From contig NZ_VIAQ01000006.1 of assembly GCF_006546655.1 (NCBI RefSeq), positions 248,001 through 312,000 on the forward strand: a stretch of 64,000 nt of DNA. The letters are read 5' to 3'. Position numbers and translations under genes: made by a program. The notes beneath the pieces were generated by a model, which was not told where the DNA came from, made no database searches, and worked only from the letters and a program-made list of their open reading frames with translations. Each line of letters opens with the position of its first letter. Position 1 is the stretch's first letter. The stretch is from Methanolobus vulcani. Its GTDB lineage: Archaea > Halobacteriota > Methanosarcinia > Methanosarcinales > Methanosarcinaceae. Shown here one piece after another: positions 1 through 64,000 of the stretch.

Positions 1-2
1 GC

Positions 3-698
3 CGTGAAGAAATAAAAACAAGTCTGAATGTAACCTCCACAGCCCTTATTCCCCAGATAAAGAAATTAAAGGAACATGGTCTTGTCATACAGAACGGAGA
101 CTATTACATACTGACAAACATGGGAAAAGTACTGGTGGCAAACATGCTGCCTCTTTTGAATGCTGTTGAGGTCTTTGAGGAGAACAGCCGCTACTGGAGA
201 AACAGAGATCTTAGTGGCATACCGGAATCTATCCTGAGAAGACTTGGAGAATTAGGTAACTGCGTTATTATTGAGCCTGATCTTAATTACCTGTTCGAGT
301 TCCCTAAAGAGTTCACCGAGAACATACACAAAGCCAGCTATGTTATGGCCTTTAACGCTTATTTCCATCCTGAATACCCGGCTCTTTACTCAAGCCTTGC
401 CGAAAAAGGAATTCCCGTATCTCTTGTTACAACTAACTCTGTCCATGAAAGAATGGAGAATGATTACAATGAAGAGATGATGAAATTCACCGGCTATGAT
501 AATACAGATTTTTTCGTATCAGATGAAATAACCGGTCTTGCAACACTGGTTTCCACAGACAGGTTCCTTTTCCTCTGTTTCTTCAATAAACAGGGACAAT
601 ATGACCATACAATCCTTATGAGCTTTGACAGCAATGCGCTCCAATGGAGCAAAGAACTGTTCTCTCATTTTAAAGATAAAGCTCAGAATATTTCTTAA
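3..698 (+). CDS. Msr-type winged-helix regulator (C-terminal part; 5' end outside window)
   Basis: The reading frame is open from base 3, so the gene begins left of the window; the first ATG at 120 is internal. The visible part starts in the recognition-helix region of a winged helix-turn-helix and continues into the effector domain of the DUF1724/Msr family. It aligns along its length with the two complete copies at 14429 and 15257 (shared LNVT..PQIK, GNxxxxNMLP, IEPDxNxxFE and HP patterns). Msr proteins in Methanosarcina control methyltransferase genes for methanol, methylamines and methylsulfides; which promoter this one binds is unknown. It converges with the permease at 843. Confidence 0.85.
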   Translation, partial: REEIKTSLNVTSTALIPQIKKLKEHGLVIQNGDYYILTNMGKVLVANMLPLLNAVEVFEENSRYWRNRDLSGIPESILRRLGELGNCVIIEPDLNYLFEFPKEFTENIHKASYVMAFNAYFHPEYPALYSSLAEKGIPVSLVTTNSVHERMENDYNEEMMKFTGYDNTDFFVSDEITGLATLVSTDRFLFLCFFNKQGQYDHTILMSFDSNALQWSKELFSHFKDKAQNIS

Positions 699-714
699 AG
701 ATATCCAAAAAAAG

Positions 715-756
715 AATCCGATAGCCTTTTACTTGTCAGGAGTAGACTACCGGATT
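715..756. terminator. Inverted repeat between convergent genes
   Basis: AATCCG at 715-720 pairs with CGGATT at 751-756, extended by TAG/CTA with one bulge on each side. It lies between two convergent stop codons (698 and 843), so it may end transcripts from either side. There is no long T run on either strand, so the call is modest. Confidence 0.4.
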
Positions 757-842
757 TAACTGTTTCTGCATAATTGGAGGTTATGCGGTAATAAAAATAA
801 AATGTTGCAGCAAGTGTTTTTAGCACTTACTGCGGATGCATG

Positions 843-2327
843 TCAGGCCGCAGGTGTTTCGACTCTTTTAGCCACATGGTTTTCATGCTGTGAATAATAC
901 CACATTGGTATGTACAGAGCCAGAACAACAATCCCGACACCGGTGGAGAACCAGCTGCCTTCAATACTGTTGAGGTAAATTATACCGATCAGACATAGGG
1001 GAATGTTGAAAAACCCGAACATAAGTGCAACATTCTTCCAGCCGGTTGGTGCCTTGAAAGGCCTTTCAAGACCTGCAAGATGCGGATCTGCCTTTGCCTT
1101 TACGTATGCAAAGAGACTGATACCGTTTGCACAGACATAACCAATAGCAGATGCTGCAAGGATGGCTGTTGGAGTACCCATTGAAATGAGTGCCAGGTTG
1201 AAGATACCGATAACTACCATTGCAAGTATTGGAGTTCCATGAGAATTCACTTTACCGAATACTCTGGGAAGGTTTCCTTCAATTGCCATGGAGTGCATTG
1301 CTCTTGCAGAACCAAGGTATGCAGTCTGTATGATAAGGACCATTGCGGCAATGAGCATTACAATAGCAACTGTTGAACCCATGTCACCAAGAGCTGCCTG
1401 TGCTACAGGAAGCATAGGATCGATAGGTGCGTTGGCAATACCATCAACTCCCAGTACTCCGGTAACTGTTGTCTGTACAATCACAAACGCCAGAAGACAG
1501 ATAGCACCACATGTGAAAAGTGCCTTTGGTACATCTTTACCCGGATTCTTGTATTCAGGACCATAGATAGCTGCTGTTTCCCAGGCGCATGCACTCCACT
1601 GTGCCATTGCAAAAATACCCAGCAGGATAAGAATACTGTTCAAATTCCATACCCAGTCAGTTGGCAACCAGGTGCTGGTGATGTTTGCCAGTACGAAGTC
1701 ACCTGTTGCATAAGGTGCCAGTGCAATTATGATCAAAGGTATAAATGCGAGTGCTGCAAGAATATAACCTACCAGTGCTCCACTTGAAACACCACGATAA
1801 TTAATAAGTATAAGACCTCCGAATATAACGATTCCTGCAGCCAGTGAAAGCTGATATTCACTGAAAGTAGCTGCCAGTCCCGGGAAAAGGCTGTGCAGGT
1901 AAAAACCTACAAGGATAGCAAAGATAGCAAGTACCGGATTCCATGCAAACCAGTAACTCCATGCACTGAATCCACCTACAAGTTTACTCTTGTCATATTT
2001 ACCCGTATAATTGCGGGTTTTGAAAACGTTCTGTGCGAATCCGGGTAGTCCGGATGCTTTCGGGAAAGTTGTTGCAAGTTCACCATATGCCAGATTCTGC
2101 ATAAATCCCTGGAATACGGAAAGACCCCAGACAATAATAGCAGCAGACCATAGCCAGCCTGCAAAGTATCCAATTGATGGCAGGATCAACAGAGGTACAC
2201 CTACAGCAATTGCGAGACCCTGTTTCCAGTCGATCGAACGTTCAAGTCCACTTTCTTCACCGGTTTCACAAACCACTTTAGAGCACTGTTCTGCATGATG
2301 CCAGTCTATTCCTTCTTCTTTTTCCAT
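843..2327 (-). CDS. APC-superfamily permease, probable methylamine transporter (DMA operon)
   Basis: 494 residues with about 12 hydrophobic segments, as expected of the amino acid-polyamine-organocation superfamily. The cytoplasmic N terminus has a Cys pair followed by the motif LERSIDWKQGLAI, shared with the second permease at 5105, so the two are close paralogs. It is the third gene after mtbC and mtbB on the same strand, 122 bp behind mtbB, which argues for uptake of dimethylamine (or another methylamine). Substrate and coupling ion cannot be read from the sequence. It ends with TGA. The name mtbP or mttP would be a guess. Confidence 0.85.
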   Translation of the reverse strand: MEKEEGIDWHHAEQCSKVVCETGEESGLERSIDWKQGLAIAVGVPLLILPSIGYFAGWLWSAAIIVWGLSVFQGFMQNLAYGELATTFPKASGLPGFAQNVFKTRNYTGKYDKSKLVGGFSAWSYWFAWNPVLAIFAILVGFYLHSLFPGLAATFSEYQLSLAAGIVIFGGLILINYRGVSSGALVGYILAALAFIPLIIIALAPYATGDFVLANITSTWLPTDWVWNLNSILILLGIFAMAQWSACAWETAAIYGPEYKNPGKDVPKALFTCGAICLLAFVIVQTTVTGVLGVDGIANAPIDPMLPVAQAALGDMGSTVAIVMLIAAMVLIIQTAYLGSARAMHSMAIEGNLPRVFGKVNSHGTPILAMVVIGIFNLALISMGTPTAILAASAIGYVCANGISLFAYVKAKADPHLAGLERPFKAPTGWKNVALMFGFFNIPLCLIGIIYLNSIEGSWFSTGVGIVVLALYIPMWYYSQHENHVAKRVETPAA

Positions 2328-2360
2328 TTAATAATTCCCCCTTCTTCCAAAAATGGTTAA

Positions 2361-2393
2361 CACCTGTATTTACTGAAAAAGCAATTACAGGTG
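2361..2393 (-). other. Intercistronic stem-loop mtbB/permease
   Basis: CACCTGTA at 2361-2368 pairs with TACAGGTG at 2386-2393 around a 17-nt loop, in the gap between the mtbB stop and the permease start. It may stabilise the mtbCB message or reduce read-through into the permease. No U run follows it. Confidence 0.45.
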
Positions 2394-2449
2394 CCTTCTA
2401 TATTTTCTGTATCTGAACAATTGCCAGATTTTTGAAAGAAAAAGATTCT

Positions 2450-3853
2450 TTACTTCAACTGTCCCCTGAATTTCTCACAGCAGTTAATGTTGAGGTCAAG
2501 AAGCTTCTCTATATTCATCTTAGCTGCAATTCCCTTTGGAGCGCCTGCTACTGAAGTGATGACCCCTATACCAAGTTCTTCTCTCAGTTCCCTCATCACA
2601 TACTCATCACTGAGGTCATCTGTGGTTACGTCAAGTTTCTTTGCAACGTAATCCTTTGCATCTCCAATTCTCATGCTCTTTGCAAGCTGCATTCTTGCAA
2701 CAAGGTCACCTGCTGCTCTGATTCCGCTCATTCCGGAAGTCATTATGTGGGAGATCGGCATACCCATCGGGTCGCCGACCCCTATCTATATACCATCGAC
2801 ACCGGCAATTTCAACCATCGCCTTGCTGGCTCTTGATACAGCATCAATAGTCGGAGTCTCAAACATCGGGATACTACCGACACCCATTCCCATGTTTACA
2901 TGACATGGTATTGGTGAAGCCTTAACAGCTGCCTTGATGAATGTAACAGCTCTTCCAAGGTTCCATGCTGAGGATTTGCTTGTGTTTGTGTTAACAACAG
3001 GTCCGAAAACGTTTGCTCCTGCCTTTGCAGCAAGTGGAGCCTGCTGGTGTGGCCACAGACCTGCAAGTACTGTGCCATCATATTCCATTTCACCGTGCAG
3101 ACCAAGCAGAAGTTCTCCTGCCATTCCTGCTTCAATATAGATATCAGGATACTGCTTCCTCAATGCTTCAATTGCGTGGAGTGATGCATACATGTCACCA
3201 TCGCCTGCTGCACCGATAGTATCAAAGTTAACACCGTCAGCACCTGAAGCCATAAGCCTCTGCATGATCCAGACTGTGTCCCTTGTAAGGTGTTCAGCTG
3301 CATGCTGCATGGATTCCTGAGCTTCCTGAATTTTGAAAGCCTTCATAAGATCACCCGGATTAGGGAAGGGACCATCGGGTGTGTAGTAAAGACCCATGTT
3401 AGGCATTGCACCGTAGAGAAGAGGAACGACCATGTTGGCCTGGCAGACTTCCATTGTCTGCATCTCCTGTGCAATTACTGGTTTTACTGGTTTGTAACTG
3501 TAGTCGATATGACCGAGTTCCATTGTGTCAGCACCGAATGCACGCTCGTGCATCATTGCACCAACAAGCCTGCTGGATGGAATACCTACACCACTGTTAC
3601 CCTGGTCACCATCAATTCTGATTGTTCCGATATCGTGGGTTACAGGTACTTCTTTACCCTGTTCGACACCAACCATTCTTGAAGGCATAGTGACAATCTC
3701 AACAAGCTTGTCGATCTCATCTTCACTGAGATCAGGAATTTCACCAAGGTCGGCAGCATCTGCCATACCTTCTTTCAGGTCAGCGATAATCTGCTCCTTT
3801 GTCATGAAGATGCGCTTTCCATCTCCCATTCTCAATTTATATTCAGTTGCCAT
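2450..3853 (-). CDS. mtbB: Dimethylamine:corrinoid methyltransferase MtbB (pyrrolysine protein)
   Basis: Transfers a methyl group from dimethylamine to the Co(I) corrinoid of MtbC. The gene is read through an in-frame UAG at 2786-2788, codon 356, giving 467 residues; family MtbB proteins have this length and Pyl356. Conserved blocks occur on both sides of the UAG and the frame does not shift, so this is recoding and not a broken gene. The downstream part begins O-I-G-V-G-D-P-M-G. It lies 13 bp after mtbC in the same operon. The stop is TAA. Annotation pipelines that ignore Pyl would split it into a 355-residue and a 105-residue piece. Confidence 0.97.
2769..2788 (-). other. mtbB Pyl codon and PYLIS-like hairpin
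   Basis: UAG (2786-2788, minus strand) is followed four bases later by GGGTC-GGC-GACCC (2769-2781), a perfect 5-bp stem with a 3-nt loop. An alternative stem ACCC-GAT-GGGT overlaps its 3' side. Structures of this kind downstream of Pyl codons have been called PYLIS; in Methanosarcina they are not strictly required for decoding. Confidence 0.8.
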
Positions 3854-3866
3854 GATAATGCCTCCC

Positions 3867-4496
3867 TTAAAGCAGAAGCTCCTTTGCTTTTACAACAGCT
3901 TCACTTGCATTCTCTGCATAGCAGTCTGCACCGATCTTTTCAGCCCATGCCTGGGTTGCAGGAGCACCACCGACCATGACCTTTACTTTGTCCCGAAGAC
4001 CCTGCTCCTTAAGCATTTCGATGACTTCTTTCTGACCAGGCAATGTGGTCGTCATAAGAGCAGACATACCCACCATGTTTGCATTGGTTTCATTGATCTT
4101 GTCAACGAAGTCCTGAAGTGGGACATCTCTGCCAATGTCATGGACCTCAAAACCTGCAGACTGGAGCATTGTGGACACGATGGATTTACCGATGTCATGC
4201 ACATCTCCTTCAACGGTACCATTAACAATGACACCGAGTTTCTTACTTACTGCATCCTTTGGCATGTCTGCCTCAAGGAGTGCAACACCTTCTTCCATTG
4301 CGCCTGCTGCCATCATTACGTGAGGAAGGAATAACTTACCTCTTTCAAAAAGCACACCTACTTCGTTCATTCCTGCTGCAAGACCCTTCTCTATGATCTC
4401 AGGTGCAGGGATACCTTCACCCTTTGCTTTCTCAACGGCTGCTGTTACAACATCTTTTTTACATGTGACAACAGCGTCGGAGAGTTCTTTGAACAT
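3867..4496 (-). CDS. mtbC: Dimethylamine corrinoid protein MtbC
   Basis: 209 residues: an N-terminal helical cap domain (about 1-85) followed by a B12-binding Rossmann domain. The cobalt ligand motif D-x-H-x-x-G is seen as [11 protein letters not shown] near residue 100, with the GG motif (MVGGAP) near 175. It accepts the methyl group from MtbB and donates it to MtbA. It is the first gene of the mtbC-mtbB-permease unit; an SD-like GGAGGTATT precedes the ATG. It is clearly related to MtmC at 13289. Its neighbour MtbB, not MtmB, assigns the substrate. Confidence 0.95.
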
Positions 4497-4576
4497 TTCT
4501 TCGTTGCTAATAATAATACCTCCATACTTTTTGCCTTCAGTTCATGATAGAGAAATTCAGACTTGAAGAGCAATCA

Positions 4577-4587
4577 GCTATAAATGC
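4577..4587 (-). promoter_or_regulatory. Candidate TATA box for mtbC
   Basis: On the minus strand GCATTTATAGC lies about 85-90 bp upstream of the mtbC ATG; the expected start about 25 bp downstream leaves a leader of roughly 60 nt. A second AT-rich candidate (ATATATAC) lies near 4601, so the choice is tentative. Confidence 0.4.
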
Positions 4588-4682
4588 ATAAGAAGAAAAT
4601 GTATATATCATAAACTCAGACAAATATGTCTACTGCCCTTGAATTTATAAAGAAGGAGTTAATATTTACTTATGATTGAATC

Positions 4683-4701
4683 ATTACAATGGCGTTGTAA
4701 T
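4683..4701. promoter_or_regulatory. Palindrome upstream of mtbC (operator candidate, copy A)
   Basis: ATTACAA-TGGCG-TTGTAAT, a perfect 7-bp inverted repeat followed by CTTA. It sits about 190 bp upstream of mtbC. A near copy with the same flank lies at 7007-7024, upstream of the second permease unit. Shared position and sequence suggest a binding site for a common regulator, perhaps one of the Msr proteins (inference). Confidence 0.5.
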
Positions 4702-4799
4702 CTTAAGGGAAAACAGATATTGATATTAAAATGAATCTCGCTATAGTAGCATAATAGTATTTTCAGAATTCATATATAGCATCGAAGAAGTACTGAGTC

Positions 4800-4964
4800 C
4801 TATAAAATATTTGGATTACTAAAGAGATAAGCACATAGACCACCAATAGCCAGAGTTTCAAGCACTGGAATCCCTGACGGGAGAGGATTGGTTGCTGAAT
4901 AGATTAGAAAACTTGCCAGAATGGCAATAGCAAAATTAGCAATAATGAGATCTTCAATTTCCAT
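4800..4964 (-). CDS. 54-residue two-helix membrane protein, copy 1
   Basis: Starts MEIEDLIIAN and ends SNPNIL, then TAG. Two hydrophobic stretches (about residues 6-24 and 34-50) are joined by a Pro/Gly turn (NPLPSGIP). GGTG sits six bases before the ATG. A second copy at 7231 differs at only four residues (I7V, F11L, L20F, L43I), all conservative, and several other base changes are silent, which is the pattern of a translated gene. It follows the permease at 5105 by 140 bp and keeps a similar 70-bp upstream region in both copies. Function unknown; a permease partner or membrane-associated regulator is possible. After the TAG the copies diverge, so it is a true stop. Confidence 0.8.
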   Translation of the reverse strand: MEIEDLIIANFAIAILASFLIYSATNPLPSGIPVLETLAIGGLCAYLFSNPNIL

Positions 4965-5058
4965 TTTTACACCAAGTGAAAACAGGCAATATCACCGGTT
5001 TTTTAATTCTTATATTTTTTGGTTTTAGAGTATTAATATCCAAATATCAAAGAGGAAT

Positions 5059-5078
5059 CCTGATACCGTAGTATCAGG
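5059..5078 (-). terminator. Perfect hairpin after the second permease
   Basis: CCTGATAC-CGTA-GTATCAGG, an 8-bp stem with a 4-nt loop, 27 bp after the permease stop on the minus strand. No U run follows, so it may be a processing or 3'-stability element. Confidence 0.5.
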
Positions 5079-5104
5079 AACCTGTGTTACTCATAGTATT
5101 TTAC

Positions 5105-6646
5105 TTATTCTTCTACCGGAACAAGTTCGGGTTCAAATATACCATGCTCTCTGTGTACTGCACTAGCAGCAGGCATTCTGTTCCTGTTCTCACGCTGTGA
5201 GTATATCCAGAGTGGGATGAAGAGACAGAGCATGAAAAACCCGACACCTGTTGTCGCCCATCCAAGTTCAAGACTGTTGAGGTAGATGATACCGATCAGG
5301 AAGAACGGGGTGTTCAGAATGGTGGTTGCCAGAGCAACACTCTTCCATCCTCTTGGAGCCTTGAAAGGTCTTTCCAGCCTGGACAGTTCAGGGTCGTTCC
5401 TGACCTTTACATAGGTGTAAAGACTGATACCATTGGCACAGATGTAACCGATTGCAGAGGCTGCAAGGATAGCTGTTGGTGTTCCAAGAAGAATTAAACA
5501 CATGTTGAAACCTGCATCAGCGATCATTGCGTTCATTGGATGTCCGTGTTTATTCAACTTACTCAGAACTGATGGCAGATTACCTTCAACTGACATTGAA
5601 TATATGGAACGTGCAGATGAAAGGAAAGCCGTCTGGATGATCAGAAGCATTGCACCAATCAACATTACAATTGAAATTGAAGCACCAATAGGACCAAGTG
5701 CCATGTTTGCCAGTGGAAGCATGGGTGAGATAGGTTCTGCAAGAACTCCGTCAACTCCAAGAGCTCCAATTACAGATGTCTGTACAAGTACGTAAAGAAC
5801 AAGGCATATTGCTCCACAAACAAGCAGTGCTTTTGGTATATCTGAATTTGGCTTCTTGTATTCAGGACCATAGATAGCAGCTGTTTCCCATGCAGCAGCA
5901 CTCCATTCAGCCATTGCAAGAAGTCCGAGAAGGATCAGTATGTGTTCCCAGTCCCAGCTCCAGTCAGTCGGGAACCATGAACTTGTGATATTTGACATCT
6001 GGAAATCGCCTGTGAAGAATGGTGCAATGGTGATGACCAGAAGAGGTATCAGGGAAATAACAGCTAAGATCATTCCAGCGGCTGCTCCGTTCTTAAGTCC
6101 CTTTGAATTAATGATTGCAAGGGAACCGAAGATGAAAACTCCTACTACCAATGCCATAAGTGTTGAGTTGATACCTGCTAGAGCCGGGACCATTCCCTGA
6201 ACGTAGCTGGATATCAGTATTGCGTAAATTGCAAGAACAGGACTCCATCCAAACCAGTAACTCCAGGCACTGAAACCACCTATGAACTTACCGAACTTGA
6301 ACTTTCCTCTGTTATTCTTGTCTTTATCTGAACCAAAGACTGTCTGTGTATAACCAGGAAGACCTGATGCCTTGGGAAAGACTGTTGCCAGTTCTCCGAA
6401 CGCGAAGTTCTGTAAAAAACCAAGAAGAACCGTTGCTCCCCATATTACTATTGCAAAGGACCAGACATAGCTTGTAAGGTATCCGATGGAAGGTAGGATA
6501 AGCAGAGGAACACCCAGTGCTATTGCAAGACCCTGTTTCCAGTCAATGGATCTCTCAAGTTCCTGAGGATCACATATATTTTTAGCGCATTGAGCACCAT
6601 GTTCCCAATCGATACCTGACTGAGACGTCTCAGCTTTATTGCTCAT
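5105..6646 (-). CDS. APC-superfamily permease, paralog of the DMA-operon permease
   Basis: 513 residues, about 12 membrane segments, closely similar throughout to the permease at 843, including the N-terminal GIDW..H..QC and LERSIDWKQGLAI motifs. The start chosen is the ATG at 6646: GAGGTGG precedes it by six bases and the paralog begins at the same point; a longer reading to 6757 would add 37 residues with no homology and no SD. The ATG overlaps (ATGA) the TGA of an upstream short reading frame that contains a UAG. Probable methylamine transporter; substrate not determinable. Confidence 0.87.
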   Translation of the reverse strand: MSNKAETSQSGIDWEHGAQCAKNICDPQELERSIDWKQGLAIALGVPLLILPSIGYLTSYVWSFAIVIWGATVLLGFLQNFAFGELATVFPKASGLPGYTQTVFGSDKDKNNRGKFKFGKFIGGFSAWSYWFGWSPVLAIYAILISSYVQGMVPALAGINSTLMALVVGVFIFGSLAIINSKGLKNGAAAGMILAVISLIPLLVITIAPFFTGDFQMSNITSSWFPTDWSWDWEHILILLGLLAMAEWSAAAWETAAIYGPEYKKPNSDIPKALLVCGAICLVLYVLVQTSVIGALGVDGVLAEPISPMLPLANMALGPIGASISIVMLIGAMLLIIQTAFLSSARSIYSMSVEGNLPSVLSKLNKHGHPMNAMIADAGFNMCLILLGTPTAILAASAIGYICANGISLYTYVKVRNDPELSRLERPFKAPRGWKSVALATTILNTPFFLIGIIYLNSLELGWATTGVGFFMLCLFIPLWIYSQRENRNRMPAASAVHREHGIFEPELVPVEE

Positions 6647-6792
6647 GCACCCACCTCTGGACAATTCAGGTCTGTTCTCCAGGAAAGAGGCGTACCCATC
6701 GGGTAGCCGGTTCCTGCCTATATTCCAGCCATGGGACAATGCTCGTGGACAATACAATCCACAGATTCGTTCAAAATGATGATTTTGTTCAT
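6643..6792 (-). CDS. Leader reading frame with in-frame UAG, coupled to permease (candidate Pyl peptide)
   Basis: AAGGTGG lies four bases before an ATG at 6792. The frame runs 24 codons (Cys13, His16, His18, Cys19 clustered), meets UAG at 6718-6720 (codon 25), then 24 more codons and a TGA at 6643-6645 overlapping the permease ATG as ATGA. Residues 23-37 read GI-O-AGTGYPMGTPLS; the Pyl site of MtbB reads [15 protein letters not shown]. From the UAG on, 29 of 39 bases match mtbB. A stem TACCC-GAT-GGGTA (6693-6705) follows the UAG. Known: UAG can be Pyl in this organism. Inferred: read-through would carry ribosomes to the permease start, making permease synthesis depend on Pyl-tRNA. Alternatives: a 24-residue leader ending at UAG, or a relic of mtbB. 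Confidence 0.65.
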
Positions 6793-6859
6793 TCTACCAC
6801 CTTAGTGATTAAAAGTAACCTACCTGAACGATAAATATATATGCGATTTCAGGCACGAT

Positions 6860-6921
6860 ACTTATATTTTACGGATATACTATTCCTAGCACTTATATTT
6901 AAAAATAACGGACATAGTATT
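6860..6921. repeat. Tandem direct repeat in the leader/permease promoter region
   Basis: Two imperfect copies at 6860-6884 and 6891-6921 share ACTTATATTT, then ACGGA(T/C)ATA(C/G)TATT, the second with a 6-bp insertion. On the minus strand each contains a TATA-like AAATATAAGT, 70-130 bp upstream of the leader ATG. They may be duplicated promoters or a two-site operator. Confidence 0.5.
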
Positions 6922-7006
6922 CCGCCTTATACGTCCTTATGAGAAAAATAGAGATATTGATGTTGTTTTCAATATTAATATTGGAATATTCGATTGTCAT
7001 TGTATT

Positions 7007-7024
7007 ATTACAATGGATTGTAAT
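7007..7024. promoter_or_regulatory. Palindrome upstream of leader/permease (operator candidate, copy B)
   Basis: ATTACAA-TGGA-TTGTAAT followed by CTTA, the same inverted repeat and flank as at 4683, with a spacer one base shorter. It lies about 215 bp upstream of the leader ATG. The rest of the 6925-7230 interval shows no gene. Confidence 0.5.
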
Positions 7025-7230
7025 CTTAGAGGAGCATCAAAATAGACTATAGAAATTAATGGATCTTGTCCTACTTACATAGTCTTCCTTTTCCATAGAA
7101 AACAAAAAAAGATGCGGAATCAAAATTTTCAAAATTAAACAGAATGTGAACAAAATATCTGATCAACCCAAAATAAATAAGGATCAAGGACTCTATTATT
7201 AGATTTTTGAATCAAGAAAGAGCTAAGTTT

Positions 7231-7395
7231 CTATAAAATATTTGGATTACTAAAGAGATAAGCACATATACCACCAATCGCCAGAGTTTCAAGCACTGGG
7301 ATCCCTGACGGGAGAGGATTGGTCGCTGAATAGATAAAAAAACTTGCCAGAATGGCAATAGCAAGATTAGCAATAACAAGATCTTCAATTTCCAT
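7231..7395 (-). CDS. 54-residue two-helix membrane protein, copy 2
   Basis: Same length, start context (GGTG before ATG) and TAG stop as the copy at 4800; 50 of 54 residues are identical. It lies upstream of the leader-permease unit, so the permease is bracketed by the two copies in the same orientation. Upstream similarity between the copies reaches to about 7456 and then stops, which marks the edge of the duplicated segment. Hydrophobic segments at about 6-24 and 34-50; no catalytic motif. Function unknown. Confidence 0.8.
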   Translation of the reverse strand: MEIEDLVIANLAIAILASFFIYSATNPLPSGIPVLETLAIGGICAYLFSNPNIL

Positions 7396-7554
7396 TTTTA
7401 CACCAAGTGAAAGTGAACAAAAAGCCGGTTTTTTAGGTTTTCTGTTTTTTAGTTCTAGAGTGACATACCCGAATATTATTCAATGAAAGAGTTGTTGCCA
7501 TCAAGCCCCCCATTACCGCAATAACATAATGAGGCTCTCCCTACAAATAAATAA

Positions 7555-7571
7555 GGATGACCTTATCATCC
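7555..7571 (-). terminator. Weak terminator after the 39-residue gene
   Basis: GGATGA (7555-7560) pairs with TCATCC (7566-7571); on the minus strand it is followed by TTATTTATTTG. It lies 46 bp after the stop at 7617. Confidence 0.4.
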
Positions 7572-7616
7572 CTACAACTCCAAATAGAATATTAAATCAT
7601 TACGAAAGAATAACTC

Positions 7617-7736
7617 TTAATTTTCACAGGATGTATGTGCTTCAGCTGGAGCTTTTGCATCTCTCAACCTGACTCCATGCAATACAGGTGGTAATGGTGA
7701 TGCAGTAAATACTCTATCTTCTGATTTTTCAGACAT
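7617..7736 (-). CDS. 39-residue hydrophilic protein of unknown function
   Basis: Starts MSEKSEDRVF and ends AHTSCEN. AAAGGAG stands about eight bases before the ATG at 7736, and a clear TATA box lies upstream at 7809-7823, so it looks like a real single-gene transcript. The frame could open further to 7889 but the added residues lie upstream of the likely transcription start. No membrane segment, one Cys near the C terminus, Pro-rich middle. It lies between mtbA and the 54-residue protein genes. I do not recognise the family. Confidence 0.55.
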   Translation of the reverse strand: MSEKSEDRVFTASPLPPVLHGVRLRDAKAPAEAHTSCEN

Positions 7737-7808
7737 AACAGTTTTCTCCTTTTTGTGTTGATTGGTTTCTACTCGACTATGTGGAAGCCGGCATCTGCAA
7801 ACTGGCCT

Positions 7809-7823
7809 GATACTATTTATATC
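7809..7823 (-). promoter_or_regulatory. TATA box for the 39-residue gene
   Basis: Minus strand GATATAAATAGTATC, a near-ideal archaeal TATA element, about 75 bp before the ATG at 7736. Expected start near 7785 gives a leader of about 50 nt rich in GC pairs. The 7890-8070 interval upstream holds no gene I can support. Confidence 0.6.
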
Positions 7824-8070
7824 TTTTGTACAATGATTAATAGATTGGTAAAAATCCAGTATAAAACAAATAATTTTGAATTTATCCAAGAAAAAAATCG
7901 TAAATAGATCATAAACAGAATATCAGCTATTTCAAAGCGAAAAGAAATGCAGAGGACCAAGATCCACAGAATAGCTTTAAAAATAACATCAGAAGAATTA
8001 ATATCCAGAATTACAATATCATCACCAGAAAATTACCGGATTCCGATCCTAGGCTGGTTGCTGCTCTAAA

Positions 8071-8136
8071 CTTATAAAAAAATAGTTCTCCGGGTGAAGG
8101 TGATGATTACTCGTACGAAGGATTTAACCCGGAGAA
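8071..8136 (-). terminator. mtbA terminator
   Basis: On the minus strand a 10-bp stem (TTCTCCGGGT at 8127-8136 with ACCCGGAGAA at 8086-8095) is followed by ACTATTTTTTTATAAG. It begins nine bases after the mtbA stop codon. Confidence 0.75.
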
Positions 8137-8144
8137 ACTTTTAA

Positions 8145-9164
8145 TCAGTACTTGTGGTTCTTTGCCATCTCTACCATTGCCTGGAGGTTCTCTGTGGGAG
8201 TCTTGCTGACAATACCACAGCCCGGTGCAAGCAGACCCACGCCTGCATCGAGGACCTTCTGTGACTGCTCCTTTATTGCTTCAGGAGCCTGGTTCCAGAG
8301 CATGTTCACAGGGTCAAGATTTCCGACAATTACAGCTTTTTCAACACTGCCAACAGCGGTTGCTACATCAACATTCTGGTCTACACTGATACCGTCTACT
8401 CCCGATGATTCCATAAGTTTGAGACCCTGGGTTGTGTCACCACAGATGTGCAATACTACAGGCACATTGACCTCGTGCATTGCATCAACTATTCTTTTGT
8501 GGAAAGGTACAACGAACTTTTCATAGAATTCGGCACCAATGAGCTGGGCACTTGCTGTAGGGTCAATGATGACCATCGTGTCAGCACCGCTTTCAACCAT
8601 CTTCTCTGCGTATGCAACACAGAAATCGGTTGTGAATTCCATGAGTGCAAGTCCGAATGCTTCATCAGTGAAGATTGCCATGAACCAGTCGTCGCCATTA
8701 ATGTGCTGTGCAAGGGAGAAAGGACCGATCATACTTCCCATGACAGGAAGTTCATCGCCATACTTGTCTGCCAGTATTTTAATAGCTTCACAGACGACTC
8801 CGATCCTACCGTGATCGAGGCTGTAACCTTTAAGCTTCCCGATGTCTTCAACACTGCTTACAACATGCCCTACAACGGATGGTTGCTGCTCTTTTGTACC
8901 ATCCTTTATTTCACAGCCAAAGAACTCGGCTTCTGCTGTAATATCGAAAGGCACACGTACGGCTTCAAAGCCAACTATTGTGTGACCAGCTTCTGCAAGT
9001 TTAGCCATTATTTCTGCGTCGCTGTTAGCCTCAGGCCAGAAGGCACTGCAAGCTTCCATTTGTTCAACTGTTCCTGTCTGGGTGACAGAGACTGCTGGCA
9101 TCCTGTCTACAGGCTGGCCTGTTAAGGCACGTGCTAATCTTTCTTTAGGGGTATATTCTGTCAT
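8145..9164 (-). CDS. mtbA: Methylcobamide:coenzyme M methyltransferase MtbA
   Basis: 339 residues of the uroporphyrinogen decarboxylase-like MtaA/MtbA/CmuA family. It moves the methyl group from methylated MtbC or MtmC to coenzyme M. The zinc site is seen as H-x-C (VLHICGDT, about residue 240) and a later Cys (APGCGI, about residue 315), the family's usual His-X-Cys-Xn-Cys arrangement. The methylamine setting and the family's usual partners favour MtbA over methanol-specific MtaA. It lies 29 bp downstream of the desulfoferrodoxin-like gene, so the two are probably cotranscribed, and has a strong terminator. Confidence 0.93.
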
Positions 9165-9193
9165 AGATAAATCTCCTGTAAATTAAAATGAGA

Positions 9194-9676
9194 TCACAAC
9201 TGTGGGCCCCAGGTGCATTTCTTCCCGGCTTTGGTAGTAGAAGAAATAATCTCAATACCTTTCGAATCTTCCCACAATCCATGAACATTACAACTTTCAA
9301 CTGCTCTGAGATTGACAATGGCTGACCTGGTACCGCATATACCACATACACCAAAACCATGAATCGTACAGTTCCTGATCTCCCTTGCAGAGATCATCTC
9401 TTCAGTGCCTACTGCGGTAAAGGTCGCTTCAGCTTTTCCTTCAGATGCCTGCAGTTCCTTTCTTCCCACAAGATCACCGTTCAGGTATAGTTCGATCCAT
9501 TGTATGTAGTGATCATCTTCCATAACATGAGGAATATCTCCTACAGTTACCTTTACATCAAAAGGTTCCCCGGCTATCACCTCTGAAGGAGCCTCAATGA
9601 CAGGAACATGTTTTTTTTCCGTTTCGGTAAGGTTATCATGATCCTTTGCTCTTTGAATATTGATATCTGAACTCAT
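9194..9676 (-). CDS. Desulfoferrodoxin/superoxide reductase-like protein
   Basis: 160 residues. Ligands typical of the superoxide reductase Fe(His)4Cys centre are visible: KHVPVIE, IPH, HYIQWIEL and the final C-N-V-H-G-L-W. Between them is an unusual insert with CTIHGFGVCGICG, adding an extra Cys/His cluster not present in neelaredoxin; it could bind a second metal. The role is probably oxygen/superoxide defence or redox protection of corrinoid proteins (inference from its position next to mtbA). A terminator separates it from the upstream permease operon; a TATA-like TTTAAATTTATG lies near 9715. Confidence 0.8.
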   Translation of the reverse strand: MSSDINIQRAKDHDNLTETEKKHVPVIEAPSEVIAGEPFDVKVTVGDIPHVMEDDHYIQWIELYLNGDLVGRKELQASEGKAEATFTAVGTEEMISAREIRNCTIHGFGVCGICGTRSAIVNLRAVESCNVHGLWEDSKGIEIISSTTKAGKKCTWGPQL

Positions 9677-9736
9677 AATTTCACCTTATACTATCCATTA
9701 ATTACTAAATTAAACATAAATTTAAACACAAAATTC

Positions 9737-9766
9737 AAAAAGAAATGTCAGTTATGCTGACATTTC
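9737..9766 (-). terminator. Terminator of the monomethylamine permease operon
   Basis: Perfect 10-bp stem GAAATGTCAG (9742-9751) / CTGACATTTC (9757-9766), 5-nt loop, followed on the minus strand by CTTTTTG. It separates the small membrane protein genes from the superoxide reductase-mtbA unit. Confidence 0.7.
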
Positions 9767-9767
9767 T

Positions 9768-10013
9768 TCAGTATTTATAATGGCTTACAGAATGGTACAA
9801 CATAATCGCAAAAAATGCGATAATGACTCCCAGTAAACTGAAAAAGCCCACCGGATCCCATACGAACTGAATTGCCCCGGTCTCTGACCAGCCGACAAGT
9901 ACTGAACCCTGTATCTGTGTTGGTACAACCAGACAGATGAAAGCAAGTACAAAAATGAAAATTATGTCAAATGCCTCCATCATCCAGTTTTTCTTTTCAA
10001 CATCTTCACTCAT
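9768..10013 (-). CDS. Small membrane protein downstream of the MMA permease (second of two)
   Basis: 81 residues from the ATG at 10013, which follows GAGGTG by six bases; earlier in-frame starts overlap the preceding gene and lack an SD. Two hydrophobic segments (about 13-35 and 54-74), a charged N terminus and a His/Tyr-rich tail. It follows the 87-residue membrane protein by 10 bp. Family not recognised; a permease accessory subunit is a reasonable guess from context only. Confidence 0.75.
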   Translation of the reverse strand: MSEDVEKKNWMMEAFDIIFIFVLAFICLVVPTQIQGSVLVGWSETGAIQFVWDPVGFFSLLGVIIAFFAIMLYHSVSHYKY

Positions 10014-10023
10014 ATTATTCACC

Positions 10024-10287
10024 TCAATCATAGTACTTGAAATCAAACATATGCTGTTTAATTGAGTGCCGGACCTGCAGGTAACCTATGGTTTCAATAC
10101 CAACTACCAATCCGAAGAACAGGATGTATATTCCCCTGATTGCAGGTGCAACAGCTGAACCAGCTTCAGATAGTATTGTAAAGACCACATAACCTTCCAC
10201 GACAATCAGCAGTGCAATCGCACCCAGAATCAGGAAAGTATCCTTTGCAAACGCACTATTGTATTTTGCTTCATTGACTCCATCCAT
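10024..10287 (-). CDS. Small membrane protein downstream of the MMA permease (first of two)
   Basis: 87 residues from the ATG at 10287, preceded by GAGGAG eight bases upstream; a GTG at 10296 overlaps the permease end and is less likely. Two membrane segments (about 18-40 and 50-70) with a Lys/His-rich C terminus. It directly follows the permease stop (10293-10295), so it is translationally close to it. Family not recognised. Confidence 0.75.
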   Translation of the reverse strand: MDGVNEAKYNSAFAKDTFLILGAIALLIVVEGYVVFTILSEAGSAVAPAIRGIYILFFGLVVGIETIGYLQVRHSIKQHMFDFKYYD

Positions 10288-10292
10288 TACTA

Positions 10293-11684
10293 TCACTCCT
10301 CAGTTTTATGGTGACTGGGATTTGGCCATCCCATTTCTCTTCCCCAATCAAATTCTTTCTGATGCTTCTTGTGCTTTTTATGGAAGTAGAAGTACGCTAT
10401 CAGATAGAAAAGCAGAGCGAAAATAAGGTTGTATCTGTAACCCCAGAATAACGTGGACATGATAGTGATAGCTATTGCCATTGCAAAGTAAGATATCCAT
10501 GGCTGAAGTGGGCTTACGAATGGGCGCACCTTGTTAATGTGTGTTGGGAACATTTTTCTGAAACGTATCAAAGAGAATGGTATCAGAACGTAACAAAGCA
10601 AACCGGATACGATAGAGAAAGTAATTACCTGGTCAAGGTAGCCGCTGAATGCAAAGGCTATTGCTATAGGCATGGTGAAAATTACCGCTTTGTAAGGTGA
10701 CTGGTATTTTGGATGCACTGAAGCAAACCAATTAGACACAAAATGATCTCTTGAAAGAGCAAACCATGATCTCGATGAATCACAAACACAGCCGTTTGCA
10801 CTGGAAACACATGTTAGCAAAGTTCCAATTGCCAGAAGCGCAATCAGGACTGGTACTCCGCTTACCTGTGCAGCCTCAAAAAGTGGATACACGGAAACTC
10901 CAAGACCTTCGGCAGGTATGTTGGATGGGAGCAGGTTTGCACATATAAAGAGCGTCATTGCAGCTCCGACCAGCAATGTGATCATTCCTGCCTGTTGTCC
11001 CAGGGGAACTGCCCTTGACGGGCGCTTACATTCCTCTGCACACATTGCTGCTCCTTCAATACCCAGGAAAAACCAGGGACCGAACTGCAAAGCGGCAAAC
11101 AGACCTATCATGCCATTTGGCATTGCACCCTGGAAAAGGTTCTCCGGATGAAGTTCAAAGACGCCGAATGTTCCTGAAAAGAAGAACAATATTATGGCAA
11201 GGAAAGCTATGGCAGTCATGAAGAAGTTAAGTGTGAGTGCAGCCACAACACCCCTGTAGTTAATAAATGTCAAAGTGGCAATTACCAGTAATGTAACAGG
11301 GAAAACCTGCAACTGCGGGAAAAGCTCCTGCGCAATAAAAGCAACAACTATGGCATCTGCAGCCTCCAGGGCTATAAATTCCATATATACCGCAAGCCCA
11401 ACACTGGCTGCTGCACCTGGTCCTACAAAGAGCCTTGCCCAGTCATAAGGTCCGCCTGCCAGTTTAGTAGCGGATCCCAGTTCACTTGCACACAGAGAAA
11501 TCATAACGTACATTGTTCCTGCGACAAGCATTGCCAACAGGGCACCAAGAATTCCTCCTTTTGCAACAGTGAAATTCCACCCCATGAACTCACCAACAAG
11601 AACTATTCCGACTCCCAATGCCCAGACATGGTATGGTCTTAGGGTCTTGACAAGTCCTGTCGTTTCTGTAACTTCATTGGTCAC
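10293..11684 (-). CDS. mtmP: APC-superfamily permease of the monomethylamine operon
   Basis: 463 residues with about 12 membrane segments and the APC signature region GxxMGWNF..A near the start; distinct from the two permeases at 843 and 5105, closer to ethanolamine-permease-like members. The GTG at 11684 is used: GAGGTG lies five bases upstream and no in-frame ATG precedes it. Position right after mtmC-mtmB supports monomethylamine uptake, for which the name mtmP is used in Methanosarcina; the assignment is by context. A 36-residue membrane peptide precedes it and two small membrane proteins follow. Confidence 0.8.
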   Translation of the reverse strand: MTNEVTETTGLVKTLRPYHVWALGVGIVLVGEFMGWNFTVAKGGILGALLAMLVAGTMYVMISLCASELGSATKLAGGPYDWARLFVGPGAAASVGLAVYMEFIALEAADAIVVAFIAQELFPQLQVFPVTLLVIATLTFINYRGVVAALTLNFFMTAIAFLAIILFFFSGTFGVFELHPENLFQGAMPNGMIGLFAALQFGPWFFLGIEGAAMCAEECKRPSRAVPLGQQAGMITLLVGAAMTLFICANLLPSNIPAEGLGVSVYPLFEAAQVSGVPVLIALLAIGTLLTCVSSANGCVCDSSRSWFALSRDHFVSNWFASVHPKYQSPYKAVIFTMPIAIAFAFSGYLDQVITFSIVSGLLCYVLIPFSLIRFRKMFPTHINKVRPFVSPLQPWISYFAMAIAITIMSTLFWGYRYNLIFALLFYLIAYFYFHKKHKKHQKEFDWGREMGWPNPSHHKTEE

Positions 11685-11688
11685 ATGA

Positions 11689-11799
11689 TCACCTCTTCAA
11701 TTTCTTGGATGTTTTACTCGCGTCAAGCAAGACCCACCCAATCAATGCAAAAGCCAGCAAGTATATTATCCCATTAATGATCGTCCAATATCCGTCCAT
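11689..11799 (-). CDS. 36-residue single-span membrane peptide before the MMA permease
   Basis: Starts MDGYWTIING, has one hydrophobic segment (residues 6-25) and a Lys-rich tail (KTSKKLKR). AAAGGAGG, an ideal SD, lies six bases before the ATG at 11799, and its TGA is four bases before the permease GTG, whose SD lies inside its last codons. These features make it a convincing small gene. It could be a permease subunit or assembly factor (inference). Confidence 0.75.
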   Translation of the reverse strand: MDGYWTIINGIIYLLAFALIGWVLLDASKTSKKLKR

Positions 11800-11848
11800 C
11801 ACAAAACCTCCTTTTTATGATTTAACACGGTTTTCATACCCTCCCATA

Positions 11849-11879
11849 GAAAAAAAATACCAGCGAAAAATATCGCTGG
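11849..11879 (-). terminator. Terminator after mtmB
   Basis: CCAGCGA (11860-11866) pairs with TCGCTGG (11873-11879); on the minus strand the stem is followed by TATTTTTTTT. It lies 18 bp after the mtmB stop. The permease genes downstream must rely on read-through or a separate start. Confidence 0.75.
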
Positions 11880-11897
11880 CGTATTATTCCGGAGGGA

Positions 11898-13274
11898 TTA
11901 GAAAGTAAGACCGAACTCCTCTAGCTTCTTACGTGCAGCGTCGTAGACCTTGACGTATTCGTCAGTTGGTGTTACGGTTGCAATGTCGTAACATTCCTGG
12001 AAGGTCTTACCTTCTGGTGCATTTGCATAGTTACCTTCGTAGGAGCTTACAAGAAGGTCGAGGACCTTGTTGACATCGTCGATGTTCATTCCTGCTGTTG
12101 CTCTTGCAACTTCTCCCATCATCCTTGCTTCCATACCGGTTGTCTTGTCCTGGACAACACCCTTTGCAGCTGCTACACCGGAGAGAATCTCACGGCCGGA
12201 TGCTGTGTCAGTGATAGACTGAGCGGATGCTTCCAAAAGACACATCTCAGTGCAAGGACCTGCACATGGATAGTACTGGTTACCGGAAAGCATGTCAGTG
12301 AATTCAGAAATGGTTGCACATGCCCATCCTGCGATCATGAGGGTTTCCCTGGTGTTGGTTGAGCCCCAGCGGATGTGGACCGGACCGTCAAGGTGCCAGC
12401 TTGCATTGCTCATTACAAATGCATTGATGTGGGTTGCGATATCTACGATAGTGGTTTCTTCTATGCCACCGGCATATCCACCAAAAATAGGCATCTGTTC
12501 ATCCATGATGATGTCACTGTTACCCTGATAGTGTGCCATTACACTGATAGCGTCAAGGTCGATCTTAAGCTCGTTGAGCTGTGATACTTCGTGACTGTCG
12601 CTGCAGATCTGGCCACCGACACAGTCTGAGGAGATATTTCCCTGAGCGGACAGGGAAGTCTCTGGTCCCTATATGCCCATGCCTGGCCTGCCGGCCATTG
12701 CTGCTGCTGTCTTGATGAGTCTGGTTTCGGTCTTGGCTGCAAGAACCTCGTATGGACTCTTTGGAATTGGTGGTTTGCCACGGACTGTCATCATGACACC
12801 ATTAACGATTGTGTCAACTTCCTTCTCAAGAGCATAGCTCATGTGAACTGGCATAAACATGTCTTCGGAAATAGGGGAACCTGTTGGACCACCCTGGACA
12901 ATTGGCTTTCTCTTGTCACCAACGCTTCTTTTCCTGACGTTTACGGCATCTCTGCCAGTTCCCAGAACGAATTCTTTCTGGACATTGTTGATTGCGTCCC
13001 AGATCTCGTCCTCGGTGTATTTTACTACACGGCCTGTGTCTGTACAGAAGATACCACAGTCAAGGAGCATCTCGAAACCTGCCTTGAAGAGGTTTTCCAT
13101 CATGTCCTTGTCGGTTGGTACGAACTCACCCTTGAAATCAAGGTTGTATTTCTGTTTGAGTTCCATTGCCTTCATTGGGATTGTCATGAGGTCCCAGTCA
13201 TCCTGGGTCATCTTCTCTCCCTTCTTTGCACGCTCATAGAATTCAAAACAATCTAATGATCTTGAAAATGTCAT
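11898..13274 (-). CDS. mtmB: Monomethylamine:corrinoid methyltransferase MtmB (pyrrolysine protein)
   Basis: Transfers the methyl group of monomethylamine to MtmC. 458 residues when the UAG at 12669-12671 is read as Pyl; it is codon 202, exactly the MtmB position, and the context is GMGI-O-GPETS. Start at 13274: GAGGTG stands seven bases upstream; the frame extends further but into mtmC. It follows mtmC by 14 bp. The N terminus (MTFSRSLDCFEFYERA) and blocks such as GTGRDAVNVRKRSVGDK are typical of the family. Stop TAG or TAA position is at 11898. Pipelines unaware of Pyl would report two fragments. Confidence 0.97.
12669..12671 (-). other. mtmB Pyl codon (UAG, residue 202)
   Basis: In-frame UAG with conserved MtmB sequence on both sides and no frame change. 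Known family position of Pyl202 in the catalytic cleft. Confidence 0.95.
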
Positions 13275-13288
13275 ACTTTTCACCTCGA

Positions 13289-13939
13289 TTACTTCATAAG
13301 ACTGAGTGCAACTCTTGCTGCATCTGCTGCGTTTTCTGCTGTTGCATCTGCTCCGATCTCTGCAATCCATGCATCAGATACTGGTGCTCCGCCGAACATT
13401 ATTTTGACAGAGTCTCTGAGACCTTCTTCTACAAGAGTTCCCACTGTGTCTTTCTGACCCAGCATTGAGGTTGTCATGAGTGCAGAACCTACAAGGAGGA
13501 TTTTGTTACCCTCAAGCTTTTTGACTTCATCTACGATGGTATCATCAGGTACATCAACACCAAGATCAACTATCTTGAAACCATTTGCACCAAGCATAGT
13601 TGAAACTAAACGGTGGCCGATGTCATGGATGTCACCTTCCTGTACAAAAGTGATTGCTGTTCCTACTCCTTCTCCTGTCTTTTCTTCTGCAAGTATAGGA
13701 GTCAGAATTTCCATTGCAGCATTCATAGCCTTTGCAGACATCATAATCTGTGGAAGATAGATCTCTGCTGCTTCAAATTTGTCGCCTACGATCTTCATGC
13801 CTACTGAAAGGCCGCCTTCTATCGCATCAACAGCACTAATACCTGCGTCTACAGCTTCCTGAGTAGCTGTAGCACAGCCATTGATATCCTGATTGACTAT
13901 AGTATCTCTGAGTTTGTCTAATAACTCTTGATTTGACAT
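13289..13939 (-). CDS. mtmC: Monomethylamine corrinoid protein MtmC
   Basis: 216 residues with a helical cap (about 1-90) and a B12-binding domain; the Co ligand motif is GDIHDIGHRLV near residue 105 and MFGGAP lies near 180. It receives the methyl group from MtmB and passes it to MtbA. First gene of the mtmC-mtmB operon, GGAGGTAAAAT upstream of the ATG. About 490 bp separate it from the divergently transcribed Msr genes. Confidence 0.94.
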   Translation of the reverse strand: MSNQELLDKLRDTIVNQDINGCATATQEAVDAGISAVDAIEGGLSVGMKIVGDKFEAAEIYLPQIMMSAKAMNAAMEILTPILAEEKTGEGVGTAITFVQEGDIHDIGHRLVSTMLGANGFKIVDLGVDVPDDTIVDEVKKLEGNKILLVGSALMTTSMLGQKDTVGTLVEEGLRDSVKIMFGGAPVSDAWIAEIGADATAENAADAARVALSLMK

Positions 13940-14070
13940 ATTTTACCTCCAAATTTCCTATTGCAGTTGTTTTTACAGCGTTGCAACTATCTTTACAATC
14001 ATTCTCAAAACAACTGCCTTTTGCGGGCTATCCTTGGGATTGCCACCGCAAATACATCATTTACTTTACA

Positions 14071-14080
14071 GCATATAGAC
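14071..14080 (-). promoter_or_regulatory. Candidate TATA box of mtmCB
   Basis: GTCTATATGC on the minus strand, about 135 bp upstream of the mtmC ATG; the predicted leader is about 100 nt and contains two TTGCAACG/GTAAAGAT-type repeats of unknown meaning. Confidence 0.4.
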
Positions 14081-14208
14081 TAATCCTTGTCTATTTTTCA
14101 TTAATTACAAGATATAGCTCCTTCATTGTTACTTAAGTACAAGAATGGAAATTTTGAATTAGAATTGATTTCTAAAAGAGGGGTTGATTTTTCATGTGAC
14201 TCATGAAT

Positions 14209-14270
14209 TGTAACTACCTTTGTGAATTATCATGGGGTATATGATTTGTAAATACCCTTGTGAATCTTCA
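14209..14270. repeat. Direct repeat between mtmC and the Msr genes
   Basis: Two 24-bp copies at 14209-14232 and 14247-14270, pattern TGTAA(C/A)TACC(T/C)TTGTGAAT followed by TATCA or CTTCA, spaced 38 bp. They lie between the divergent mtmC and Msr promoters, a natural place for operators. Confidence 0.55.
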
Positions 14271-14428
14271 CATAAATTAAATTAATATAGCTTAAACCAA
14301 AACGTTATTAGTAGTGTAGAAAAGTATTTCAGGTGTTGAAAAATTCCTCAGTGGTAAAATAAAAACTTGAAAAACGGCTGATATAACCAGAGATTCTGAT
14401 AGGCTCGTATTTCAGGAAACAGGGAAAG

Positions 14429-15232
14429 ATGGGTATGAAAACGTCACTGGTAAATACTGTATGGTATTCTGAAAAAAGAAAAAACCTTTTGCTGTTATTA
14501 AGTGAGGGAGAGAGAGATCTGGAACAAATTAAAAAATCACTTAATGTGACAACCAGATCAATAATGCCCCAGATAAAAACCCTGAAAAACCAGAATCTTA
14601 TTAAACAGGAACAAGAGAACTTCAGCCTGACTACCATAGGAAACATTATTGTTGATAATATGCTGCCATTTCTTGACACGTCAAGAATCGTCGAGGAAAA
14701 CAAAGATTTCTGGACAAGCAGGGATTTTGATGCAATACCCGCACACCTTTTCAGCCGAATGAGGGATCTTGGACATTATTTCCTTATAGAACCCGATATT
14801 AACCACATGTTTGAACTTCCCAGGGAATTTGTGGATAATATTCCTAAATCAAAAACAATCATGACTTTTGTCTCATACCTTCATCCTTCATTCCTTTCTC
14901 TTTATCTTAAAGCAGCCCTTTCAGGAGCAGATATCGTACTTTTTCTTTCAGAAGCGGCACTGGACAAAATAAGAAAAGAATATCTCGGGCAATTCAACGA
15001 ATTGATCGGCATGAATGGTACATCCATCTTTCTTTGTGAAGAAAACCCCAGGATACCGATGATAACAGTGACTGACTGGTTTTGCTACATCTGCCTTTTC
15101 AATGAAGAAAAGCGGTATGATCACAGGGATATCATTAGTTTTGACGAAAGTTCACTGGAGTGGTGCCATGAACTGTTTGAGTATTACCGGTGTAATTCAA
15201 AAAAGCTCTGTCAGATGACAGATGATGGTTAA
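14429..15232 (+). CDS. Msr-type winged-helix regulator 1
   Basis: 267 residues: N-terminal winged helix-turn-helix (about 15-80, with RKNLLLLLSEG and a TTRSIMPQIKTLK recognition helix) and a C-terminal DUF1724-type effector domain (about 100-255). The family includes the Methanosarcina Msr regulators, which activate or repress corrinoid methyltransferase genes according to methylated substrate. It lies next to mtmCB on the opposite strand and is followed 24 bp later by a paralog. An alternative start is the ATG at 14435. Confidence 0.88.
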   Translation: MGMKTSLVNTVWYSEKRKNLLLLLSEGERDLEQIKKSLNVTTRSIMPQIKTLKNQNLIKQEQENFSLTTIGNIIVDNMLPFLDTSRIVEENKDFWTSRDFDAIPAHLFSRMRDLGHYFLIEPDINHMFELPREFVDNIPKSKTIMTFVSYLHPSFLSLYLKAALSGADIVLFLSEAALDKIRKEYLGQFNELIGMNGTSIFLCEENPRIPMITVTDWFCYICLFNEEKRYDHRDIISFDESSLEWCHELFEYYRCNSKKLCQMTDDG

Positions 15233-15256
15233 CAAATAGTTACGGGGGCAAAGCAT

Positions 15257-16033
15257 ATGGAATCATCATTAACCGAAACAATCTGGTTCTCTGAAAAAAG
15301 AAGGAAAATATTGCTGCTATTACTGGACGGACCAAAAAAACCCGAAGAAATGAAGGAAGCATTCGGTGTTGCGTGGCGTTCACTGATACTTCCTCTTAAA
15401 GAACTGAGGGAAGCGGAACTTGTCTGCAATCCAGAAGGAATGTATGAACTGTCCTATATAGGAAAACTTATAGCAGAAACAGTAAAACCAGTTAATGGTA
15501 TTTTAAACCTTTTTGAAAAAGATACGGATTACTGGGTAAAAAGAGATCTGAATGCAATACCAAAATACCTTCTGGACAGGATGGGAGAAATCGAGGACTG
15601 TATAATTGCAGAACCGGAACTGAACGATATGTTCGAACCTCCTGTGGAGTTTACAGAGGGACTTCTGCATTCAAAATACGTGCATTCCGTTTTTTCCATC
15701 TATCATCCTCTATATCCACCATTTTACAGTGAGCTTGCAGAGAAGGAAACTGAAGTGTCAATTGTTTTGACACAATCCGTGATGCAAAGAATGCTTGAGG
15801 ACAAAGATAAGGAACTGCAGAAAATGAGGGATTCGCAAAATACGAAACTATTCCTGTACGAAAAAGATGTGTGTCCTCCTTCAATGGTGGTTACGGATAA
15901 TTTTATTTCGGCAAGTTTTTTCAATGTCAATGGAAGGTACGACCACAGGGATATAATGAGTTATTCCCGGAGTTCGCGGAACTGGGGAGAAGAGATGTTC
16001 AAACATTACCAAAATATGGCAACTGAAATCTAG
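15257..16033 (+). CDS. Msr-type winged-helix regulator 2
   Basis: 258 residues, same two-domain plan as its neighbour (winged helix about 10-70, effector domain about 90-250, HYxDHRDIMSY near the end). GGGGGC precedes the ATG. It ends in TAG; the next in-frame stop is 19 codons on. Two tandem Msr genes are also seen in Methanosarcina, where pairs act together on one methyltransferase operon; whether this pair controls mtmCB is inference. Confidence 0.88.
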   Translation: MESSLTETIWFSEKRRKILLLLLDGPKKPEEMKEAFGVAWRSLILPLKELREAELVCNPEGMYELSYIGKLIAETVKPVNGILNLFEKDTDYWVKRDLNAIPKYLLDRMGEIEDCIIAEPELNDMFEPPVEFTEGLLHSKYVHSVFSIYHPLYPPFYSELAEKETEVSIVLTQSVMQRMLEDKDKELQKMRDSQNTKLFLYEKDVCPPSMVVTDNFISASFFNVNGRYDHRDIMSYSRSSRNWGEEMFKHYQNMATEI

Positions 16034-16090
16034 AATTCAGAACACCAGGGACTGCGTATCCATATGAAAGAGACTGGAAGGTGTATGTGA

Positions 16091-18949
16091 TTGAAAAAGA
16101 AGGAAATGACAATAAAAACCAAGCTGATTATGTATATAGTGATCAGTGTCTTTCTCGTACTTGTCATTTCAACTGCTGTCAGTATCTCAACTGTGACTGC
16201 TCAGCAGAGAGAGCTTGCATATCTCCAATCCGTAGAGATGGCAAGGGATTATGCAAACCAGTTTGACGGTGATATGAGAGCGAATATGGCAATAGCAGAA
16301 ACCATTGCAAAATCAATGGAAATGTACACAACCTCTGACAGGGAGGAAGTGAATGATATTCTCAGAAATATCCTTGAAACGTATCCTTCTCTTACAGGTG
16401 TCTATGTAGGATACGAACCTGATGCTTTTGACGGAAACGACAACGAATATATCAATGCACCATACCATGATTCCACCGGAAGATTCGTACCCTACTGGAA
16501 TACTATCCAGGGAACGATAGAAGTTGAACCTTTGGTGGACTATGACACCCAGAATTATTATCAGCTTCCAGAGACAACACAGGAAAAAATTGTTACTGAA
16601 CCTTATTATTATCAGGGCATCTTCATGGTAAGCTATGATGTGCCTATCTTTAAAGAGGGTGAATTCGCAGGTATTGCAGGTGTTGATGTATCTCTTGATT
16701 ATATCGATGATGTTGTTAGTGACATAAAAGCCTTTGAAACAGGATATGCATTTGTGACAGGAAACACCGGTATTCTGGTATCTCACCCTGAATACAAAGA
16801 GGCAATAGGAACACACACCCTTTATGATCTTGGAATTCCTGAAATATCAGGTGCTGCAGACGATATCAAAAATGGAAGGGGAGGGAGTATTGAAACTGTC
16901 GATCCTTTGACAGGCAAAGAAGTAATAATGTTCTACGAACCTGTGAAGACAGGTAACTACTCTTTTGTGCTTGTGATCCCAAAAGAAGAGATGTTTGCCG
17001 GGGTTACCAAACTCAGAAATACTCTGGTCATTATTTCTACTATTTCAATATTCTTTATGAGTTTTGTCTCTTATTTGATAGCAACATCGATAACCGCTCC
17101 TATAGATGAAATAGTTGAGAACTTCAGGAATATTGCGCAGGATGCTGTTGACGGTAAACTGGATACAAGAGCAAAAACAGATGTAGAAAAAGATTTCAAA
17201 GAAATTCCAATTGGACTTAATATGATCCTTGATGCTGTGATAGCACCGATACGTGAATCTATCAGAGTTACAAATGCACTTGCAAAAGGAGAACTTGGAG
17301 CACGTACCGAACTGGAACTGAAAGGGGAATTCAAGCACCTTGGAGATACACTGGATGATTTTGCAGATTCTTTAAACAATATTATTGCAGATTCCAATAA
17401 CGTACTTACTGCTATACAGAACAATGATTTTTCCCGTAATGTTCGAGTACATGGAATGGGTGATTTTAATATCCTCACCGAAGGAATTGAAGAAACAAGA
17501 AACTCGCTAGATCTGGCTATTCACGAGCAAAAAAAGGCTGAGAAGGCTCTAAGAGATTCTGAAAGGAAATTCAGGACTTTGTTTGAAAGTTTAAATGATG
17601 CAATATATCTCACCGATCTAGAAGGAAATATTCTGGAAATAAATGAAATCGCATGTAAAAGAATGATGTATAGCCATGATGAATTCCTTTCTTTGAAGTA
17701 TATGGACATGGATGCTTCAAATCGTGGCAAAGATTTTCTCACAGTACTTAAAGAGCTATGTAAAATGAAGAGCAACCTCCTGGAAACAATCCATATGAGA
17801 AAAGATGGTACTGTCTTTCCGGTAGAATTGAGCAGTCGCATGATCAAGTTCGATGGGCATAAAGCAATCATTACTATTGCAAGAGACATTAGTAAAAGAG
17901 AACAAAACGAAAAAGAACTCAAAAAATATGCTGAAGAACTTGAGCACTCCAACGAACTTAAGGAAGAAATGGAGAGTATAATCAATAACAGTCCTGTTAT
18001 AGCCTTCAAATGGAAGACAGAAACTGACTGGCCAGTGGAATTCGTTTCAGAAAACATCACAAAACTTGGCTATACTGTAGAAGATTTCACATCTAATCGC
18101 CTTAAGTATGCCGACATCATACACCCTGATGATAGTGAAAGGACTCACCTGCATATCTCCAACTATTATATGAAAAAGGAGGCTGAACTAAACTACGAAT
18201 ACAGAATATACACTAAATCAGGTGAGATAAAATGGGTAGATGAAAGGACGTTTACCAGGCGTGATCATTCCGGCAAAATTACTTTGCAGGGAATTATCCT
18301 TGACATTACTGAACGCAAAAAAGTGGAAGAGGCACTTCTGCAGGCAGAGAATATTCGCAAGAAAGAAATACATCACCGTGTCAAGAACAATTTACAGGTA
18401 ATTTCAAGTCTTCTTTATCTTGCATCTGATAATTTTGATGAACCGGATGTAATAGAGGCCTTTTTAGATAGTCGCAACCGTGTGCGTTCGATGGCTCTGA
18501 TACATGAAGAATTATATCAATCCAAGGATATGAAGAGTGTTGATTTTTCTGATTACACAGAGAAATTGATGAATTACCTATCCGGATCATGCAAAGATGG
18601 AAAGAAGGATATTAAGCTTGTTTCTAAAATCGAAGACGTTTATCTGAACGTTGATACAGCTGTTCCGCTTGGTATGATAATCAATGAACTTGTTTCAAAC
18701 TCACTTAAACATGCTTTCCCCGAAATGAAAGAAGGGGAAATAAGTGTGGAACTCAATGTCGTTAAAAATGATTTTTTATTGAAAATAAAAGATAATGGAA
18801 TTGGTATCTCTCCGGATATAGATTTCAGAAATACAGAATCCCTGGGTTTACAGCTTGTGACCACGTTGGTTGACCAGATCGATGGAACCATCGAAATGAA
18901 CTCAATTCACGGAACAGAATTTATCATAAACTTTTCAGAGAGGAACTAG
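16091..18949 (+). CDS. Membrane sensor histidine kinase (dCache-HAMP-PAS-PAS-HisKA_2)
   Basis: 952 residues: transmembrane helix (about 12-34), extracellular dCache-like sensor (about 40-300), second helix (about 313-335), HAMP and a second linker (335-470), two PAS domains (about 488-605 and 630-740), a HisKA_2 dimerisation domain with EIHHRVKNNLQ (His about 757) and a HATPase domain ending at about 950. TTG at 16091 follows GGAAGGTG by seven bases; ATG at 16106 is the alternative. It lies 57 bp after the Msr pair and 1 bp before a receiver gene, suggesting one signalling operon for an external small molecule, possibly a methylamine (inference). Ends in TAG. Confidence 0.9.
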   Translation: MKKKEMTIKTKLIMYIVISVFLVLVISTAVSISTVTAQQRELAYLQSVEMARDYANQFDGDMRANMAIAETIAKSMEMYTTSDREEVNDILRNILETYPSLTGVYVGYEPDAFDGNDNEYINAPYHDSTGRFVPYWNTIQGTIEVEPLVDYDTQNYYQLPETTQEKIVTEPYYYQGIFMVSYDVPIFKEGEFAGIAGVDVSLDYIDDVVSDIKAFETGYAFVTGNTGILVSHPEYKEAIGTHTLYDLGIPEISGAADDIKNGRGGSIETVDPLTGKEVIMFYEPVKTGNYSFVLVIPKEEMFAGVTKLRNTLVIISTISIFFMSFVSYLIATSITAPIDEIVENFRNIAQDAVDGKLDTRAKTDVEKDFKEIPIGLNMILDAVIAPIRESIRVTNALAKGELGARTELELKGEFKHLGDTLDDFADSLNNIIADSNNVLTAIQNNDFSRNVRVHGMGDFNILTEGIEETRNSLDLAIHEQKKAEKALRDSERKFRTLFESLNDAIYLTDLEGNILEINEIACKRMMYSHDEFLSLKYMDMDASNRGKDFLTVLKELCKMKSNLLETIHMRKDGTVFPVELSSRMIKFDGHKAIITIARDISKREQNEKELKKYAEELEHSNELKEEMESIINNSPVIAFKWKTETDWPVEFVSENITKLGYTVEDFTSNRLKYADIIHPDDSERTHLHISNYYMKKEAELNYEYRIYTKSGEIKWVDERTFTRRDHSGKITLQGIILDITERKKVEEALLQAENIRKKEIHHRVKNNLQVISSLLYLASDNFDEPDVIEAFLDSRNRVRSMALIHEELYQSKDMKSVDFSDYTEKLMNYLSGSCKDGKKDIKLVSKIEDVYLNVDTAVPLGMIINELVSNSLKHAFPEMKEGEISVELNVVKNDFLLKIKDNGIGISPDIDFRNTESLGLQLVTTLVDQIDGTIEMNSIHGTEFIINFSERN

Positions 18950-18950
18950 A

Positions 18951-19358
18951 ATGGAAGAAATAGAGATTATTCCTAAGATACTTGTTGTTGAAGACGAAAA
19001 TATCGTTGCTTTGGAACTAAAGAAAAGGCTGAAAAAGCTTGGGTATCAGGTTCCAAGTGTTGCAGCAACCGGGATGGAAGCAATTAACAAAGCTAAAGGG
19101 TTCCTTCCGGATCTTGTGATCATGGATATCAGACTAAAAGGAGATATGGATGGAATTCAAACAGCGCAGGAGATTCATGAAAGATTCAATATACCAATAA
19201 TATATCTTACCGCCCATTCGGACGATGAGACCCTTAAAAGGGCAAAGCAGACAGAGCCGTACGGATACATTTTAAAACCCTTTGAAGAAGATGACCTTCG
19301 AACGGCAATTGAAATAGCTTTATATAAGCATAAAATGGAAAATTGCCACAATAAATAA
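18951..19358 (+). CDS. Stand-alone response regulator receiver
   Basis: 135 residues, a single CheY-like domain: acidic pair in VVEDEN, phospho-acceptor Asp in VIMDIRL (about residue 57), Thr in IYLTAHS and Lys in LKPFEE. There is no output domain, so it must act through another protein. It starts two bases after the kinase stop and is its obvious partner. Confidence 0.92.
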   Translation: MEEIEIIPKILVVEDENIVALELKKRLKKLGYQVPSVAATGMEAINKAKGFLPDLVIMDIRLKGDMDGIQTAQEIHERFNIPIIYLTAHSDDETLKRAKQTEPYGYILKPFEEDDLRTAIEIALYKHKMENCHNK

Positions 19359-19434
19359 TTTCTAATTTCGGCTTTTTTTTGAGAAGATTTATACGTTTTC
19401 TTAGAAGTACATTATTTCATCCATAGAATGATAG

Positions 19435-19770
19435 TTATCATACCCCATGACAATTCACATGTCATGCAGATAATAACACCAAATTATGCTATATATTATT
19501 CTGTTCTACTGGAAGTATCCCTTAATAAAAGGGTCTATATCCATAGGCAGGGATACGGGTCGGTATTCCTGCACTTCCCCTGCACTTCCAGGTAACTTTG
19601 CTAATATGTCCATATTTACTTATTTAGATTAGAATCTGAAATTCTCATGTATGAGTCTGGTATTACAAGATTATCATACCCTATGACAATTCATATACCC
19701 TGCTAATATTGCCACCAAATTATGCTATATATCATTCTGTTCTACTGAAAAGTGTCCCTTATAAAAGACA
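19435..19770 (+). repeat. Duplicated promoter segment upstream of pylS
   Basis: Two copies, about 19435-19534 and 19671-19770, share long stretches: TTATCATACCC(C/T)ATGACAATTCA, then CACCAAATTATGCTATATAT, then ATTCTGTTCTACTG and GTCCCTT/ATCCCTT. The shared TATGCTATATAT is a good TATA box in each. The transcribed parts differ: after copy 1 comes a structured segment, after copy 2 unrelated sequence. No pylT was found in either. Confidence 0.75.
19511..19578 (+). ncRNA. Structured RNA candidate behind the first duplicated promoter
   Basis: It starts about 25 bp after the TATA box. Four helices can be drawn in a closed junction: GGAAGT with ACTTCC (ends), CCCTT-AATAA-AAGGG, CTAT-ATCC-ATAG, and a long arm GCAGG.ATAC with GTAT.CCTGC. 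The outline recalls a tRNA and the second loop is five bases like the D loop of tRNA-Pyl, but there is no 7-base anticodon loop and no CTCTAAA, so I do not call it pylT. Confidence 0.4.
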
Positions 19771-19868
19771 AATCAGCATGCTACAAGGTAAATAAGTATT
19801 CTCGTACCTTCAAAAAACAACCGCTTTGGCGAAAGTTATATATATAGCATTAACCTGAACAAATGCAA

Positions 19869-19880
19869 AAATATAAATAG
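19869..19880 (+). promoter_or_regulatory. Candidate pylS promoter
   Basis: AAATATAAATAG is a good TATA box; another (TTATATATATAGC, 19836-19848) lies just upstream. Either gives pylS a long leader of about 190-230 nt that can form a GTTTCTC/GAGAAAC stem near 19930-19961. Confidence 0.45.
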
Positions 19881-20071
19881 TAGCCAACAAGGACAATATA
19901 TATATATGTCGATAACCAAAACTAAAGATGTTTCTCTTATAATCAGGAGACCAATGAGAAACGATCCAAAAACACAAACGATGGAAGCAAAATCATGAAA
20001 CAATACAACAAAAACCACAATTGGATACTCGAATATCTGGGATTTTAGGAATTGATTGGAAAAAAGCTTAG

Positions 20072-21442
<1,371 letters not shown>

Positions 21443-21451
21443 GGTAGAACC

Positions 21452-22543
21452 ATGATAAAGGACATTAATTACCGGGATCTTGACATTATTGCTGATAATA
21501 TAATAAACGGACAGAAGCTCACCGATGATAACCTTAGAGAGCTTCTTTCCCTGACAGAAGAAGAAGACATAGAGAAGCTTCAATACGTTGCAAGAAAAGT
21601 GAGAGACCACTATTTCGGGAACAGGGTATTCCTCTATAGTTTCGTTTACTTCTCAACGCATTGCAAGAACAACTGTGCTTTCTGTTACTACAACAGGTGC
21701 AACGAAATACAGCGCTATCGCCTTAATCTGGAAGAGATCCGCAGCATAGCACGAGCAATCAAGAACGAGACCATCCACATGGTAGATCTTACCATGGGCG
21801 AGGACCCTTATTTCCATAATAATCCTGAAAAGTTCATTGATGTTGTAAAGGCAGTAAAGGAAGAAACCGGACTTCCAATTATGATATCACCTGGTGTTAT
21901 GGATGACAGGACACTCAGCAGACTGCATGAGAACGGAGCAAATTTCCTTGCACTCTACCAGGAAACACATGATAAGGAACTCTACCGGAAACTGAGGGTC
22001 GGACAATCCTTCGATGAGAGGAATCATGCCAGGGAATTTGCCAGAACCAACGGTTACTGTGTTGAGGATGGAATCCTCACAGGTGTTGGAAATGATATTG
22101 AATCTACAATAATCTCCCTTCGTGGAATGCAAAAGGGACAACCTGATATGGTTCGTGTTATGACCTTTGTTCCACAGGAAGGAACTCCTCTTGAACAGGT
22201 ATCACAGGAATCCAGCCTCTCCGAGCTCAAGATAATCTCAGTTCTCAGACTGATGTTCCCTGATAAACTCATACCAGCATCCCTTGACCTTGAAGGAATC
22301 GATGGCATGGTGGACCGCCTGAATGCAGGTGCAAATGTTGTCACATCTATAATATCCGCAGATTCCTCACTTGAAGGCGTTGTCAACTATGACAGGGAAC
22401 TTGAAGAAAGGGACAGGGACTCAAAAAGTGTAATCAGACGCCTGAGGACTATGGGAATGGAACCAGCAAGCCAGGCTGAATTCAACAGGATCATAGAAAA
22501 ACAGCAGGGAACCCCAATAAGAATCCCGGTGGCTGCACTATGA
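21452..22543 (+). CDS. pylB: Methylornithine synthase PylB (radical SAM)
   Basis: 363 residues. The radical SAM motif C-x3-C-x2-C is seen as CKNNCAFCYY near residue 70-77. It rearranges L-lysine to 3-methyl-D-ornithine, the first step of Pyl synthesis. GAGGTAG precedes the ATG; the gene starts nine bases after pylS and its end overlaps pylC by four bases (ATGA). Confidence 0.97.
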   Translation: MIKDINYRDLDIIADNIINGQKLTDDNLRELLSLTEEEDIEKLQYVARKVRDHYFGNRVFLYSFVYFSTHCKNNCAFCYYNRCNEIQRYRLNLEEIRSIARAIKNETIHMVDLTMGEDPYFHNNPEKFIDVVKAVKEETGLPIMISPGVMDDRTLSRLHENGANFLALYQETHDKELYRKLRVGQSFDERNHAREFARTNGYCVEDGILTGVGNDIESTIISLRGMQKGQPDMVRVMTFVPQEGTPLEQVSQESSLSELKIISVLRLMFPDKLIPASLDLEGIDGMVDRLNAGANVVTSIISADSSLEGVVNYDRELEERDRDSKSVIRRLRTMGMEPASQAEFNRIIEKQQGTPIRIPVAAL

Positions 22544-23643
22544 CAACAATATGCATAATAGGTGGCAAGCTACAGGGTTTTGAGGTCACTTACCTTGCAC
22601 ACAAGGCAGGTATGGATGTCGTACTTGTTGACCGCAGGGAAAAGCCCCTTATACGCAAGGTTGTCGATGATTTTCACTGCTTTGATGTTGTCAAGGAACC
22701 TGAAAAACTCATCGAACTCTCAAAAAACGTGGATACTATAATTCCTGTGAATGAGAACCTTGAGACAATAGAGTTCCTCAGGAGTGTAAAGGACAAGCTT
22801 GCATGTCCCGTACTCTTTGACTTCGATGCCTATCACATCAGCATGGACAAGAAGCGTTCCAAGGACTATTTCAAGTCAATTGACATCCCAGCTCCTGCTG
22901 ATAAACCAACCAAGCCTCCATATTTCGTAAAACCACCTTGTGAGAGCAGCAGCATCGGGACATCTATAATATATGATAACGAGGGTCTGGAAGGACTTGA
23001 CCCCTCAATGCTCATCGAGGAATATGTTGAAGGCGATGTTATTTCTCTTGAGGTAATTGGTGACGGAACTCATTTTGCAGTTGTTAAAGAAACGAAGATA
23101 CACATCGATGATACCTACGACTGCCACATGGTGACACCTATCGATAATTATCCTGAGTTCAGGAAGATTACCTATGAGCTCGCTAAGAACCTCAATCTCC
23201 GGGGAATTATGGACGTTGAAGCAATAGACAGCCCCAGGGGACTTAAGGTACTGGAAATAGATGCAAGATTCCCTAGCCAGACACCCACAGCCGTTTACCA
23301 TTCTACAGGAGTTAACCTTGTGGAAATGCTCATGCAGGCGTTTTTGGGAGAAGTCCAGGAAACTAACATGGTTCCTGAGACTAACTATTGCATCTACGAG
23401 CACCTTTTGCTTGAAAATGGAGAGCTAAAACCTGTTGGTGAGCATGTGCTCTCACAGGGAGACGAATACGTACAGTTCCACGAGTCAGAAGGACTTGAAA
23501 TATTCGAGTCCAGAGGAGATAACAAAGATAGCGTTTTCACCCTGATAAGCTATGGAACCGACAGAGAAGAGACTGAAAAGATAAGACAGAATGGAATGGA
23601 AATGATCATCGGTCATTTCATGAACAGAGAACAGGAGGAATAA
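22540..23643 (+). CDS. pylC: Pyrrolysine biosynthesis ligase PylC
   Basis: 367 residues of the ATP-grasp family: N-terminal nucleotide-binding fold (CIIGGKLQGFEVTYLA), ATP-grasp core with KPP and LIEEYVEGDV, and the metal-binding EIDARFPSQTPTA. It joins 3-methylornithine to a second lysine through its epsilon amine. Translationally coupled to pylB by ATGA overlap; pylD follows after two bases. Confidence 0.97.
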   Translation: MTTICIIGGKLQGFEVTYLAHKAGMDVVLVDRREKPLIRKVVDDFHCFDVVKEPEKLIELSKNVDTIIPVNENLETIEFLRSVKDKLACPVLFDFDAYHISMDKKRSKDYFKSIDIPAPADKPTKPPYFVKPPCESSSIGTSIIYDNEGLEGLDPSMLIEEYVEGDVISLEVIGDGTHFAVVKETKIHIDDTYDCHMVTPIDNYPEFRKITYELAKNLNLRGIMDVEAIDSPRGLKVLEIDARFPSQTPTAVYHSTGVNLVEMLMQAFLGEVQETNMVPETNYCIYEHLLLENGELKPVGEHVLSQGDEYVQFHESEGLEIFESRGDNKDSVFTLISYGTDREETEKIRQNGMEMIIGHFMNREQEE

Positions 23644-23645
23644 AA

Positions 23646-24431
23646 ATGGCACTTTTAACACCGGAAGACCTTGAGAACCTTTCAATGCAACTTGAAGAGA
23701 ATGATGAGATTGCAAAAAAAGTCACAGGTCTTGATATAAGAGGTATATGCAAAGCACTATACGATACAGAGCCCGGTACTGAAAAAGTAGGAATCATTCC
23801 AATCACCGCTGGCAATGGTGTCATCAGTAACTTCACATCGTCACTCCTGTTCATAGTCCGGTATTTCGGCTTTGAAGGTTTCATAACAGAACACCCGGAT
23901 GTCACAGGTTATTATGAAGCTGTTTCTCAGGGTGCTGATATCATAATGATGGCGGATGACCACATCTTCACTGCCCACAACCTGAGGAATGAAAAAATAG
24001 TGAGCAACCACGTTGCAACAGGTGTAATCTATGCAGATATCGCTTCAAGATTCCAGGAAGCCACATCAAAGGATATACTTGTTATCGGACTCGGAAGAGT
24101 TGGTTATGCAGGAGCCTGCCATCTTGTGAACAAGGGATTCAATGTCTACGCATGCGACCCGAACAAGGAATTCCTGCACAAAGCCGTGAATGAACTTGGA
24201 ATCAAGCCCTATTGCAGTGATGACAGGAAGAAATTCTCAATGGTCTTTGAGGCAACACCAAATGCAGACACCATATCCGAAGGTATGATCGAGGAAAGGT
24301 GCCTAGTCTCAACTCCGGGGATTCCATGCGGACTTCCACCTGAAATCGGACAAAAATATCATGTTGACCTTGTAATGGAGCCACTTGTAATAGGAGTGGC
24401 TTCAATGCTGTATTCTGTAATCCAGAATTAA
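23646..24431 (+). CDS. pylD: Pyrrolysine synthase PylD
   Basis: 261 residues with a Rossmann NAD-binding fold (VIGLGRVGYAGA, about residues 142-155). It oxidises lysyl-N-epsilon-3-methylornithine and closes the pyrroline ring, the last step of Pyl synthesis. Starts two bases after pylC with GGAGGAAT as SD. Confidence 0.97.
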   Translation: MALLTPEDLENLSMQLEENDEIAKKVTGLDIRGICKALYDTEPGTEKVGIIPITAGNGVISNFTSSLLFIVRYFGFEGFITEHPDVTGYYEAVSQGADIIMMADDHIFTAHNLRNEKIVSNHVATGVIYADIASRFQEATSKDILVIGLGRVGYAGACHLVNKGFNVYACDPNKEFLHKAVNELGIKPYCSDDRKKFSMVFEATPNADTISEGMIEERCLVSTPGIPCGLPPEIGQKYHVDLVMEPLVIGVASMLYSVIQN

Positions 24432-24489
24432 GCTGTAAGTTAAGTCTAAGTATAAATCTAAATGAAATTGGAAATGGAGTGCTAAGAAA

Positions 24490-26115
24490 ATGTATGTGAT
24501 TTCCCTAGACCTTGGAACAAGTGGTTTCAGGTCACAGCTTATCGATCTTGAGAAACAGGAAACTGTAAAGACTGTAATCACAATGGGACACCCGCTTCCT
24601 GGTGGAAACGTAATGGACCACCTCGATTTTGCGATGGCTACCGGAACAGATGTAGCCCACGGACTGATTATCGAAACTGTGAAAGAGATATTTGAAAAGT
24701 TCGATGTTGAACCTGAAAAGATACAGAGAATAGCTGTTTGCGGTAATCCGATACAACTCTCACTTTTCCAGAACATGGAGATAAGGGACCTTGCATATGC
24801 AGGTGAGAACAAACAGGCATCTCTTGGTGTAAAGGATGTGAAAAGAGATGCAAGGATTTTCCCTGCAAACGAGATTTTCGGAGATGTCTACCCAATGGAT
24901 AACTGCGAGATAGTCATCCCTCCGGCAATCAAACACGAGATTGGTGCGGATGCTCTTGCAATGATGCTGGAAACCGATTTCATTCACCAGACTGAACCCT
25001 GTCTTGTTACCGATTATGGAACCAATGCCGAAATGGCATTGAAGATTGGTGAGAAAATAATAACCGCAAGTGCAGCCGCCGGTCCTGCAATCGAAGGACA
25101 GGGAATTGCATGCGGAATGCTTGCAGGTCCGGGAGCTATCAGTGATATCAATGTTGAGAACGGTCATTGGAGACTCACTGTAATTGACAGTACAATGAAT
25201 CCTGGAAAAGGCCCTCTTGTAGATCCGGTAAGTGGTGAAACCATCGAGGAAGGAGATCTTATCCCGAAAGGCATCACCGGTACTGGAGTTATTTCCACAA
25301 TGGCACTTGCAATAAAGGAAGGACTTATCGAAAAACTACCACAACTGCCCAATGGAAAACTGATACTTGGTGATAGTATTGTCATCACTGACAAAGATGT
25401 GGAGGAAGTAGGTAAGGCAATCGGAGCAATCCGTGCAGCTCACATGACCCTGATGGTTGAATCCGGCCTGAAATATGGAGATTTGAGGTACTCATACATG
25501 TCAGGTGCAACAGGCACGTATGTAGATGCTAACAAAGCAAGACACATAGGTTCAGTTCCTGGTTTTTCAAAAGGAATTATCCAGTTTGGGAATACTTCTA
25601 TCGGACTTGCAAGAAAACTTGCACTAGATGTTTCAAAGCTGGATGAAGTTATTGCTGTTGCAAAGAGGATACATGCAGATCACCTGATGATGGCCACAAG
25701 CGAGACTTTTAAGGATATCTACGTCTGCGAGCTCTCAACATGGCAGCAGGGAATGCCAGCCGAGATGTATGCCCAGATGCTAGAAATGTATGGTATTCCT
25801 GTATTCCCACAGGATCTTGAAAAAGTTGAGATCGAAAGAAGGGTTTCAAGGGATATTGATGATGTAGGCTACCTTGGTCTTGATATCGTAAAGGATATCG
25901 GTATTACACTCGAAGCTCCGGTTGAGAAATGCATACTTTGCCATGAATGCGAGGAAGAATGTCCTGAGGATGCACTGGAAATAATTGAGGAAAACAGTGC
26001 AAGAATTGTCAATATCGACAGTCAGCACTGCCTTGGTACAAGCTGCAGGCGTTGTGTGACAATCTGCCCTGAGCAGACGATGAATCATTCATTGCTGAAG
26101 ATCAGGGAAAAGTAA
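24490..26115 (+). CDS. ramA: Corrinoid reductive activase RamA
   Basis: 541 residues. N-terminal actin/Hsp70-like ATPase fold (VISLDLGTSGFRSQ; TDYGTNAEMAL near 180; SGATGTYVD near 340) and a C-terminal domain with two Cys clusters, CILCHECEEECP and CLGTSCRRCVTICP, for two [4Fe-4S] centres. It uses ATP to reduce Co(II) corrinoid proteins of methylamine pathways back to Co(I). Located 58 bp after pylD, probably in the same transcript, so Pyl synthesis and methyltransferase activation are linked. Confidence 0.96.
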   Translation: MYVISLDLGTSGFRSQLIDLEKQETVKTVITMGHPLPGGNVMDHLDFAMATGTDVAHGLIIETVKEIFEKFDVEPEKIQRIAVCGNPIQLSLFQNMEIRDLAYAGENKQASLGVKDVKRDARIFPANEIFGDVYPMDNCEIVIPPAIKHEIGADALAMMLETDFIHQTEPCLVTDYGTNAEMALKIGEKIITASAAAGPAIEGQGIACGMLAGPGAISDINVENGHWRLTVIDSTMNPGKGPLVDPVSGETIEEGDLIPKGITGTGVISTMALAIKEGLIEKLPQLPNGKLILGDSIVITDKDVEEVGKAIGAIRAAHMTLMVESGLKYGDLRYSYMSGATGTYVDANKARHIGSVPGFSKGIIQFGNTSIGLARKLALDVSKLDEVIAVAKRIHADHLMMATSETFKDIYVCELSTWQQGMPAEMYAQMLEMYGIPVFPQDLEKVEIERRVSRDIDDVGYLGLDIVKDIGITLEAPVEKCILCHECEEECPEDALEIIEENSARIVNIDSQHCLGTSCRRCVTICPEQTMNHSLLKIREK

Positions 26116-26159
26116 TGATAAATCATTAAGGTTCCAGTGGAAATTAACGGGTTATCGAA

Positions 26160-27737
26160 TCATTCATTGAACTTTAAAATTGTTGTTTTCAGGGTTTCAA
26201 GATCAACCACCGGCACCTGTGCAGGTGTCGGGACAACATTTACTCTTTTCTGGAACTCGGTCTGGTCCTGCCAGGTACCTGAATTTATCAGCAGGACATT
26301 TTTGTACCATTCAACTCCCACTGTATGAACGTGACCGCAGTGAAGGATATCCGGTACATTACTAATAACAAAATAATCTCTTTTTTCAGGTGCAATGGAA
26401 ACACGGCTTCCATATGTTGGTGAAAGATGCCTAAACTTCATCATTTCCACCATTGCCTTTGTGGGTTCGGTATATGACACACCTGGAACTGAAGCTACCA
26501 GATCATCAATAGAACGACCGTGATACAACATCACCTTTACACCATCAAGGTCAACGATAGATGGATTGCCTACAAAAGTGACGTTATCAGGGAAATAATC
26601 TCTGATGCATTCCGGAAGTCGTGGCTGGGGTTCAGCCTGACGTACCGCATCGTGGTTTCCGGGAGAAATAATGATCTTGATGTGCTTTGGGATCATATGG
26701 AAATATTCACCGGCTTTTTTGTACTGGTCGTACACATCCATGATGGAAAGTTCTTCATCCTGTCCCGGATAGATGCCCACACCATCCACAAGATCCCCTG
26801 CAACAAGAAGATAGCGAATTTCTTTTGAAATTGCCAGCAGGGCTTCGTTATCAGTGTCCCCATTAAGAAAATCAAGGAAGCGCTCCCATGGTTCCTCAAG
26901 AAAAGTATTGCTTCCTATATGAATATCAGATGTAAGTATGGCTTTTCCAAAGCTTCCGGTCTTTTTCGGGTTTACTGCAGGCAGATCCGGAAGTGTGACC
27001 TTCTGAGCTATCATGAGGTTTCCGTCATTTGTGAGAGTTCCCGTGAATCCCACAACCTCATCCAATACGAAATGACTGGCCTGCTCAAAAAGATCTTTGT
27101 CAGCTGAGCGTATGAGAACCGAAAATGATCCTGTAGGGTCTTCAACCTCCAGAATTTTATGGCCATTGCTGGTGCTTTTCATATCAGAGATCATGCCAAT
27201 TATGGAAACTTCTCCTGCCTCACGGCTGCCTCTGAAATTTGTACCTTTGCCTTTTTTGAGACTCTCAATAGGGCGGGATGTTATCCTTCCACGAATGATA
27301 TCACTGAGTCTTGTGTACCTGTTCCTGAAAAACTGAACAAATTCCATGTACTCACCGACACATGTTGAATTGTCGGTAATATCAGAAAGCACGGAAATGG
27401 GGTTGTCAACATTACAATAATTACTCCTGAAATCTGATGACATTGAAGATGGCTGATAAGAAGAATATGAATCATATGTATCATCGAATGAATTGTCTGG
27501 TTCCGGGGAAAGCTCTTCTGAGAGCTTAAAAGTTTCTTCATTCACATGGAGAGAAGAATTGAAACCTTCCAGATCGATGTGCTCAACATCAATGACAAGT
27601 ACTGAAAGATCTATATTTTCAAGTACGTAAGCCACAAGTTCCCAAGGGGAACAATGAGAACATATAAGGTCCACTGCTTCAGGACTTATCTGATAGCCTT
27701 CTTCAATAAAGGCGGTAAGCACATCAGTTTCATTCAT
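26160..27737 (-). CDS. polB: Family D DNA polymerase small subunit DP1
   Basis: About 525 residues. N-terminal helical region, an OB-fold (about 175-260) and a C-terminal calcineurin-like phosphodiesterase domain with GDLVDGVG, SPGNHDAVR, YHGRSIDD and CGHVHTVG, the metal sites of the 3'-5' proofreading exonuclease of polymerase D. Start uncertain: ATG at 27737 (MNETDVL) or an upstream TTG at 27752; no SD is seen, and TATA-like sequence close upstream suggests a leaderless message. It lies near the origin and orc1/cdc6. Confidence 0.93.
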   Translation of the reverse strand: MNETDVLTAFIEEGYQISPEAVDLICSHCSPWELVAYVLENIDLSVLVIDVEHIDLEGFNSSLHVNEETFKLSEELSPEPDNSFDDTYDSYSSYQPSSMSSDFRSNYCNVDNPISVLSDITDNSTCVGEYMEFVQFFRNRYTRLSDIIRGRITSRPIESLKKGKGTNFRGSREAGEVSIIGMISDMKSTSNGHKILEVEDPTGSFSVLIRSADKDLFEQASHFVLDEVVGFTGTLTNDGNLMIAQKVTLPDLPAVNPKKTGSFGKAILTSDIHIGSNTFLEEPWERFLDFLNGDTDNEALLAISKEIRYLLVAGDLVDGVGIYPGQDEELSIMDVYDQYKKAGEYFHMIPKHIKIIISPGNHDAVRQAEPQPRLPECIRDYFPDNVTFVGNPSIVDLDGVKVMLYHGRSIDDLVASVPGVSYTEPTKAMVEMMKFRHLSPTYGSRVSIAPEKRDYFVISNVPDILHCGHVHTVGVEWYKNVLLINSGTWQDQTEFQKRVNVVPTPAQVPVVDLETLKTTILKFNE

Positions 27738-27914
27738 GGTGATATAATTCAATTCGGATATAATTCGTATTTAAGTACGCATTTTAAGTACAGCTTATCT
27801 TACAATAAAAATTTGAAAAATGTTTTATAAGGGGGAAACATTTTATTTTTGCAATTATATTCCATACTCATTAATAGATTCTTTCATTGATTTGGACGGA
27901 AGACAGGTAAGAAT

Positions 27915-28481
27915 ATGAATTTAAAAGAAAGCTACCATGTTTTCAAAGAAAGTGATAATTTCTTTGTTTCGCTTGCCCGGGACATCCTGACTGTTCTGTT
28001 AGCCGTATTGGTATTTGCAACTTTCTCTCAGATCGTTTTTGGTATGTGGACACCAATGGTTGCAGTGGAATCCGGAAGTATGGAGCCACACATGAATATC
28101 GGCGACATAATATTCATTCAGAGCATAGACAGGACCGAAGTTGTCACTTATGAAGAAGGCATGAATAACGGCAATTACACTACCTTCGAAAAATACGGTA
28201 ACGTGATCCTTTACAAACCCTACGGACAGGAAGGTGTAACTCCAATCATTCACAGGGCTATGTATTATGTTGAAGAAGGAGAGCCCATGTGGGATGGAGG
28301 ACCTGCTGCGCCTTATTCCGGTTATATTACAAAAGGTGACAACCAGGTAACCAATAAATACTATGACCAGCAGGGACAGGTCAGTTACCTGATGCCTGTT
28401 AAGGAAGAATGGGTAATTGGTGTTGCACGCTACAGAGTTCCATATATTGGATATCTAAGACTATTGCTTCCTGGTTTCTAA
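27915..28481 (+). CDS. Signal peptidase I (archaeal, Sec11-like)
   Basis: 188 residues. N-terminal membrane helix (about 22-45), catalytic Ser in VESGSMEPHM, the His that replaces bacterial Lys in PIIHRAMY, and Asp in TKGDNQVTNKYYDQ, the archaeal/eukaryotic Ser-His-Asp arrangement. Removes signal peptides at the outer face of the cytoplasmic membrane. Divergent from DP1. Confidence 0.92.
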   Translation: MNLKESYHVFKESDNFFVSLARDILTVLLAVLVFATFSQIVFGMWTPMVAVESGSMEPHMNIGDIIFIQSIDRTEVVTYEEGMNNGNYTTFEKYGNVILYKPYGQEGVTPIIHRAMYYVEEGEPMWDGGPAAPYSGYITKGDNQVTNKYYDQQGQVSYLMPVKEEWVIGVARYRVPYIGYLRLLLPGF

Positions 28482-28585
28482 CGGAATCAGGAACTAAAAA
28501 CCAAGGTTTAGAAACAAAAATATAAGATTTCAAGATTTAAAAAGTTGAGAATAAAAAAGTTGTAATCTTTAAACCTGATTTAAGT

Positions 28586-29821
28586 TTAAAGATGCAACTG
28601 TGTTGTGAGGACAGGTTTGAAGAACTCAAGTGGTTTAAGCCTGTAATCCTCAAACAATACTTTTTTCGTACTGTTTATTGGAACGCTTAATACGATCTCT
28701 TTTGTCCTGCCGTATCTTCCTTTGCTTACAACAACAGCATTGACAATACCAAGCATGTCAAGCTCGGACATGAGATCTGTTACCCTGCGCTGGGTGAGAA
28801 TATCCATATCTACCTGGAGACAGAGCTGGCGGTATACATTGTAGACTTCACCGGTTGTTACGTTCTTGTAACCGTTGTTCCTGAGAAGCATTACACTGTA
28901 GAGTGCAAGCTTGGACTGAGTTGGAAGTGTGCGCACAACTTCAATGACACGGTCAACTTCGATCTTTTCCTGAGCGCCTTTAACATGCTGTTCCTGAACA
29001 TGGGATTTGTTTTCTCTTTCAGCGATTTCTCCTGCAACCCTGAGAAGATCCAGAGCACGTCTTGCATCACCATGTTCCTGAGCTGCAAAAGCAGCACATA
29101 GAGGAATAACCATTTCATCAAGGGCATCAGGCTTGTAAGCAATCTGAGCTCTTTCGTGAAGGATATCACTGATCTGATCAGCATCATATGGCGGGAAAAT
29201 TATCTCTTCCTCTCCAAGGGAACTTTTTACTCTTGGATCAAGGAACTCTGTGAATTTCAGGTCGTTAGAAACTCCAATCATGCTGACTTTTGCGTTTTTA
29301 AGATCGGTATTAATTCTTGAAAGGTTGTAAAGAACGTCATCGCCTTTTTTGATTAGCTTATCTATTTCGTCAAGAATAATAATTACAACCTGTCTTTCGT
29401 TGTCAATGGTTTCCTTGAATTTGAAAAACACCTGATCAGTAGGCCATCCGGTCATCGGTACATCCTCACCAAACTGTCTGGTGAGATTTGCAAGGAGCCT
29501 GTATTGAGTATCAATAACTTCACAATTAAGGTAGACAACTTTACAGGAAAGTCCAAGTGTTTCTCCTTTTCTTTCAAGCTCGATTCCAACATGCCTTGTT
29601 ACAGCTGTTTTTCCTGTACCTGTTTTTCCATAAATAAGAATGTTAGAAGGCGTATCTCCTCTAAGTGCTGAAACAAGAATGGACGCAAGACTATTGATCT
29701 GGTCGTCACGGTGAACAAGCGAATCAGGAGTATATGAATGTCTTAAAACTTCTTTGTTTTTGAAAATAGGTTCATTTTCCAGTAATTCTTGGAACAGACC
29801 ATCTAATGATTTATTTTGCAT
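28586..29821 (-). CDS. cdc6: Origin recognition protein Orc1/Cdc6
   Basis: 411 residues. AAA+ module with Walker A GKTGTGKTAV (about residue 62), Walker B VIIILDEIDKL (about 148), sensor 1 region (IGVSNDLKF) and a C-terminal winged helix (about 320-400, RVTDLMSELDMLGI). Binds origin recognition boxes and loads MCM. It is transcribed away from the adjacent ORB-rich interval, the usual arrangement of an archaeal origin. Confidence 0.97.
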   Translation of the reverse strand: MQNKSLDGLFQELLENEPIFKNKEVLRHSYTPDSLVHRDDQINSLASILVSALRGDTPSNILIYGKTGTGKTAVTRHVGIELERKGETLGLSCKVVYLNCEVIDTQYRLLANLTRQFGEDVPMTGWPTDQVFFKFKETIDNERQVVIIILDEIDKLIKKGDDVLYNLSRINTDLKNAKVSMIGVSNDLKFTEFLDPRVKSSLGEEEIIFPPYDADQISDILHERAQIAYKPDALDEMVIPLCAAFAAQEHGDARRALDLLRVAGEIAERENKSHVQEQHVKGAQEKIEVDRVIEVVRTLPTQSKLALYSVMLLRNNGYKNVTTGEVYNVYRQLCLQVDMDILTQRRVTDLMSELDMLGIVNAVVVSKGRYGRTKEIVLSVPINSTKKVLFEDYRLKPLEFFKPVLTTQLHL

Positions 29822-30051
29822 TTACTTATTTCACCCTATCCTTAAACTTACAAACCGTACTCAAACATTGTTTGTTATGGATAAGAATTACCAACCAAAA
29901 ACATATCAAATCAACTGAAATCTGACTTAAAAATAATGGACCAGATCTCTAGCTTCAAAAGAAAGCTTTTTGATTGAAATGATTGATTGAATTTCCTCTC
30001 TCAATTCCAAGCGTTACAATGGAAGTGTAGGTTATTAATGTTTATGGTGAA

Positions 30052-30615
30052 GACCCCTTAGTTTCAACTGGAATTTTATATAAAAATATAAGAATTATTT
30101 TAAAAAAGCATCAGGATACTTAATTAATGATCAATAAACTAAGAAGAATATAAAGGATATTGTTTCATATGGAAGTAAACCCCTTTATTTCAACTGGAAG
30201 GTTTATAAAAAACAGAGACCCTATGATTTCGTCTGGAAGCTGGAAAAAAGATATGACTATCTTTTTTAAAAATTAATAAAAAAAGATGGCAGTGTATGTA
30301 TCGATATATTACTATATAAGCTTTTCTTTATTTTAAGTTAATTTTAATTAAGATATTCAAAATAATTTTTAAAATATTAGCTGAAAATAATAGAAGAATA
30401 GTAGAAGTAAACTGAATTTTTCAAAAATAAACACAATTTGAAATTTCCAGTTGAAATCATGGGGTCGCACACATCCATAAAAAATCTGTAGTAATAACAA
30501 AATTAAATTTTATAGTTGGATGGTTGATAACAGTTGATATAAATAATTGGTTAATTAACTGAATAATCAAAAAAATGTTTTCAAAAATCAGATTTCCAGT
30601 TGAAACATTGGGGTT
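30052..30615. other. Replication origin (oriC) with five origin recognition boxes
   Basis: Five 20-22 bp elements of the form TTCCAGTTGAAA-(n)-GGGGT: 30052-30073, 30179-30199 and 30217-30238 (weaker) with the G run pointing left, and 30445-30466 and 30594-30615 pointing right. Between the two sets, 30245-30440 is very AT-rich and fits a duplex unwinding element. Inverted ORB arrays around an AT-rich core next to cdc6 are the known layout of archaeal origins. The 29822-30750 interval holds no gene. A degenerate dyad near 30006-30024 may be a sixth site. Confidence 0.88.
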
Positions 30616-30749
30616 AGTCTGACAGAATAAATAATATCATTAAACAAATGAAAAGAAAAACTAAAACCATAATAAAATCTTTTCATTTATTCTTCAAACC
30701 TGTTCTGCAACACAACTGTTTTAATCATCTTCTTTTATTCATATAGCAA

Positions 30750-31928
30750 ATGAATGAAACTGGCCTATCTGAAGAGAAAATACGCAACATCTTAAACGAT
30801 TCAAAAGGACAGGACCTGAAATACGAACGTGTGTTGAGTTCTATGTGCACCTATCCACACAGAATAGCAGTTCAGGCACATATGCAGTTCATAGAATCAA
30901 ATATGGGTGACTTTGGTCTTTTCAGGGGAACATATAATCTCGAAAAAGAGATCTTAAGTTCAATTGGGGATCTTCTCCACAAGGCTGACGCAGTTGGTTA
31001 CATGACAACTGGTGGTACTGAGTCAAATATTCAGGCAATTCGTTCAATGAGAAACCTCTTTTTACAGAGTGAAAAGTACCAAAAATCACTAAAAAGCGGC
31101 CAAAAATACGTAAGACCAAATCTGGTAGTGCCGGAGTCAGCTCATTTTTCGTTTGATAAAGTTTCAGACATTCTTGATGTTGAACTCAGAAAAGCAAGTC
31201 TTGATGATGAATTAAAAGTCTCGGTTGAATCTGTAAAGTCACTTATAGATGAGAATACAATCGGTCTTGTTGCAATTGCAGGTTCTACAGAATTCGGACA
31301 GGTAGATCCCATTAAAGCTCTCTCGGATATTGCTGTTGAGAAAAACATTTTTATGCATGTTGATGCAGCTTTTGGAGGTTTTGTACTACCTTTCCTGAAA
31401 AAGTCCTATGAGTTTGATTTCAAATTGCCGGGAGTAACCTCTATAGCCATTGACCCTCACAAAATGGGCCTGAGTACAATTCCGGCCGGAATTCTTCTTT
31501 TCCGTGATTTTCATCATCTTGAAAGCCTTAAAGCAGATACTCCGTATCTTACTGTTTCCACACAGTACACATTAACAGGAACAAGAAGCGGAGCTGCAGT
31601 TGCTGCGACATATGCTGTTATAAATCATCTGGGAAAGGAAGGTTACAGAAAAACAGTTTCAAGATGCATGGAACTTACCTCTTATCTTCTGGACAAGCTC
31701 GCAGAGATTAATGTTTATCCGTTAATAGAGCCGCTTATGAATGTAGTTGCACTGGAAATACCAAAATGCGATATTGTAAGAAGCAGGCTGGCAAAAGAAT
31801 TTAACTGGCAGGTTTCAATAACCCAAAATCCACATGGACTTCGTCTTGTTATCATGCCTCATGTAAGTTTTGAGATGATAGACTCTTTTGTTTCCGACCT
31901 GAAAAAAGTCCTTGATTCACTCGAGTAG
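30750..31928 (+). CDS. mfnA: L-tyrosine/L-aspartate decarboxylase MfnA
   Basis: 392 residues, group II PLP-dependent decarboxylase. The PLP lysine is in [11 protein letters not shown] (about residue 235), the stacking His in PESAHFSF (about 132), and MTTGGTESN binds the phosphate. In methanogens MfnA makes tyramine for methanofuran (some homologs also make beta-alanine for CoA). It lies just right of the origin, transcribed away from it. It ends in TAG; the next in-frame stop is about 20 codons later. Confidence 0.93.
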
Positions 31929-32053
31929 CTCAAAACAAAAAAAATAAAAATAAGAGTTGAGGGGATGAGGCTTGATGGCACCTGGCCTTGAAACGTGTAA
32001 GGCGTGTGTTCATCTTGCCTGTTCTAAATTCTAGTATGTGTTTGTTACTTATA

Positions 32054-32099
32054 CTCCTGAGCCAAGCGGGGTGAAAGTATTCACCAATTGATTCAGGAG
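32054..32099 (+). ncRNA. Structured RNA or 3' element between mfnA and the S2P gene
   Basis: CTCCTGA (32054-32060) pairs with TCAGGAG (32093-32099), enclosing an inner perfect stem GGTGAA-AGTA-TTCACC (32070-32085) with internal loops of nine and seven bases. Upstream, 32000-32020 can form CCTT/AAGG. No T run follows. It could be a small RNA or mRNA leader of the next gene; no known family was recognised. Confidence 0.35.
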
Positions 32100-32185
32100 A
32101 ATTCTCATGAAGAAATTCCAGAGAAAAAAATTCTCATTTTCAGAAATAAGTTAAAAATAAATATTAACGCATCTAAATTACTGTC

Positions 32186-33277
32186 ATGAATTCTTCATAT
32201 AAGATCGGGAGCATCATGGGAATACCCATAAAAGTGCACATCACTTTTCTGTTCATTCTTCCCATTTTTGCGCTTGTATTCGCAACAAACCCGCAGCCTT
32301 ATGGTTTTGCGGATATTGGTTCGCCTGCGATAACATATGGTCTCTCACTTTTAACGACCATACTACTATTTGTCTGTGTATTGCTCCACGAACTTGGCCA
32401 CTCCTACATAGCTAAAAGTTACGGTGTTGAGATTAAAGATATAACACTGATGTTACTTGGTGGCGTATCATCCATGGAAGAGATTCCAAGGGAGCCCTCC
32501 CAGGAATTCAAGATGGCATTTGCAGGACCACTTGTAAGTCTTATAATAGGTTTTGGTCTGCTGGGACTAAATATTGCAACATCTTCTTTAATTTCATCTT
32601 ACAGTACCACATGGTTGTACCTGATGGTAAATATCCTGGCCACCATAAACATAATACTGGCACTTTTCAATCTAATTCCGGCTTTCCCTATGGATGGCGG
32701 AAGAATTCTAAGATCCATGTTTGCAAAAAGGATGAGTTACATAAAGGCAACTCACTATGCTGCATCCGTTGGAAAGATGTTTGCTTTCATGATGGCTCTG
32801 ATAGGTGTTGTTTCAAATCTGTGGCTGCTTTTGATAGCTTTTTTTGTGTATATAGGTGCTTCAGAAGAAGACAAGTCAACCACTGTTACGGTCAGTCTTG
32901 AAAGATACAAGGTTGGCGACATCATGTCAAAGGATGTAATCTCAGTTGAACCGGAGATGACAGTTGAGGAACTCTCACATTTTATGTTTGAGAACAAACA
33001 TCTGGGTTATCCTGTAATAAAAAGCAATTCTTTAAAAGGGATTGTAACCTTTACAGACATACGTAATGTAATGCCACATGAGCGCTATGCGGTTCTTGTG
33101 TCCGATGTTATGACCAAGGATGTTGTAACATTGCCATCAAGCGCCAGTGCGGCAGAAGCATTCAAAGTAATGACGATCAATAATATAGGACGGGTTCTAG
33201 TTATGGATGACGATATTGTAAAAGGCATCCTTTCAAGAACTGATCTTATGAGATCGCTGATGTTATTGACCGAGTGA
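32186..33277 (+). CDS. M50-family intramembrane metalloprotease with CBS pair (S2P-like)
   Basis: 363 residues. About six membrane helices, zinc site LLHELGHSYIA (HExxH, about residue 69) and the third ligand in NLIPAFPMDGGR (about 170). Two C-terminal CBS domains (about 243-300 and 305-360) probably sense a nucleotide. Such site-2-type proteases cleave membrane proteins such as anti-sigma or regulatory factors; the target here is unknown. The gene lies 34 bp upstream of the TraB gene. Confidence 0.92.
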   Translation: MNSSYKIGSIMGIPIKVHITFLFILPIFALVFATNPQPYGFADIGSPAITYGLSLLTTILLFVCVLLHELGHSYIAKSYGVEIKDITLMLLGGVSSMEEIPREPSQEFKMAFAGPLVSLIIGFGLLGLNIATSSLISSYSTTWLYLMVNILATINIILALFNLIPAFPMDGGRILRSMFAKRMSYIKATHYAASVGKMFAFMMALIGVVSNLWLLLIAFFVYIGASEEDKSTTVTVSLERYKVGDIMSKDVISVEPEMTVEELSHFMFENKHLGYPVIKSNSLKGIVTFTDIRNVMPHERYAVLVSDVMTKDVVTLPSSASAAEAFKVMTINNIGRVLVMDDDIVKGILSRTDLMRSLMLLTE

Positions 33278-33311
33278 CCAGGTAGTTCTACAATCTTAAA
33301 GAGGATCTACA

Positions 33312-34730
33312 TTGAAACATGATAATTTAAGTGATTCCCAGGAAAAGTCTTCGGATTACAGTTACACATCAACAAATGATGATATGTATTCCGAGGAATA
33401 TCCAGGGAGTTCATCGTTTTCCAGTTCAGGGCCTTCTGAGATCCAGATTATAAAAGAGGTCATCAAAGATGATATTCCTAAAAAACCTGCATCTGAAGGT
33501 GAACCTGAAAATGCCGACAGGCCCAGCGAGATAATTCTTGTGGGAACAGCCCACGTCTCTGAAAAAAGTGTCAGGGAAGTGAATGCTACAATTGAGCGTG
33601 AAAAACCGGACATAGTTGCAGTTGAACTCTGCCATGCCAGGTATGAAGCTATCAAAGGTAATGTTAAAAATACTGACATTCCGGTAAAGGAGCTTCTCAA
33701 AGAAGGTAAGGTCTATTTTTATCTTGTTCATATGCTGTTGGCTCATATCCAGAAGAAATTTGCTGACGAGATGGGTGTGCAGCCCGGTGCTGAAATGATA
33801 AGTGCCATCGAGGCTGCTGAAGCCAGTGGTGCACAGGTTCTTCTCATAGACAGGAATATTCAGGTAACATTGCAGCGTTTCTGGAGCAAGATGGGTTTCA
33901 TCGAGAAGCTGAAAATGCTTAGTGGACTTATTGCTGCTGTTCTTGGTATCGGAGGTACCGACGAAATTGATATGGATTCTATCACAAATCAGGATATGGT
34001 TTCCATGCTTGTGGAAGAGTTCAGGGATACATCTCCGAATGCTGTCAAGGTTCTTATTGATGAAAGAGACGCGTACATGGCCAACAATCTTGTAAAAGCT
34101 GCAATGGGTGGCAACAAGAAGATTGTAGCTGTCGTCGGTGCTGGCCACAGGACAGGTATCCAGCGTTATCTTGAAAACCCGAAGACCATTCCCAGAATTA
34201 ACTATGGGGTTGAAGCTCCAAAGAAGAAATTTAGCATCATGAAGCTTTTCGGTGTACTGGTGGTTGCAATTGCTCTTGGAACATTCGCATTGCTTATTCT
34301 TTCCGGAGTTCCACTGGAAACACTTGCACTTGCATTTGCCTGGTGGTTCATCATAAACGGTGTTCTTAGCGCCGTCGGAGCAATACTTGCAAGAGGTCAT
34401 CCGTACTCAGTTCTGACAGCTTTTTCGGTGGCATGGCTCACATCCCTTAACCCGATGATGGCTGCAGGATGGTTTGCAGGTCTGACCGAAGCAAAATATC
34501 GCCCTCCTACAACTGATAATTTCAAGGAGCTTGTTGAGATCGAAACAACTGAGGATATGATGAAGAACAATCTCTTCCGTGTTGTTCTTGTGGCAGCTCT
34601 TGCCAACCTTGGAAGTATGATCGGTACTTTCCTTGGTGTTTATGTAATGCTTCAGGTTACAGGAATTGATCCTCAGGAACTTATTAGCAATGGAATAAGT
34701 GCTGGATTTGCAGCTCTTGGACTGGGTTAA
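33312..34730 (+). CDS. TraB/PrgY-family membrane protein
   Basis: 472 residues. A Ser/Glu-rich N terminus (about 1-70), a TraB domain with GTAHVSEKS, VAVELCHARY and VVGAGHRTGIQ (about 75-300), and four C-terminal membrane helices. Start is TTG at 33312 preceded by GAGGAT; ATG at 33319 is out of frame. Homologs: Enterococcus pheromone shutdown protein TraB/PrgY and human TRABD, proposed metalloproteases. Role in archaea unknown; probably cotranscribed with the S2P protease. Confidence 0.88.
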   Translation: MKHDNLSDSQEKSSDYSYTSTNDDMYSEEYPGSSSFSSSGPSEIQIIKEVIKDDIPKKPASEGEPENADRPSEIILVGTAHVSEKSVREVNATIEREKPDIVAVELCHARYEAIKGNVKNTDIPVKELLKEGKVYFYLVHMLLAHIQKKFADEMGVQPGAEMISAIEAAEASGAQVLLIDRNIQVTLQRFWSKMGFIEKLKMLSGLIAAVLGIGGTDEIDMDSITNQDMVSMLVEEFRDTSPNAVKVLIDERDAYMANNLVKAAMGGNKKIVAVVGAGHRTGIQRYLENPKTIPRINYGVEAPKKKFSIMKLFGVLVVAIALGTFALLILSGVPLETLALAFAWWFIINGVLSAVGAILARGHPYSVLTAFSVAWLTSLNPMMAAGWFAGLTEAKYRPPTTDNFKELVEIETTEDMMKNNLFRVVLVAALANLGSMIGTFLGVYVMLQVTGIDPQELISNGISAGFAALGLG

Positions 34731-34795
34731 AACAAGTTGATCAACAAATTAACCCTATCTTTTTATTCTTTTAATTTCTTTTTTGTTTCTTGTTT

Positions 34796-36103
34796 TTACT
34801 TTGTATTTTTCAAACTTCCCATCTCATCAAATTTAGCTGCCAGCTTGTAGGATATGTTTGAAAGATAGGCTGTTCCCCAGGTTGCTGCAAGCATAGCTCC
34901 AAAAAGATCGAACATGAGATCCAGCATTGTATCGCCAATACCATGCTGGGCAAGTATGGCATCGAATCCCAGTGTTGATGTAAGTTCATCGCTCAAAAAC
35001 TCGATAATTTCCCATACGACTCCCATTGCAAATACGAAAATGAGGATAAAAATGAAGAGTACCCTGGGAGGAATGTAAATCTCATCAACATAGATGTCAA
35101 TGGCTCTTATCAGAGTGTATCCTGCAGCAGCAACCACACTGGCTGAAAGTGCATGGGTGATATGGTCCCAGTGGTCTATATAGTCGTAGAATTCAAAGGT
35201 CCCAATGGTATGCAGGAAGATAGCCAATGTGAGCCACAGTACAAGTCCTGTATCCTGCTTGATGTGGTATTTGCGTGTGATTACATGAGGTACAAAAGTG
35301 AGCATAAGTCCGGTTGTTGCGTTCACTGTGGTGGACAGGTCTTTTCTGAAAATACCAAACAGCAGTAGTAGTACCAGTCCACCCTGCATCATTCTGGCCG
35401 CCAGGACCTGTGTTTTGTCGGAAATACCAAGAAGCCTGCGTATAGGAGCAGGTGGTCTGTGTGTGACGTAATCATCAGTTTCCACTGAGATATGAGTTGG
35501 AACTTCAACAAGGTCTCCATTTTTGGCTGATCTGAAATACCATCCAAACAAAGCTCCTGCTGCAACCCCGGCTATTGTGGCATAGATGAACTGGTACATC
35601 ACAGTATCATTGATGGCATCAGGTGAAAAGCCGCCAGGTAGGTAGCTGGTTCCAAAATAAATATCCAGCAGCCATTCAATAAGGTGCCATAGTCCTGATA
35701 TTGCAAGTGTTGTGGCGATAACGAGCAGTATTGCAAACCTGTAGGTCATTTTGACCGAGGTGAACCAGTTGATCTCAGCCGCCATTAGCAATGCAATGGT
35801 TGCTATTGAAACATAAAAGGGTATACTGGTGGAAAAGAAATACCATGCAGTTGAACTCCCCACTATTGGAAGAATGGCCAGGAAAATAAAATACCATGAT
35901 GGCATAACTGAGAGTTTGTGCATCCTGATTGCGGGTGTTATTATTATGCCTATGACAAAGGCAATCAGTATTGTCCACATGAACCTGCCGTAGATGAAGT
36001 TACCTATTCCAAGCAGTGTCAGCAGCAGAATTATTGTCCAGCCGATGAATGCGTTAATAGGAGTATTTTTCAGGAGCTTGCGGAGTTTGTCTATCTGGAC
36101 CAT
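34796..36103 (-). CDS. Polytopic membrane protein, function unknown
   Basis: 435 residues with about 11-12 hydrophobic segments. The C-terminal half carries YDYIDHWDHITHALSAS and VVWEIIEFLSDE, and DTMLDLMFDLFGA: conserved acidic/His residues within membrane helices, as in the DUF2238/VanZ-like group of membrane proteins. No transport or catalytic assignment is possible. Convergent with the TraB gene; the 34731-34795 gap is T-rich and probably terminates it. Confidence 0.75.
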   Translation of the reverse strand: MVQIDKLRKLLKNTPINAFIGWTIILLLTLLGIGNFIYGRFMWTILIAFVIGIIITPAIRMHKLSVMPSWYFIFLAILPIVGSSTAWYFFSTSIPFYVSIATIALLMAAEINWFTSVKMTYRFAILLVIATTLAISGLWHLIEWLLDIYFGTSYLPGGFSPDAINDTVMYQFIYATIAGVAAGALFGWYFRSAKNGDLVEVPTHISVETDDYVTHRPPAPIRRLLGISDKTQVLAARMMQGGLVLLLLFGIFRKDLSTTVNATTGLMLTFVPHVITRKYHIKQDTGLVLWLTLAIFLHTIGTFEFYDYIDHWDHITHALSASVVAAAGYTLIRAIDIYVDEIYIPPRVLFIFILIFVFAMGVVWEIIEFLSDELTSTLGFDAILAQHGIGDTMLDLMFDLFGAMLAATWGTAYLSNISYKLAAKFDEMGSLKNTK

Positions 36104-36256
36104 AATTATTTCTTAATCACACTAGATGGTTTCTGCTATTAAATTATGTTTAATCTGGATTTAATCATAGCTTTGTTTAATTGGAAACTATAATTTTATT
36201 GGATATAGGAATAAAAATTTTATAGTTTTATGACTAATATTGTATAAGATTTTAAT

Positions 36257-37477
36257 ATGAAAGCAAGAATCTTCCTTACTATTATTTTTGCATTGTTTCT
36301 GGTGACTTCACAAGTTCAAGCCAGTGAAAATCAAAGTGATGAGAGTGTATCTGATGAAGCAATAGATCAGCTTATACAGGAGCTTGGTAATTCCAATACT
36401 ACAATCAAATCAAATGCTGCTAAAAGTTTAGTTAATATTGGTGACCCTGCAGTTGAGCCCTTGATTACAGCTCTGAATGATGAAAATTACGACGTCAGGG
36501 AAAATGCAGCTCTTGTACTTGGAAAAATAGGTAATGAAACTGCAATTGAGCCTTTGATTACAGCTCTTTCAGAGCAGGAATGGGAAGAAACACAGGAAGA
36601 AGAGGAATTTGGTCGGGCACTTGAAACTGCTCTTGGAAGTTTTGGTGAACCAGCGGTTGAACCACTAGCTGAGTTTTTAAAAGAAAAGGAGTATAGTCAT
36701 TCGGTAGGACATGCTATTGCTGCTCTTGAACCAATAGGAGAACCTGCGGTTCCTGTATTGGTTCAGTTGCTTTATACAGAACTCAGGGTTGAAGCAGCTT
36801 ATCATCTGAGAATGATTGGTGAACCTGCTGAAGATTATTTGATTCCATTATTATCAGATGCTAATCCCCAGGTAAGAGATAGAGCAGCAGAAGCACTAAT
36901 AGGAACAACTAATCCAGATGCAATAGAACCATTGACTAAATTGCTGGATGATGAAAATGAGTATGCAAGGAACAAAGCAAGAAGAGCCCTGGAAATAATG
37001 GAAAACCAATCCCCTGAGACAGAGAGTTTTCTTTACGGAAGAGAACGTGAGTTCTTTGTAGAAGATGAAAAAAGAGAGTGGTTGAGTTCACTCGAACCAA
37101 TTGTGAAGGGAAGAAGTGAATACATAATGCCATATTTTTATCCGGATGGTCCTGTAATAGGATATGGTTTGAATTTTCAAGGATATTTAATAGTTGATCT
37201 TCTCATAGGCTCTGAAGTAAATGAGAGTCTTATGGCTGAGATTTACAGTGTCATTGATGAAGAGGCTCTTAAAAATGGTGTTGAGGAGGTTCCGGTTCTA
37301 TTTTCATTTGAATCTATGCCGGTTCCGGATGAAGCTGTAGATGAGGATGTAGCGATTGATGGTAGCTTAGAACTTACGACTAGTACAAATACATTAAATG
37401 AACCTTTACTAAAAGGTTTTATGTCAATGATATTGATTATTCTCATTATAGGACTTTTGTTGAGTAGAAAGACATAA
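36257..37477 (+). CDS. Exported HEAT-repeat protein with C-terminal anchor
   Basis: 406 residues. Signal peptide (about 1-22, ending VQAS), five or six PBS-lyase-type HEAT repeats of about 30 residues (about 35-255, pattern IGDPAVEPLITALxD.xxxVRxxAAxALG), a unique domain (about 260-370) and a C-terminal membrane helix followed by RKT. Likely a surface or periplasm-like scaffold anchored in the membrane. Partner unknown. Confidence 0.83.
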   Translation: MKARIFLTIIFALFLVTSQVQASENQSDESVSDEAIDQLIQELGNSNTTIKSNAAKSLVNIGDPAVEPLITALNDENYDVRENAALVLGKIGNETAIEPLITALSEQEWEETQEEEEFGRALETALGSFGEPAVEPLAEFLKEKEYSHSVGHAIAALEPIGEPAVPVLVQLLYTELRVEAAYHLRMIGEPAEDYLIPLLSDANPQVRDRAAEALIGTTNPDAIEPLTKLLDDENEYARNKARRALEIMENQSPETESFLYGREREFFVEDEKREWLSSLEPIVKGRSEYIMPYFYPDGPVIGYGLNFQGYLIVDLLIGSEVNESLMAEIYSVIDEEALKNGVEEVPVLFSFESMPVPDEAVDEDVAIDGSLELTTSTNTLNEPLLKGFMSMILIILIIGLLLSRKT

Positions 37478-37487
37478 CAAAATCTCT

Positions 37488-37847
37488 CTACTCTTCCGGT
37501 ATCGGAAGCCCATGCTGTCTCAAAAAAGATAACTTATCCCAGTATCCTCTCTGAAAAACGATCTTATCATTTATAACATGGAAAAATCCACATCCACGAA
37601 GTCCCAGAGGATCTTTCCACTCCAGAATTGCCCACTCGCCATCTTCAAAAATGTTCTCAACTATGCAGACCATTTCAGCACGTGCAAACTCTTCTTTGAA
37701 CATCTTCCCGATAGCTTCTTTTCCTTCCACCGGTTCCTCAGGAACCTGATAGTTCACGGCTGTCTCGCTGTACATTTCAGCAAGGCCGGATGAGTCTGCA
37801 TTATTGAAAGTTTGAACCCATTTTTGAATAAGTTCTTTCGGACGCAT
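37488..37847 (-). CDS. SnoaL/NTF2-like protein
   Basis: 119 residues with the pattern of the NTF2-like fold: N-terminal helix (KELIQKWVQTFNNADSSGLAEMY) split by a turn, then strands including EWAILEWKDP and GCGFFHVINDKI. These small cone-shaped proteins bind varied ligands or act as isomerases; no function can be given. The gene ends in TAG, next stop 14 codons later. GGAGC precedes the start. Confidence 0.78.
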   Translation of the reverse strand: MRPKELIQKWVQTFNNADSSGLAEMYSETAVNYQVPEEPVEGKEAIGKMFKEEFARAEMVCIVENIFEDGEWAILEWKDPLGLRGCGFFHVINDKIVFQRGYWDKLSFLRQHGLPIPEE

Positions 37848-37876
37848 GTCTTTTGCTCCTTAATTATCTGTAACTC

Positions 37877-38476
37877 TCATTTTTTGCTAATCAATGGAAT
37901 ATCCGGCAAGTTCTCATAAACCTCATCATACCTCTTATATTTGCTAAGAACTTCAACTACAGGTAGAATCGGGTCTGCCCATATTTCAGGCAGGTCAGCT
38001 TCACCTTCGATTCTTATATTATATGCAAGCTGTTCATGAGGTGGGTTAAACTGAGCATTCACTCCTTCTTTATTTCCTCTTGCATCAATTCGGTACCATC
38101 CAGACTCTTTTAGATAAACTGCATTCAGGGCGTGCAAACAAAATGGTCCACCTTCTGCATTATCATCCCTGCTCAGACGCTGGTAACAGATTCCTGCCGG
38201 AATTGAGTTTGCCCTGAGAAGTGCTGCAAGAAGATGACTTTTGGCATAGCAGTAGCCTGTTTCATACTCAAGAACCTCGGATGCTTTCAGGGTGACAGGA
38301 TTCATACGGTAGTCATAGCTGTGTTTGATCTCGTCCCTGACGAACTCGAAGCAGAATCTGGTTATTTCTGCTGGGTCTTGACTGTCACCTGCAAGTTCTT
38401 TTGCTTTTTTGATGACGGCTGGGTGATCGAAGTCGATGATATCCGTTGGTTTTAGATAATCCTGCATTTCTGGCAT
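37877..38476 (-). CDS. Transglutaminase-like cysteine protease-fold protein
   Basis: 199 residues. The catalytic triad of the transglutaminase-like superfamily is visible: Cys in TGYCYAKSHLLAALLR (about residue 75), His in CLHALNAVYL (about 117), Asp in RIDARGN (about 132). No signal peptide, so probably cytoplasmic. Substrate unknown; archaeal homologs may act as peptidases or peptide N-glycanase-like enzymes. 30 bp upstream of the SnoaL-like gene in the same direction. Confidence 0.87.
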   Translation of the reverse strand: MPEMQDYLKPTDIIDFDHPAVIKKAKELAGDSQDPAEITRFCFEFVRDEIKHSYDYRMNPVTLKASEVLEYETGYCYAKSHLLAALLRANSIPAGICYQRLSRDDNAEGGPFCLHALNAVYLKESGWYRIDARGNKEGVNAQFNPPHEQLAYNIRIEGEADLPEIWADPILPVVEVLSKYKRYDEVYENLPDIPLISKK

Positions 38477-38692
38477 AAGTCAACAGTGTGATATTCCTTC
38501 CATTTCAGAAATACTATACGGTAAATAGGAATCTATTGGATAGTTGGACAATATGGCCATAAGGAATAAATAATATGTTCCGGTAAGAAATTTTCTTAGA
38601 AAGCTATACAAAAAAATTCTAGCAATATTTGATGAGATTGGTTGATGGTCACTATATACTAAGCTGTGATTTTTGGATAAACTTAGAGGATT

Positions 38693-39502
38693 ATGAGAAT
38701 TGGTTCATTGGTTAGAGCAGGCTTAATCCTGATTATTATTTTTGGAACGGTATTAACAGTCTGCACTTTAAATGGTGATGATGGTTACCGTGTTAAAAAA
38801 AGTCCATTTTTCTATCTATACCATCCTTCTGCGTTGTTGCACCCATTTGGCGGTGGTGATGAGCACGAGTATATTGTCACTCCGGGGCATTTACCTCTTG
38901 AAGAAGGTGATGTAGTTGATGACAGCGGTGCAGACAAGCAAATCACTTTCTGGGAATTACCTTTGTGGATACAACTATCTGTCATAAGCGGAGCTGTATT
39001 TTCCACAGTAACACTATTAAAATGTCTTCCACTTCTTCTCGGCAAAGTACTATCAAAAGGTATTAATCCAAAAATGCAGGAAATTGCTTCTTACATAGCA
39101 GAGAATCCTGGTTGTATGGAATCTGAGATTGCTCAGGATCTTGACCTGAAGAGAGGTACTCTAAGGTACTATCTTTCAAGACTTTCCTCTGATAATAGAA
39201 TACAGAAATTTAAAAAAGGCAAGTTAAAAGGTCTCTTTCATATCACTTCTTCTAAAACAGAAGAGCAAAAAGTGCTTCATCTTCACAGGAAGAACGAGAA
39301 CCGTAAAAGGATACTCGAGATTATAACTGAAAGACCGGGTATTACAGGAAAGGAGCTTGCTAACCTGCTCAAGATTGATAAAAGTACAGTTCATTGGCAC
39401 ATCAAAGAACTTCACAAGGATGATTTGATCGATTCCAAAAAGAATGGACGTTATAAAATGTACTATCCACATGTTTCGATTTTATCTGATGATATTGATT
39501 GA
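38693..39502 (+). CDS. Membrane-anchored double winged-helix regulator
   Basis: 269 residues. An N-terminal hydrophobic segment (about 8-27) and a second one (about 91-115) place residues 30-90 outside; two winged helix domains follow (about 125-185 and 200-262, the second with PGITGKELANLLKIDKSTVHWHIKEL). Such tandem MarR/ArsR-like helices on a membrane anchor are common in Methanosarcinales. Targets are unknown; a TATA box (ACTATATACTAAG) lies about 40 bp upstream. Confidence 0.82.
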   Translation: MRIGSLVRAGLILIIIFGTVLTVCTLNGDDGYRVKKSPFFYLYHPSALLHPFGGGDEHEYIVTPGHLPLEEGDVVDDSGADKQITFWELPLWIQLSVISGAVFSTVTLLKCLPLLLGKVLSKGINPKMQEIASYIAENPGCMESEIAQDLDLKRGTLRYYLSRLSSDNRIQKFKKGKLKGLFHITSSKTEEQKVLHLHRKNENRKRILEIITERPGITGKELANLLKIDKSTVHWHIKELHKDDLIDSKKNGRYKMYYPHVSILSDDID

Positions 39503-39559
39503 AATGAGTTTTTCATGAAAAAGAGAAATTCCATCCAAAAAGGATGGAGTATCTTCAAA

Positions 39560-40471
39560 TCAAGCTATTGACATGCCAAAGTTTATGAATGCTTTTCCAT
39601 TATCTGAGTCATTAATGATGTCTATACTAGCTGCAGAATAGTCATAGGCATCGGGTATGAAATTATACGTGGCAGTTACATTGTCTTCTAAGGTTGCTTT
39701 ATAGATGTAATTATCATCAGTGTTTTCCATCTCGGGTGAGATGACATATTCATTAGGACCTAAAGCATATGTATTTGCGAATATTAGTGTTCCTGCAGAA
39801 TCGAATAATTCAACTGAGATTGTATGTGGATATTCATCACTATTGTAGACTGAAAATTCCAGAGGGAGTTCTTTTCCGGAAGGGTATGAACTGATTATAG
39901 ATTTAAGGTCGGATTCTTTATAGGCAACGTATACTGTTCTTTTAGTATTGTTGTCCATTACCCATCCGATTTGCTCGATCACATATCGTTCATTGGTTGA
40001 ATCAATTGTTCCCAGAACAGTTTGATTGTCCATGGTAAAAAGGACTTTACTTGTTTCTGTTTGGTCCCTGATTATTCCATTGTATTGATATATTGGCTCC
40101 ATTTCTCTTTCAACGGTGTTTCCGTTTTCATCATCGAATAATTCTTTTGTGTCTTCGTTTACCCAGATACCGGGTTCCATCTCTAAAACGAAACTTGTAC
40201 CTGCAAGATTGAGATTCATTGTTCCAGTATCTGCGGTTTGTTTAAATTTTGCAGCATCTATTATGATTAATTCGTATTTTGTTATTATTGATGGAATATC
40301 AATGCTGCTTTCTTCGTAAGATGCCGGATCAATGTTTTGAATATATCCTTCAGGATGCTCGTAATTGGTGTTTCCAGAGTACGAAGTTACTGTGAATACA
40401 AAGGCCATGCATGCAACAATTAATATTGGGAATAATATCAACATTCTATTCTTACTGATTTTTAGGCTCAT
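39560..40471 (-). CDS. Membrane-anchored exported protein, function unknown
   Basis: 303 residues: one N-terminal hydrophobic segment (about 10-30) that looks like an uncleaved signal anchor, then a soluble, beta-rich, Asp/Asn/Thr-rich outer domain without Cys. No family recognised. First of a run of small membrane and exported proteins on the minus strand. Confidence 0.7.
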   Translation of the reverse strand: MSLKISKNRMLILFPILIVACMAFVFTVTSYSGNTNYEHPEGYIQNIDPASYEESSIDIPSIITKYELIIIDAAKFKQTADTGTMNLNLAGTSFVLEMEPGIWVNEDTKELFDDENGNTVEREMEPIYQYNGIIRDQTETSKVLFTMDNQTVLGTIDSTNERYVIEQIGWVMDNNTKRTVYVAYKESDLKSIISSYPSGKELPLEFSVYNSDEYPHTISVELFDSAGTLIFANTYALGPNEYVISPEMENTDDNYIYKATLEDNVTATYNFIPDAYDYSAASIDIINDSDNGKAFINFGMSIA

Positions 40472-40497
40472 TCCTAAACACCCTCTACAACATCATT

Positions 40498-40854
40498 TCA
40501 ATCTGCCCACACAATATTAATATGGTAATAGTTATCTCCAATTTTCATGAACTCAGTATCATTGTTGTACAGAATCAAGTCAAATTCATGCAGATTATCC
40601 ATAACCTCTTCATCCTCATAAGGAACTTTAATATCGTCCCCCGGAGAGGACACCGCTTTGAGTATATAGGGATAGTTTTCCAGTTCCTTCTGAGTAAATT
40701 CCACAAAATTGTTTGGTTCTTCCTGGACTTGCCTTGCCGACACATAAAGGCCTGCTCCGGGGTGGTATATCACTGAAAAGAAGATGGCCAGCAAGAACAC
40801 AGCTAAAAATACGAATATTCCTGCAATGGTCTTTAGATTGGTATTCTGTTTCAT
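40498..40854 (-). CDS. Small membrane-anchored protein (paralog of the gene at 41672)
   Basis: 118 residues: a hydrophobic N-terminal helix (about 10-30) and a soluble domain with FVEFTQKELENYPYILKAV and FMKIGDNYYHINI. The same two patterns occur in the broken gene at 41672 (FVIVTEEELNDYPALKEAI; VIKFRDEYYQIMF), so they form a lineage-specific family. Function unknown. Confidence 0.7.
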   Translation of the reverse strand: MKQNTNLKTIAGIFVFLAVFLLAIFFSVIYHPGAGLYVSARQVQEEPNNFVEFTQKELENYPYILKAVSSPGDDIKVPYEDEEVMDNLHEFDLILYNNDTEFMKIGDNYYHINIVWAD

Positions 40855-40894
40855 TTTATCTCAGATTTATAATTTGATTATCGTATTCATCGTA

Positions 40895-41659
40895 TCAGCT
40901 ATCTGTTATCATCACTTTGTTGTAGTGCTTGATGTATAGTATACCTAATATTGGAACTAAAAGGAACAAGAATTTTCCAATGTTCATTAAAATCTCAGTC
41001 CAGAAGAACTTGATCATTATGTCATCAATCAAACCAAATTTGAGTCGGATTGTCTGTAAAATAACTGGGATAATGGCACAGATCAATGGCAACAGGGCAA
41101 TTTGTTTCATCTCTTTTGTAATTTTCTCCCTATCATAATCTATTGAGGGCAACAGGTAGATCAACAGGCTGGCAGGGAGAATTACAACATAGAAAACATC
41201 TGGAATTAGTAAGTTGTATGGGAAATTCATATTAAATATCCATTCAATTAAGGGATTTGCCACAAGTTCGACCAATCTCTGAACAGGGATTAACAATGTG
41301 TAGGTAAAAGGGTCAGTTTCTCTTACATACATCACAATTCTGATTTGTACAGCAAAAGCTGTTAAAGTATGGATTATACCCACGATCAGTAAAGGCATGC
41401 AGTACAGGACTTTTTTGAGATCGTTTCTACTCCGTACAATATTCTGTATAATTGCAACTATCGGAACGATATACAATAAGAACAAACCCAGTGTAACAAG
41501 TACCAGGGATACTTCCAGACCGGAATGAATACCTGTTCCTATAATCAGGATTGCTGATAGTATCATTATAAAAAGCCATATATGATATGTGAAAAAAAGA
41601 ATAGATTCAAAAGGCATCTTCTTTCCAAATTCTGAGATGAATTGAGCTATAGAATCCAT
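40895..41659 (-). CDS. Polytopic membrane protein, function unknown
   Basis: 254 residues with six or seven hydrophobic segments and few charged residues apart from a cytosolic loop near 175-190 (YDREKITKEMKQ). No motif recognised. It lies between two copies of the small anchored protein family, which suggests a functional set. Confidence 0.7.
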   Translation of the reverse strand: MDSIAQFISEFGKKMPFESILFFTYHIWLFIMILSAILIIGTGIHSGLEVSLVLVTLGLFLLYIVPIVAIIQNIVRSRNDLKKVLYCMPLLIVGIIHTLTAFAVQIRIVMYVRETDPFTYTLLIPVQRLVELVANPLIEWIFNMNFPYNLLIPDVFYVVILPASLLIYLLPSIDYDREKITKEMKQIALLPLICAIIPVILQTIRLKFGLIDDIMIKFFWTEILMNIGKFLFLLVPILGILYIKHYNKVMITDS

Positions 41660-41671
41660 TTAAAATCATCC

Positions 41672-42042
41672 CTATGCAGTTGCAAACATGATTTGATAGT
41701 ATTCGTCCCTGAATTTGATTACATGAGAACCCTTTTCGTCAAGAAAATCTATTGTTTTGCTCCATTCATGAGGATTTGCTTTTACATAACTCTGTGTATC
41801 TATTGCTTCTTTGAGTGCTGGATAGTCATTTAGTTCTTCTTCCGTAACTATGACAAACTCATCAGGGACAGTATCCAGTAGTCTGGCATCAATTTCTTTT
41901 GAGTACATGTGGTTGTAAGCACTCCACATAAAGAAGGCTGCAAAGAGCAGGAAAAATACAACAATCAACAATCCAAGTGCTTTTGCTATCGAAACATATG
42001 AATTTTTCTTATTTTCATCGAGTTTTTTTTCTCAATTGGCAT
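41672..42042 (-). pseudogene. Small membrane-anchored protein, frame broken in an A8 tract
   Basis: The frame ending at 41672 (TAG) encodes a membrane helix and the soluble domain shared with the gene at 40498, but has only TTG starts near 41971. An ATG at 42042, with GTGG four bases upstream, begins a lysine-rich N terminus in another frame; the two join if the run of eight A (42023-42030 on the plus strand, T) had nine. The joined protein would have about 123 residues, MPIEKKK... then SIAKALGLL. So either one base is missing in the sequence, or the gene is out of frame or slips. Confidence 0.6.
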
Positions 42043-42085
42043 AGTACCACTTCTTTTTCTCAAGCAGTTCTCAATTTGTATAATG

Positions 42086-42475
42086 CTAAGCTGAGGTAAC
42101 AACCTTCATATCTCTCATTAATAGTATCCCGCCAAGTACAAGCAAAAATCCTGCTGGAATCCATAAAAATCCCATGAATATGAATCCAACTACACCCGAT
42201 GCAATTATGATGAGTGCAGAATTACGAACATTTTCCGATAATCTGTAAGCTGCTATGATTCCAATAACTGCAAGTACTGTTGATGAAAATGTATAGATTG
42301 CCAGCACTGTGCCTGGGTCAGATATTCCCAGTACTGGTGTCACACCATAAACAAAGGCTATACCAATACCATTGGTATGTATTATTCCTTTAACTATGCC
42401 GAAGAAGCCTAAACTTATGCAGATGCCTAAAATTCCACCAATTATTGCCAGGTATCTTCCTCGGTTTTCTGTCAT
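42086..42475 (-). CDS. Four-helix membrane protein (DUF4064-like)
   Basis: 129 residues with four hydrophobic segments; begins GRYLAIIGGILGIC, a pattern seen in DUF4064-type small membrane proteins. Function unknown. Ends in TAG with a TGA five codons later. Confidence 0.68.
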   Translation of the reverse strand: MTENRGRYLAIIGGILGICISLGFFGIVKGIIHTNGIGIAFVYGVTPVLGISDPGTVLAIYTFSSTVLAVIGIIAAYRLSENVRNSALIIIASGVVGFIFMGFLWIPAGFLLVLGGILLMRDMKVVTSA

Positions 42476-42725
42476 TTAATTACTCCATATTTTTTACAAA
42501 AATTACTATATTCTTAAATAAGTTCATAAATTAAATAAAAATTACATGCAATTTATTTATTGATTATGGTCATACAATCCAACTAATGTTTTCAGCAGGG
42601 TAAAGTCAGGACTGGCAAATAGATTGATTGGATGCATTGGCCATAAAAAATATATAGTTTGCTAAAAAATTAGTACAAAGTTAAACAAATTTTCTGATAT
42701 TATCTGAGTTTAAAGGACAAAGACC

Positions 42726-44363
42726 GTGAATCTTAGAATAATCACATTAATGCTCTTTCTTTTCCTTACTGTTGGTTGTGTCTCTGCAACTACAATAACA
42801 GTAGGTGACAACAGCAACACAAATCTTTCTTTCAGTTCCATACAGGATGCGATAGATCAGGCTCAAAAGGATGATTCTATAATCATTTACAGTGGAACAT
42901 ATTCTGAAACTCTCACGGTGGACAAACCTTTAAGCATAAGCTCTTTTTCGCTTGACCCTGAAGATGTTGTTATTACTTCTAATAACTCATCTGCTCCAAT
43001 AATTCGTATAACATCAGATAATGTTAAGATAACTGGACTGACTATTACAGGAGATAGTTCCAATCCTTCTGTTGCGGGTATATTCATCGAGAATGCAAAG
43101 AGTTGCGATGTAAGTAACAACATGATTTCTAACACGCAGAACGGTGTTTACATCGAGTCCTCTTCAGTTAATAAGATTCAATCTAATACTGTTCTTTCAA
43201 ATACTGAACATGGGATTTATCTTTTTGATTCTACACTGAATATTCTGGGAAATAACAATGTTCAGAATAACAAACGTGGTTTTTATGTGGATGAATCTGA
43301 TCAGATTACCATTGAAGGTAATAACGTCAGTAATAACCAGATGTATGGAATAGCCCTCAGGAAATCCTCATTCTGCACAATTACCGAGAATGAACTGATT
43401 CTCAATAATATCGGCCTGGCATTGACATCATCTGATGAAAACACAGTCTTTGGCAACAATCTCAATGAGAACAAGCAATATGGTCTCCATGTATGGCATT
43501 CAAACTCAAATTCAGTAACAGATAATTATTTTTCAGAAAATAAGGACTCAGGAATACGCTTAATTTCCTTGAGTTCAAACAACATATTCGAGCGAAATAG
43601 TTTCTACAGCAATCTGAACGGGATAACCATCGAAAGCACTGACAACAATATTATTAAAGATAATAAGTTCCGGTCAAATGAAGAATATGCTATTTACCAT
43701 CGATTTCCAGACGATAAAAATACCATTGAGGATAATTCATTTGCAGACAACCGTGCTGAAAATATAAAACTTAGTCCATTACAGGATATCCTCATTGTAA
43801 TCATCACTCTGATAATACTAACTATAATTGCTTTTCATTTCGGTTTATCCTGGTTGAAGAAGGGACTTTTTGGTTTGGTTATATTGATCATAATATCAGT
43901 TATTTTGCTTCTTGTATGGTATTTCCCATTCGAGTCCAGTTTGCCTGCAAACAATGTTTATGTTGAGAATTTAGATGCCAATTCAAGTTCCATAAACGAA
44001 ACACATTCAAGAGTAACAATTTCAATGAACTTGAACTATCAAAATAAGGATGCTTACCTTCATACAAACAATACTGGTGACATGATTGATAACCTGCCGG
44101 TCTTTGTTCAGGTAAGTGTTTCCACGCCAGCTGATGGTTCATATTCAGATGAAGATACAGAGTTGATACATGAAGAACAAGTAATTTTAGAGTACTTGGG
44201 TTCTAATCATTATGAATGTACAATTGATCTGGAATCTGGAAAGACATATGCGTATAATGTTGAAGTTAAATTGAGAAGAGAGCTGCCGTATCCTCATCCT
44301 TATTATGGAGAAGTGAAGTGGGAATTGCTTGGAGGACTCTCAGATGATATCGACTTGCGATGA
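42726..44363 (+). CDS. Exported right-handed beta-helix protein (NosD/CASH type) with membrane helices
   Basis: 545 residues from a GTG preceded by AAAGGACA. Signal peptide (about 1-21, ending VSA), then a parallel beta-helix of about 12 NosD-type repeats (about 50-345; IxxNxVxxNxxGIxL pattern), two membrane helices (about 353-373 and 380-400) and a C-terminal outer domain. CASH-domain proteins are usually carbohydrate- or surface-binding. It is the first gene of a three-gene plus-strand set. The 42476-42725 interval upstream shows no gene. Confidence 0.82.
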   Translation: MNLRIITLMLFLFLTVGCVSATTITVGDNSNTNLSFSSIQDAIDQAQKDDSIIIYSGTYSETLTVDKPLSISSFSLDPEDVVITSNNSSAPIIRITSDNVKITGLTITGDSSNPSVAGIFIENAKSCDVSNNMISNTQNGVYIESSSVNKIQSNTVLSNTEHGIYLFDSTLNILGNNNVQNNKRGFYVDESDQITIEGNNVSNNQMYGIALRKSSFCTITENELILNNIGLALTSSDENTVFGNNLNENKQYGLHVWHSNSNSVTDNYFSENKDSGIRLISLSSNNIFERNSFYSNLNGITIESTDNNIIKDNKFRSNEEYAIYHRFPDDKNTIEDNSFADNRAENIKLSPLQDILIVIITLIILTIIAFHFGLSWLKKGLFGLVILIIISVILLLVWYFPFESSLPANNVYVENLDANSSSINETHSRVTISMNLNYQNKDAYLHTNNTGDMIDNLPVFVQVSVSTPADGSYSDEDTELIHEEQVILEYLGSNHYECTIDLESGKTYAYNVEVKLRRELPYPHPYYGEVKWELLGGLSDDIDLR

Positions 44364-44402
44364 CAAATAAAACTATTTCAACAGCTATACAGGAAAATAA
44401 AA

Positions 44403-45212
44403 ATGAAGCAACTATACAAAATTGGATTATATCTACTCATAATCATTTCATTGATTTTCTCGCCAACATTATTTGGTGATAATAGTAACACTGACAGTGA
44501 TTATGATATAAAGAGCTATAATTACGACCTTATACTCACTTCAGACTCAAAGATAAGTAATGTAACTCTTTACATACCTATCCCTGCTAAAAATAATACA
44601 TCATCCATTAGTCCAAACCTTATGGAACGTTGTTCAGATGATTACCCTTCATGGAATTGTTCCATAATATACACAGAATATGGAGCAATGCTGGCTATGA
44701 GCATAGACAAGGTTACACCAATATTTTATTCAGAACCTATTGATGTACCTGTTCCAGATTCTCACGGTGAAATGGAAATAACTTTCATAGAATCAGACAC
44801 CTATTCAGAAGAAACACCTAACCCCCACGAAAACATTTACCTATCCGCAGGAGCGATAATCAATGATACTATTGATACCAAAAACCCTGTAGGTACTTCC
44901 GAAGTCCTGATGCCAAAATTCAACGTTGTAGAAAATGAAGAAAAAGCAGCATCTATGGTTGAACTTTATAATAAACCAAATGTGAAATTATATGACTTCG
45001 ATAGCATGATATATGCTCAATATGACGCACCGGATGATGCCAAAGTCCAGATATACATAACCTCAGATGGTTTAAATGAATGGTTCACTAGTGGCTGGAG
45101 ATCAAATAGTTTCAGGGAATCAATAATGACCACTCTGACTGGTCCTCAGAACGGATGGAGTCAGGTATCAGGTGAACTTATAACAGGAGAAGGAAGATAT
45201 CCATTGATATAA
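44403..45212 (+). CDS. Exported protein, function unknown
   Basis: 269 residues with an N-terminal signal sequence (about 5-25) and an Asn/Asp/Ser-rich soluble body, two Cys (about 79 and 88) that could form a disulfide. No membrane segment at the C terminus and no family recognised. It follows the beta-helix gene by 39 bp. Confidence 0.7.
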   Translation: MKQLYKIGLYLLIIISLIFSPTLFGDNSNTDSDYDIKSYNYDLILTSDSKISNVTLYIPIPAKNNTSSISPNLMERCSDDYPSWNCSIIYTEYGAMLAMSIDKVTPIFYSEPIDVPVPDSHGEMEITFIESDTYSEETPNPHENIYLSAGAIINDTIDTKNPVGTSEVLMPKFNVVENEEKAASMVELYNKPNVKLYDFDSMIYAQYDAPDDAKVQIYITSDGLNEWFTSGWRSNSFRESIMTTLTGPQNGWSQVSGELITGEGRYPLI

Positions 45213-45287
45213 TCCTTTAATCTCTTTTTTAACTTTCAATAAGGAACCATAAAGTTACGTAAAAATCTCACTTCTGGAGAAATAGAA

Positions 45288-45953
45288 TTGACATTCAAAT
45301 CAATAGTTAATAGAACAAACATCCCTTTGTTATTGATCTCATTTAGTTACTTATCAATGTGGGTCTTAGGTATAATTGCACATGTATTAATTCCATTTAC
45401 ACTCAAAATAAACATCCCCATTGATATAACGAACCACGTCGCACTCGTCCTCTTCTATATACTCTCCTTAATCCTTCCAGTTATAGGGACACTGTTATTT
45501 ATGAACGATGTAAAACGAAACTCAAATAGATGGTTTTTGGCAATTCCCTTCTTACTATCAATATTCTTGCTAACGTATCTTAGAGACTATCTCTATATGG
45601 GCCTTTTCTATGAGATCTCATTCATTTCAGACACTATCAGCTTGCCTTTCTTTGACTCAAAAATAGGATTGGCTTTTATATCAATATTTTACTCAATATC
45701 ATCTATACTACTCGTCCTCTCAATGTCGGACATCAGAAGAAAAGTAATGAGAATACCCATTGCACTTTCGATAGTTATGACTGCATCAATTACCATTAAC
45801 TTCTTAGTAAATCATTTTTCAAAGACATACATTCCTGAGAATCAAATATTCGGCATTTTGCATATCATCTGTATTCTATTATTTGGTCTCTTTCTTAGCT
45901 GGTTTGCTGTTTTTGAGAAAAAAGCCAACATGACTAAAATACAAAAAATATGA
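45288..45953 (+). CDS. Polytopic membrane protein, function unknown
   Basis: 221 residues, six hydrophobic segments. Starts with TTG at 45288 after GGAGA; no in-frame ATG lies nearby. It converges with ftr with only 17 bp between the stops. Family not recognised. Confidence 0.65.
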   Translation: MTFKSIVNRTNIPLLLISFSYLSMWVLGIIAHVLIPFTLKINIPIDITNHVALVLFYILSLILPVIGTLLFMNDVKRNSNRWFLAIPFLLSIFLLTYLRDYLYMGLFYEISFISDTISLPFFDSKIGLAFISIFYSISSILLVLSMSDIRRKVMRIPIALSIVMTASITINFLVNHFSKTYIPENQIFGILHIICILLFGLFLSWFAVFEKKANMTKIQKI

Positions 45954-45970
45954 AAAATGAAAGAGCCTTT

Positions 45971-46864
45971 TTAGCAAAGGTCTTTCAGGTGGAACTGGTA
46001 CTTACCGAGTTTACCGCCGTAGTTTCCTGCGGTGATCTTTACGACACCAGGAACTGCGCAGGCTGCTTCAACACCGGCCTTCATTGCTTTCTGGATTGAA
46101 TCCTCGTCAACACCGTTGATGACAAGCTCGTAAACTGCTTTTACGCCTTCTGGAATCTCAGTTCCTTCGACTTTATCTCTGATGGATGGGCAGAACTTCT
46201 CGTTTGCAGTTGCCTTCATGAACTTGTAGTTGTTAAAACCAGCCTTGGAACCACTTGCAACAATTCCGCCTGGGAATGGAGTGATTGTACCGTCAAGGTC
46301 CTTGATAGCGTCTACTGCAACCTCTGCTGCTGTGAGTGCTGTCATCTGGCTGTCACCGAAGATAAAGAAGTTACCGCCTGCAATGCCTGCTACAGCGCCG
46401 ATGTTTTCTTCTACAAGGAAGTCACCCTCCATGATTGGGATGCTGAACATCTTGCGACCTGCTACCTCAGTTTCGGATTCCATTCCGTCACCGAAGAATT
46501 TGAGTTTGAAACCTACGTTGAACTGCTTCTCAGCATCTGGCATACCGTTGAAAACAGCTGTTGTTGGTGCTGTAAGTACACACTGGCCAAGGCGCTCAAG
46601 TAACTGGTGTTCAAGTGATTCGTATCCGAAGGTGCAGAACTGGACGTATACACCAGGTCTTCCGTCAGGAGTCTCATCAGGACCTACGAACTTTTCAATA
46701 CCTGCTTCTGCAGGGCACATAATAACAGAGGTACCGAATCCTGTTGCTTCAAGTGCAGCTATCTCTGCCCAGCGTTTTGTTGCTGCGGTGATAAGTACTC
46801 TTGAGATCTTGATTGGGAACGCTTCTGCAAAAGTATCTTCGATTTCTACTCCATTGATTTCCAT
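45971..46864 (-). CDS. ftr: Formylmethanofuran:tetrahydromethanopterin formyltransferase Ftr
   Basis: 297 residues, the usual family length, starting [16 protein letters not shown] at 46864 (AAGGG upstream); the frame extends to 46942 but with an unrelated Cys-rich stretch. Ftr moves the formyl group between methanofuran and tetrahydro(sarcina)pterin in the C1 pathway; during methylotrophic growth it runs in the oxidative direction. Conserved blocks include [19 protein letters not shown] and [13 protein letters not shown]. Confidence 0.96.
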
Positions 46865-46972
46865 AATAATCCCTTGTTTTAAGTTAAAATTAAGCCGGCA
46901 ACATTCACATGTTGCACTAACTATAGCAGTAATACAACACAATTACAATACATATACTCTTCGAAAAGAAGA

Positions 46973-48649
46973 CTACCTTCCGCCTGACTTGCGGTATGTC
47001 TTATCAAAAAGGGCAAACATTTCCCTGTCAACGGTCTGATACTTACCGATCTCAAAAATAGCTTCACTGACAATAACAGAAATAGATTCGATGTTTGAAA
47101 GGTTTGCAAGACTCTTTGACGAACTGGCAGTAGATGTGACCATCTGCTCCTTTATTGAGATTTCGCATACTTCGACAATTGCATTGACAGCAAGAGAGAC
47201 GTTATCAGGCTGATTATCTGATGCCGCAACAGTACAGAAATGTTCCATAACAGGAATGATCCTTGAGACCTTTTCATCCGAATGTTTCCTTGCGGCAACA
47301 ACTCCAATGTCTTTAAGTGCAGCTGTAACATCAGCAAGAGATTCCTCTCCGAATATCTGTCCGACTTCTTCAAGTGCCTCAATCACTTTATCGAGGCAAT
47401 CATGTCTTTCTCTCTCAGGAGATTCCTGAACAGTCTTAATTCCGATGTCTCTTAAGGAATATATTATGAGCTTCTTCAGGTGTCTCTGGTTCTTATTGTC
47501 AACTGTTCTTGCAAGTTCAAGCAGGACTTCCCGTATATTGTTCAGGGTTGCAGTATCCCTGTTAACTGCTGCGTCAAGTGCTATTTTCTTAAGCAGGACA
47601 ACTGATTTTTCAGTACTGTCCAGCATGTCTTTTTTAGCTGATGCAACTCCGATATCTCCAGTGGCAATTGCAAGTTTATGAAGTGGGTTTGACACCATTT
47701 TATTCCTGAAAATGCCAATTATTTCCTTGATGCCCTTTGAACGTTTGATGAGTGTGAGTTTGTCTAATGGAGGGAAATGATTTCTTTCCCTGTGCAATTC
47801 GAAGAAACCAGTCATCTTGTCCAGAGTCTGTAAACTAAAAGTTTCTATACCGGCCTGTGAGCATTCTTTTCCAATGGAACCGAAGGCATCGATAACTTCC
47901 ATCAATACGAACCTGTTCTTTTCTTGCCTTGCAAGGATGGCAAGCTGATACAGGTGTATATTGATATATTTTATAATGAGGTTCTTTTTTCCACTGGAAC
48001 TGAGAACTTTTGAGGCTAGCTTAGGAATTGTTTTTACACCCACGATTGCGGTGAAGTCATCATCATTCCTGACCGCTCCTCGTATTGTGTCGATAACAGG
48101 TTGAAGAGGATCAATATTCTCTTTCCCTGCTTCCAGTTTCCTGTAACTTTCATTCATATCATATATCTGCAGGTCTCTGGTCAGTTCCTCAAAGTTCTTT
48201 TTCACGACTTCAGTTCTGAGATAATCAGCTAAAAGGAAAGCCAAGACTGAGAGAATAAGAGAATATACAAACAGCATAATCATTCCCATTGGTTTGAAAG
48301 TTCCAAGGAAATGCATGATGGATGCTGCCAGGATAAAGGTTCCGATGGTGTAAGAGAACATATCTGTCAGAGCATCTCTCTTGCTTGCAAGCCAGAGGCA
48401 GGCTGCCCACAAAAGTCCGAAACAGACAGCAAGAATAACATTATTTCTAAAAATATCCATCTGCTGATTGACAAGTATAATGGAAATATATCCAAGCTGG
48501 ATAACCACTGCACCGATAGCAAGATCAGCTCCGACATCTCTCAGATTGATCTTCATGTAATTTTTTATCAGGATGTCTGCAATCAGGAAAAGCGATATTA
48601 CACCACTTATGAGAGCTGTATCAACAATATCGGGTATGAGAATATCCAT
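46973..48649 (-). CDS. Membrane protein with long helical cytosolic domain, function unknown
   Basis: 558 residues. Six hydrophobic segments in the first 150 residues, then about 400 residues predicted mostly helical, with repeating DIGVxSAKK/DIGVVAARK and LLELARTVDN motifs that recall HEAT/ARM-like solenoids. Conserved-looking but of no recognised family. Ends in TAG, backup stop nine codons later. It lies directly upstream of ftr (about 108 bp). Confidence 0.72.
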   Translation of the reverse strand: MDILIPDIVDTALISGVISLFLIADILIKNYMKINLRDVGADLAIGAVVIQLGYISIILVNQQMDIFRNNVILAVCFGLLWAACLWLASKRDALTDMFSYTIGTFILAASIMHFLGTFKPMGMIMLFVYSLILSVLAFLLADYLRTEVVKKNFEELTRDLQIYDMNESYRKLEAGKENIDPLQPVIDTIRGAVRNDDDFTAIVGVKTIPKLASKVLSSSGKKNLIIKYINIHLYQLAILARQEKNRFVLMEVIDAFGSIGKECSQAGIETFSLQTLDKMTGFFELHRERNHFPPLDKLTLIKRSKGIKEIIGIFRNKMVSNPLHKLAIATGDIGVASAKKDMLDSTEKSVVLLKKIALDAAVNRDTATLNNIREVLLELARTVDNKNQRHLKKLIIYSLRDIGIKTVQESPERERHDCLDKVIEALEEVGQIFGEESLADVTAALKDIGVVAARKHSDEKVSRIIPVMEHFCTVAASDNQPDNVSLAVNAIVEVCEISIKEQMVTSTASSSKSLANLSNIESISVIVSEAIFEIGKYQTVDREMFALFDKTYRKSGGR

Positions 48650-48815
48650 AGCTTATATATTGTTGATTTGTATTTATATATATATTTATTGAAATCATTT
48701 CGTCCATTGCAGTAATTCGGAAGACCTTGTATTTTTATTTATTATTCTCAAAGATAAAACTATTAGTAAAGATTAATCTTCTATAAATCTTATAACAAAT
48801 TATATAGGTGATATC

Positions 48816-49445
48816 ATGTTAAAGATAACTCCCTATATGGGACCGCTTGTTATTATCGTTTCAATAGCAGGACTATGGTTCCCGCTTCTTGGTTACTTCA
48901 TGCTACTGGTATTTGGTGCCATTTTTCTGATAGCACCATTCAGAGGCCGCTGGTTCTGCGGAAACCTTTGCCCCAGGGGAAGCTTCATGGATTTCTGGGT
49001 AGGCAAAGTCTCAGAAAAAAGAAAGATACCTAAATTCCTGAAAAGCTACTGGATAAGAGTTCCCCTCTTCATGTTCATGATGGTCTTTATGGGTTACAGG
49101 CTAATGAATACCCACGGAATTGTGAACCAGGTTGGTATGGTACTTGTAATAATGTGCCTTGTAACATCTTCTATTGCAATCATTCTGGGAGTTACGATAG
49201 CTCCAAGAACATGGTGTACTTTCTGTCCCATGGGAACACTTCAAAGCATAGTAGGTGTGAACAAGTATCCTCTTCAGATGGATCTGGATAAATGTATCAA
49301 ATGCCACAAATGTGAAAAGATATGTCCTATGCACCTGAATATTGTGGAAATGACACATAATCCCGATTGTATCAAATGCGGAAGATGTATTGATATTTGT
49401 CCAAAGGATGCATTGAGTTTCAAGAAATCTGTAAAGGGCACATGA
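48816..49445 (+). CDS. Membrane-bound polyferredoxin-type protein (NapH/CcoG-like)
   Basis: 209 residues. About four membrane helices carry two Cys pairs (CGNLCPRGSFMDFW, TWCTFCPMGTLQ), followed by two classic [4Fe-4S] motifs CIKCHKCEKICP and CIKCGRCIDICP. It probably passes electrons between membrane and cytoplasm; partner unknown. AGGTG lies six bases before the ATG. Downstream RNase HI gene is unrelated in function. Confidence 0.88.
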   Translation: MLKITPYMGPLVIIVSIAGLWFPLLGYFMLLVFGAIFLIAPFRGRWFCGNLCPRGSFMDFWVGKVSEKRKIPKFLKSYWIRVPLFMFMMVFMGYRLMNTHGIVNQVGMVLVIMCLVTSSIAIILGVTIAPRTWCTFCPMGTLQSIVGVNKYPLQMDLDKCIKCHKCEKICPMHLNIVEMTHNPDCIKCGRCIDICPKDALSFKKSVKGT

Positions 49446-49533
49446 TTCCTTTTCTTTCCTTTTCTCTTTTTTCTCTTATTAGATTCAGTTTTCCGGCAGA
49501 TACAAAAGCAATGACCAACCTTGAAAACTAAAT

Positions 49534-50331
49534 ATGGACACACTGAATTTTGACGGCTCATGCGACCCGAACCCAGGAGGCATAATGGGATTCGGATGGA
49601 TAATTAACTGGAGCAGTGACAAAAAACCAACAGAAGGGAGCAAGGAAAAGAAACCTTCAAAATCCAATACCAATAACGTTGCCGAGTACACAGCCCTGAA
49701 GGAAGGCATAAATAATTACCTGAAACTCGGAGGCAAAGGCCCTCTCCACGTCCACGGTGACAGCAAACTTGTCATCAGTCAGATGTCAGGAAAATGGAAA
49801 GTCAATAACGAGAACCTTGCAAAGATTAAAGAAGAAACGGATTCCATAATCAAAAAACATAATCTCAAGGTCAAATTCACATGGGTTCCCAGAGAGCAGA
49901 ATAGTATTGCTGACAGGCTTGCATTGCCTAAATCCAGACGCAACAAAGTGTCAAAATCGGATTCAAAAACAGAACCTAAAGCCAGTTCTGTAAAACCTGA
50001 GAACAGGAAGTTCGTTGCAGATGTGAACTCATCTTCTGTTTCTTCAAAACTGAGACTTCAGATCAATGAGTTTAATACTTCTCCATCACCTGGTTTCAAG
50101 TCCTTTGCACAGCTTAAGGTCGGAGGATTCGACTCATTTTCAAGGAAGAAACTTGAGACTTTGCAGAAGGAAGCAGGTTCAAAAGCTTCAGCCATTTCCA
50201 AAAAGGAATTTCCCAACAATTCAGGTCAGCAGGCTTCAGCACTCAGGTGGATGCTGAGAGGACTTTCAACCGACCTTGCAATAAGAAAGGTAAAAGTAGA
50301 TATTGAACTCAGTAAAAAGAGAAAAAAGTAA
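49534..50331 (+). CDS. rnhA: RNase HI-like protein with C-terminal extension
   Basis: 265 residues. The N-terminal 135 residues are RNase H: Asp in FDGSCDPNPGG, Glu in NVAEYTAL, Asp in HGDSKLVI and Asp in SIADRLA complete the DEDD site. Residues about 140-265 are a Ser/Lys-rich linker and a small domain with no recognised family; this extension is unusual compared with the roughly 150-residue enzymes. It cleaves RNA in RNA/DNA hybrids. Confidence 0.88.
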   Translation: MDTLNFDGSCDPNPGGIMGFGWIINWSSDKKPTEGSKEKKPSKSNTNNVAEYTALKEGINNYLKLGGKGPLHVHGDSKLVISQMSGKWKVNNENLAKIKEETDSIIKKHNLKVKFTWVPREQNSIADRLALPKSRRNKVSKSDSKTEPKASSVKPENRKFVADVNSSSVSSKLRLQINEFNTSPSPGFKSFAQLKVGGFDSFSRKKLETLQKEAGSKASAISKKEFPNNSGQQASALRWMLRGLSTDLAIRKVKVDIELSKKRKK

Positions 50332-50386
50332 TAATCAACAAAACACCAATGAAAATCAATTTACTGGAGTTTCAGAGTTCTCATAA

Positions 50387-52003
50387 TCAGAAGAAAGAAG
50401 CTTTTCTGATTGTGAACCAGAAAACACTTCCATGGCCTATAGGATTGTTTTCAACTCCAATTTCTCCACCGTGAAGTTCCACTATTCTTTTTGCAATTGC
50501 AAGACCAAGTCCGCTTCCCTTTATGCTTCCCTTGTCTGCACGTCTGAAACGCTCGAATATCATGTCCTTGTCGTCGTTATTTATCCCTGAGCCGGTATCA
50601 GTAACCTGTATTTTCCATTTATCCATTGCATCGGATATAGCAATTGATATTCTTCCATTCGGAGGAGTGAACTTGATAGCATTGGAAAGCAGGTTGAGGA
50701 ATACTTCCTCCATGATAGGGTTAATAAATGAGGGATAAGGTCCCATTGCTTTCATATCAAAATGGATATCCTTTTTATTCATTTCAGAACTAAGGTTCCT
50801 GACAACTTTTTCAAGAATGGGCAAAAAGTCCTGCTCTTCATATTTGATATCATCTACAGATTCCAGTTTAATGAACTTTGAAGCAGATTCTATCATGTAG
50901 ATCATTCTTTCATTGTTCTTGTGAATCTTATCCAGCAGGTTCTGTTTGCTATTCTCATCTTCGATGATTATCAGTTCCTCAGTAAAGCCGCGAATTATAT
51001 TTGCAGGGTTGAGAAGGTCGTGTGTTAATATATCTGTGAAAAGCACTTTCAGGTGATTTGCATCCTCAAGACGTTTTGCATACTTTTTAAGATTCTCTTC
51101 AGCCTCTTTCCTGCTGAGAGCATCTGCAAGTACATTGGCCACAGATTGCATGAAGTGCATATCATCTTTAGTGAACACCCTTCTCTGCGTGGTGTGTACG
51201 TTCATGACACCGTAAGGGTCTTCCCGACTTCCGATGGTAACATCCATACCACTGACAATACCGTTCTCTTTCAGTAATGATAATCCGCTTGTATAGTTGC
51301 TTGTATAGTTGTATTTATCCTGTGAAATGTCGCCCTGTATAGCTGATTTTTCCTCACAGTCAGAGTACAAGGTGTAGCAGACAATGTCATTCTTGCTGTC
51401 TTCACTCTCAGTTTTGGTGTTGTTTTCTTCTTCCCATCCAACACCTGCAACCATGACAGTATTATCGCCTTCTTTTTTCATGATTCTGCAATATTCCACA
51501 TTAAGAGTGTCTGTAACAAGTCTGACAGATTCCTGCATGAGATTATCAAGTTCTGCACCTGCAAGTCCTTCCTGTCCCAGTTTTGCAACAACAGCCTGTT
51601 GTTTTTCTCTCATTTTCAGGGTGCTTTCAATGGATTTGCATTCACTGATGTCTTTTGCATGTCGCACTACCATTGAGACATTGCCATTATCATCAAAAAG
51701 AGGTGAAAGCTCAATGAGTTTTGGTTTGTTGTCAAGAGGATCTTCAATCTCGAATTTGCAGCATTTTCCGGTAGCAAAAACCTCAAGCAAACAGCATGAT
51801 TCACAGGGTTTTGTCTGCTTCATGAGACAACTGTAACATAATGGATGACCCATTTTTTCATTAGCAGCTATAGAATCACAATTCTTCCAGTTGCTAATTA
51901 CAATCCGCATATCCCGGTCTATTACAACTATGAGATCCTGTACTGATGACAGGGTTTTTTTCAATAAATTGAGTTGACTGTTGTTCAGCTCATCGTTTTT
52001 CAC
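50387..52003 (-). CDS. Soluble PAS-GAF sensor histidine kinase
   Basis: 538 residues. PAS (about 15-125, with a Cys-rich CYSCLMKQTKPCESCCLL that could bind a metal or cofactor), GAF (about 145-295), HisKA with DILTHDLLNPANIIRG (His about 325) and a HATPase domain with the N box LSNAIKF, G1 DTGSGI and G2 GSGLGLAI. No membrane segment, so a cytosolic sensor, perhaps of redox state. The GTG at 52003 is used; no clear SD. No receiver adjoins it. Confidence 0.88.
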   Translation of the reverse strand: MKNDELNNSQLNLLKKTLSSVQDLIVVIDRDMRIVISNWKNCDSIAANEKMGHPLCYSCLMKQTKPCESCCLLEVFATGKCCKFEIEDPLDNKPKLIELSPLFDDNGNVSMVVRHAKDISECKSIESTLKMREKQQAVVAKLGQEGLAGAELDNLMQESVRLVTDTLNVEYCRIMKKEGDNTVMVAGVGWEEENNTKTESEDSKNDIVCYTLYSDCEEKSAIQGDISQDKYNYTSNYTSGLSLLKENGIVSGMDVTIGSREDPYGVMNVHTTQRRVFTKDDMHFMQSVANVLADALSRKEAEENLKKYAKRLEDANHLKVLFTDILTHDLLNPANIIRGFTEELIIIEDENSKQNLLDKIHKNNERMIYMIESASKFIKLESVDDIKYEEQDFLPILEKVVRNLSSEMNKKDIHFDMKAMGPYPSFINPIMEEVFLNLLSNAIKFTPPNGRISIAISDAMDKWKIQVTDTGSGINNDDKDMIFERFRRADKGSIKGSGLGLAIAKRIVELHGGEIGVENNPIGHGSVFWFTIRKASFF

Positions 52004-52322
52004 GTCACAGATTGAAATGTGAATCCCCCGGATACTTCCAATTATTGTGATTCAGGTGCAGGTAACTTATTACTGGAACATTATATCATTAGCATAATGC
52101 TATAAGACCGAATCAGAATGAAAACTGTCTTGAATTCTGCTATTTATATGTATCCGGGATTTGCTTATATGATGATGAGTATGAGCGTGATATATTGAAT
52201 CATTATTTGTATACTTCTAAAAAAATATGAGTAAAATCTATATGCAGAGAATCAATAATTTTATAACGTCATAATATATCCAATCTCATATATTTACTAC
52301 AAATCAAGATATGATATTTCTC
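52004..52322. other. Intergenic interval without recognised gene
   Basis: Upstream region of the PAS-GAF kinase and 3' region of the channel gene. AT-rich; TATA-like CTTATAGCATT lies near 52096-52106 on the minus strand. I see no small gene or stable RNA in it. Confidence 0.5.
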
Positions 52323-53175
52323 TTATAATTTCGTTCCGCAATGCTTACAAAAGCGTGCGTCGATATCGTTTTTATCATTGCCACAATTATTGCATACATT
52401 CTTAGGTCTTTTCTTTTCCCTGTCTTCAATGGAAGCAAAACTGATCTCTGCTGTGACAATACCCGTAGGAACAGCAATTATGCTGTAACCAATAATCATA
52501 ACAACCGAGGAAAGTGCAATTCCAAGCGGTGTTTTTGGAACAATATCACCATAACCTACCGTTGTAAGTGTCACGATTGCCCAGTGGATGCTCATGGGTA
52601 TGCTGGTAAAACCGTTCTCTTCTCCCTCAATAAGATACATGAGTGAACCCAGGATAACAACAAGTGTCAGTACTGTGAACAGGAAAACAGTGATTTTTCT
52701 GCTGCTTGCTTTTAATGCGCTAATCAGCATTTCTGCTTCATTGAGGAATTTAACAAGTTTGAGAATACGGAATATTCTCAGCACCCTGAGTATCCTGATA
52801 ACAAGCAAAAACTGGCTTCCCGGAAGGAAAAGACTCAGGTATGTAGGCATGATGGCCAGCAGGTCAACAATTCCAAAAAGGCTGCTTGCATACCTTATCT
52901 TGCTTTTGACACAAAGCATCCGAAGGATATATTCAATTGTAAAAAGTATGGAAGAACCACTCTATATTATAGAGCAGGTCACCGTGTGCAAGCCTGAATG
53001 ATTTCACGCTGTCCAGCATGACAACCAGCACACTCATAAGGATGCTTACTATCAGGATTATATCAAAATTCTTTCCGGCAGGAGTGTCCGCTTCGAATAT
53101 CACTTCATAGAGCCGGCTTCTCCAGTTGTTTTCACCCGGTTTATTATCTGAATATTTATCCTCATATACAGCCAT
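52323..53175 (-). pseudogene. Voltage-gated K+ channel-like protein with C-terminal zinc ribbon, one frameshift
   Basis: Starts at 53175 (MAVYEDKYSD) and ends at 52323. Helices S1-S6 can be seen, an Arg-rich S4 ([16 protein letters not shown]), the K+ filter TTVGYGD and a final zinc ribbon [17 protein letters not shown]. The frame breaks at a C pair (52950-52951): dropping one C joins LYNIEWFF to [13 protein letters not shown] and gives about 283 residues, the normal length. So either sequence error or a recent lesion. It follows dinB... the reading direction puts it upstream of dinB only by eight bases. Confidence 0.75.
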
Positions 53176-53183
53176 TGTAATCC

Positions 53184-54272
53184 TCAGAAATCAAAAAGGC
53201 TTTTTTGTCCCGTACTTTCCTGCAGGTTGCCAACTCTCACTCCGATACGCCTGAAGTTAATAGTGCTTTCTTCAAGGAACTGTTTCATCAGTTCCACAGC
53301 ATTTCCAGCCAGAATTTCACGTTCACTTACAGCGTGGTTGAAGGTCTTACTTTTTGTTGAAGTTTTGAAATTTGAGAATATAACGGTTACTGTTACAGAA
53401 CGGAACGATACTTTCCTTTTTTTGACCTTGCCGATAACATCATCCATAAGCTCATCCAGTAAAGATAATATCATATTTTCATTTCTGCTATCATTTTTCA
53501 GTGATGCCATCCTGCCTATCTGGTCGCTTGCAGTTCTCTCCTTAACAGGACTGTCATCCTGACCCGATGCAGCATTTTTGAGCCACATGCCTTTGTTCTT
53601 CCCAAAAACGGAAATAAGTTCCATAACATCAAAAGCAGCCAGTTCTTCAACAGTTGTAATCCCCATTTCAGAAAGTTTATCCTCAGTTACCTTGCCGATT
53701 CCCCATAATTTCTTCACCGGCATCGGTTTAAGAAAATCCTCTGTTTCTTCCGGCTTTATAACAGTTATTCCGTCAGGTTTGCGGAAAGACGATGCCATTT
53801 TGGCAATGAGTTTGTTTGGACCGATGCCAACTGAGCAGGTTATTGTTTCCTGTGATTTCACTTCTTCCTTGATCCTCAGACCAATTTCCTTTGCAATATC
53901 ATAATCACCATTACAGGATTCAGTGATATCCAGAAAAGCCTCATCAATACTTATCTTTTCAAAGGCTTCCTCGCTGTCCGCATTGGATCTGAGGATTTCC
54001 ATCACGTTTGCAGAAACCTCTTCATAGAAAGCTTTGCGAACCGGAAGAAAAACAGCATCAGGCTTTTTGGATTTCGCAAGCTTGCATGGCATGGCTGAAC
54101 GTATTCCGGCATCTCTTGCAATGTAATTGGAAGTGCTCACAGCTCCGCCTGATTCTCCACGGTTGGAATACATGCAGACAACAACAGCTTTTCCTTTGAG
54201 TGTCGGGTCTTCCCGCTCTTCTATTGCAGCATAGAAGTAGTCCATGTCCACATGAATTATCACACGTTCCAT
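53184..54272 (-). CDS. dinB: DNA polymerase IV (Y family)
   Basis: 362 residues. Catalytic residues in IHVDMDYFYAAIEE (Asp about 8) and SIDEAFLDIT (Asp/Glu about 107), the HhH region KLWGIGKVTEDKLSEMG and a little-finger domain; C terminus QKSLFDF is a PCNA-binding box (QxxLFxF). Translesion DNA synthesis in the cytoplasm. On this strand it precedes the channel gene by eight bases, so both may share a message. Confidence 0.95.
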   Translation of the reverse strand: MERVIIHVDMDYFYAAIEEREDPTLKGKAVVVCMYSNRGESGGAVSTSNYIARDAGIRSAMPCKLAKSKKPDAVFLPVRKAFYEEVSANVMEILRSNADSEEAFEKISIDEAFLDITESCNGDYDIAKEIGLRIKEEVKSQETITCSVGIGPNKLIAKMASSFRKPDGITVIKPEETEDFLKPMPVKKLWGIGKVTEDKLSEMGITTVEELAAFDVMELISVFGKNKGMWLKNAASGQDDSPVKERTASDQIGRMASLKNDSRNENMILSLLDELMDDVIGKVKKRKVSFRSVTVTVIFSNFKTSTKSKTFNHAVSEREILAGNAVELMKQFLEESTINFRRIGVRVGNLQESTGQKSLFDF

Positions 54273-54352
54273 CAGTTAGTAAGAATGTTCAGGAGCTTTT
54301 TATGGTTAACTGATGCATGAGTACACTCTTCAATTCAAAAAGCACCAGTCAA

Positions 54353-54970
54353 TTAACTTTCAGGGAACAGTTCCCTTTCTTTTAGTCTAATATGCTCCTC
54401 GAATTCATACTTATATCTCATAAAATCGGGATGTTTTTTTAGCTTTTTTAGTTTAGGCATTCTGAATAGTTCAACAATGATTATCCCGGGAATCAGTATT
54501 AAAACAAAAGCTAAAGCTCCTATATATTTTGCTGTATAAGGATAGTTGTCATATGAAATATGGGTGAAATATAATCCAACTAAAAGAGCAATTAGAAGAT
54601 AAAGCATGAACCATATTGGAAGAACAAAGATTTCAAAATTTACTTTTATTATTGTCTTCTGTGGCGGTAAACTTTCAAATCGAAATTTTATTTTGTCAAA
54701 CTTTCGCCTATTTTTTGTTTCGTATGTATCAACATGGATTTCATCTATTGAATACTTAGCATCAACTTTAAAGTCCGGTTCATATCTAATGAAATCATAA
54801 TCTTCTTCCTTGATTGGATTTTGCAATCTTAGATTTATCAGAGTGTAACCTAGATTCTGATAAAAACTGGAAATAATATGAATGAGTTTCTCCTTTGGGA
54901 TTCTGGTCACAACTTCAAAGTTTAAGAGTGACATATCAAATTGGTTATCTGTTTTCTTCTCTTTACCCAT
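54353..54970 (-). CDS. Membrane protein of unknown function
   Basis: 205 residues from ATG 54970 (GAAGGTT five bases upstream; TTG 54982 is less likely). Soluble N-terminal part (about 1-120, charged, beta-rich), two membrane segments (about 123-145 and 150-172) and a charged tail with EFEEHIRLKERE. No family recognised. Confidence 0.65.
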   Translation of the reverse strand: MGKEKKTDNQFDMSLLNFEVVTRIPKEKLIHIISSFYQNLGYTLINLRLQNPIKEEDYDFIRYEPDFKVDAKYSIDEIHVDTYETKNRRKFDKIKFRFESLPPQKTIIKVNFEIFVLPIWFMLYLLIALLVGLYFTHISYDNYPYTAKYIGALAFVLILIPGIIIVELFRMPKLKKLKKHPDFMRYKYEFEEHIRLKERELFPES

Positions 54971-55205
54971 AATAACCTTCAAGTATTTAGTTAGGAATTA
55001 TAATGAAATCCTGTTGAAACAGACATCAATCAGGTAATTCAATGAATACAACCAATATTCAGATTTACATGTACCAGAATATGTGGAATCATCTGAATAT
55101 TACATATACGAACTTTGTTTTTTGAGTTCGCAACAATAATCTTTTTAAAAGTGTATATACCTTGTGATATTTTTTGATAACACACAAGGCTGGAATGCAT
55201 TAACC

Positions 55206-56264
55206 TTAAAGGATCGTATCCCTGCAATCAACATAAATGCGGCTGAAATCAGGCACTTTTCCTGAGATTGGTTTTGCATAAAGGAACAGTTTTTCATGAA
55301 TTGGCTTGAACTTCTTCATGACTCCAAGAACCGAATCATCAGGGTCAGTGTAGGCCCCGAAGAACTTGCAGTTTGTTTCAAACATCAGGTTGTTGCAATA
55401 GTCAATTATCTCTTCCATTGCAAGGCTGTGTTCCTGCTCAAATGCAAAATCAACAATTAAATGCATTTTGCAGACCTCACCTTCTACTGGTATATCCGGC
55501 ATCCTAGTGAAGTGTCTAAGTATTCCGTATGCATTAGCCATGAGTTTCCACATCATTGGCTCTTTTGTGTAGGTAACTTCCATAAGGACCGAGGCATCCC
55601 AAAAACCAGCACATGCAACGATATGTCCCTTCCATTTTGCCACAATAAAATTCTCAAGACCGTATCCAAGTATTTTGTTAGTATAGTCCCTGAAACTCTC
55701 CGTGGTAAATGGATAGAATTGTGCATTTCCGTAGTAGTAGCTATTGATAAGCTTGATAGTTTCATGGATGTCTTCAGGATTTATCCTTTCAATTTCGTAC
55801 CCACTATCGATTTTTTCCTTTTTATAAGCTGAAATTGAAATTTCCTGTATGTTTTTCTCTTTGATGTAGCCAAGTTTTTCAATAAGATTCATGAACGCTT
55901 CATTTGGTTCATATACATAACAATAGATGTATGAAATCCCGGCTTTATGTGCTGCTTTCTCTGCTTCCCTTACAAGTTCAACAGCAATTCCCTGCCTTCT
56001 GTGGTCAGGATGAACCATAACTTCTGCAATGTAGAGATATGGTTCATCCATTCCTTGTTTAATTGTCCAGCCTATCCACCCCACCGCGGCGGCATTCTTT
56101 TCTGCGACACGGATTTCCCAGTTGTCGTAAAGCTCATATCTTGCTGTTATATCCGGTCCCTTGTCAGTGATCATTGCATATTCTTCATTTCCCTGAGGAC
56201 ACAATTTTTCAATATCCAACAGAGAATCGTTGTCCTCTTCCCTAAACGGTCTTATGTTTACCAT
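55206..56264 (-). CDS. GNAT N-acetyltransferase, two-domain
   Basis: 352 residues. The N-terminal GNAT domain (1-150) shows the acetyl-CoA loop VMVHPDHRRQGIAVELVREAE; the second half (about 160-350) looks like a degenerate second GNAT-type domain without that loop. GGAGG lies five bases before the ATG. Substrate unknown. Confidence 0.85.
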   Translation of the reverse strand: MVNIRPFREEDNDSLLDIEKLCPQGNEEYAMITDKGPDITARYELYDNWEIRVAEKNAAAVGWIGWTIKQGMDEPYLYIAEVMVHPDHRRQGIAVELVREAEKAAHKAGISYIYCYVYEPNEAFMNLIEKLGYIKEKNIQEISISAYKKEKIDSGYEIERINPEDIHETIKLINSYYYGNAQFYPFTTESFRDYTNKILGYGLENFIVAKWKGHIVACAGFWDASVLMEVTYTKEPMMWKLMANAYGILRHFTRMPDIPVEGEVCKMHLIVDFAFEQEHSLAMEEIIDYCNNLMFETNCKFFGAYTDPDDSVLGVMKKFKPIHEKLFLYAKPISGKVPDFSRIYVDCRDTIL

Positions 56265-56607
56265 GCAAGCCTCCGATCACTTTTACGAGATGTCCCGGCA
56301 ACAAAGGAACCCGGAAAAACAGAGTCATAACTCCGCATCACAGATTTTGTATTCTACTACTCCCAAATAAAAGTTGAATTTGATGGGATATATAGGTTTT
56401 GGATTTAAATTTATATGATTTAATAAAATACGCAAGAGCAGTTATCAATTTGACACGTGAAAAGTTGCTCCTGCCTGATTGCTCGTCACTGCTCAAAATC
56501 AGCAAGTGCTGAGGTATAGGTCCGAATACAAAGAATCTTAGTGCATGTAATCATAAAAACTAATAGATGTAGCCAAAAAGCTTCTATTAATGAGCGGAAC
56601 TGTGTTA

Positions 56608-56630
56608 GACCCCTTTATTTCCAGTAGAGA
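56608..56630 (-). repeat. Solitary ORB-like element
   Basis: On the minus strand TCTCTACTGGAAATAAAGGGGTC; the 14 bases GAAATAAAGGGGT(C/T) match the origin box at 30179, and the 5' half fits the general archaeal ORB form. It stands alone in the 56265-56780 interval, more than 25 kb from the origin. No second copy nearby was found. Confidence 0.5.
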
Positions 56631-56749
56631 ATTATGAAAGGTTCTTTTCAGTTTAATGTCGTATTTAGAGGTAGTAAATTAAAAATAAGCTCTAAGAATG
56701 AGACCTAGTTCTTTTTGTTTCCATTTCAATCCATAAATTATGCTAAATA

Positions 56750-56760
56750 AATTTAAATAG
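56750..56760 (+). promoter_or_regulatory. TATA box of the eRF1-like gene
   Basis: AATTTAAATAG ends 20 bp before the ATG at 56781, so transcription should start at or next to the ATG: a leaderless message. There is no SD. Confidence 0.6.
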
Positions 56761-56780
56761 AACTCCATCTTAGATATTTT

Positions 56781-57935
56781 ATGCAATCAGAAGGTCAAAA
56801 AGAGATAATTAGCGATGAACTGCTTCCAGTCACGGATATTGATATCAGGGCACTGGCGGAGATATATGATGAAAAACCTGTCTATCTTTCTGTTTACCTG
56901 CCTGTATCAGGAAGAGAAAATGATCATCTGAACCGTATTTTTGTGGACTCAAGAGTTAGTGCTATCAAAAAAGCTTTGAACCCTGAGCTTCGCTCTGAGT
57001 TTGAAAAAACATTTGAGATGGCAGAATCCTCAGTTTTTGACGAGCCAATTTCAGGCGAAAAAGGAAGAATAATTTTTGCATGCTCAAAGGACTCCTTCAT
57101 TCATGTTTACAGGCTTGCAGTGGAACCGGAGCAGTCTTTTGTTCTGGACACCTCCCCTTATCTGCTTCCACTTGCAAAAATGAGAGCAGATTATGAGGAT
57201 TACGGCGTGCTCCTGGTTGATTCCCAGGAAGCCAGGTTCACTTGCATACGTTCAGATATCACAGAAGAAAAGAAACACCTCTCAACTGACCTGATGAACA
57301 AGCACAAAAAAGGAGGCTGGAGCCAGATGCGCTTCAATCACCTGAGAAAAGGAGCAATCAAATCTTTCCTTTCTGAAGTTGCTGAAAATGTCCAGGGAAC
57401 CTGTGACCAGTTAGAGACAAGAGGCTTTGTTCTTGCAGGGCCAGGGGAAGCAAAACAGCAGCTTATGGAACTGCTGCCATATGAATTCCAGCAAAAGGTT
57501 CTGGGTGTTATTGATGTTTCCATTGATATTCCAAGGGATGAACTGGTGGAAGCCGGAGATGCTGTGCTTCAGGAAAGTAAGGATTCAGAATCCAGACATG
57601 CTGCTGAAGAACTCAAGACTGCTTTATTAAAAGGTGGTCTTGCTGCACATGGAATTGAAGATGTAAAGGCTGCTCTTGAACAGGCAAGGGTCAACACCCT
57701 GTTAATTCTGAAAGATTCCTCGGTTGCGGGCTGGATATGTGAAAGATGCCAGAACCTACAGGCAAATGCCAATCCACCAAAAGAATGTGACAGGTGTGGA
57801 GGCCCGACATCGGCCGTTAATGTGGTTGAGGAACTCTATGAGATAGCACAGCGCACAGGTGCAAAGGTTGAGTTTGTGGATAAAGAGGATTTCCTTGATT
57901 CTGATGATGTTGTTGGTGCACTACTGAGATACTGA
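56781..57935 (+). CDS. eRF1-like protein (baeRF/Vms1-type) with altered GGQ motif
   Basis: 384 residues. A domain order like the eRF1 M and C domains: beta-rich N-terminal part (about 30-150, VYLSVYLP and VLLVDSQEARF), then KKGGWSQMRFNHLRKGA (about 175-192) in the place of the release-factor GGQSxxRFxRLR loop, then an alpha/beta domain (about 205-320) and a C-terminal zinc finger (CERCQ..CDRCGG). The stop-codon-reading N domain is missing, so it cannot be an ordinary release factor. It probably acts on ribosomes or stalled peptidyl-tRNA, perhaps without hydrolysis because Gln is Trp (inference). Confidence 0.82.
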   Translation: MQSEGQKEIISDELLPVTDIDIRALAEIYDEKPVYLSVYLPVSGRENDHLNRIFVDSRVSAIKKALNPELRSEFEKTFEMAESSVFDEPISGEKGRIIFACSKDSFIHVYRLAVEPEQSFVLDTSPYLLPLAKMRADYEDYGVLLVDSQEARFTCIRSDITEEKKHLSTDLMNKHKKGGWSQMRFNHLRKGAIKSFLSEVAENVQGTCDQLETRGFVLAGPGEAKQQLMELLPYEFQQKVLGVIDVSIDIPRDELVEAGDAVLQESKDSESRHAAEELKTALLKGGLAAHGIEDVKAALEQARVNTLLILKDSSVAGWICERCQNLQANANPPKECDRCGGPTSAVNVVEELYEIAQRTGAKVEFVDKEDFLDSDDVVGALLRY

Positions 57936-57973
57936 GAGCTTTTACCTCTCAGTTTTAGCTTATTATCAAATTC

Positions 57974-58675
57974 TTACCTAATGCAGTAAAAACCAGCCTG
58001 CATGTAAGAATACCAGAATAGCTCCACGGTTCTGAACCCTGTCTCCCTCAGAAGCTTAAGGTGTTCTTCGACTGTGATAGGGAAATATTCAGTTCCAAAA
58101 CGTTCAAGGTGGATCCTGATCTCATCCTCAGTTCTTCCGTGAACTCTCTGGAACTCTCCCCAGTATCTTTTACCAACGCCGATGCCTTCTTCAGTAAGCG
58201 GGCTGATGTTTTCGAAAGTGATGAAAAATCCGCCATCTTTTAGTAACTCATAGCACTTTCCAACAGCTTTTTTCCTGTTTTCCATGTCAAGATAATGGTG
58301 GCACTGAATTGCAGTAATTACATCAGGCTGTTCGCTGAGATCCTGAGTGAAATCCTGGGTTGCAGAGGCTTCGAGAACTTCCACTTTGTCACAGGGACAT
58401 GAGGAGAGTTTTTCTTTTGTCTGCTTCAGCATTCCTTCTGAAGGGTCGAGCATGAGAAACTTTGTATCAGGAAAATGTTCTATGGCTTTTGCAATGAATG
58501 TCCCTGTCCCACATCCGGTATCCATCCAAACTTTTGGTTTTTGTGGTAGTGATTTTACAAGATTGATTGTTTCATCGTGGAAAGACTTGTAATATGGAAG
58601 GACAGAGGATATTTTAGTATCGTAATCCTCAGGAAGATTAGGAGTTTTGTTTTCAGGATCTTGAGCAGAAGGCAT
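57974..58675 (-). CDS. SAM-dependent methyltransferase
   Basis: 233 residues, class I Rossmann methyltransferase: motif I VWMDTGCGTGTFIAKA (about residue 50), acidic motif II LMLDPSEGM, motif IV DVITAIQCHHYLD, and post-motif KDGGFFITFENI. The HHYLD variant occurs in small-molecule methyltransferases. Substrate unknown. Confidence 0.88.
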   Translation of the reverse strand: MPSAQDPENKTPNLPEDYDTKISSVLPYYKSFHDETINLVKSLPQKPKVWMDTGCGTGTFIAKAIEHFPDTKFLMLDPSEGMLKQTKEKLSSCPCDKVEVLEASATQDFTQDLSEQPDVITAIQCHHYLDMENRKKAVGKCYELLKDGGFFITFENISPLTEEGIGVGKRYWGEFQRVHGRTEDEIRIHLERFGTEYFPITVEEHLKLLRETGFRTVELFWYSYMQAGFYCIR

Positions 58676-58787
58676 ATAGGAAAATGGACTTTTTTATTAT
58701 TTATATTTCCTTTGCAGAGGCTTTAAGTAATGTAAGCGTCAACTGACTGAATAGTCATTTTGATATTTGAATTCGGAGCATAATAGG

Positions 58788-59993
58788 ATGTTATACAGAA
58801 AAATGCCAAAAAACGGGGATGAACTTTCAGTACTGGGTTTTGGCGCCATGCGTTTGCCAGTAAAAGAGGATGGGAGTATAGATGAAAGAACAGCAACTGA
58901 CATGGTTCGCTATTCCATCGATAATGGTGTGAACTATGTTGATACAGCCTGGCCTTATCACATGGGAGAAAGTGAGACTTTCCTTGCCAAAGCACTTGCA
59001 GACGGATACAGGGAAAAAGTGAAGCTTGCCACAAAATTACCTCAATGGATGGTTAAAAAGCCGGAGGATATGGATAAGTTCCTCAATGCTCAGCTTGAGA
59101 AACTCAACACCGATCATATCGATTACTATCTTGTGCACAGTCTTGTGGGTAGTAGCTGGGAAACGATAAAAGAAATCGGTATACTTGAATTTCTTGACAA
59201 AGCAAAAGCTGATGGTCGCATAATCAATGCAGGTTTTTCGTATCATGGTGCACCAGAGGATTTTGCATCGATAGTTGATGGTTATGATTGGGATTTCTGT
59301 CAGATTCAGTATAATTTCCTTGATACCAATGTCCAGGCAGGAACAGCAGGTCTGGAATATGCTGCATCAAAAGGTCTTGCTGTTGTGATAATGGAACCTC
59401 TGCGTGGTGGAAATCTTGTTGATCCTGTTCCGCAGGAAATTCTGGATATCTGGGATGAGGCTGATACTAAACGCAGTCCGGTTGAGTGGGCTTTGAGATG
59501 GGTATGGAATCATCCGGAAGTTACTGTTGTTCTTTCAGGTATGAGTGAACCTGCACATGTTGAAGAGAATCTGAGGATTGCAGAAGAAGGTCTTGCAAAT
59601 TCACTGACTGAAAAAGAGCTTCAGCTTGTGGAAAGAGCCGCAGAGAAGTACGGGGAGCTCATGAAGATCAACTGCACTGGATGCAGATACTGTATGCCAT
59701 GTCCTGAAGGAGTCGATATCCCTGCATGTTTTGAAGTTTACAACAACCTGCACATGTTCGGTGGTGAGGACAGACTTAAGATGATGTATGCTGCGAAGAT
59801 GGGGGGAATCCTCAGAGGTGCAGAAACAAACTTCGCTTCACAATGTATACAGTGTGGCCAGTGTCTGGATGCATGCCCTCAGCAGATTCCGATACCCGAT
59901 ATGCTTGAGAAGGTTGCAGAGGAGTTTGAAGGTCCGGGTCTGGAAGAGAGGATTGCCTTTGCAAAACAGTTGTTTGCTGATGATAGTTGTTGA
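58788..59993 (+). CDS. Aldo/keto reductase with C-terminal 4Fe-4S domain
   Basis: 401 residues from the ATG at 58788. TIM-barrel domain (about 1-285) with DTAWPYHMGESE (Asp, Tyr), Lys in KLATKLP and His in YYLVHSLVG forming the catalytic tetrad; then a Fe-S domain with CTGCRYCMPCPEGVDIP and CIQCGQCLDACPQQIPIP. Such proteins are widespread in methanogens; a ferredoxin-linked oxidoreductase is likely, substrate unknown. Confidence 0.92.
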   Translation: MLYRKMPKNGDELSVLGFGAMRLPVKEDGSIDERTATDMVRYSIDNGVNYVDTAWPYHMGESETFLAKALADGYREKVKLATKLPQWMVKKPEDMDKFLNAQLEKLNTDHIDYYLVHSLVGSSWETIKEIGILEFLDKAKADGRIINAGFSYHGAPEDFASIVDGYDWDFCQIQYNFLDTNVQAGTAGLEYAASKGLAVVIMEPLRGGNLVDPVPQEILDIWDEADTKRSPVEWALRWVWNHPEVTVVLSGMSEPAHVEENLRIAEEGLANSLTEKELQLVERAAEKYGELMKINCTGCRYCMPCPEGVDIPACFEVYNNLHMFGGEDRLKMMYAAKMGGILRGAETNFASQCIQCGQCLDACPQQIPIPDMLEKVAEEFEGPGLEERIAFAKQLFADDSC

Positions 59994-60097
59994 AGTTCTC
60001 TGTTTGAGAGCTTTTTCTTTTCTTTAGTTATTTATACTTTTTAAAACTATAATAATAAGACAAAGAGAAACAACCCAATACTTGCAGGTAGATACCC

Positions 60098-60799
60098 GTG
60101 ATAACCGCAAAGAATCTCTCAAAGAATTTCGGTGATACAAAAGCTGTGGATGCTGTAGACCTTGAAATCAAAAAAGGTGAGTTATTCGGTCTCCTGGGCC
60201 CGAACGGTTCAGGCAAAACAACAATGATCAAGATGCTCACCGGTCAGATAAAACCCACCGAAGGTGAGGTTTCAGTGCATGGAGTCGATGTTCTTGCTGA
60301 TCCTTTGAGAGTAAAAGAGCTTACTGGAATCATTCCTGAGCAGGAAACGCCACCAAGCTTCCTTACAGCTGAAGAATACCTGTATTTTGTTGCTAAAATA
60401 AGAAAGCTCGAAGGTTTTGAAGATAAGTGTGAGTGGTGGTTTTCGTATCTTGATTTTGCAGGCCAGAAGGATGTGTTATGCAAAGATCTTTCTCGGGGAA
60501 CAAGACAGAAACTGATGCTGGCACAGGCTTTCCTGCATGAACCTGAACTTGTGATTATCGATGAGCCTCTTATTAATCTCGATCCACTGATGCAGCGCAA
60601 GGTCAAGGATTATTTAAGGGATTATGTCAGCAAAGGAGGCACGGTGTTCATATCGACCCACATTCTGGAAATTGCCAGGGAAATATGCAGCAGCATGGGT
60701 ATAATCTACAAGGGAAAGCTGGTTTTCTCAGGGAATATGGACGACCCTGCGATTGGTGACAGGCCGCTTGAAGATTTCTTCCTTGAACTTGTGAACTGA
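60098..60799 (+). CDS. ABC transporter ATP-binding protein
   Basis: 233 residues from GTG. Walker A GPNGSGKTTM (about 33-42), Q-loop IPEQETPP, signature LSRGTRQKLMLAQ (variant LSxGxxQ), Walker B LVIIDEPLINLDP and switch His in STHIL. Pairs with the membrane protein starting 10 bp on; an exporter of the ABC-2 type. Confidence 0.93.
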   Translation: MITAKNLSKNFGDTKAVDAVDLEIKKGELFGLLGPNGSGKTTMIKMLTGQIKPTEGEVSVHGVDVLADPLRVKELTGIIPEQETPPSFLTAEEYLYFVAKIRKLEGFEDKCEWWFSYLDFAGQKDVLCKDLSRGTRQKLMLAQAFLHEPELVIIDEPLINLDPLMQRKVKDYLRDYVSKGGTVFISTHILEIAREICSSMGIIYKGKLVFSGNMDDPAIGDRPLEDFFLELVN

Positions 60800-60809
60800 G
60801 GTGTCGGTA

Positions 60810-62204
60810 ATGTTTGAACTGTTCAGGAGCATGATGAAGGAAGAATGGAGGATGCATTCTGCATTCTTCGGAAACAGGGGATTTGCTCTCTTTCCGCTTG
60901 TTATTGCAGCAGTTTCCATGTTACTATCACTTTCCATGATAATATTCTGGAGAATAATCAGCCAGACTGATGTACTGCTGGGCATTCATTACCTGTTACT
61001 CTTCATGGGTTCAATGGTAGGCGGTTTTGGTCTGCTAGGCAGGGAGGTTATGAACAGGCGTTTCGGGCAGGCAAGTCTGCTGGCTTATTCATCAAGGACA
61101 CTTCCAATATCAGAGAGAGTTATTTTTGCTAATTTCATTGTCAAGGATGTAATCTATTATTTCTTCCTGTATGTGCTACCTTTCACCGTGGGATTTGTGG
61201 CAGGAGCCATCATAATTGACATGCATTATTCATTTTTCCTGTTGCTGATGACCCTCTTCTTATCATTCTGCATCGGGCTTTCATTTGTATTCCTGCTTTC
61301 AACGATCTATGCGAATCTTGGAAAGAAGGCTCTTTTCTTGCTAGTATTTATAACGGTATTGTTTTTAGTTTTCTTCCAGGGACTTGAGTTTGAGGTATTC
61401 TACAGGCTTCCATCATTTGTTCTCTATACTGAGCCTTCCCTGAATATTCTAATTACCTGTATCACTCTTGTTATTGTGCCATCAATAATTTCCCTGATAT
61501 TCCTAAAAGTGGATTATCCGCAATCTCAGAAACATTACAAAAACCAGTTCAGGAAGATTTCTGACCAATTGAATTTCTATGCTTACTCTCACTTTATGAC
61601 AAAAGATTATCTGGATTTCAGCCGCAGTGAAGGTGGTGCCGGAAAAATAGTCTTCTCATTTCTTGTTCCTGTTCTGCTGGTATGGCTGTTCCTGCCACAG
61701 TTACTCAAAGCTGTTTCCGGACTGGATACACTTGTGGTTTTTACAGTAGTAGTAGCCATGATGGCATCTTCCATGTATAACTGGCTGGTTGAGTTCGATA
61801 TGTTCAGCTCATACGCTTTCCTTCCACTAAATGTTGCTGATGTTTTGAGAAGCAAGCTCAACAGTTATTCCCTTCTGAATGTGGTTCCTTTTCTGGTGGT
61901 TGTGATAGCTACCATCTATGCAGGGAGATTGAACGATATTGTTCATATGGTCATTTTGTTCATTGCAGTTTCAATGTATGTTGTTTCGGTAACCGTCTAT
62001 CTGACAGGTCTTAACACAACATTTTCACTATACAGCGCCGGTACTTTTGCAAGCTATGTGCTGGCTATCGGTCCTGTGGTTCTGGGAATGATTTTCCTTG
62101 CTCAGCTTAACTTTTATCTGGTGCTTGTGTCAGTTTTGCTGATTCCTGTGTCCTTGTTTGTATTGAAAAAGAGTTTTGTTAAATGGGACAGATTGGAAGC
62201 TTGA
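60810..62204 (+). CDS. ABC transporter membrane subunit (exporter type)
   Basis: 464 residues from ATG 60810, preceded by GAGGTG six bases upstream; GTG at 60801 is the other candidate. About 12 hydrophobic segments, cytosolic loop near 225-265. Substrate unknown. Cotranscribed with the ATPase at 60098. Confidence 0.82.
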   Translation: MFELFRSMMKEEWRMHSAFFGNRGFALFPLVIAAVSMLLSLSMIIFWRIISQTDVLLGIHYLLLFMGSMVGGFGLLGREVMNRRFGQASLLAYSSRTLPISERVIFANFIVKDVIYYFFLYVLPFTVGFVAGAIIIDMHYSFFLLLMTLFLSFCIGLSFVFLLSTIYANLGKKALFLLVFITVLFLVFFQGLEFEVFYRLPSFVLYTEPSLNILITCITLVIVPSIISLIFLKVDYPQSQKHYKNQFRKISDQLNFYAYSHFMTKDYLDFSRSEGGAGKIVFSFLVPVLLVWLFLPQLLKAVSGLDTLVVFTVVVAMMASSMYNWLVEFDMFSSYAFLPLNVADVLRSKLNSYSLLNVVPFLVVVIATIYAGRLNDIVHMVILFIAVSMYVVSVTVYLTGLNTTFSLYSAGTFASYVLAIGPVVLGMIFLAQLNFYLVLVSVLLIPVSLFVLKKSFVKWDRLEA

Positions 62205-62315
62205 TGTTTCCCATTTTCAGCAGCATGCTAATATTTAGTGCCTTAAAAAACCAATCTGTGTAATTTTTATAGGGAAAATGTTTTATCTTCTTTTATCAAA
62301 CACTAAAATGTAACT

Positions 62316-62435
62316 ACTCGCCTCTGTAGAAATTCTGATGGAATCAATATCGGCGAGTTAAGCAAATATCTGTTCGTACACCAATAATAGATAATTGTAA
62401 TTCCGTGAATATGAATTTCAAAGATTTCTACAGAG
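62316..62435. repeat. Inverted repeats in the interval after the ABC operon
   Basis: CTCTGTAGAAAT (62322-62333) and ATTTCTACAGAG (62424-62435) are a perfect 12-bp inverted pair 90 bp apart; inside, ACTCGCC (62316-62322) pairs with GGCGAGT (62352-62358). The interval 62205-62533 shows no gene. It may be a structured RNA or the remains of a small mobile element; no target duplication was seen. Confidence 0.4.
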
Positions 62436-62533
62436 ACCATTTTATTTCTCTTTGCATACGGCTGAGTGTGGATTTATAGTCCTTGAACCAAGGATATATT
62501 CATTAATTTTGCATTTTAAAATAGAGTCTAATT

Positions 62534-62870
62534 ATGCTCAATTATACCATCGAAGATAAACTTCCATCAGTGGAAGAATACAAACTCCTGTGGACCTCTG
62601 CTGGTTGGCTTAATCTCAATGACAAAGATCGGGAAGAGCTTGAATAACTCTAATTACTGCATCTGTGCAATAGAAAATGGCATAGTCATTGGTATGTCCC
62701 GTATTGTGAGAGATAACCGTTTTCATTTATTTGATTGTTGATGTCATCGCCCTGCAGGAATATTTGTTTATATGTCTGATGGCGGCAAAAGGAAGAGAGT
62801 TTTTAGGAGACCAACGGGTGAATGGGTAAAGGGTGATGGTGGAGTTGTGAGGTTAAATGCCATAGCTTAA
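62534..62870 (+). pseudogene. Decayed GNAT acetyltransferase
   Basis: An ATG at 62534 opens 37 codons (YTIEDKLPSVEEYKLLWTSAGWLNLND) ending in TAA; in the next frame follows SNYCICAIENGIVIGMSRIVRDN, the usual next block of this GNAT family, broken again by a stop, and then a C-terminal tail in a further frame. The acetyl-CoA loop is lost. At least two lesions and a deletion make it a pseudogene. Confidence 0.7.
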
Positions 62871-62878
62871 ATTTTTGT

Positions 62879-63136
62879 TTAATACTCATAGTATTTTTTA
62901 CTTACTTCACTTTGCCATTTAAGAAATACTTGTTTTAATTCTTCCTTCTTTTTTTTATTTGGCTTGGTAGGTGGCATGGTATGTATAAATACGTCTGAGA
63001 TTCCATGATCAAAAACTCCACCTTCAATTCCTTTTTCTTTAAATATCAATAGTGGTACTTTTAGTCCAAATAAGATTCCTGCTTCTAATTGATTCCATGG
63101 AGTAGGCATAACAACTTGATCTGATTTATCAATCAT
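62879..63136 (-). CDS. TIR/deoxyribosyltransferase-like protein, C-terminal half
   Basis: 85 residues. PTPWNQLEAGILFGLKVPLLIF is the second half of a nucleoside deoxyribosyltransferase/TIR-like fold, with the catalytic-type Glu in QLEAG. Its ATG overlaps the TGA of the upstream half as ATGA. The two would form one 171-residue protein if the A5 run at the junction had six A. So either a split gene with coupled translation, or a one-base lesion. Confidence 0.65.
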   Translation of the reverse strand: MIDKSDQVVMPTPWNQLEAGILFGLKVPLLIFKEKGIEGGVFDHGISDVFIHTMPPTKPNKKKKEELKQVFLKWQSEVSKKYYEY

Positions 63137-63393
63137 TTTTCCTCAGTTGTCCCTCTCTTCATAATACCTGTTTCCACATAATATTGTTCAAATCCCAATA
63201 TTACTCCTCCTGAGCAATGTTTAGCAATAACATACACTTCTTTCAAAGGGTAGTCTTTTGCATAATCGCTTCTCCCTAGAGATCGTGCTTCCATCTGCAA
63301 ATCGTTTAACAAATCAATAATGACCTTTCTTTTAGATTCTTGTTCAGAGTTTAGGATAGTTGGGCACGAAACAAAAACAGGTATTTTTCTCAT
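63133..63393 (-). CDS. TIR/deoxyribosyltransferase-like protein, N-terminal half
   Basis: 86 residues. Begins with a first beta strand IPVFVSCPTILNSEQ, then SLGRSDYAKDYPLKEVYVIAKHCSGGVILGF, matching the first half of the nucleotide-binding TIR/NDT-like fold. Ends in TGA overlapping the next ATG. Such folds occur in nucleotide salvage and in NAD-cleaving defence effectors; no defence genes are nearby. Confidence 0.65.
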   Translation of the reverse strand: MRKIPVFVSCPTILNSEQESKRKVIIDLLNDLQMEARSLGRSDYAKDYPLKEVYVIAKHCSGGVILGFEQYYVETGIMKRGTTEEK

Positions 63394-63524
63394 GAGCTAT
63401 TCTCCTTAAAGTTACTCTCTTTTTATGGATGAATGTCTTATTTCACATTTTACTACTATTGAATTTTAGTTCAGTTCAACACTTTTATTTCAAAATAATT
63501 CCATAAATAGTTGCTTTTTAAAAC

Positions 63525-64000
63525 TTAACCTTTCTTTCTCCCATGTGGACACACATAAACACACAATCCGCAAACAGCTAGTTGTCCGTTGTTCTCCATT
63601 TCCTTGAAATAATCCTCACATTTCTTAGCGTCATATCTCATTTCCCTGCTCTCACCTTCAACATAATTTCTTCCGGTAAAAGCCTGGACAGGACATATCT
63701 TCACACATTCGTTACAGGTTCCACATCTGCTTTCAATACTGCTTCCGGTAGGTTTGAGGGGTGAATCTGTCAGGATTGTGGCCCATCTAACTCTTGGTCC
63801 ATTGTCTGGAGTAATCAGGAGGCAGCTTTTTCCTATCCAGCCAAATCCAGACAGGTGGGCGGCCAGTTTGTGGGAAAACTGGGCACAAATCCTCTCATCA
63901 TCGATTCTCTTTGATGAAGGAAGAGGAAGTGCTGCATATCCATTATCCTGAATGTAGCTGCTCAGGATTGAAGTAATCACGTCAAGTCTTGAGTTGATAA
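63525..64000 (-). CDS. Ferredoxin-type reductase, QueG-like (N-terminus outside window)
   Basis: The frame is open to the right edge (reads [11 protein letters not shown] before the GTG at 63980), so the gene is partial. Two Cys clusters, [16 protein letters not shown] and [11 protein letters not shown], give two [4Fe-4S] sites; [29 protein letters not shown] is typical of epoxyqueuosine reductase-like proteins. Whether it acts on tRNA or another corrinoid-linked reduction cannot be decided from this part. Confidence 0.8.

Follow-up and report, generated by a model that had tools for sequence, protein, structure and literature searches.

A duplicated gene for a small two-helix membrane protein in a Methanolobus methylamine island and its co-occurrence with an amine permease

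The window analysed here is a 64,000-nucleotide stretch of the Methanolobus vulcani genome, and the region of interest within it is a methylamine and pyrrolysine island. The island contains mtmB with a PYLIS_1 element, mtbA, mtbC, mtbB with a PYLIS_2 element and three APC-family permeases, together with a gene that we take to be mtmC, presumably pylS, and further genes likewise named from recall; FilR1/Msr-type regulators flank it. Transcription on the minus strand proceeds through mtbA, one copy of a small gene (copy 2, 7395–7231), permB (6646–5105), the other copy (copy 1, 4964–4800), mtbC, mtbB and permA (2327–843). The products of mtbA (8145–9164, methylcobamide:CoM methyltransferase) and mtbC (3867–4496, dimethylamine corrinoid protein) matched NF041608 (E = 3.5e-199) and NF041607 (E = 2e-114), both above the cut-off, and the dimethylamine methyltransferase gene mtbB (2450–3853), which has an in-frame amber codon, was recognized from its two ORF halves and from the Rfam element PYLIS_2 (mtbB) at 2689–2788. 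The permease bracketed by the two copies, permB (5105–6646), is an APC-family (AA_permease_2) amine permease (Pfam PF13520, E = 6e-47). The APC-family permease after mtbB, permA (843–2327), was assigned by PF13520 and by a family search and is a dimethylamine permease by position; its neighbourhood would make it the orthologue by position of Methanohalophilus mahii Mmah_0500, a permease called a dimethylamine transporter in the relevant passage of the genome paper (PMC3017947). By eye, none of the listed ORFs from 843 to 9164 was recognized as a transposase.

The small gene is a 54-codon ORF whose product has two predicted membrane helices, and both copies (4800–4964 and 7231–7395) lie on the minus strand. 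Copy 2 ends 584 bp ahead of permB, and copy 1 starts 140 bp past the permB stop and lies 303 bp before mtbC, so that the two copies do bracket the second permease, as had been predicted. The products are identical at 50 of 54 residues, the changes being I7V, F11L, L20F and L43I, and silent changes bring the total to eight differing codons (nine bases; 4/0/5 by codon position). In a BLASTN search within the window, 4800–5031 aligned with 7231–7461 over 232 bp at 89% identity (E = 4e-82), and the sole longer repeat pair was formed by permA and permB themselves. The likeness ends at the stop codon on the 3' side and extends upstream for about 67 bp (4965–5031 for copy 1 and 7396–7461 for copy 2, minus strand), close to the 70 bp originally claimed. 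The last 17 bases before the ATG are identical, including a GGTG and its spacing, which bears out the claim of equal ribosome-binding-site spacing; in copy 1, GGTGTAAAA precedes the ATG. Just past the permB stop, at 5040–5090, stands a perfect hairpin (CCTGATAC..GTATCAGG) of the transcript-ending type, and co-transcription of permB with copy 1 is therefore doubtful; a resembling sequence also follows permB in genomes G060, G062, G063 and G051. A 40-aa ORF lies between mtbA and copy 2 (7617–7739); G042 has one in the same place (84% over 38 residues), and DNA similarity to the region was also seen in G060 and G062 with an out-of-frame query.

Comparison with the two-copy genomes G060 and G062 showed that the flanks of the small gene cluster by site and the coding parts by genome. 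The 100 bp downstream of copy 1 in the window are 74% identical to those of copy 1 in G060 and 40% to those of copy 2 in the window, whereas in the coding part it agrees with the window's copy 2 at 95% and with copy 1 of G060 at 84%; the upstream 75 bp part the sites less clearly (76% versus 70%). Copy 2 of G060 is chimeric, with a 5' half of the site-2 type (79/84 to copy 2 of the window, 68/84 to its own copy 1) and a 3' half of the site-1 type (76/81, versus 66–69/81 to site-2 genes). This pattern dates the duplication to before these three species diverged and, as judged from sequence comparison, gene conversion later homogenized the coding parts. The window's copies are alike partly for that reason; dS between copies is 0.14 in the window, 0.45 in G060 and 0.65 in G062.

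A motif search also identified a palindrome in two places in the window, against 0.01 matches expected: a 19-bp form 187 bp upstream of mtbC (4683–4701, no strand assigned), which is a separate regulatory feature, and an 18-bp version 361 bp upstream of permB (7007–7024, no strand assigned). In many Methanolobus loci the palindrome, typically ATTACAACGCCGTTGTAAT, stands 160–192 bp upstream of mtbC or mtmC and ∼360–406 bp upstream of permB and/or pylS; it is also present at loci L032, L033, L034, L061–L064, L067, L068, L071 and L075, and it is a likely operator of the methylamine regulon. The shared block ATTACAA..TTGTAAT near 4683 and 7007 (centred near 4690 and 7015) was considered as part of the duplicated gene and rejected: it belongs to the mtbC and permB promoter regions, and the palindrome stands upstream of mtbC, mtmC, permB or pylS whether the small gene is present or absent. 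Upstream of pylS there is an imperfect direct repeat of ∼98 bp (85%; 19435–19531 and 19671–19767) that holds a motif like TCATACCCCATGACAATTCA, and a similar TCATGGGGTATATGA occurs upstream of mtmC near 14225.

Homologues were sought with a single protein and then with profiles, in the family (111 genomes), in the class (237 genomes) and again in the family with a wider profile. Intact homologues are confined to the Methanosarcinaceae and amount to 38 genes in 35 genomes of three genera: 20 genes in 17 of 27 Methanolobus genomes, 11 in 11 of 11 Methanococcoides and seven in seven of eight Methanohalophilus (genera g7 and g10 being taken as the latter two, respectively). This count omits weak profile matches (e.g. 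G218 and G009) and short or interrupted ones; one further copy, in Methanolobus G055, is broken and was scored absent, and in G035 the listed ORF begins at an upstream codon, the small gene being its 3' part. The proteins are 54–59 aa long with two hydrophobic stretches and, in nearly all, a short acidic N-terminal stretch; hydropathy in the nine members examined was 2.1–2.8 for the first stretch and 1.4–2.3 for the second. AlphaFold2, run with a four-sequence alignment, predicts two helices at residues 3–25 and 33–49 (pLDDT 73.7, pTM 0.40); at that confidence, a hairpin of two helices is an unspecific fold. Neither copy matched Pfam or NCBIfam; a Pfam scan of 17 members returned three single-member hits (E = 0.017–0.077), and a PDB sequence search returned one chance-level hit (E = 0.64). 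In listings and abstracts, no paper was found that names the small gene.

Both ORFs are protein-coding and under purifying selection. Homologues at 22–40% identity keep the frame open and the start conserved. dN/dS between homologues, a check proposed with the original prediction, was 0.11–0.34 over the 28 pairs of the eight closest genes, and the substitutions summed over these pairs were strongly biased by codon position (247/113/445); an unbiased pattern, which was to refute that prediction, was thus not seen. Three other groups gave mean dN/dS values of 0.24, 0.18 and 0.13. Taken together, the dN/dS groups drew on 28 of the 31 genes collected from Methanolobus and Methanococcoides, with the divergent genes of G041, G048 and G064 left out. 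The two ORFs belong to a lineage-restricted family of membrane microproteins of methylotrophic Methanosarcinaceae that has no counterpart in Pfam or NCBIfam.

The neighbourhood of the gene differs among genera. In Methanohalophilus, mtbC-mtbB-permA is followed directly by the small gene, 235–259 bp past permA, in 7/7 genomes with permA (two of the seven contigs end upstream of permA and so truncate the genes there), and the eighth genome, G037, has neither permA nor the small gene. The same mtbC-mtbB-permA order in Methanococcoides is followed by a PAS/GAF gene and a response regulator (domains checked with Pfam in one genome, at locus L053) and then by the small gene, 1832–1868 bp downstream of permA in 11/11 genomes, G024 showing the permA tail only, at a contig edge. 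The small gene of Methanolobus adjoins permB in five genomes, with two copies each in G000, G060 and G062 and one each in G063 and G051; the permB-gene unit of G051 lies upstream of alkD (PF08713). It also lies upstream of alkD in G039 and G054 and near it in G059, and the broken copy of G055 is found there as well. A third neighbourhood, in nine Methanolobus genomes, has a TPR-like protein, mostly a hexapeptide-repeat protein too, and in six of the nine a RimK-like gene adjoining the small gene (Pfam was checked in G044 and the others were assigned by sequence similarity, contig edges cutting some views). Homologues adjoining methylamine genes in other genomes, whose absence would have told against the original prediction, are thus found in Methanohalophilus, Methanococcoides and some Methanolobus, and in 12 of the 17 Methanolobus genomes the small gene stands beside the unrelated genes of the alkD or RimK/TPR neighbourhood. 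The genome of the window itself showed no small-gene remnant ahead of alkD, and G051 showed none that was convincing ahead of permB. Two of the loci surveyed are rearranged. In G063 (M. vulcani; L034, 3680–4620) a 19-residue MtbC match is left between the small gene and permA and there is no mtbB, so that the mtbCB pair seems to have been deleted, and in G017 (L055, 2607–4744) an insertion with an IS-like ORF splits mtbB.

A fixed association with the bracketed permease, as originally proposed, did not withstand the comparison. With orthologue thresholds in Methanolobus of at least 88% for permB and at least 75% for permA, permB is present in 10 of 27 genomes; just five of the 10 have the small gene beside permB and the other five lack it altogether, while 12 other Methanolobus genomes carry it elsewhere. 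The presence of the small gene tends, with exceptions, to follow that of permA. An intact small gene occurs in 15 of 17 Methanolobus genomes with permA versus two of 10 without (Fisher p = 0.0007), and in most genomes that have both, the two are far apart. In a tree-aware test a dependent model beat an independent one (Pagel-type LRT 14.1, 4 df, p = 0.007), and among 1483 usable simulations in which the two genes evolved independently, one reached a value as extreme (17 of the 1500 runs were dropped because a state was found at too few tips); the species tree was built from one marker gene (window 26160–27752), the fitted rates were high, and permA was chosen for testing after its synteny had been seen. 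In 9/9 genomes assembled into no more than two contigs, the calls for permA and for the small gene match. As controls, permB showed no association with the small gene in Methanolobus (p = 0.42) and neither did permC (8/11 with versus 9/16 without, p = 0.45) or mtbB (15/23 with versus 2/4 without, p = 0.61), the mtbB control being weak because two of the absences (G047 and G055) fall at contig edges.

The association has exceptions. G041 has an intact small gene and no permA, permB or mtbB hit, G056 has one with neither permA nor permB, G045 has permA without the small gene, and G055 has permA with the broken copy. In other genera of the family, permA relatives with as much as 86% identity are not accompanied by the small gene; the region downstream of them was inspected in a subset (e.g. 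G003). G046 and G061 lie among species with the bracketed arrangement, where the joint absence of the small gene and permA could stem from a single deletion in the interval from permB to the Msr gene. Of the two permeases, permA is the better supported candidate partner. The earlier interpretation is partly supported, in that homologues stand beside methylamine genes and the gene tends to go with an amine permease, permA, and fails in that it is not tied to the bracketed permB; a function in transport itself may be proposed as follows.

We tentatively favour, at somewhat less than an even chance, a membrane microprotein with an accessory or regulatory role in dimethylamine uptake. Its helical hairpin would probably pack against PermA, stabilizing the permease or tuning its activity; since each permease unit in this clade has one copy ahead of it, PermB may perhaps be bound in the same way. 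We infer both the permease contact and the effect on uptake. Doubtful is the further reading that in marine and halophilic methylotrophic methanogens the APC-type methylamine permeases have this protein as their dedicated second subunit or gate, and that in this clade one copy serves PermA and the other PermB. Nearly as likely as the dimethylamine-uptake reading, and to us a serious possibility, is a general membrane microprotein acting in stress, in lipid matters or in some other complex, encoded by a wandering gene that came to lie near permeases by chance and that owes its co-occurrence with permA to common descent or linked deletions. The existence of three distinct settings within Methanolobus (permB, alkD and RimK/TPR) is what such a gene would show, as are the four exceptional genomes G041, G056, G045 and G055, and a single deletion may explain the joint loss in G046 and G061. 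Yet the gene lies downstream of permA in 18/18 genomes of two further genera, the co-occurrence in Methanolobus is found by a tree-aware test with most copies unlinked to permA, and the permB, permC and mtbB controls are negative.

The protein might also serve dimethylamine sensing or regulation rather than act as a transporter subunit, for example as a membrane element working with the adjoining PAS and response-regulator proteins that precede it downstream of permA in Methanococcoides, and the regulators of the FilR1/Msr type flanking the island would suit such a role. Since the PAS/response-regulator pair is absent from the short gap between permA and the small gene in Methanohalophilus and was not seen beside the small gene in Methanolobus, we consider this unlikely. 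In genomes that have one copy and no permB the protein is under purifying selection, so that the ORF itself is being maintained, which makes it very improbable that the copies matter only as DNA, that is, as direct repeats for movement or loss of permB by recombination with an incidental ORF, even though direct repeats 2.4 kb apart flank permB, gene conversion has taken place between the copies, permB with one copy is found at the alkD locus in G051, and G063 has a single copy. Finally, shortness and the lack of a Pfam or NCBIfam match could have pointed to a chance ORF in a duplicated regulatory segment, or to an RNA element. Homologues at 22–40% identity that are open, in frame and begin at the same start, together with dN/dS below 0.35, refute this, and Rfam gave only the two PYLIS elements over window positions 1–20000; we attach practically no weight to it.

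Methylamines are among the main substrates of methanogens in saline sediments, and how they are taken up has received little study. If a microprotein follows the dimethylamine permease across genera, it would offer a concrete handle on the assembly or control of uptake, and its co-occurrence with permA gives a clear, testable prediction. The analysis also corrects an easy inference, in that the bracketed permease is not the consistent companion of the small gene.

Some transporters have small hydrophobic subunits, such as MetS of MetP and KdpF, that are encoded together with them and on which their function or stability depends. The family described here differs in that its gene does not adjoin the transporter in every genome, and many permA relatives come without it. 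Its neighbourhood in two genera, and in part in the window, resembles the dimethylamine operon mtbC-mtbB-permease of M. mahii (Mmah_0498/0499/0500), for which the operon description names no small protein (PMC3017947). A parallel within the same methanogen family is sP36 of Methanosarcina mazei, a 61-aa protein that, as described, is a proposed inhibitor of AmtB1, with which it interacts (PMC10714827). Compared by description, both proteins are archaeal and similar in length, and sP36 modulates a transporter of a nitrogen compound; it differs in shifting between cytoplasm and membrane and in working with GlnK1, whereas the window protein has two predicted membrane helices (PMC10714827). By analogy, the sP36/AmtB1 pair from a related genus is a precedent, since there a small protein acts on a transporter of a nitrogen compound.

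Follow-up and report, generated by a model that had tools for sequence, protein, structure and literature searches.

We analysed a 64,000-nt stretch of Methanolobus vulcani DNA (the window), in which permA, the gene of a putative methylamine permease, is preceded by a 49-codon frame with an in-frame UAG. On balance we think it probable that this conserved and probably translated leader is a translational coupler gated by pyrrolysine (Pyl), derived from a collapsed mtbC-mtbB operon. Translation of the leader, read-through of its UAG and the regulatory outcome are what we infer from sequence comparison; on this basis, the permease may be made efficiently only if the cell can make pyrrolysine.

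A short frame with an in-frame UAG overlaps the start of permA

The leader (6643-6792) is on the minus strand, as are its elements, permA, mtbC and mtbB. Read from 6792 to 6643, its translation is MNKIIILNESVDCIVHEHCPMAGI-O-AGTGYPMGTPLSWRTDLNCPEVGA*, where the UAG, pyrrolysine or stop, is codon 25 (6718-6720). The TGA that ends the frame (6645-6643) and the ATG of the permease (6646-6644) form an ATGA, a 4-nt overlap at 6643-6646. The original prediction had described the frame, its UAG and this overlap, all of which were confirmed in the sequence. A Shine-Dalgarno (SD)-like AAGGTGG (6797-6803) stands 4 nt 5' of the leader ATG and is retained in the homologues of the leader as GAGGT or AAGGTG. 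The permease has an SD of its own, GAGGTGG (6651-6657), within the 3' end of the leader, of which GGTG is invariant. Further upstream, CCGTAAAATATAAG (6861-6874) is a putative BRE/TATA promoter element of a leader-permease transcript; it is conserved at six of the seven leader loci and is not clear at the remaining one (G061).

On the minus strand the genes run mtmC-mtmB-permease-small genes-mtbA-[leader-permA]-mtbC-mtbB-mtbP. The product of permA (5105-6646) is an APC-family permease (Pfam PF13520, E 6e-47); its best NCBIfam model is a TMAO permease, with a score far under the cut-off, and the gene neighbourhood suggests that methylamines are its substrates. The gene mtbC (3867-4511), for the dimethylamine corrinoid protein (NCBIfam NF041607, over the cut-off), has a start that resembles that of the leader, and mtbB (2450-3853), for the Pyl-containing dimethylamine methyltransferase (TIGR02368; Dimeth_Pyl), carries a PYLIS_2 element at 2788-2689 (RF02509, 112.4 bits). 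Genes resembling pylS, pylB, pylC and pylD, named from their sequences and gene order, are found at 20090-24431, and a tRNA-Pyl-like sequence lies about 7.5 kb beyond the window.

Two further observations concern these neighbours. The mtbC gene of the window apparently starts at AUU (4511-4509), with an SD GGAGGT followed by ATT AGC AAC GAA GAA ATG; 21 nt separate the SD from its first ATG, and the alignment with Methanosarcina MtbC covers the extra residues. The mtbC genes of the genomes G043, G060 and G062 appear to start in the same way, and the leader has ATG at that position. Between mtbA and the leader are two small frames, 7736-7617 and 7395-7135, neither with a Pfam match; the former shows 79-84% identity in G042, G060 and G062, and relatives of the latter are also present behind permA in G060, G062, G063 and G051.

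Probable origin of the leader from a collapsed mtbC-mtbB operon

Directly behind mtbB is where permA stands in the g5 genomes and in most Methanosarcina. The order mtbC-mtbB-permA is found in M. profundi Mob M (G043), and the order leader-permA, with matching flanks on both sides, in G046, G058 and G061. The leader appears to be what is left of such an operon, in which the ribosome-binding site and first codons of mtbC would have been joined in frame to the Pyl codon of mtbB and its first PYLIS_2 stem-loop. We compared the UAG region with all 60-nt stretches of four loci by position-specific scoring, and outside the leaders nothing matched codons 17-36 as well as the mtbB Pyl site, at 34-41 bits versus at most 4 for other stretches. 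The original prediction had counted 29 matches in 39 bases to the mtbB Pyl site; this count holds if the UAG itself is included, and the likeness goes beyond the peptide, extending to an RNA hairpin of the PYLIS_2 type.

The mtbC-like part is codons 2-16 (6745-6789). It is recognizable in clade 2 (G046, G061, G063), the more conservative of the leader clades, for which the window's mtbC start and that of G043 come first and third among 165,822 positions; in clade 1, which includes the window leader, the likeness has been lost. When the SD is included, another gene start of the window scores about equally, so that this form of the test is nonspecific on its own. A permease tree is compatible with a single origin of the leader. 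In the free tree G043 falls among the leader carriers, and an AU test does not reject a clade of these carriers without it (p 0.09). At this node the direction of change is therefore read from the Methanosarcina arrangement. Codons 36-49 were also compared with the 3' end of mtbB and with the mtbB-permA spacer, a homology that we rejected: only the SD motif matches, and shuffle p values range from 0.04 to 0.98. This negative result for the 3' part counts against our reading of the leader.

Other reductions were observed in the family. Upstream of permA, the Methanosarcina genome G081 (L075) carries an in-frame mtbC'-'mtbB fusion of 39 aa without UAG; this independent fusion indicates that such collapses occur and need not retain the UAG. 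In M. vulcani PL 12/M (G063) the region between permA and mtbP (L079 4370-4640) has lost a second mtbC-mtbB pair, of which 19 mtbC codons are left, with no UAG leader there. Among mtmB-like short Pyl frames, none was clearly leader-like; G044 has two reduced mtmB-like frames with a Pyl codon, at C1:1650195 (232 aa) and 1681299 (153 aa), which are perhaps pseudogenes. A search of plasmids gave no match.

The architecture of the leader is maintained in seven Methanolobus genomes

Profile searching of 112 genomes of the family revealed seven full-length homologues, all in Methanolobus and all located before permA. Every one of them has 49 codons with TAG at codon 25, no indels and the ATGA overlap with the same permease, the arrangement of a translationally coupled gene pair; as in a pyrrolysine-encoding gene, the in-frame UAG is conserved between species and the frame stays open past it. 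GGAATATAG and the block GGCnACCCGATGGGTAyGCC are invariant, and neither the frame nor the overlap changes. The weaker matches within the family are chiefly mtbB Pyl sites, and when the search was extended to 393 genomes of the phylum nothing beyond the seven leaders reached E 0.001. Lack of conservation had been named as grounds for discarding the original prediction; the UAG, the frame, its mtbB-like context and the overlap are all kept in these seven genomes. The restriction to a single genus counts against a coupler, as does the presence of permA with neither leader nor mtbB in front in two nearby Methanolobus (G042, G051) and in G068.

We then consider what is being conserved. The dN/dS of the leader is about 0.75, versus about 0.05 for the permease in the same genome pairs, so the leader peptide is only weakly constrained; pooled pN/pS values are 0.79 for the whole leader, 0.75 before the UAG and 0.68 for codons 26-44 (the SD part left out). 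Of 4000 neutral simulations along the leader's own tree, none preserved the start, the UAG, an open frame and the stop at once. The part after the UAG, taken by itself, stayed open in 25% of them; this and the pN/pS of 0.68 there count against the coupler: the substitution pattern is not sufficient by itself to establish coding beyond the UAG. The architecture as a whole is maintained by evolution.

These figures bear on the possibility that the leader is a decaying relic, a remnant of the mtbC-mtbB deletion that persists through its promoter, UTR and ribosome-binding sites, its UAG acting as a plain stop or playing no part and the permease being served by its own SD. The derivation from mtbC-mtbB, the high dN/dS and the comparable deletions seen as a fusion in G081 and as 19 mtbC codons in M. 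vulcani PL 12/M are all in line with decay, but the start, UAG, open frame, overlapping stop and hairpin have been retained over about 120 substitutions in seven genomes without an indel, while nearby upstream sequence in the same genomes does have indels, and no neutral simulation preserved the combined features. We therefore regard simple decay as unlikely. Given the collapsed-operon origin, being a relic and being a leader are not exclusive.

The same substitution pattern makes it improbable that the product matters as a Pyl microprotein, a working 49-residue protein with one pyrrolysine, co-translated with the permease. The absence of indels and 18 residues invariant in six sequences (e.g., D12, V15, C19, G23-I-O and PMG) would suit such a protein, an option already raised in the original prediction and weakened by a dN/dS near 0.75 against 0.05 for the permease. 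Many of the invariant residues coincide with RNA elements (hairpin, SD, UAG context), and the leader has no match in Pfam or NCBIfam, the Dimeth_Pyl domain included. The Cys/His cluster proposed at residues 13-19 survives in part: C19 occurs in all seven leaders and H16 in six, but C13 and H18 are not conserved.

A PYLIS_2-like stem-loop follows the UAG

The invariant block folds into a stem-loop that starts 9 nt after the UAG, with its core at 6708-6689; with an outer stem (6714-6711/6685-6682), present in most species, the element spans 6682-6714. It folds in all seven leaders (z -2.4 to -3.6), and the corresponding site of mtbB also folds. In the core, 18 of 20 columns are invariant, versus 62 of the other 130 (p 0.0005). 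At base 88, mtbB has G and the two leader clades have A and U; the base is paired in all three, its partner having moved by one base. Covariation is suggestive but thin: two pairs are changed on both sides, a number equalled in most shuffles. A second hairpin, GTGGAT/GTCCAC, lies upstream of the UAG (columns 30-49; 6744-6763), with one pair altered on both sides from GC to AU.

Compared with 4227 Rfam families, PYLIS_2 (RF02509) was the best at the UAG in five of the seven leaders, at 21.7-27.0 bits, below the gathering score of 36; the window's own leader had no PYLIS_2 hit at E up to 1. The likeness to the mtbB element lies in the UAG at the first model position, the same first stem-loop and often identical codons. 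The leaders differ from it in lacking the second stem-loop, this part of the model being unaligned or poorly aligned, in their sub-gathering scores and in being short leaders instead of an enzyme gene.

We also observed that the mtbB genes of Methanolobus and Methanosarcina have a strong stem-loop directly after the UAG that matches Rfam PYLIS_2. A 2010 review stated that nothing like the PYLIS of mtmB was visible in mtbB (PMC2933860).

An RNA switch, in which the position of the ribosome at the UAG would select between hairpins and hence free the permease SD or not, is very improbable: in the window, the permease SD is a possible alternative partner for the 3' arm of the PYLIS-like hairpin, but this pairing is not conserved, being conspicuous only in the window sequence, and the changes in SD accessibility are inconsistent across the seven leaders.

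A possible pyrrolysine-gated coupling of leader and permease

A Pyl-gated coupler would work as follows. When charged tRNA-Pyl is present, ribosomes would read through the UAG, terminate at the TGA that overlaps the permease ATG and start again on the permease. If pyrrolysine is scarce they would stop at the UAG, 71 nt short of the permease start, and reinitiation would be largely lost. Permease output would thus track how well the cell decodes UAG, perhaps as it once did from a position behind mtbB.

Published data give this scheme its footing. Archaeal ATGA overlaps couple translation tightly (PMC6728339), and in Haloferax volcanii a stop-to-start gap of 22-23 nt abolishes reinitiation, short overlaps being needed (PMC10666635). 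The leader shares with these termination-reinitiation systems the 4-nt overlap and the need for upstream translation to arrive there; it differs in that one codon of its upstream frame would mean pyrrolysine or stop according to the condition of the cell. At UAG, decoding and termination compete, and one bacterium inserts Pyl there only when it grows on trimethylamine (PMC8211752). Without its PYLIS, mtmB gave reduced but not abolished full-length product; that the element is nonessential for UAG reading in mtmB counts against the coupler (PMC2933860). Taken together, the ATGA coupling, the limit on reinitiation, the competition at UAG and the mtmB data favour a Pyl-dependent coupler over the other readings.

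The coupling idea of the original prediction fits the archaeal overlap and reinitiation data and the 71-nt gap, but its claim that the permease would be made only when the methylamine enzymes can be made is too strong. The permease SD at 6657-6651, inside the leader end, allows an independent start and counts against the coupler; because of it, the gate may be partial and the effect graded. More tentatively, and with somewhat less confidence than in the coupler itself, we suggest that the leader could be a natural pyrrolysine sensor, an operon shrunk to a start, a UAG and a PYLIS hairpin that would make permease synthesis dependent on UAG decoding.

Relation to known systems and implications

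Pyrrolysine codons are known mainly in methylamine methyltransferases, where they encode a catalytic residue. In bacterial biosynthetic operons, short amino-acid-sensing leaders let one charged tRNA control the gene behind them, and in the E. coli selAB mRNA leader a SECIS-like element binds SelB and represses. The methanogen leader resembles the former in being a short leader, probably translated, that would depend on one charged tRNA; it differs in that no conserved attenuator was found and that pyrrolysine would be sensed through a recoded stop. With selAB it shares the relocation of a recoding element into a regulatory leader, and it differs in that the proposed gate is an in-frame stop codon. 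Among open-licence papers, judged mostly by title and abstract, we found none that describes a pyrrolysine codon in a regulatory leader. Leader, coupling and PYLIS are each known; their combination appears to be new.

That evolution retains a UAG and its hairpin while the peptide is hardly constrained suggests that the 22nd amino acid serves regulation here. If the coupler is real, an archaeon would be regulating a gene by recoding an amber codon, with translational coupling as the link. The leader further suggests how an enzyme operon may shrink into a regulatory leader, and it is a small natural system in which to test how these archaea tune UAG reading and whether PYLIS-type hairpins matter in the cell.
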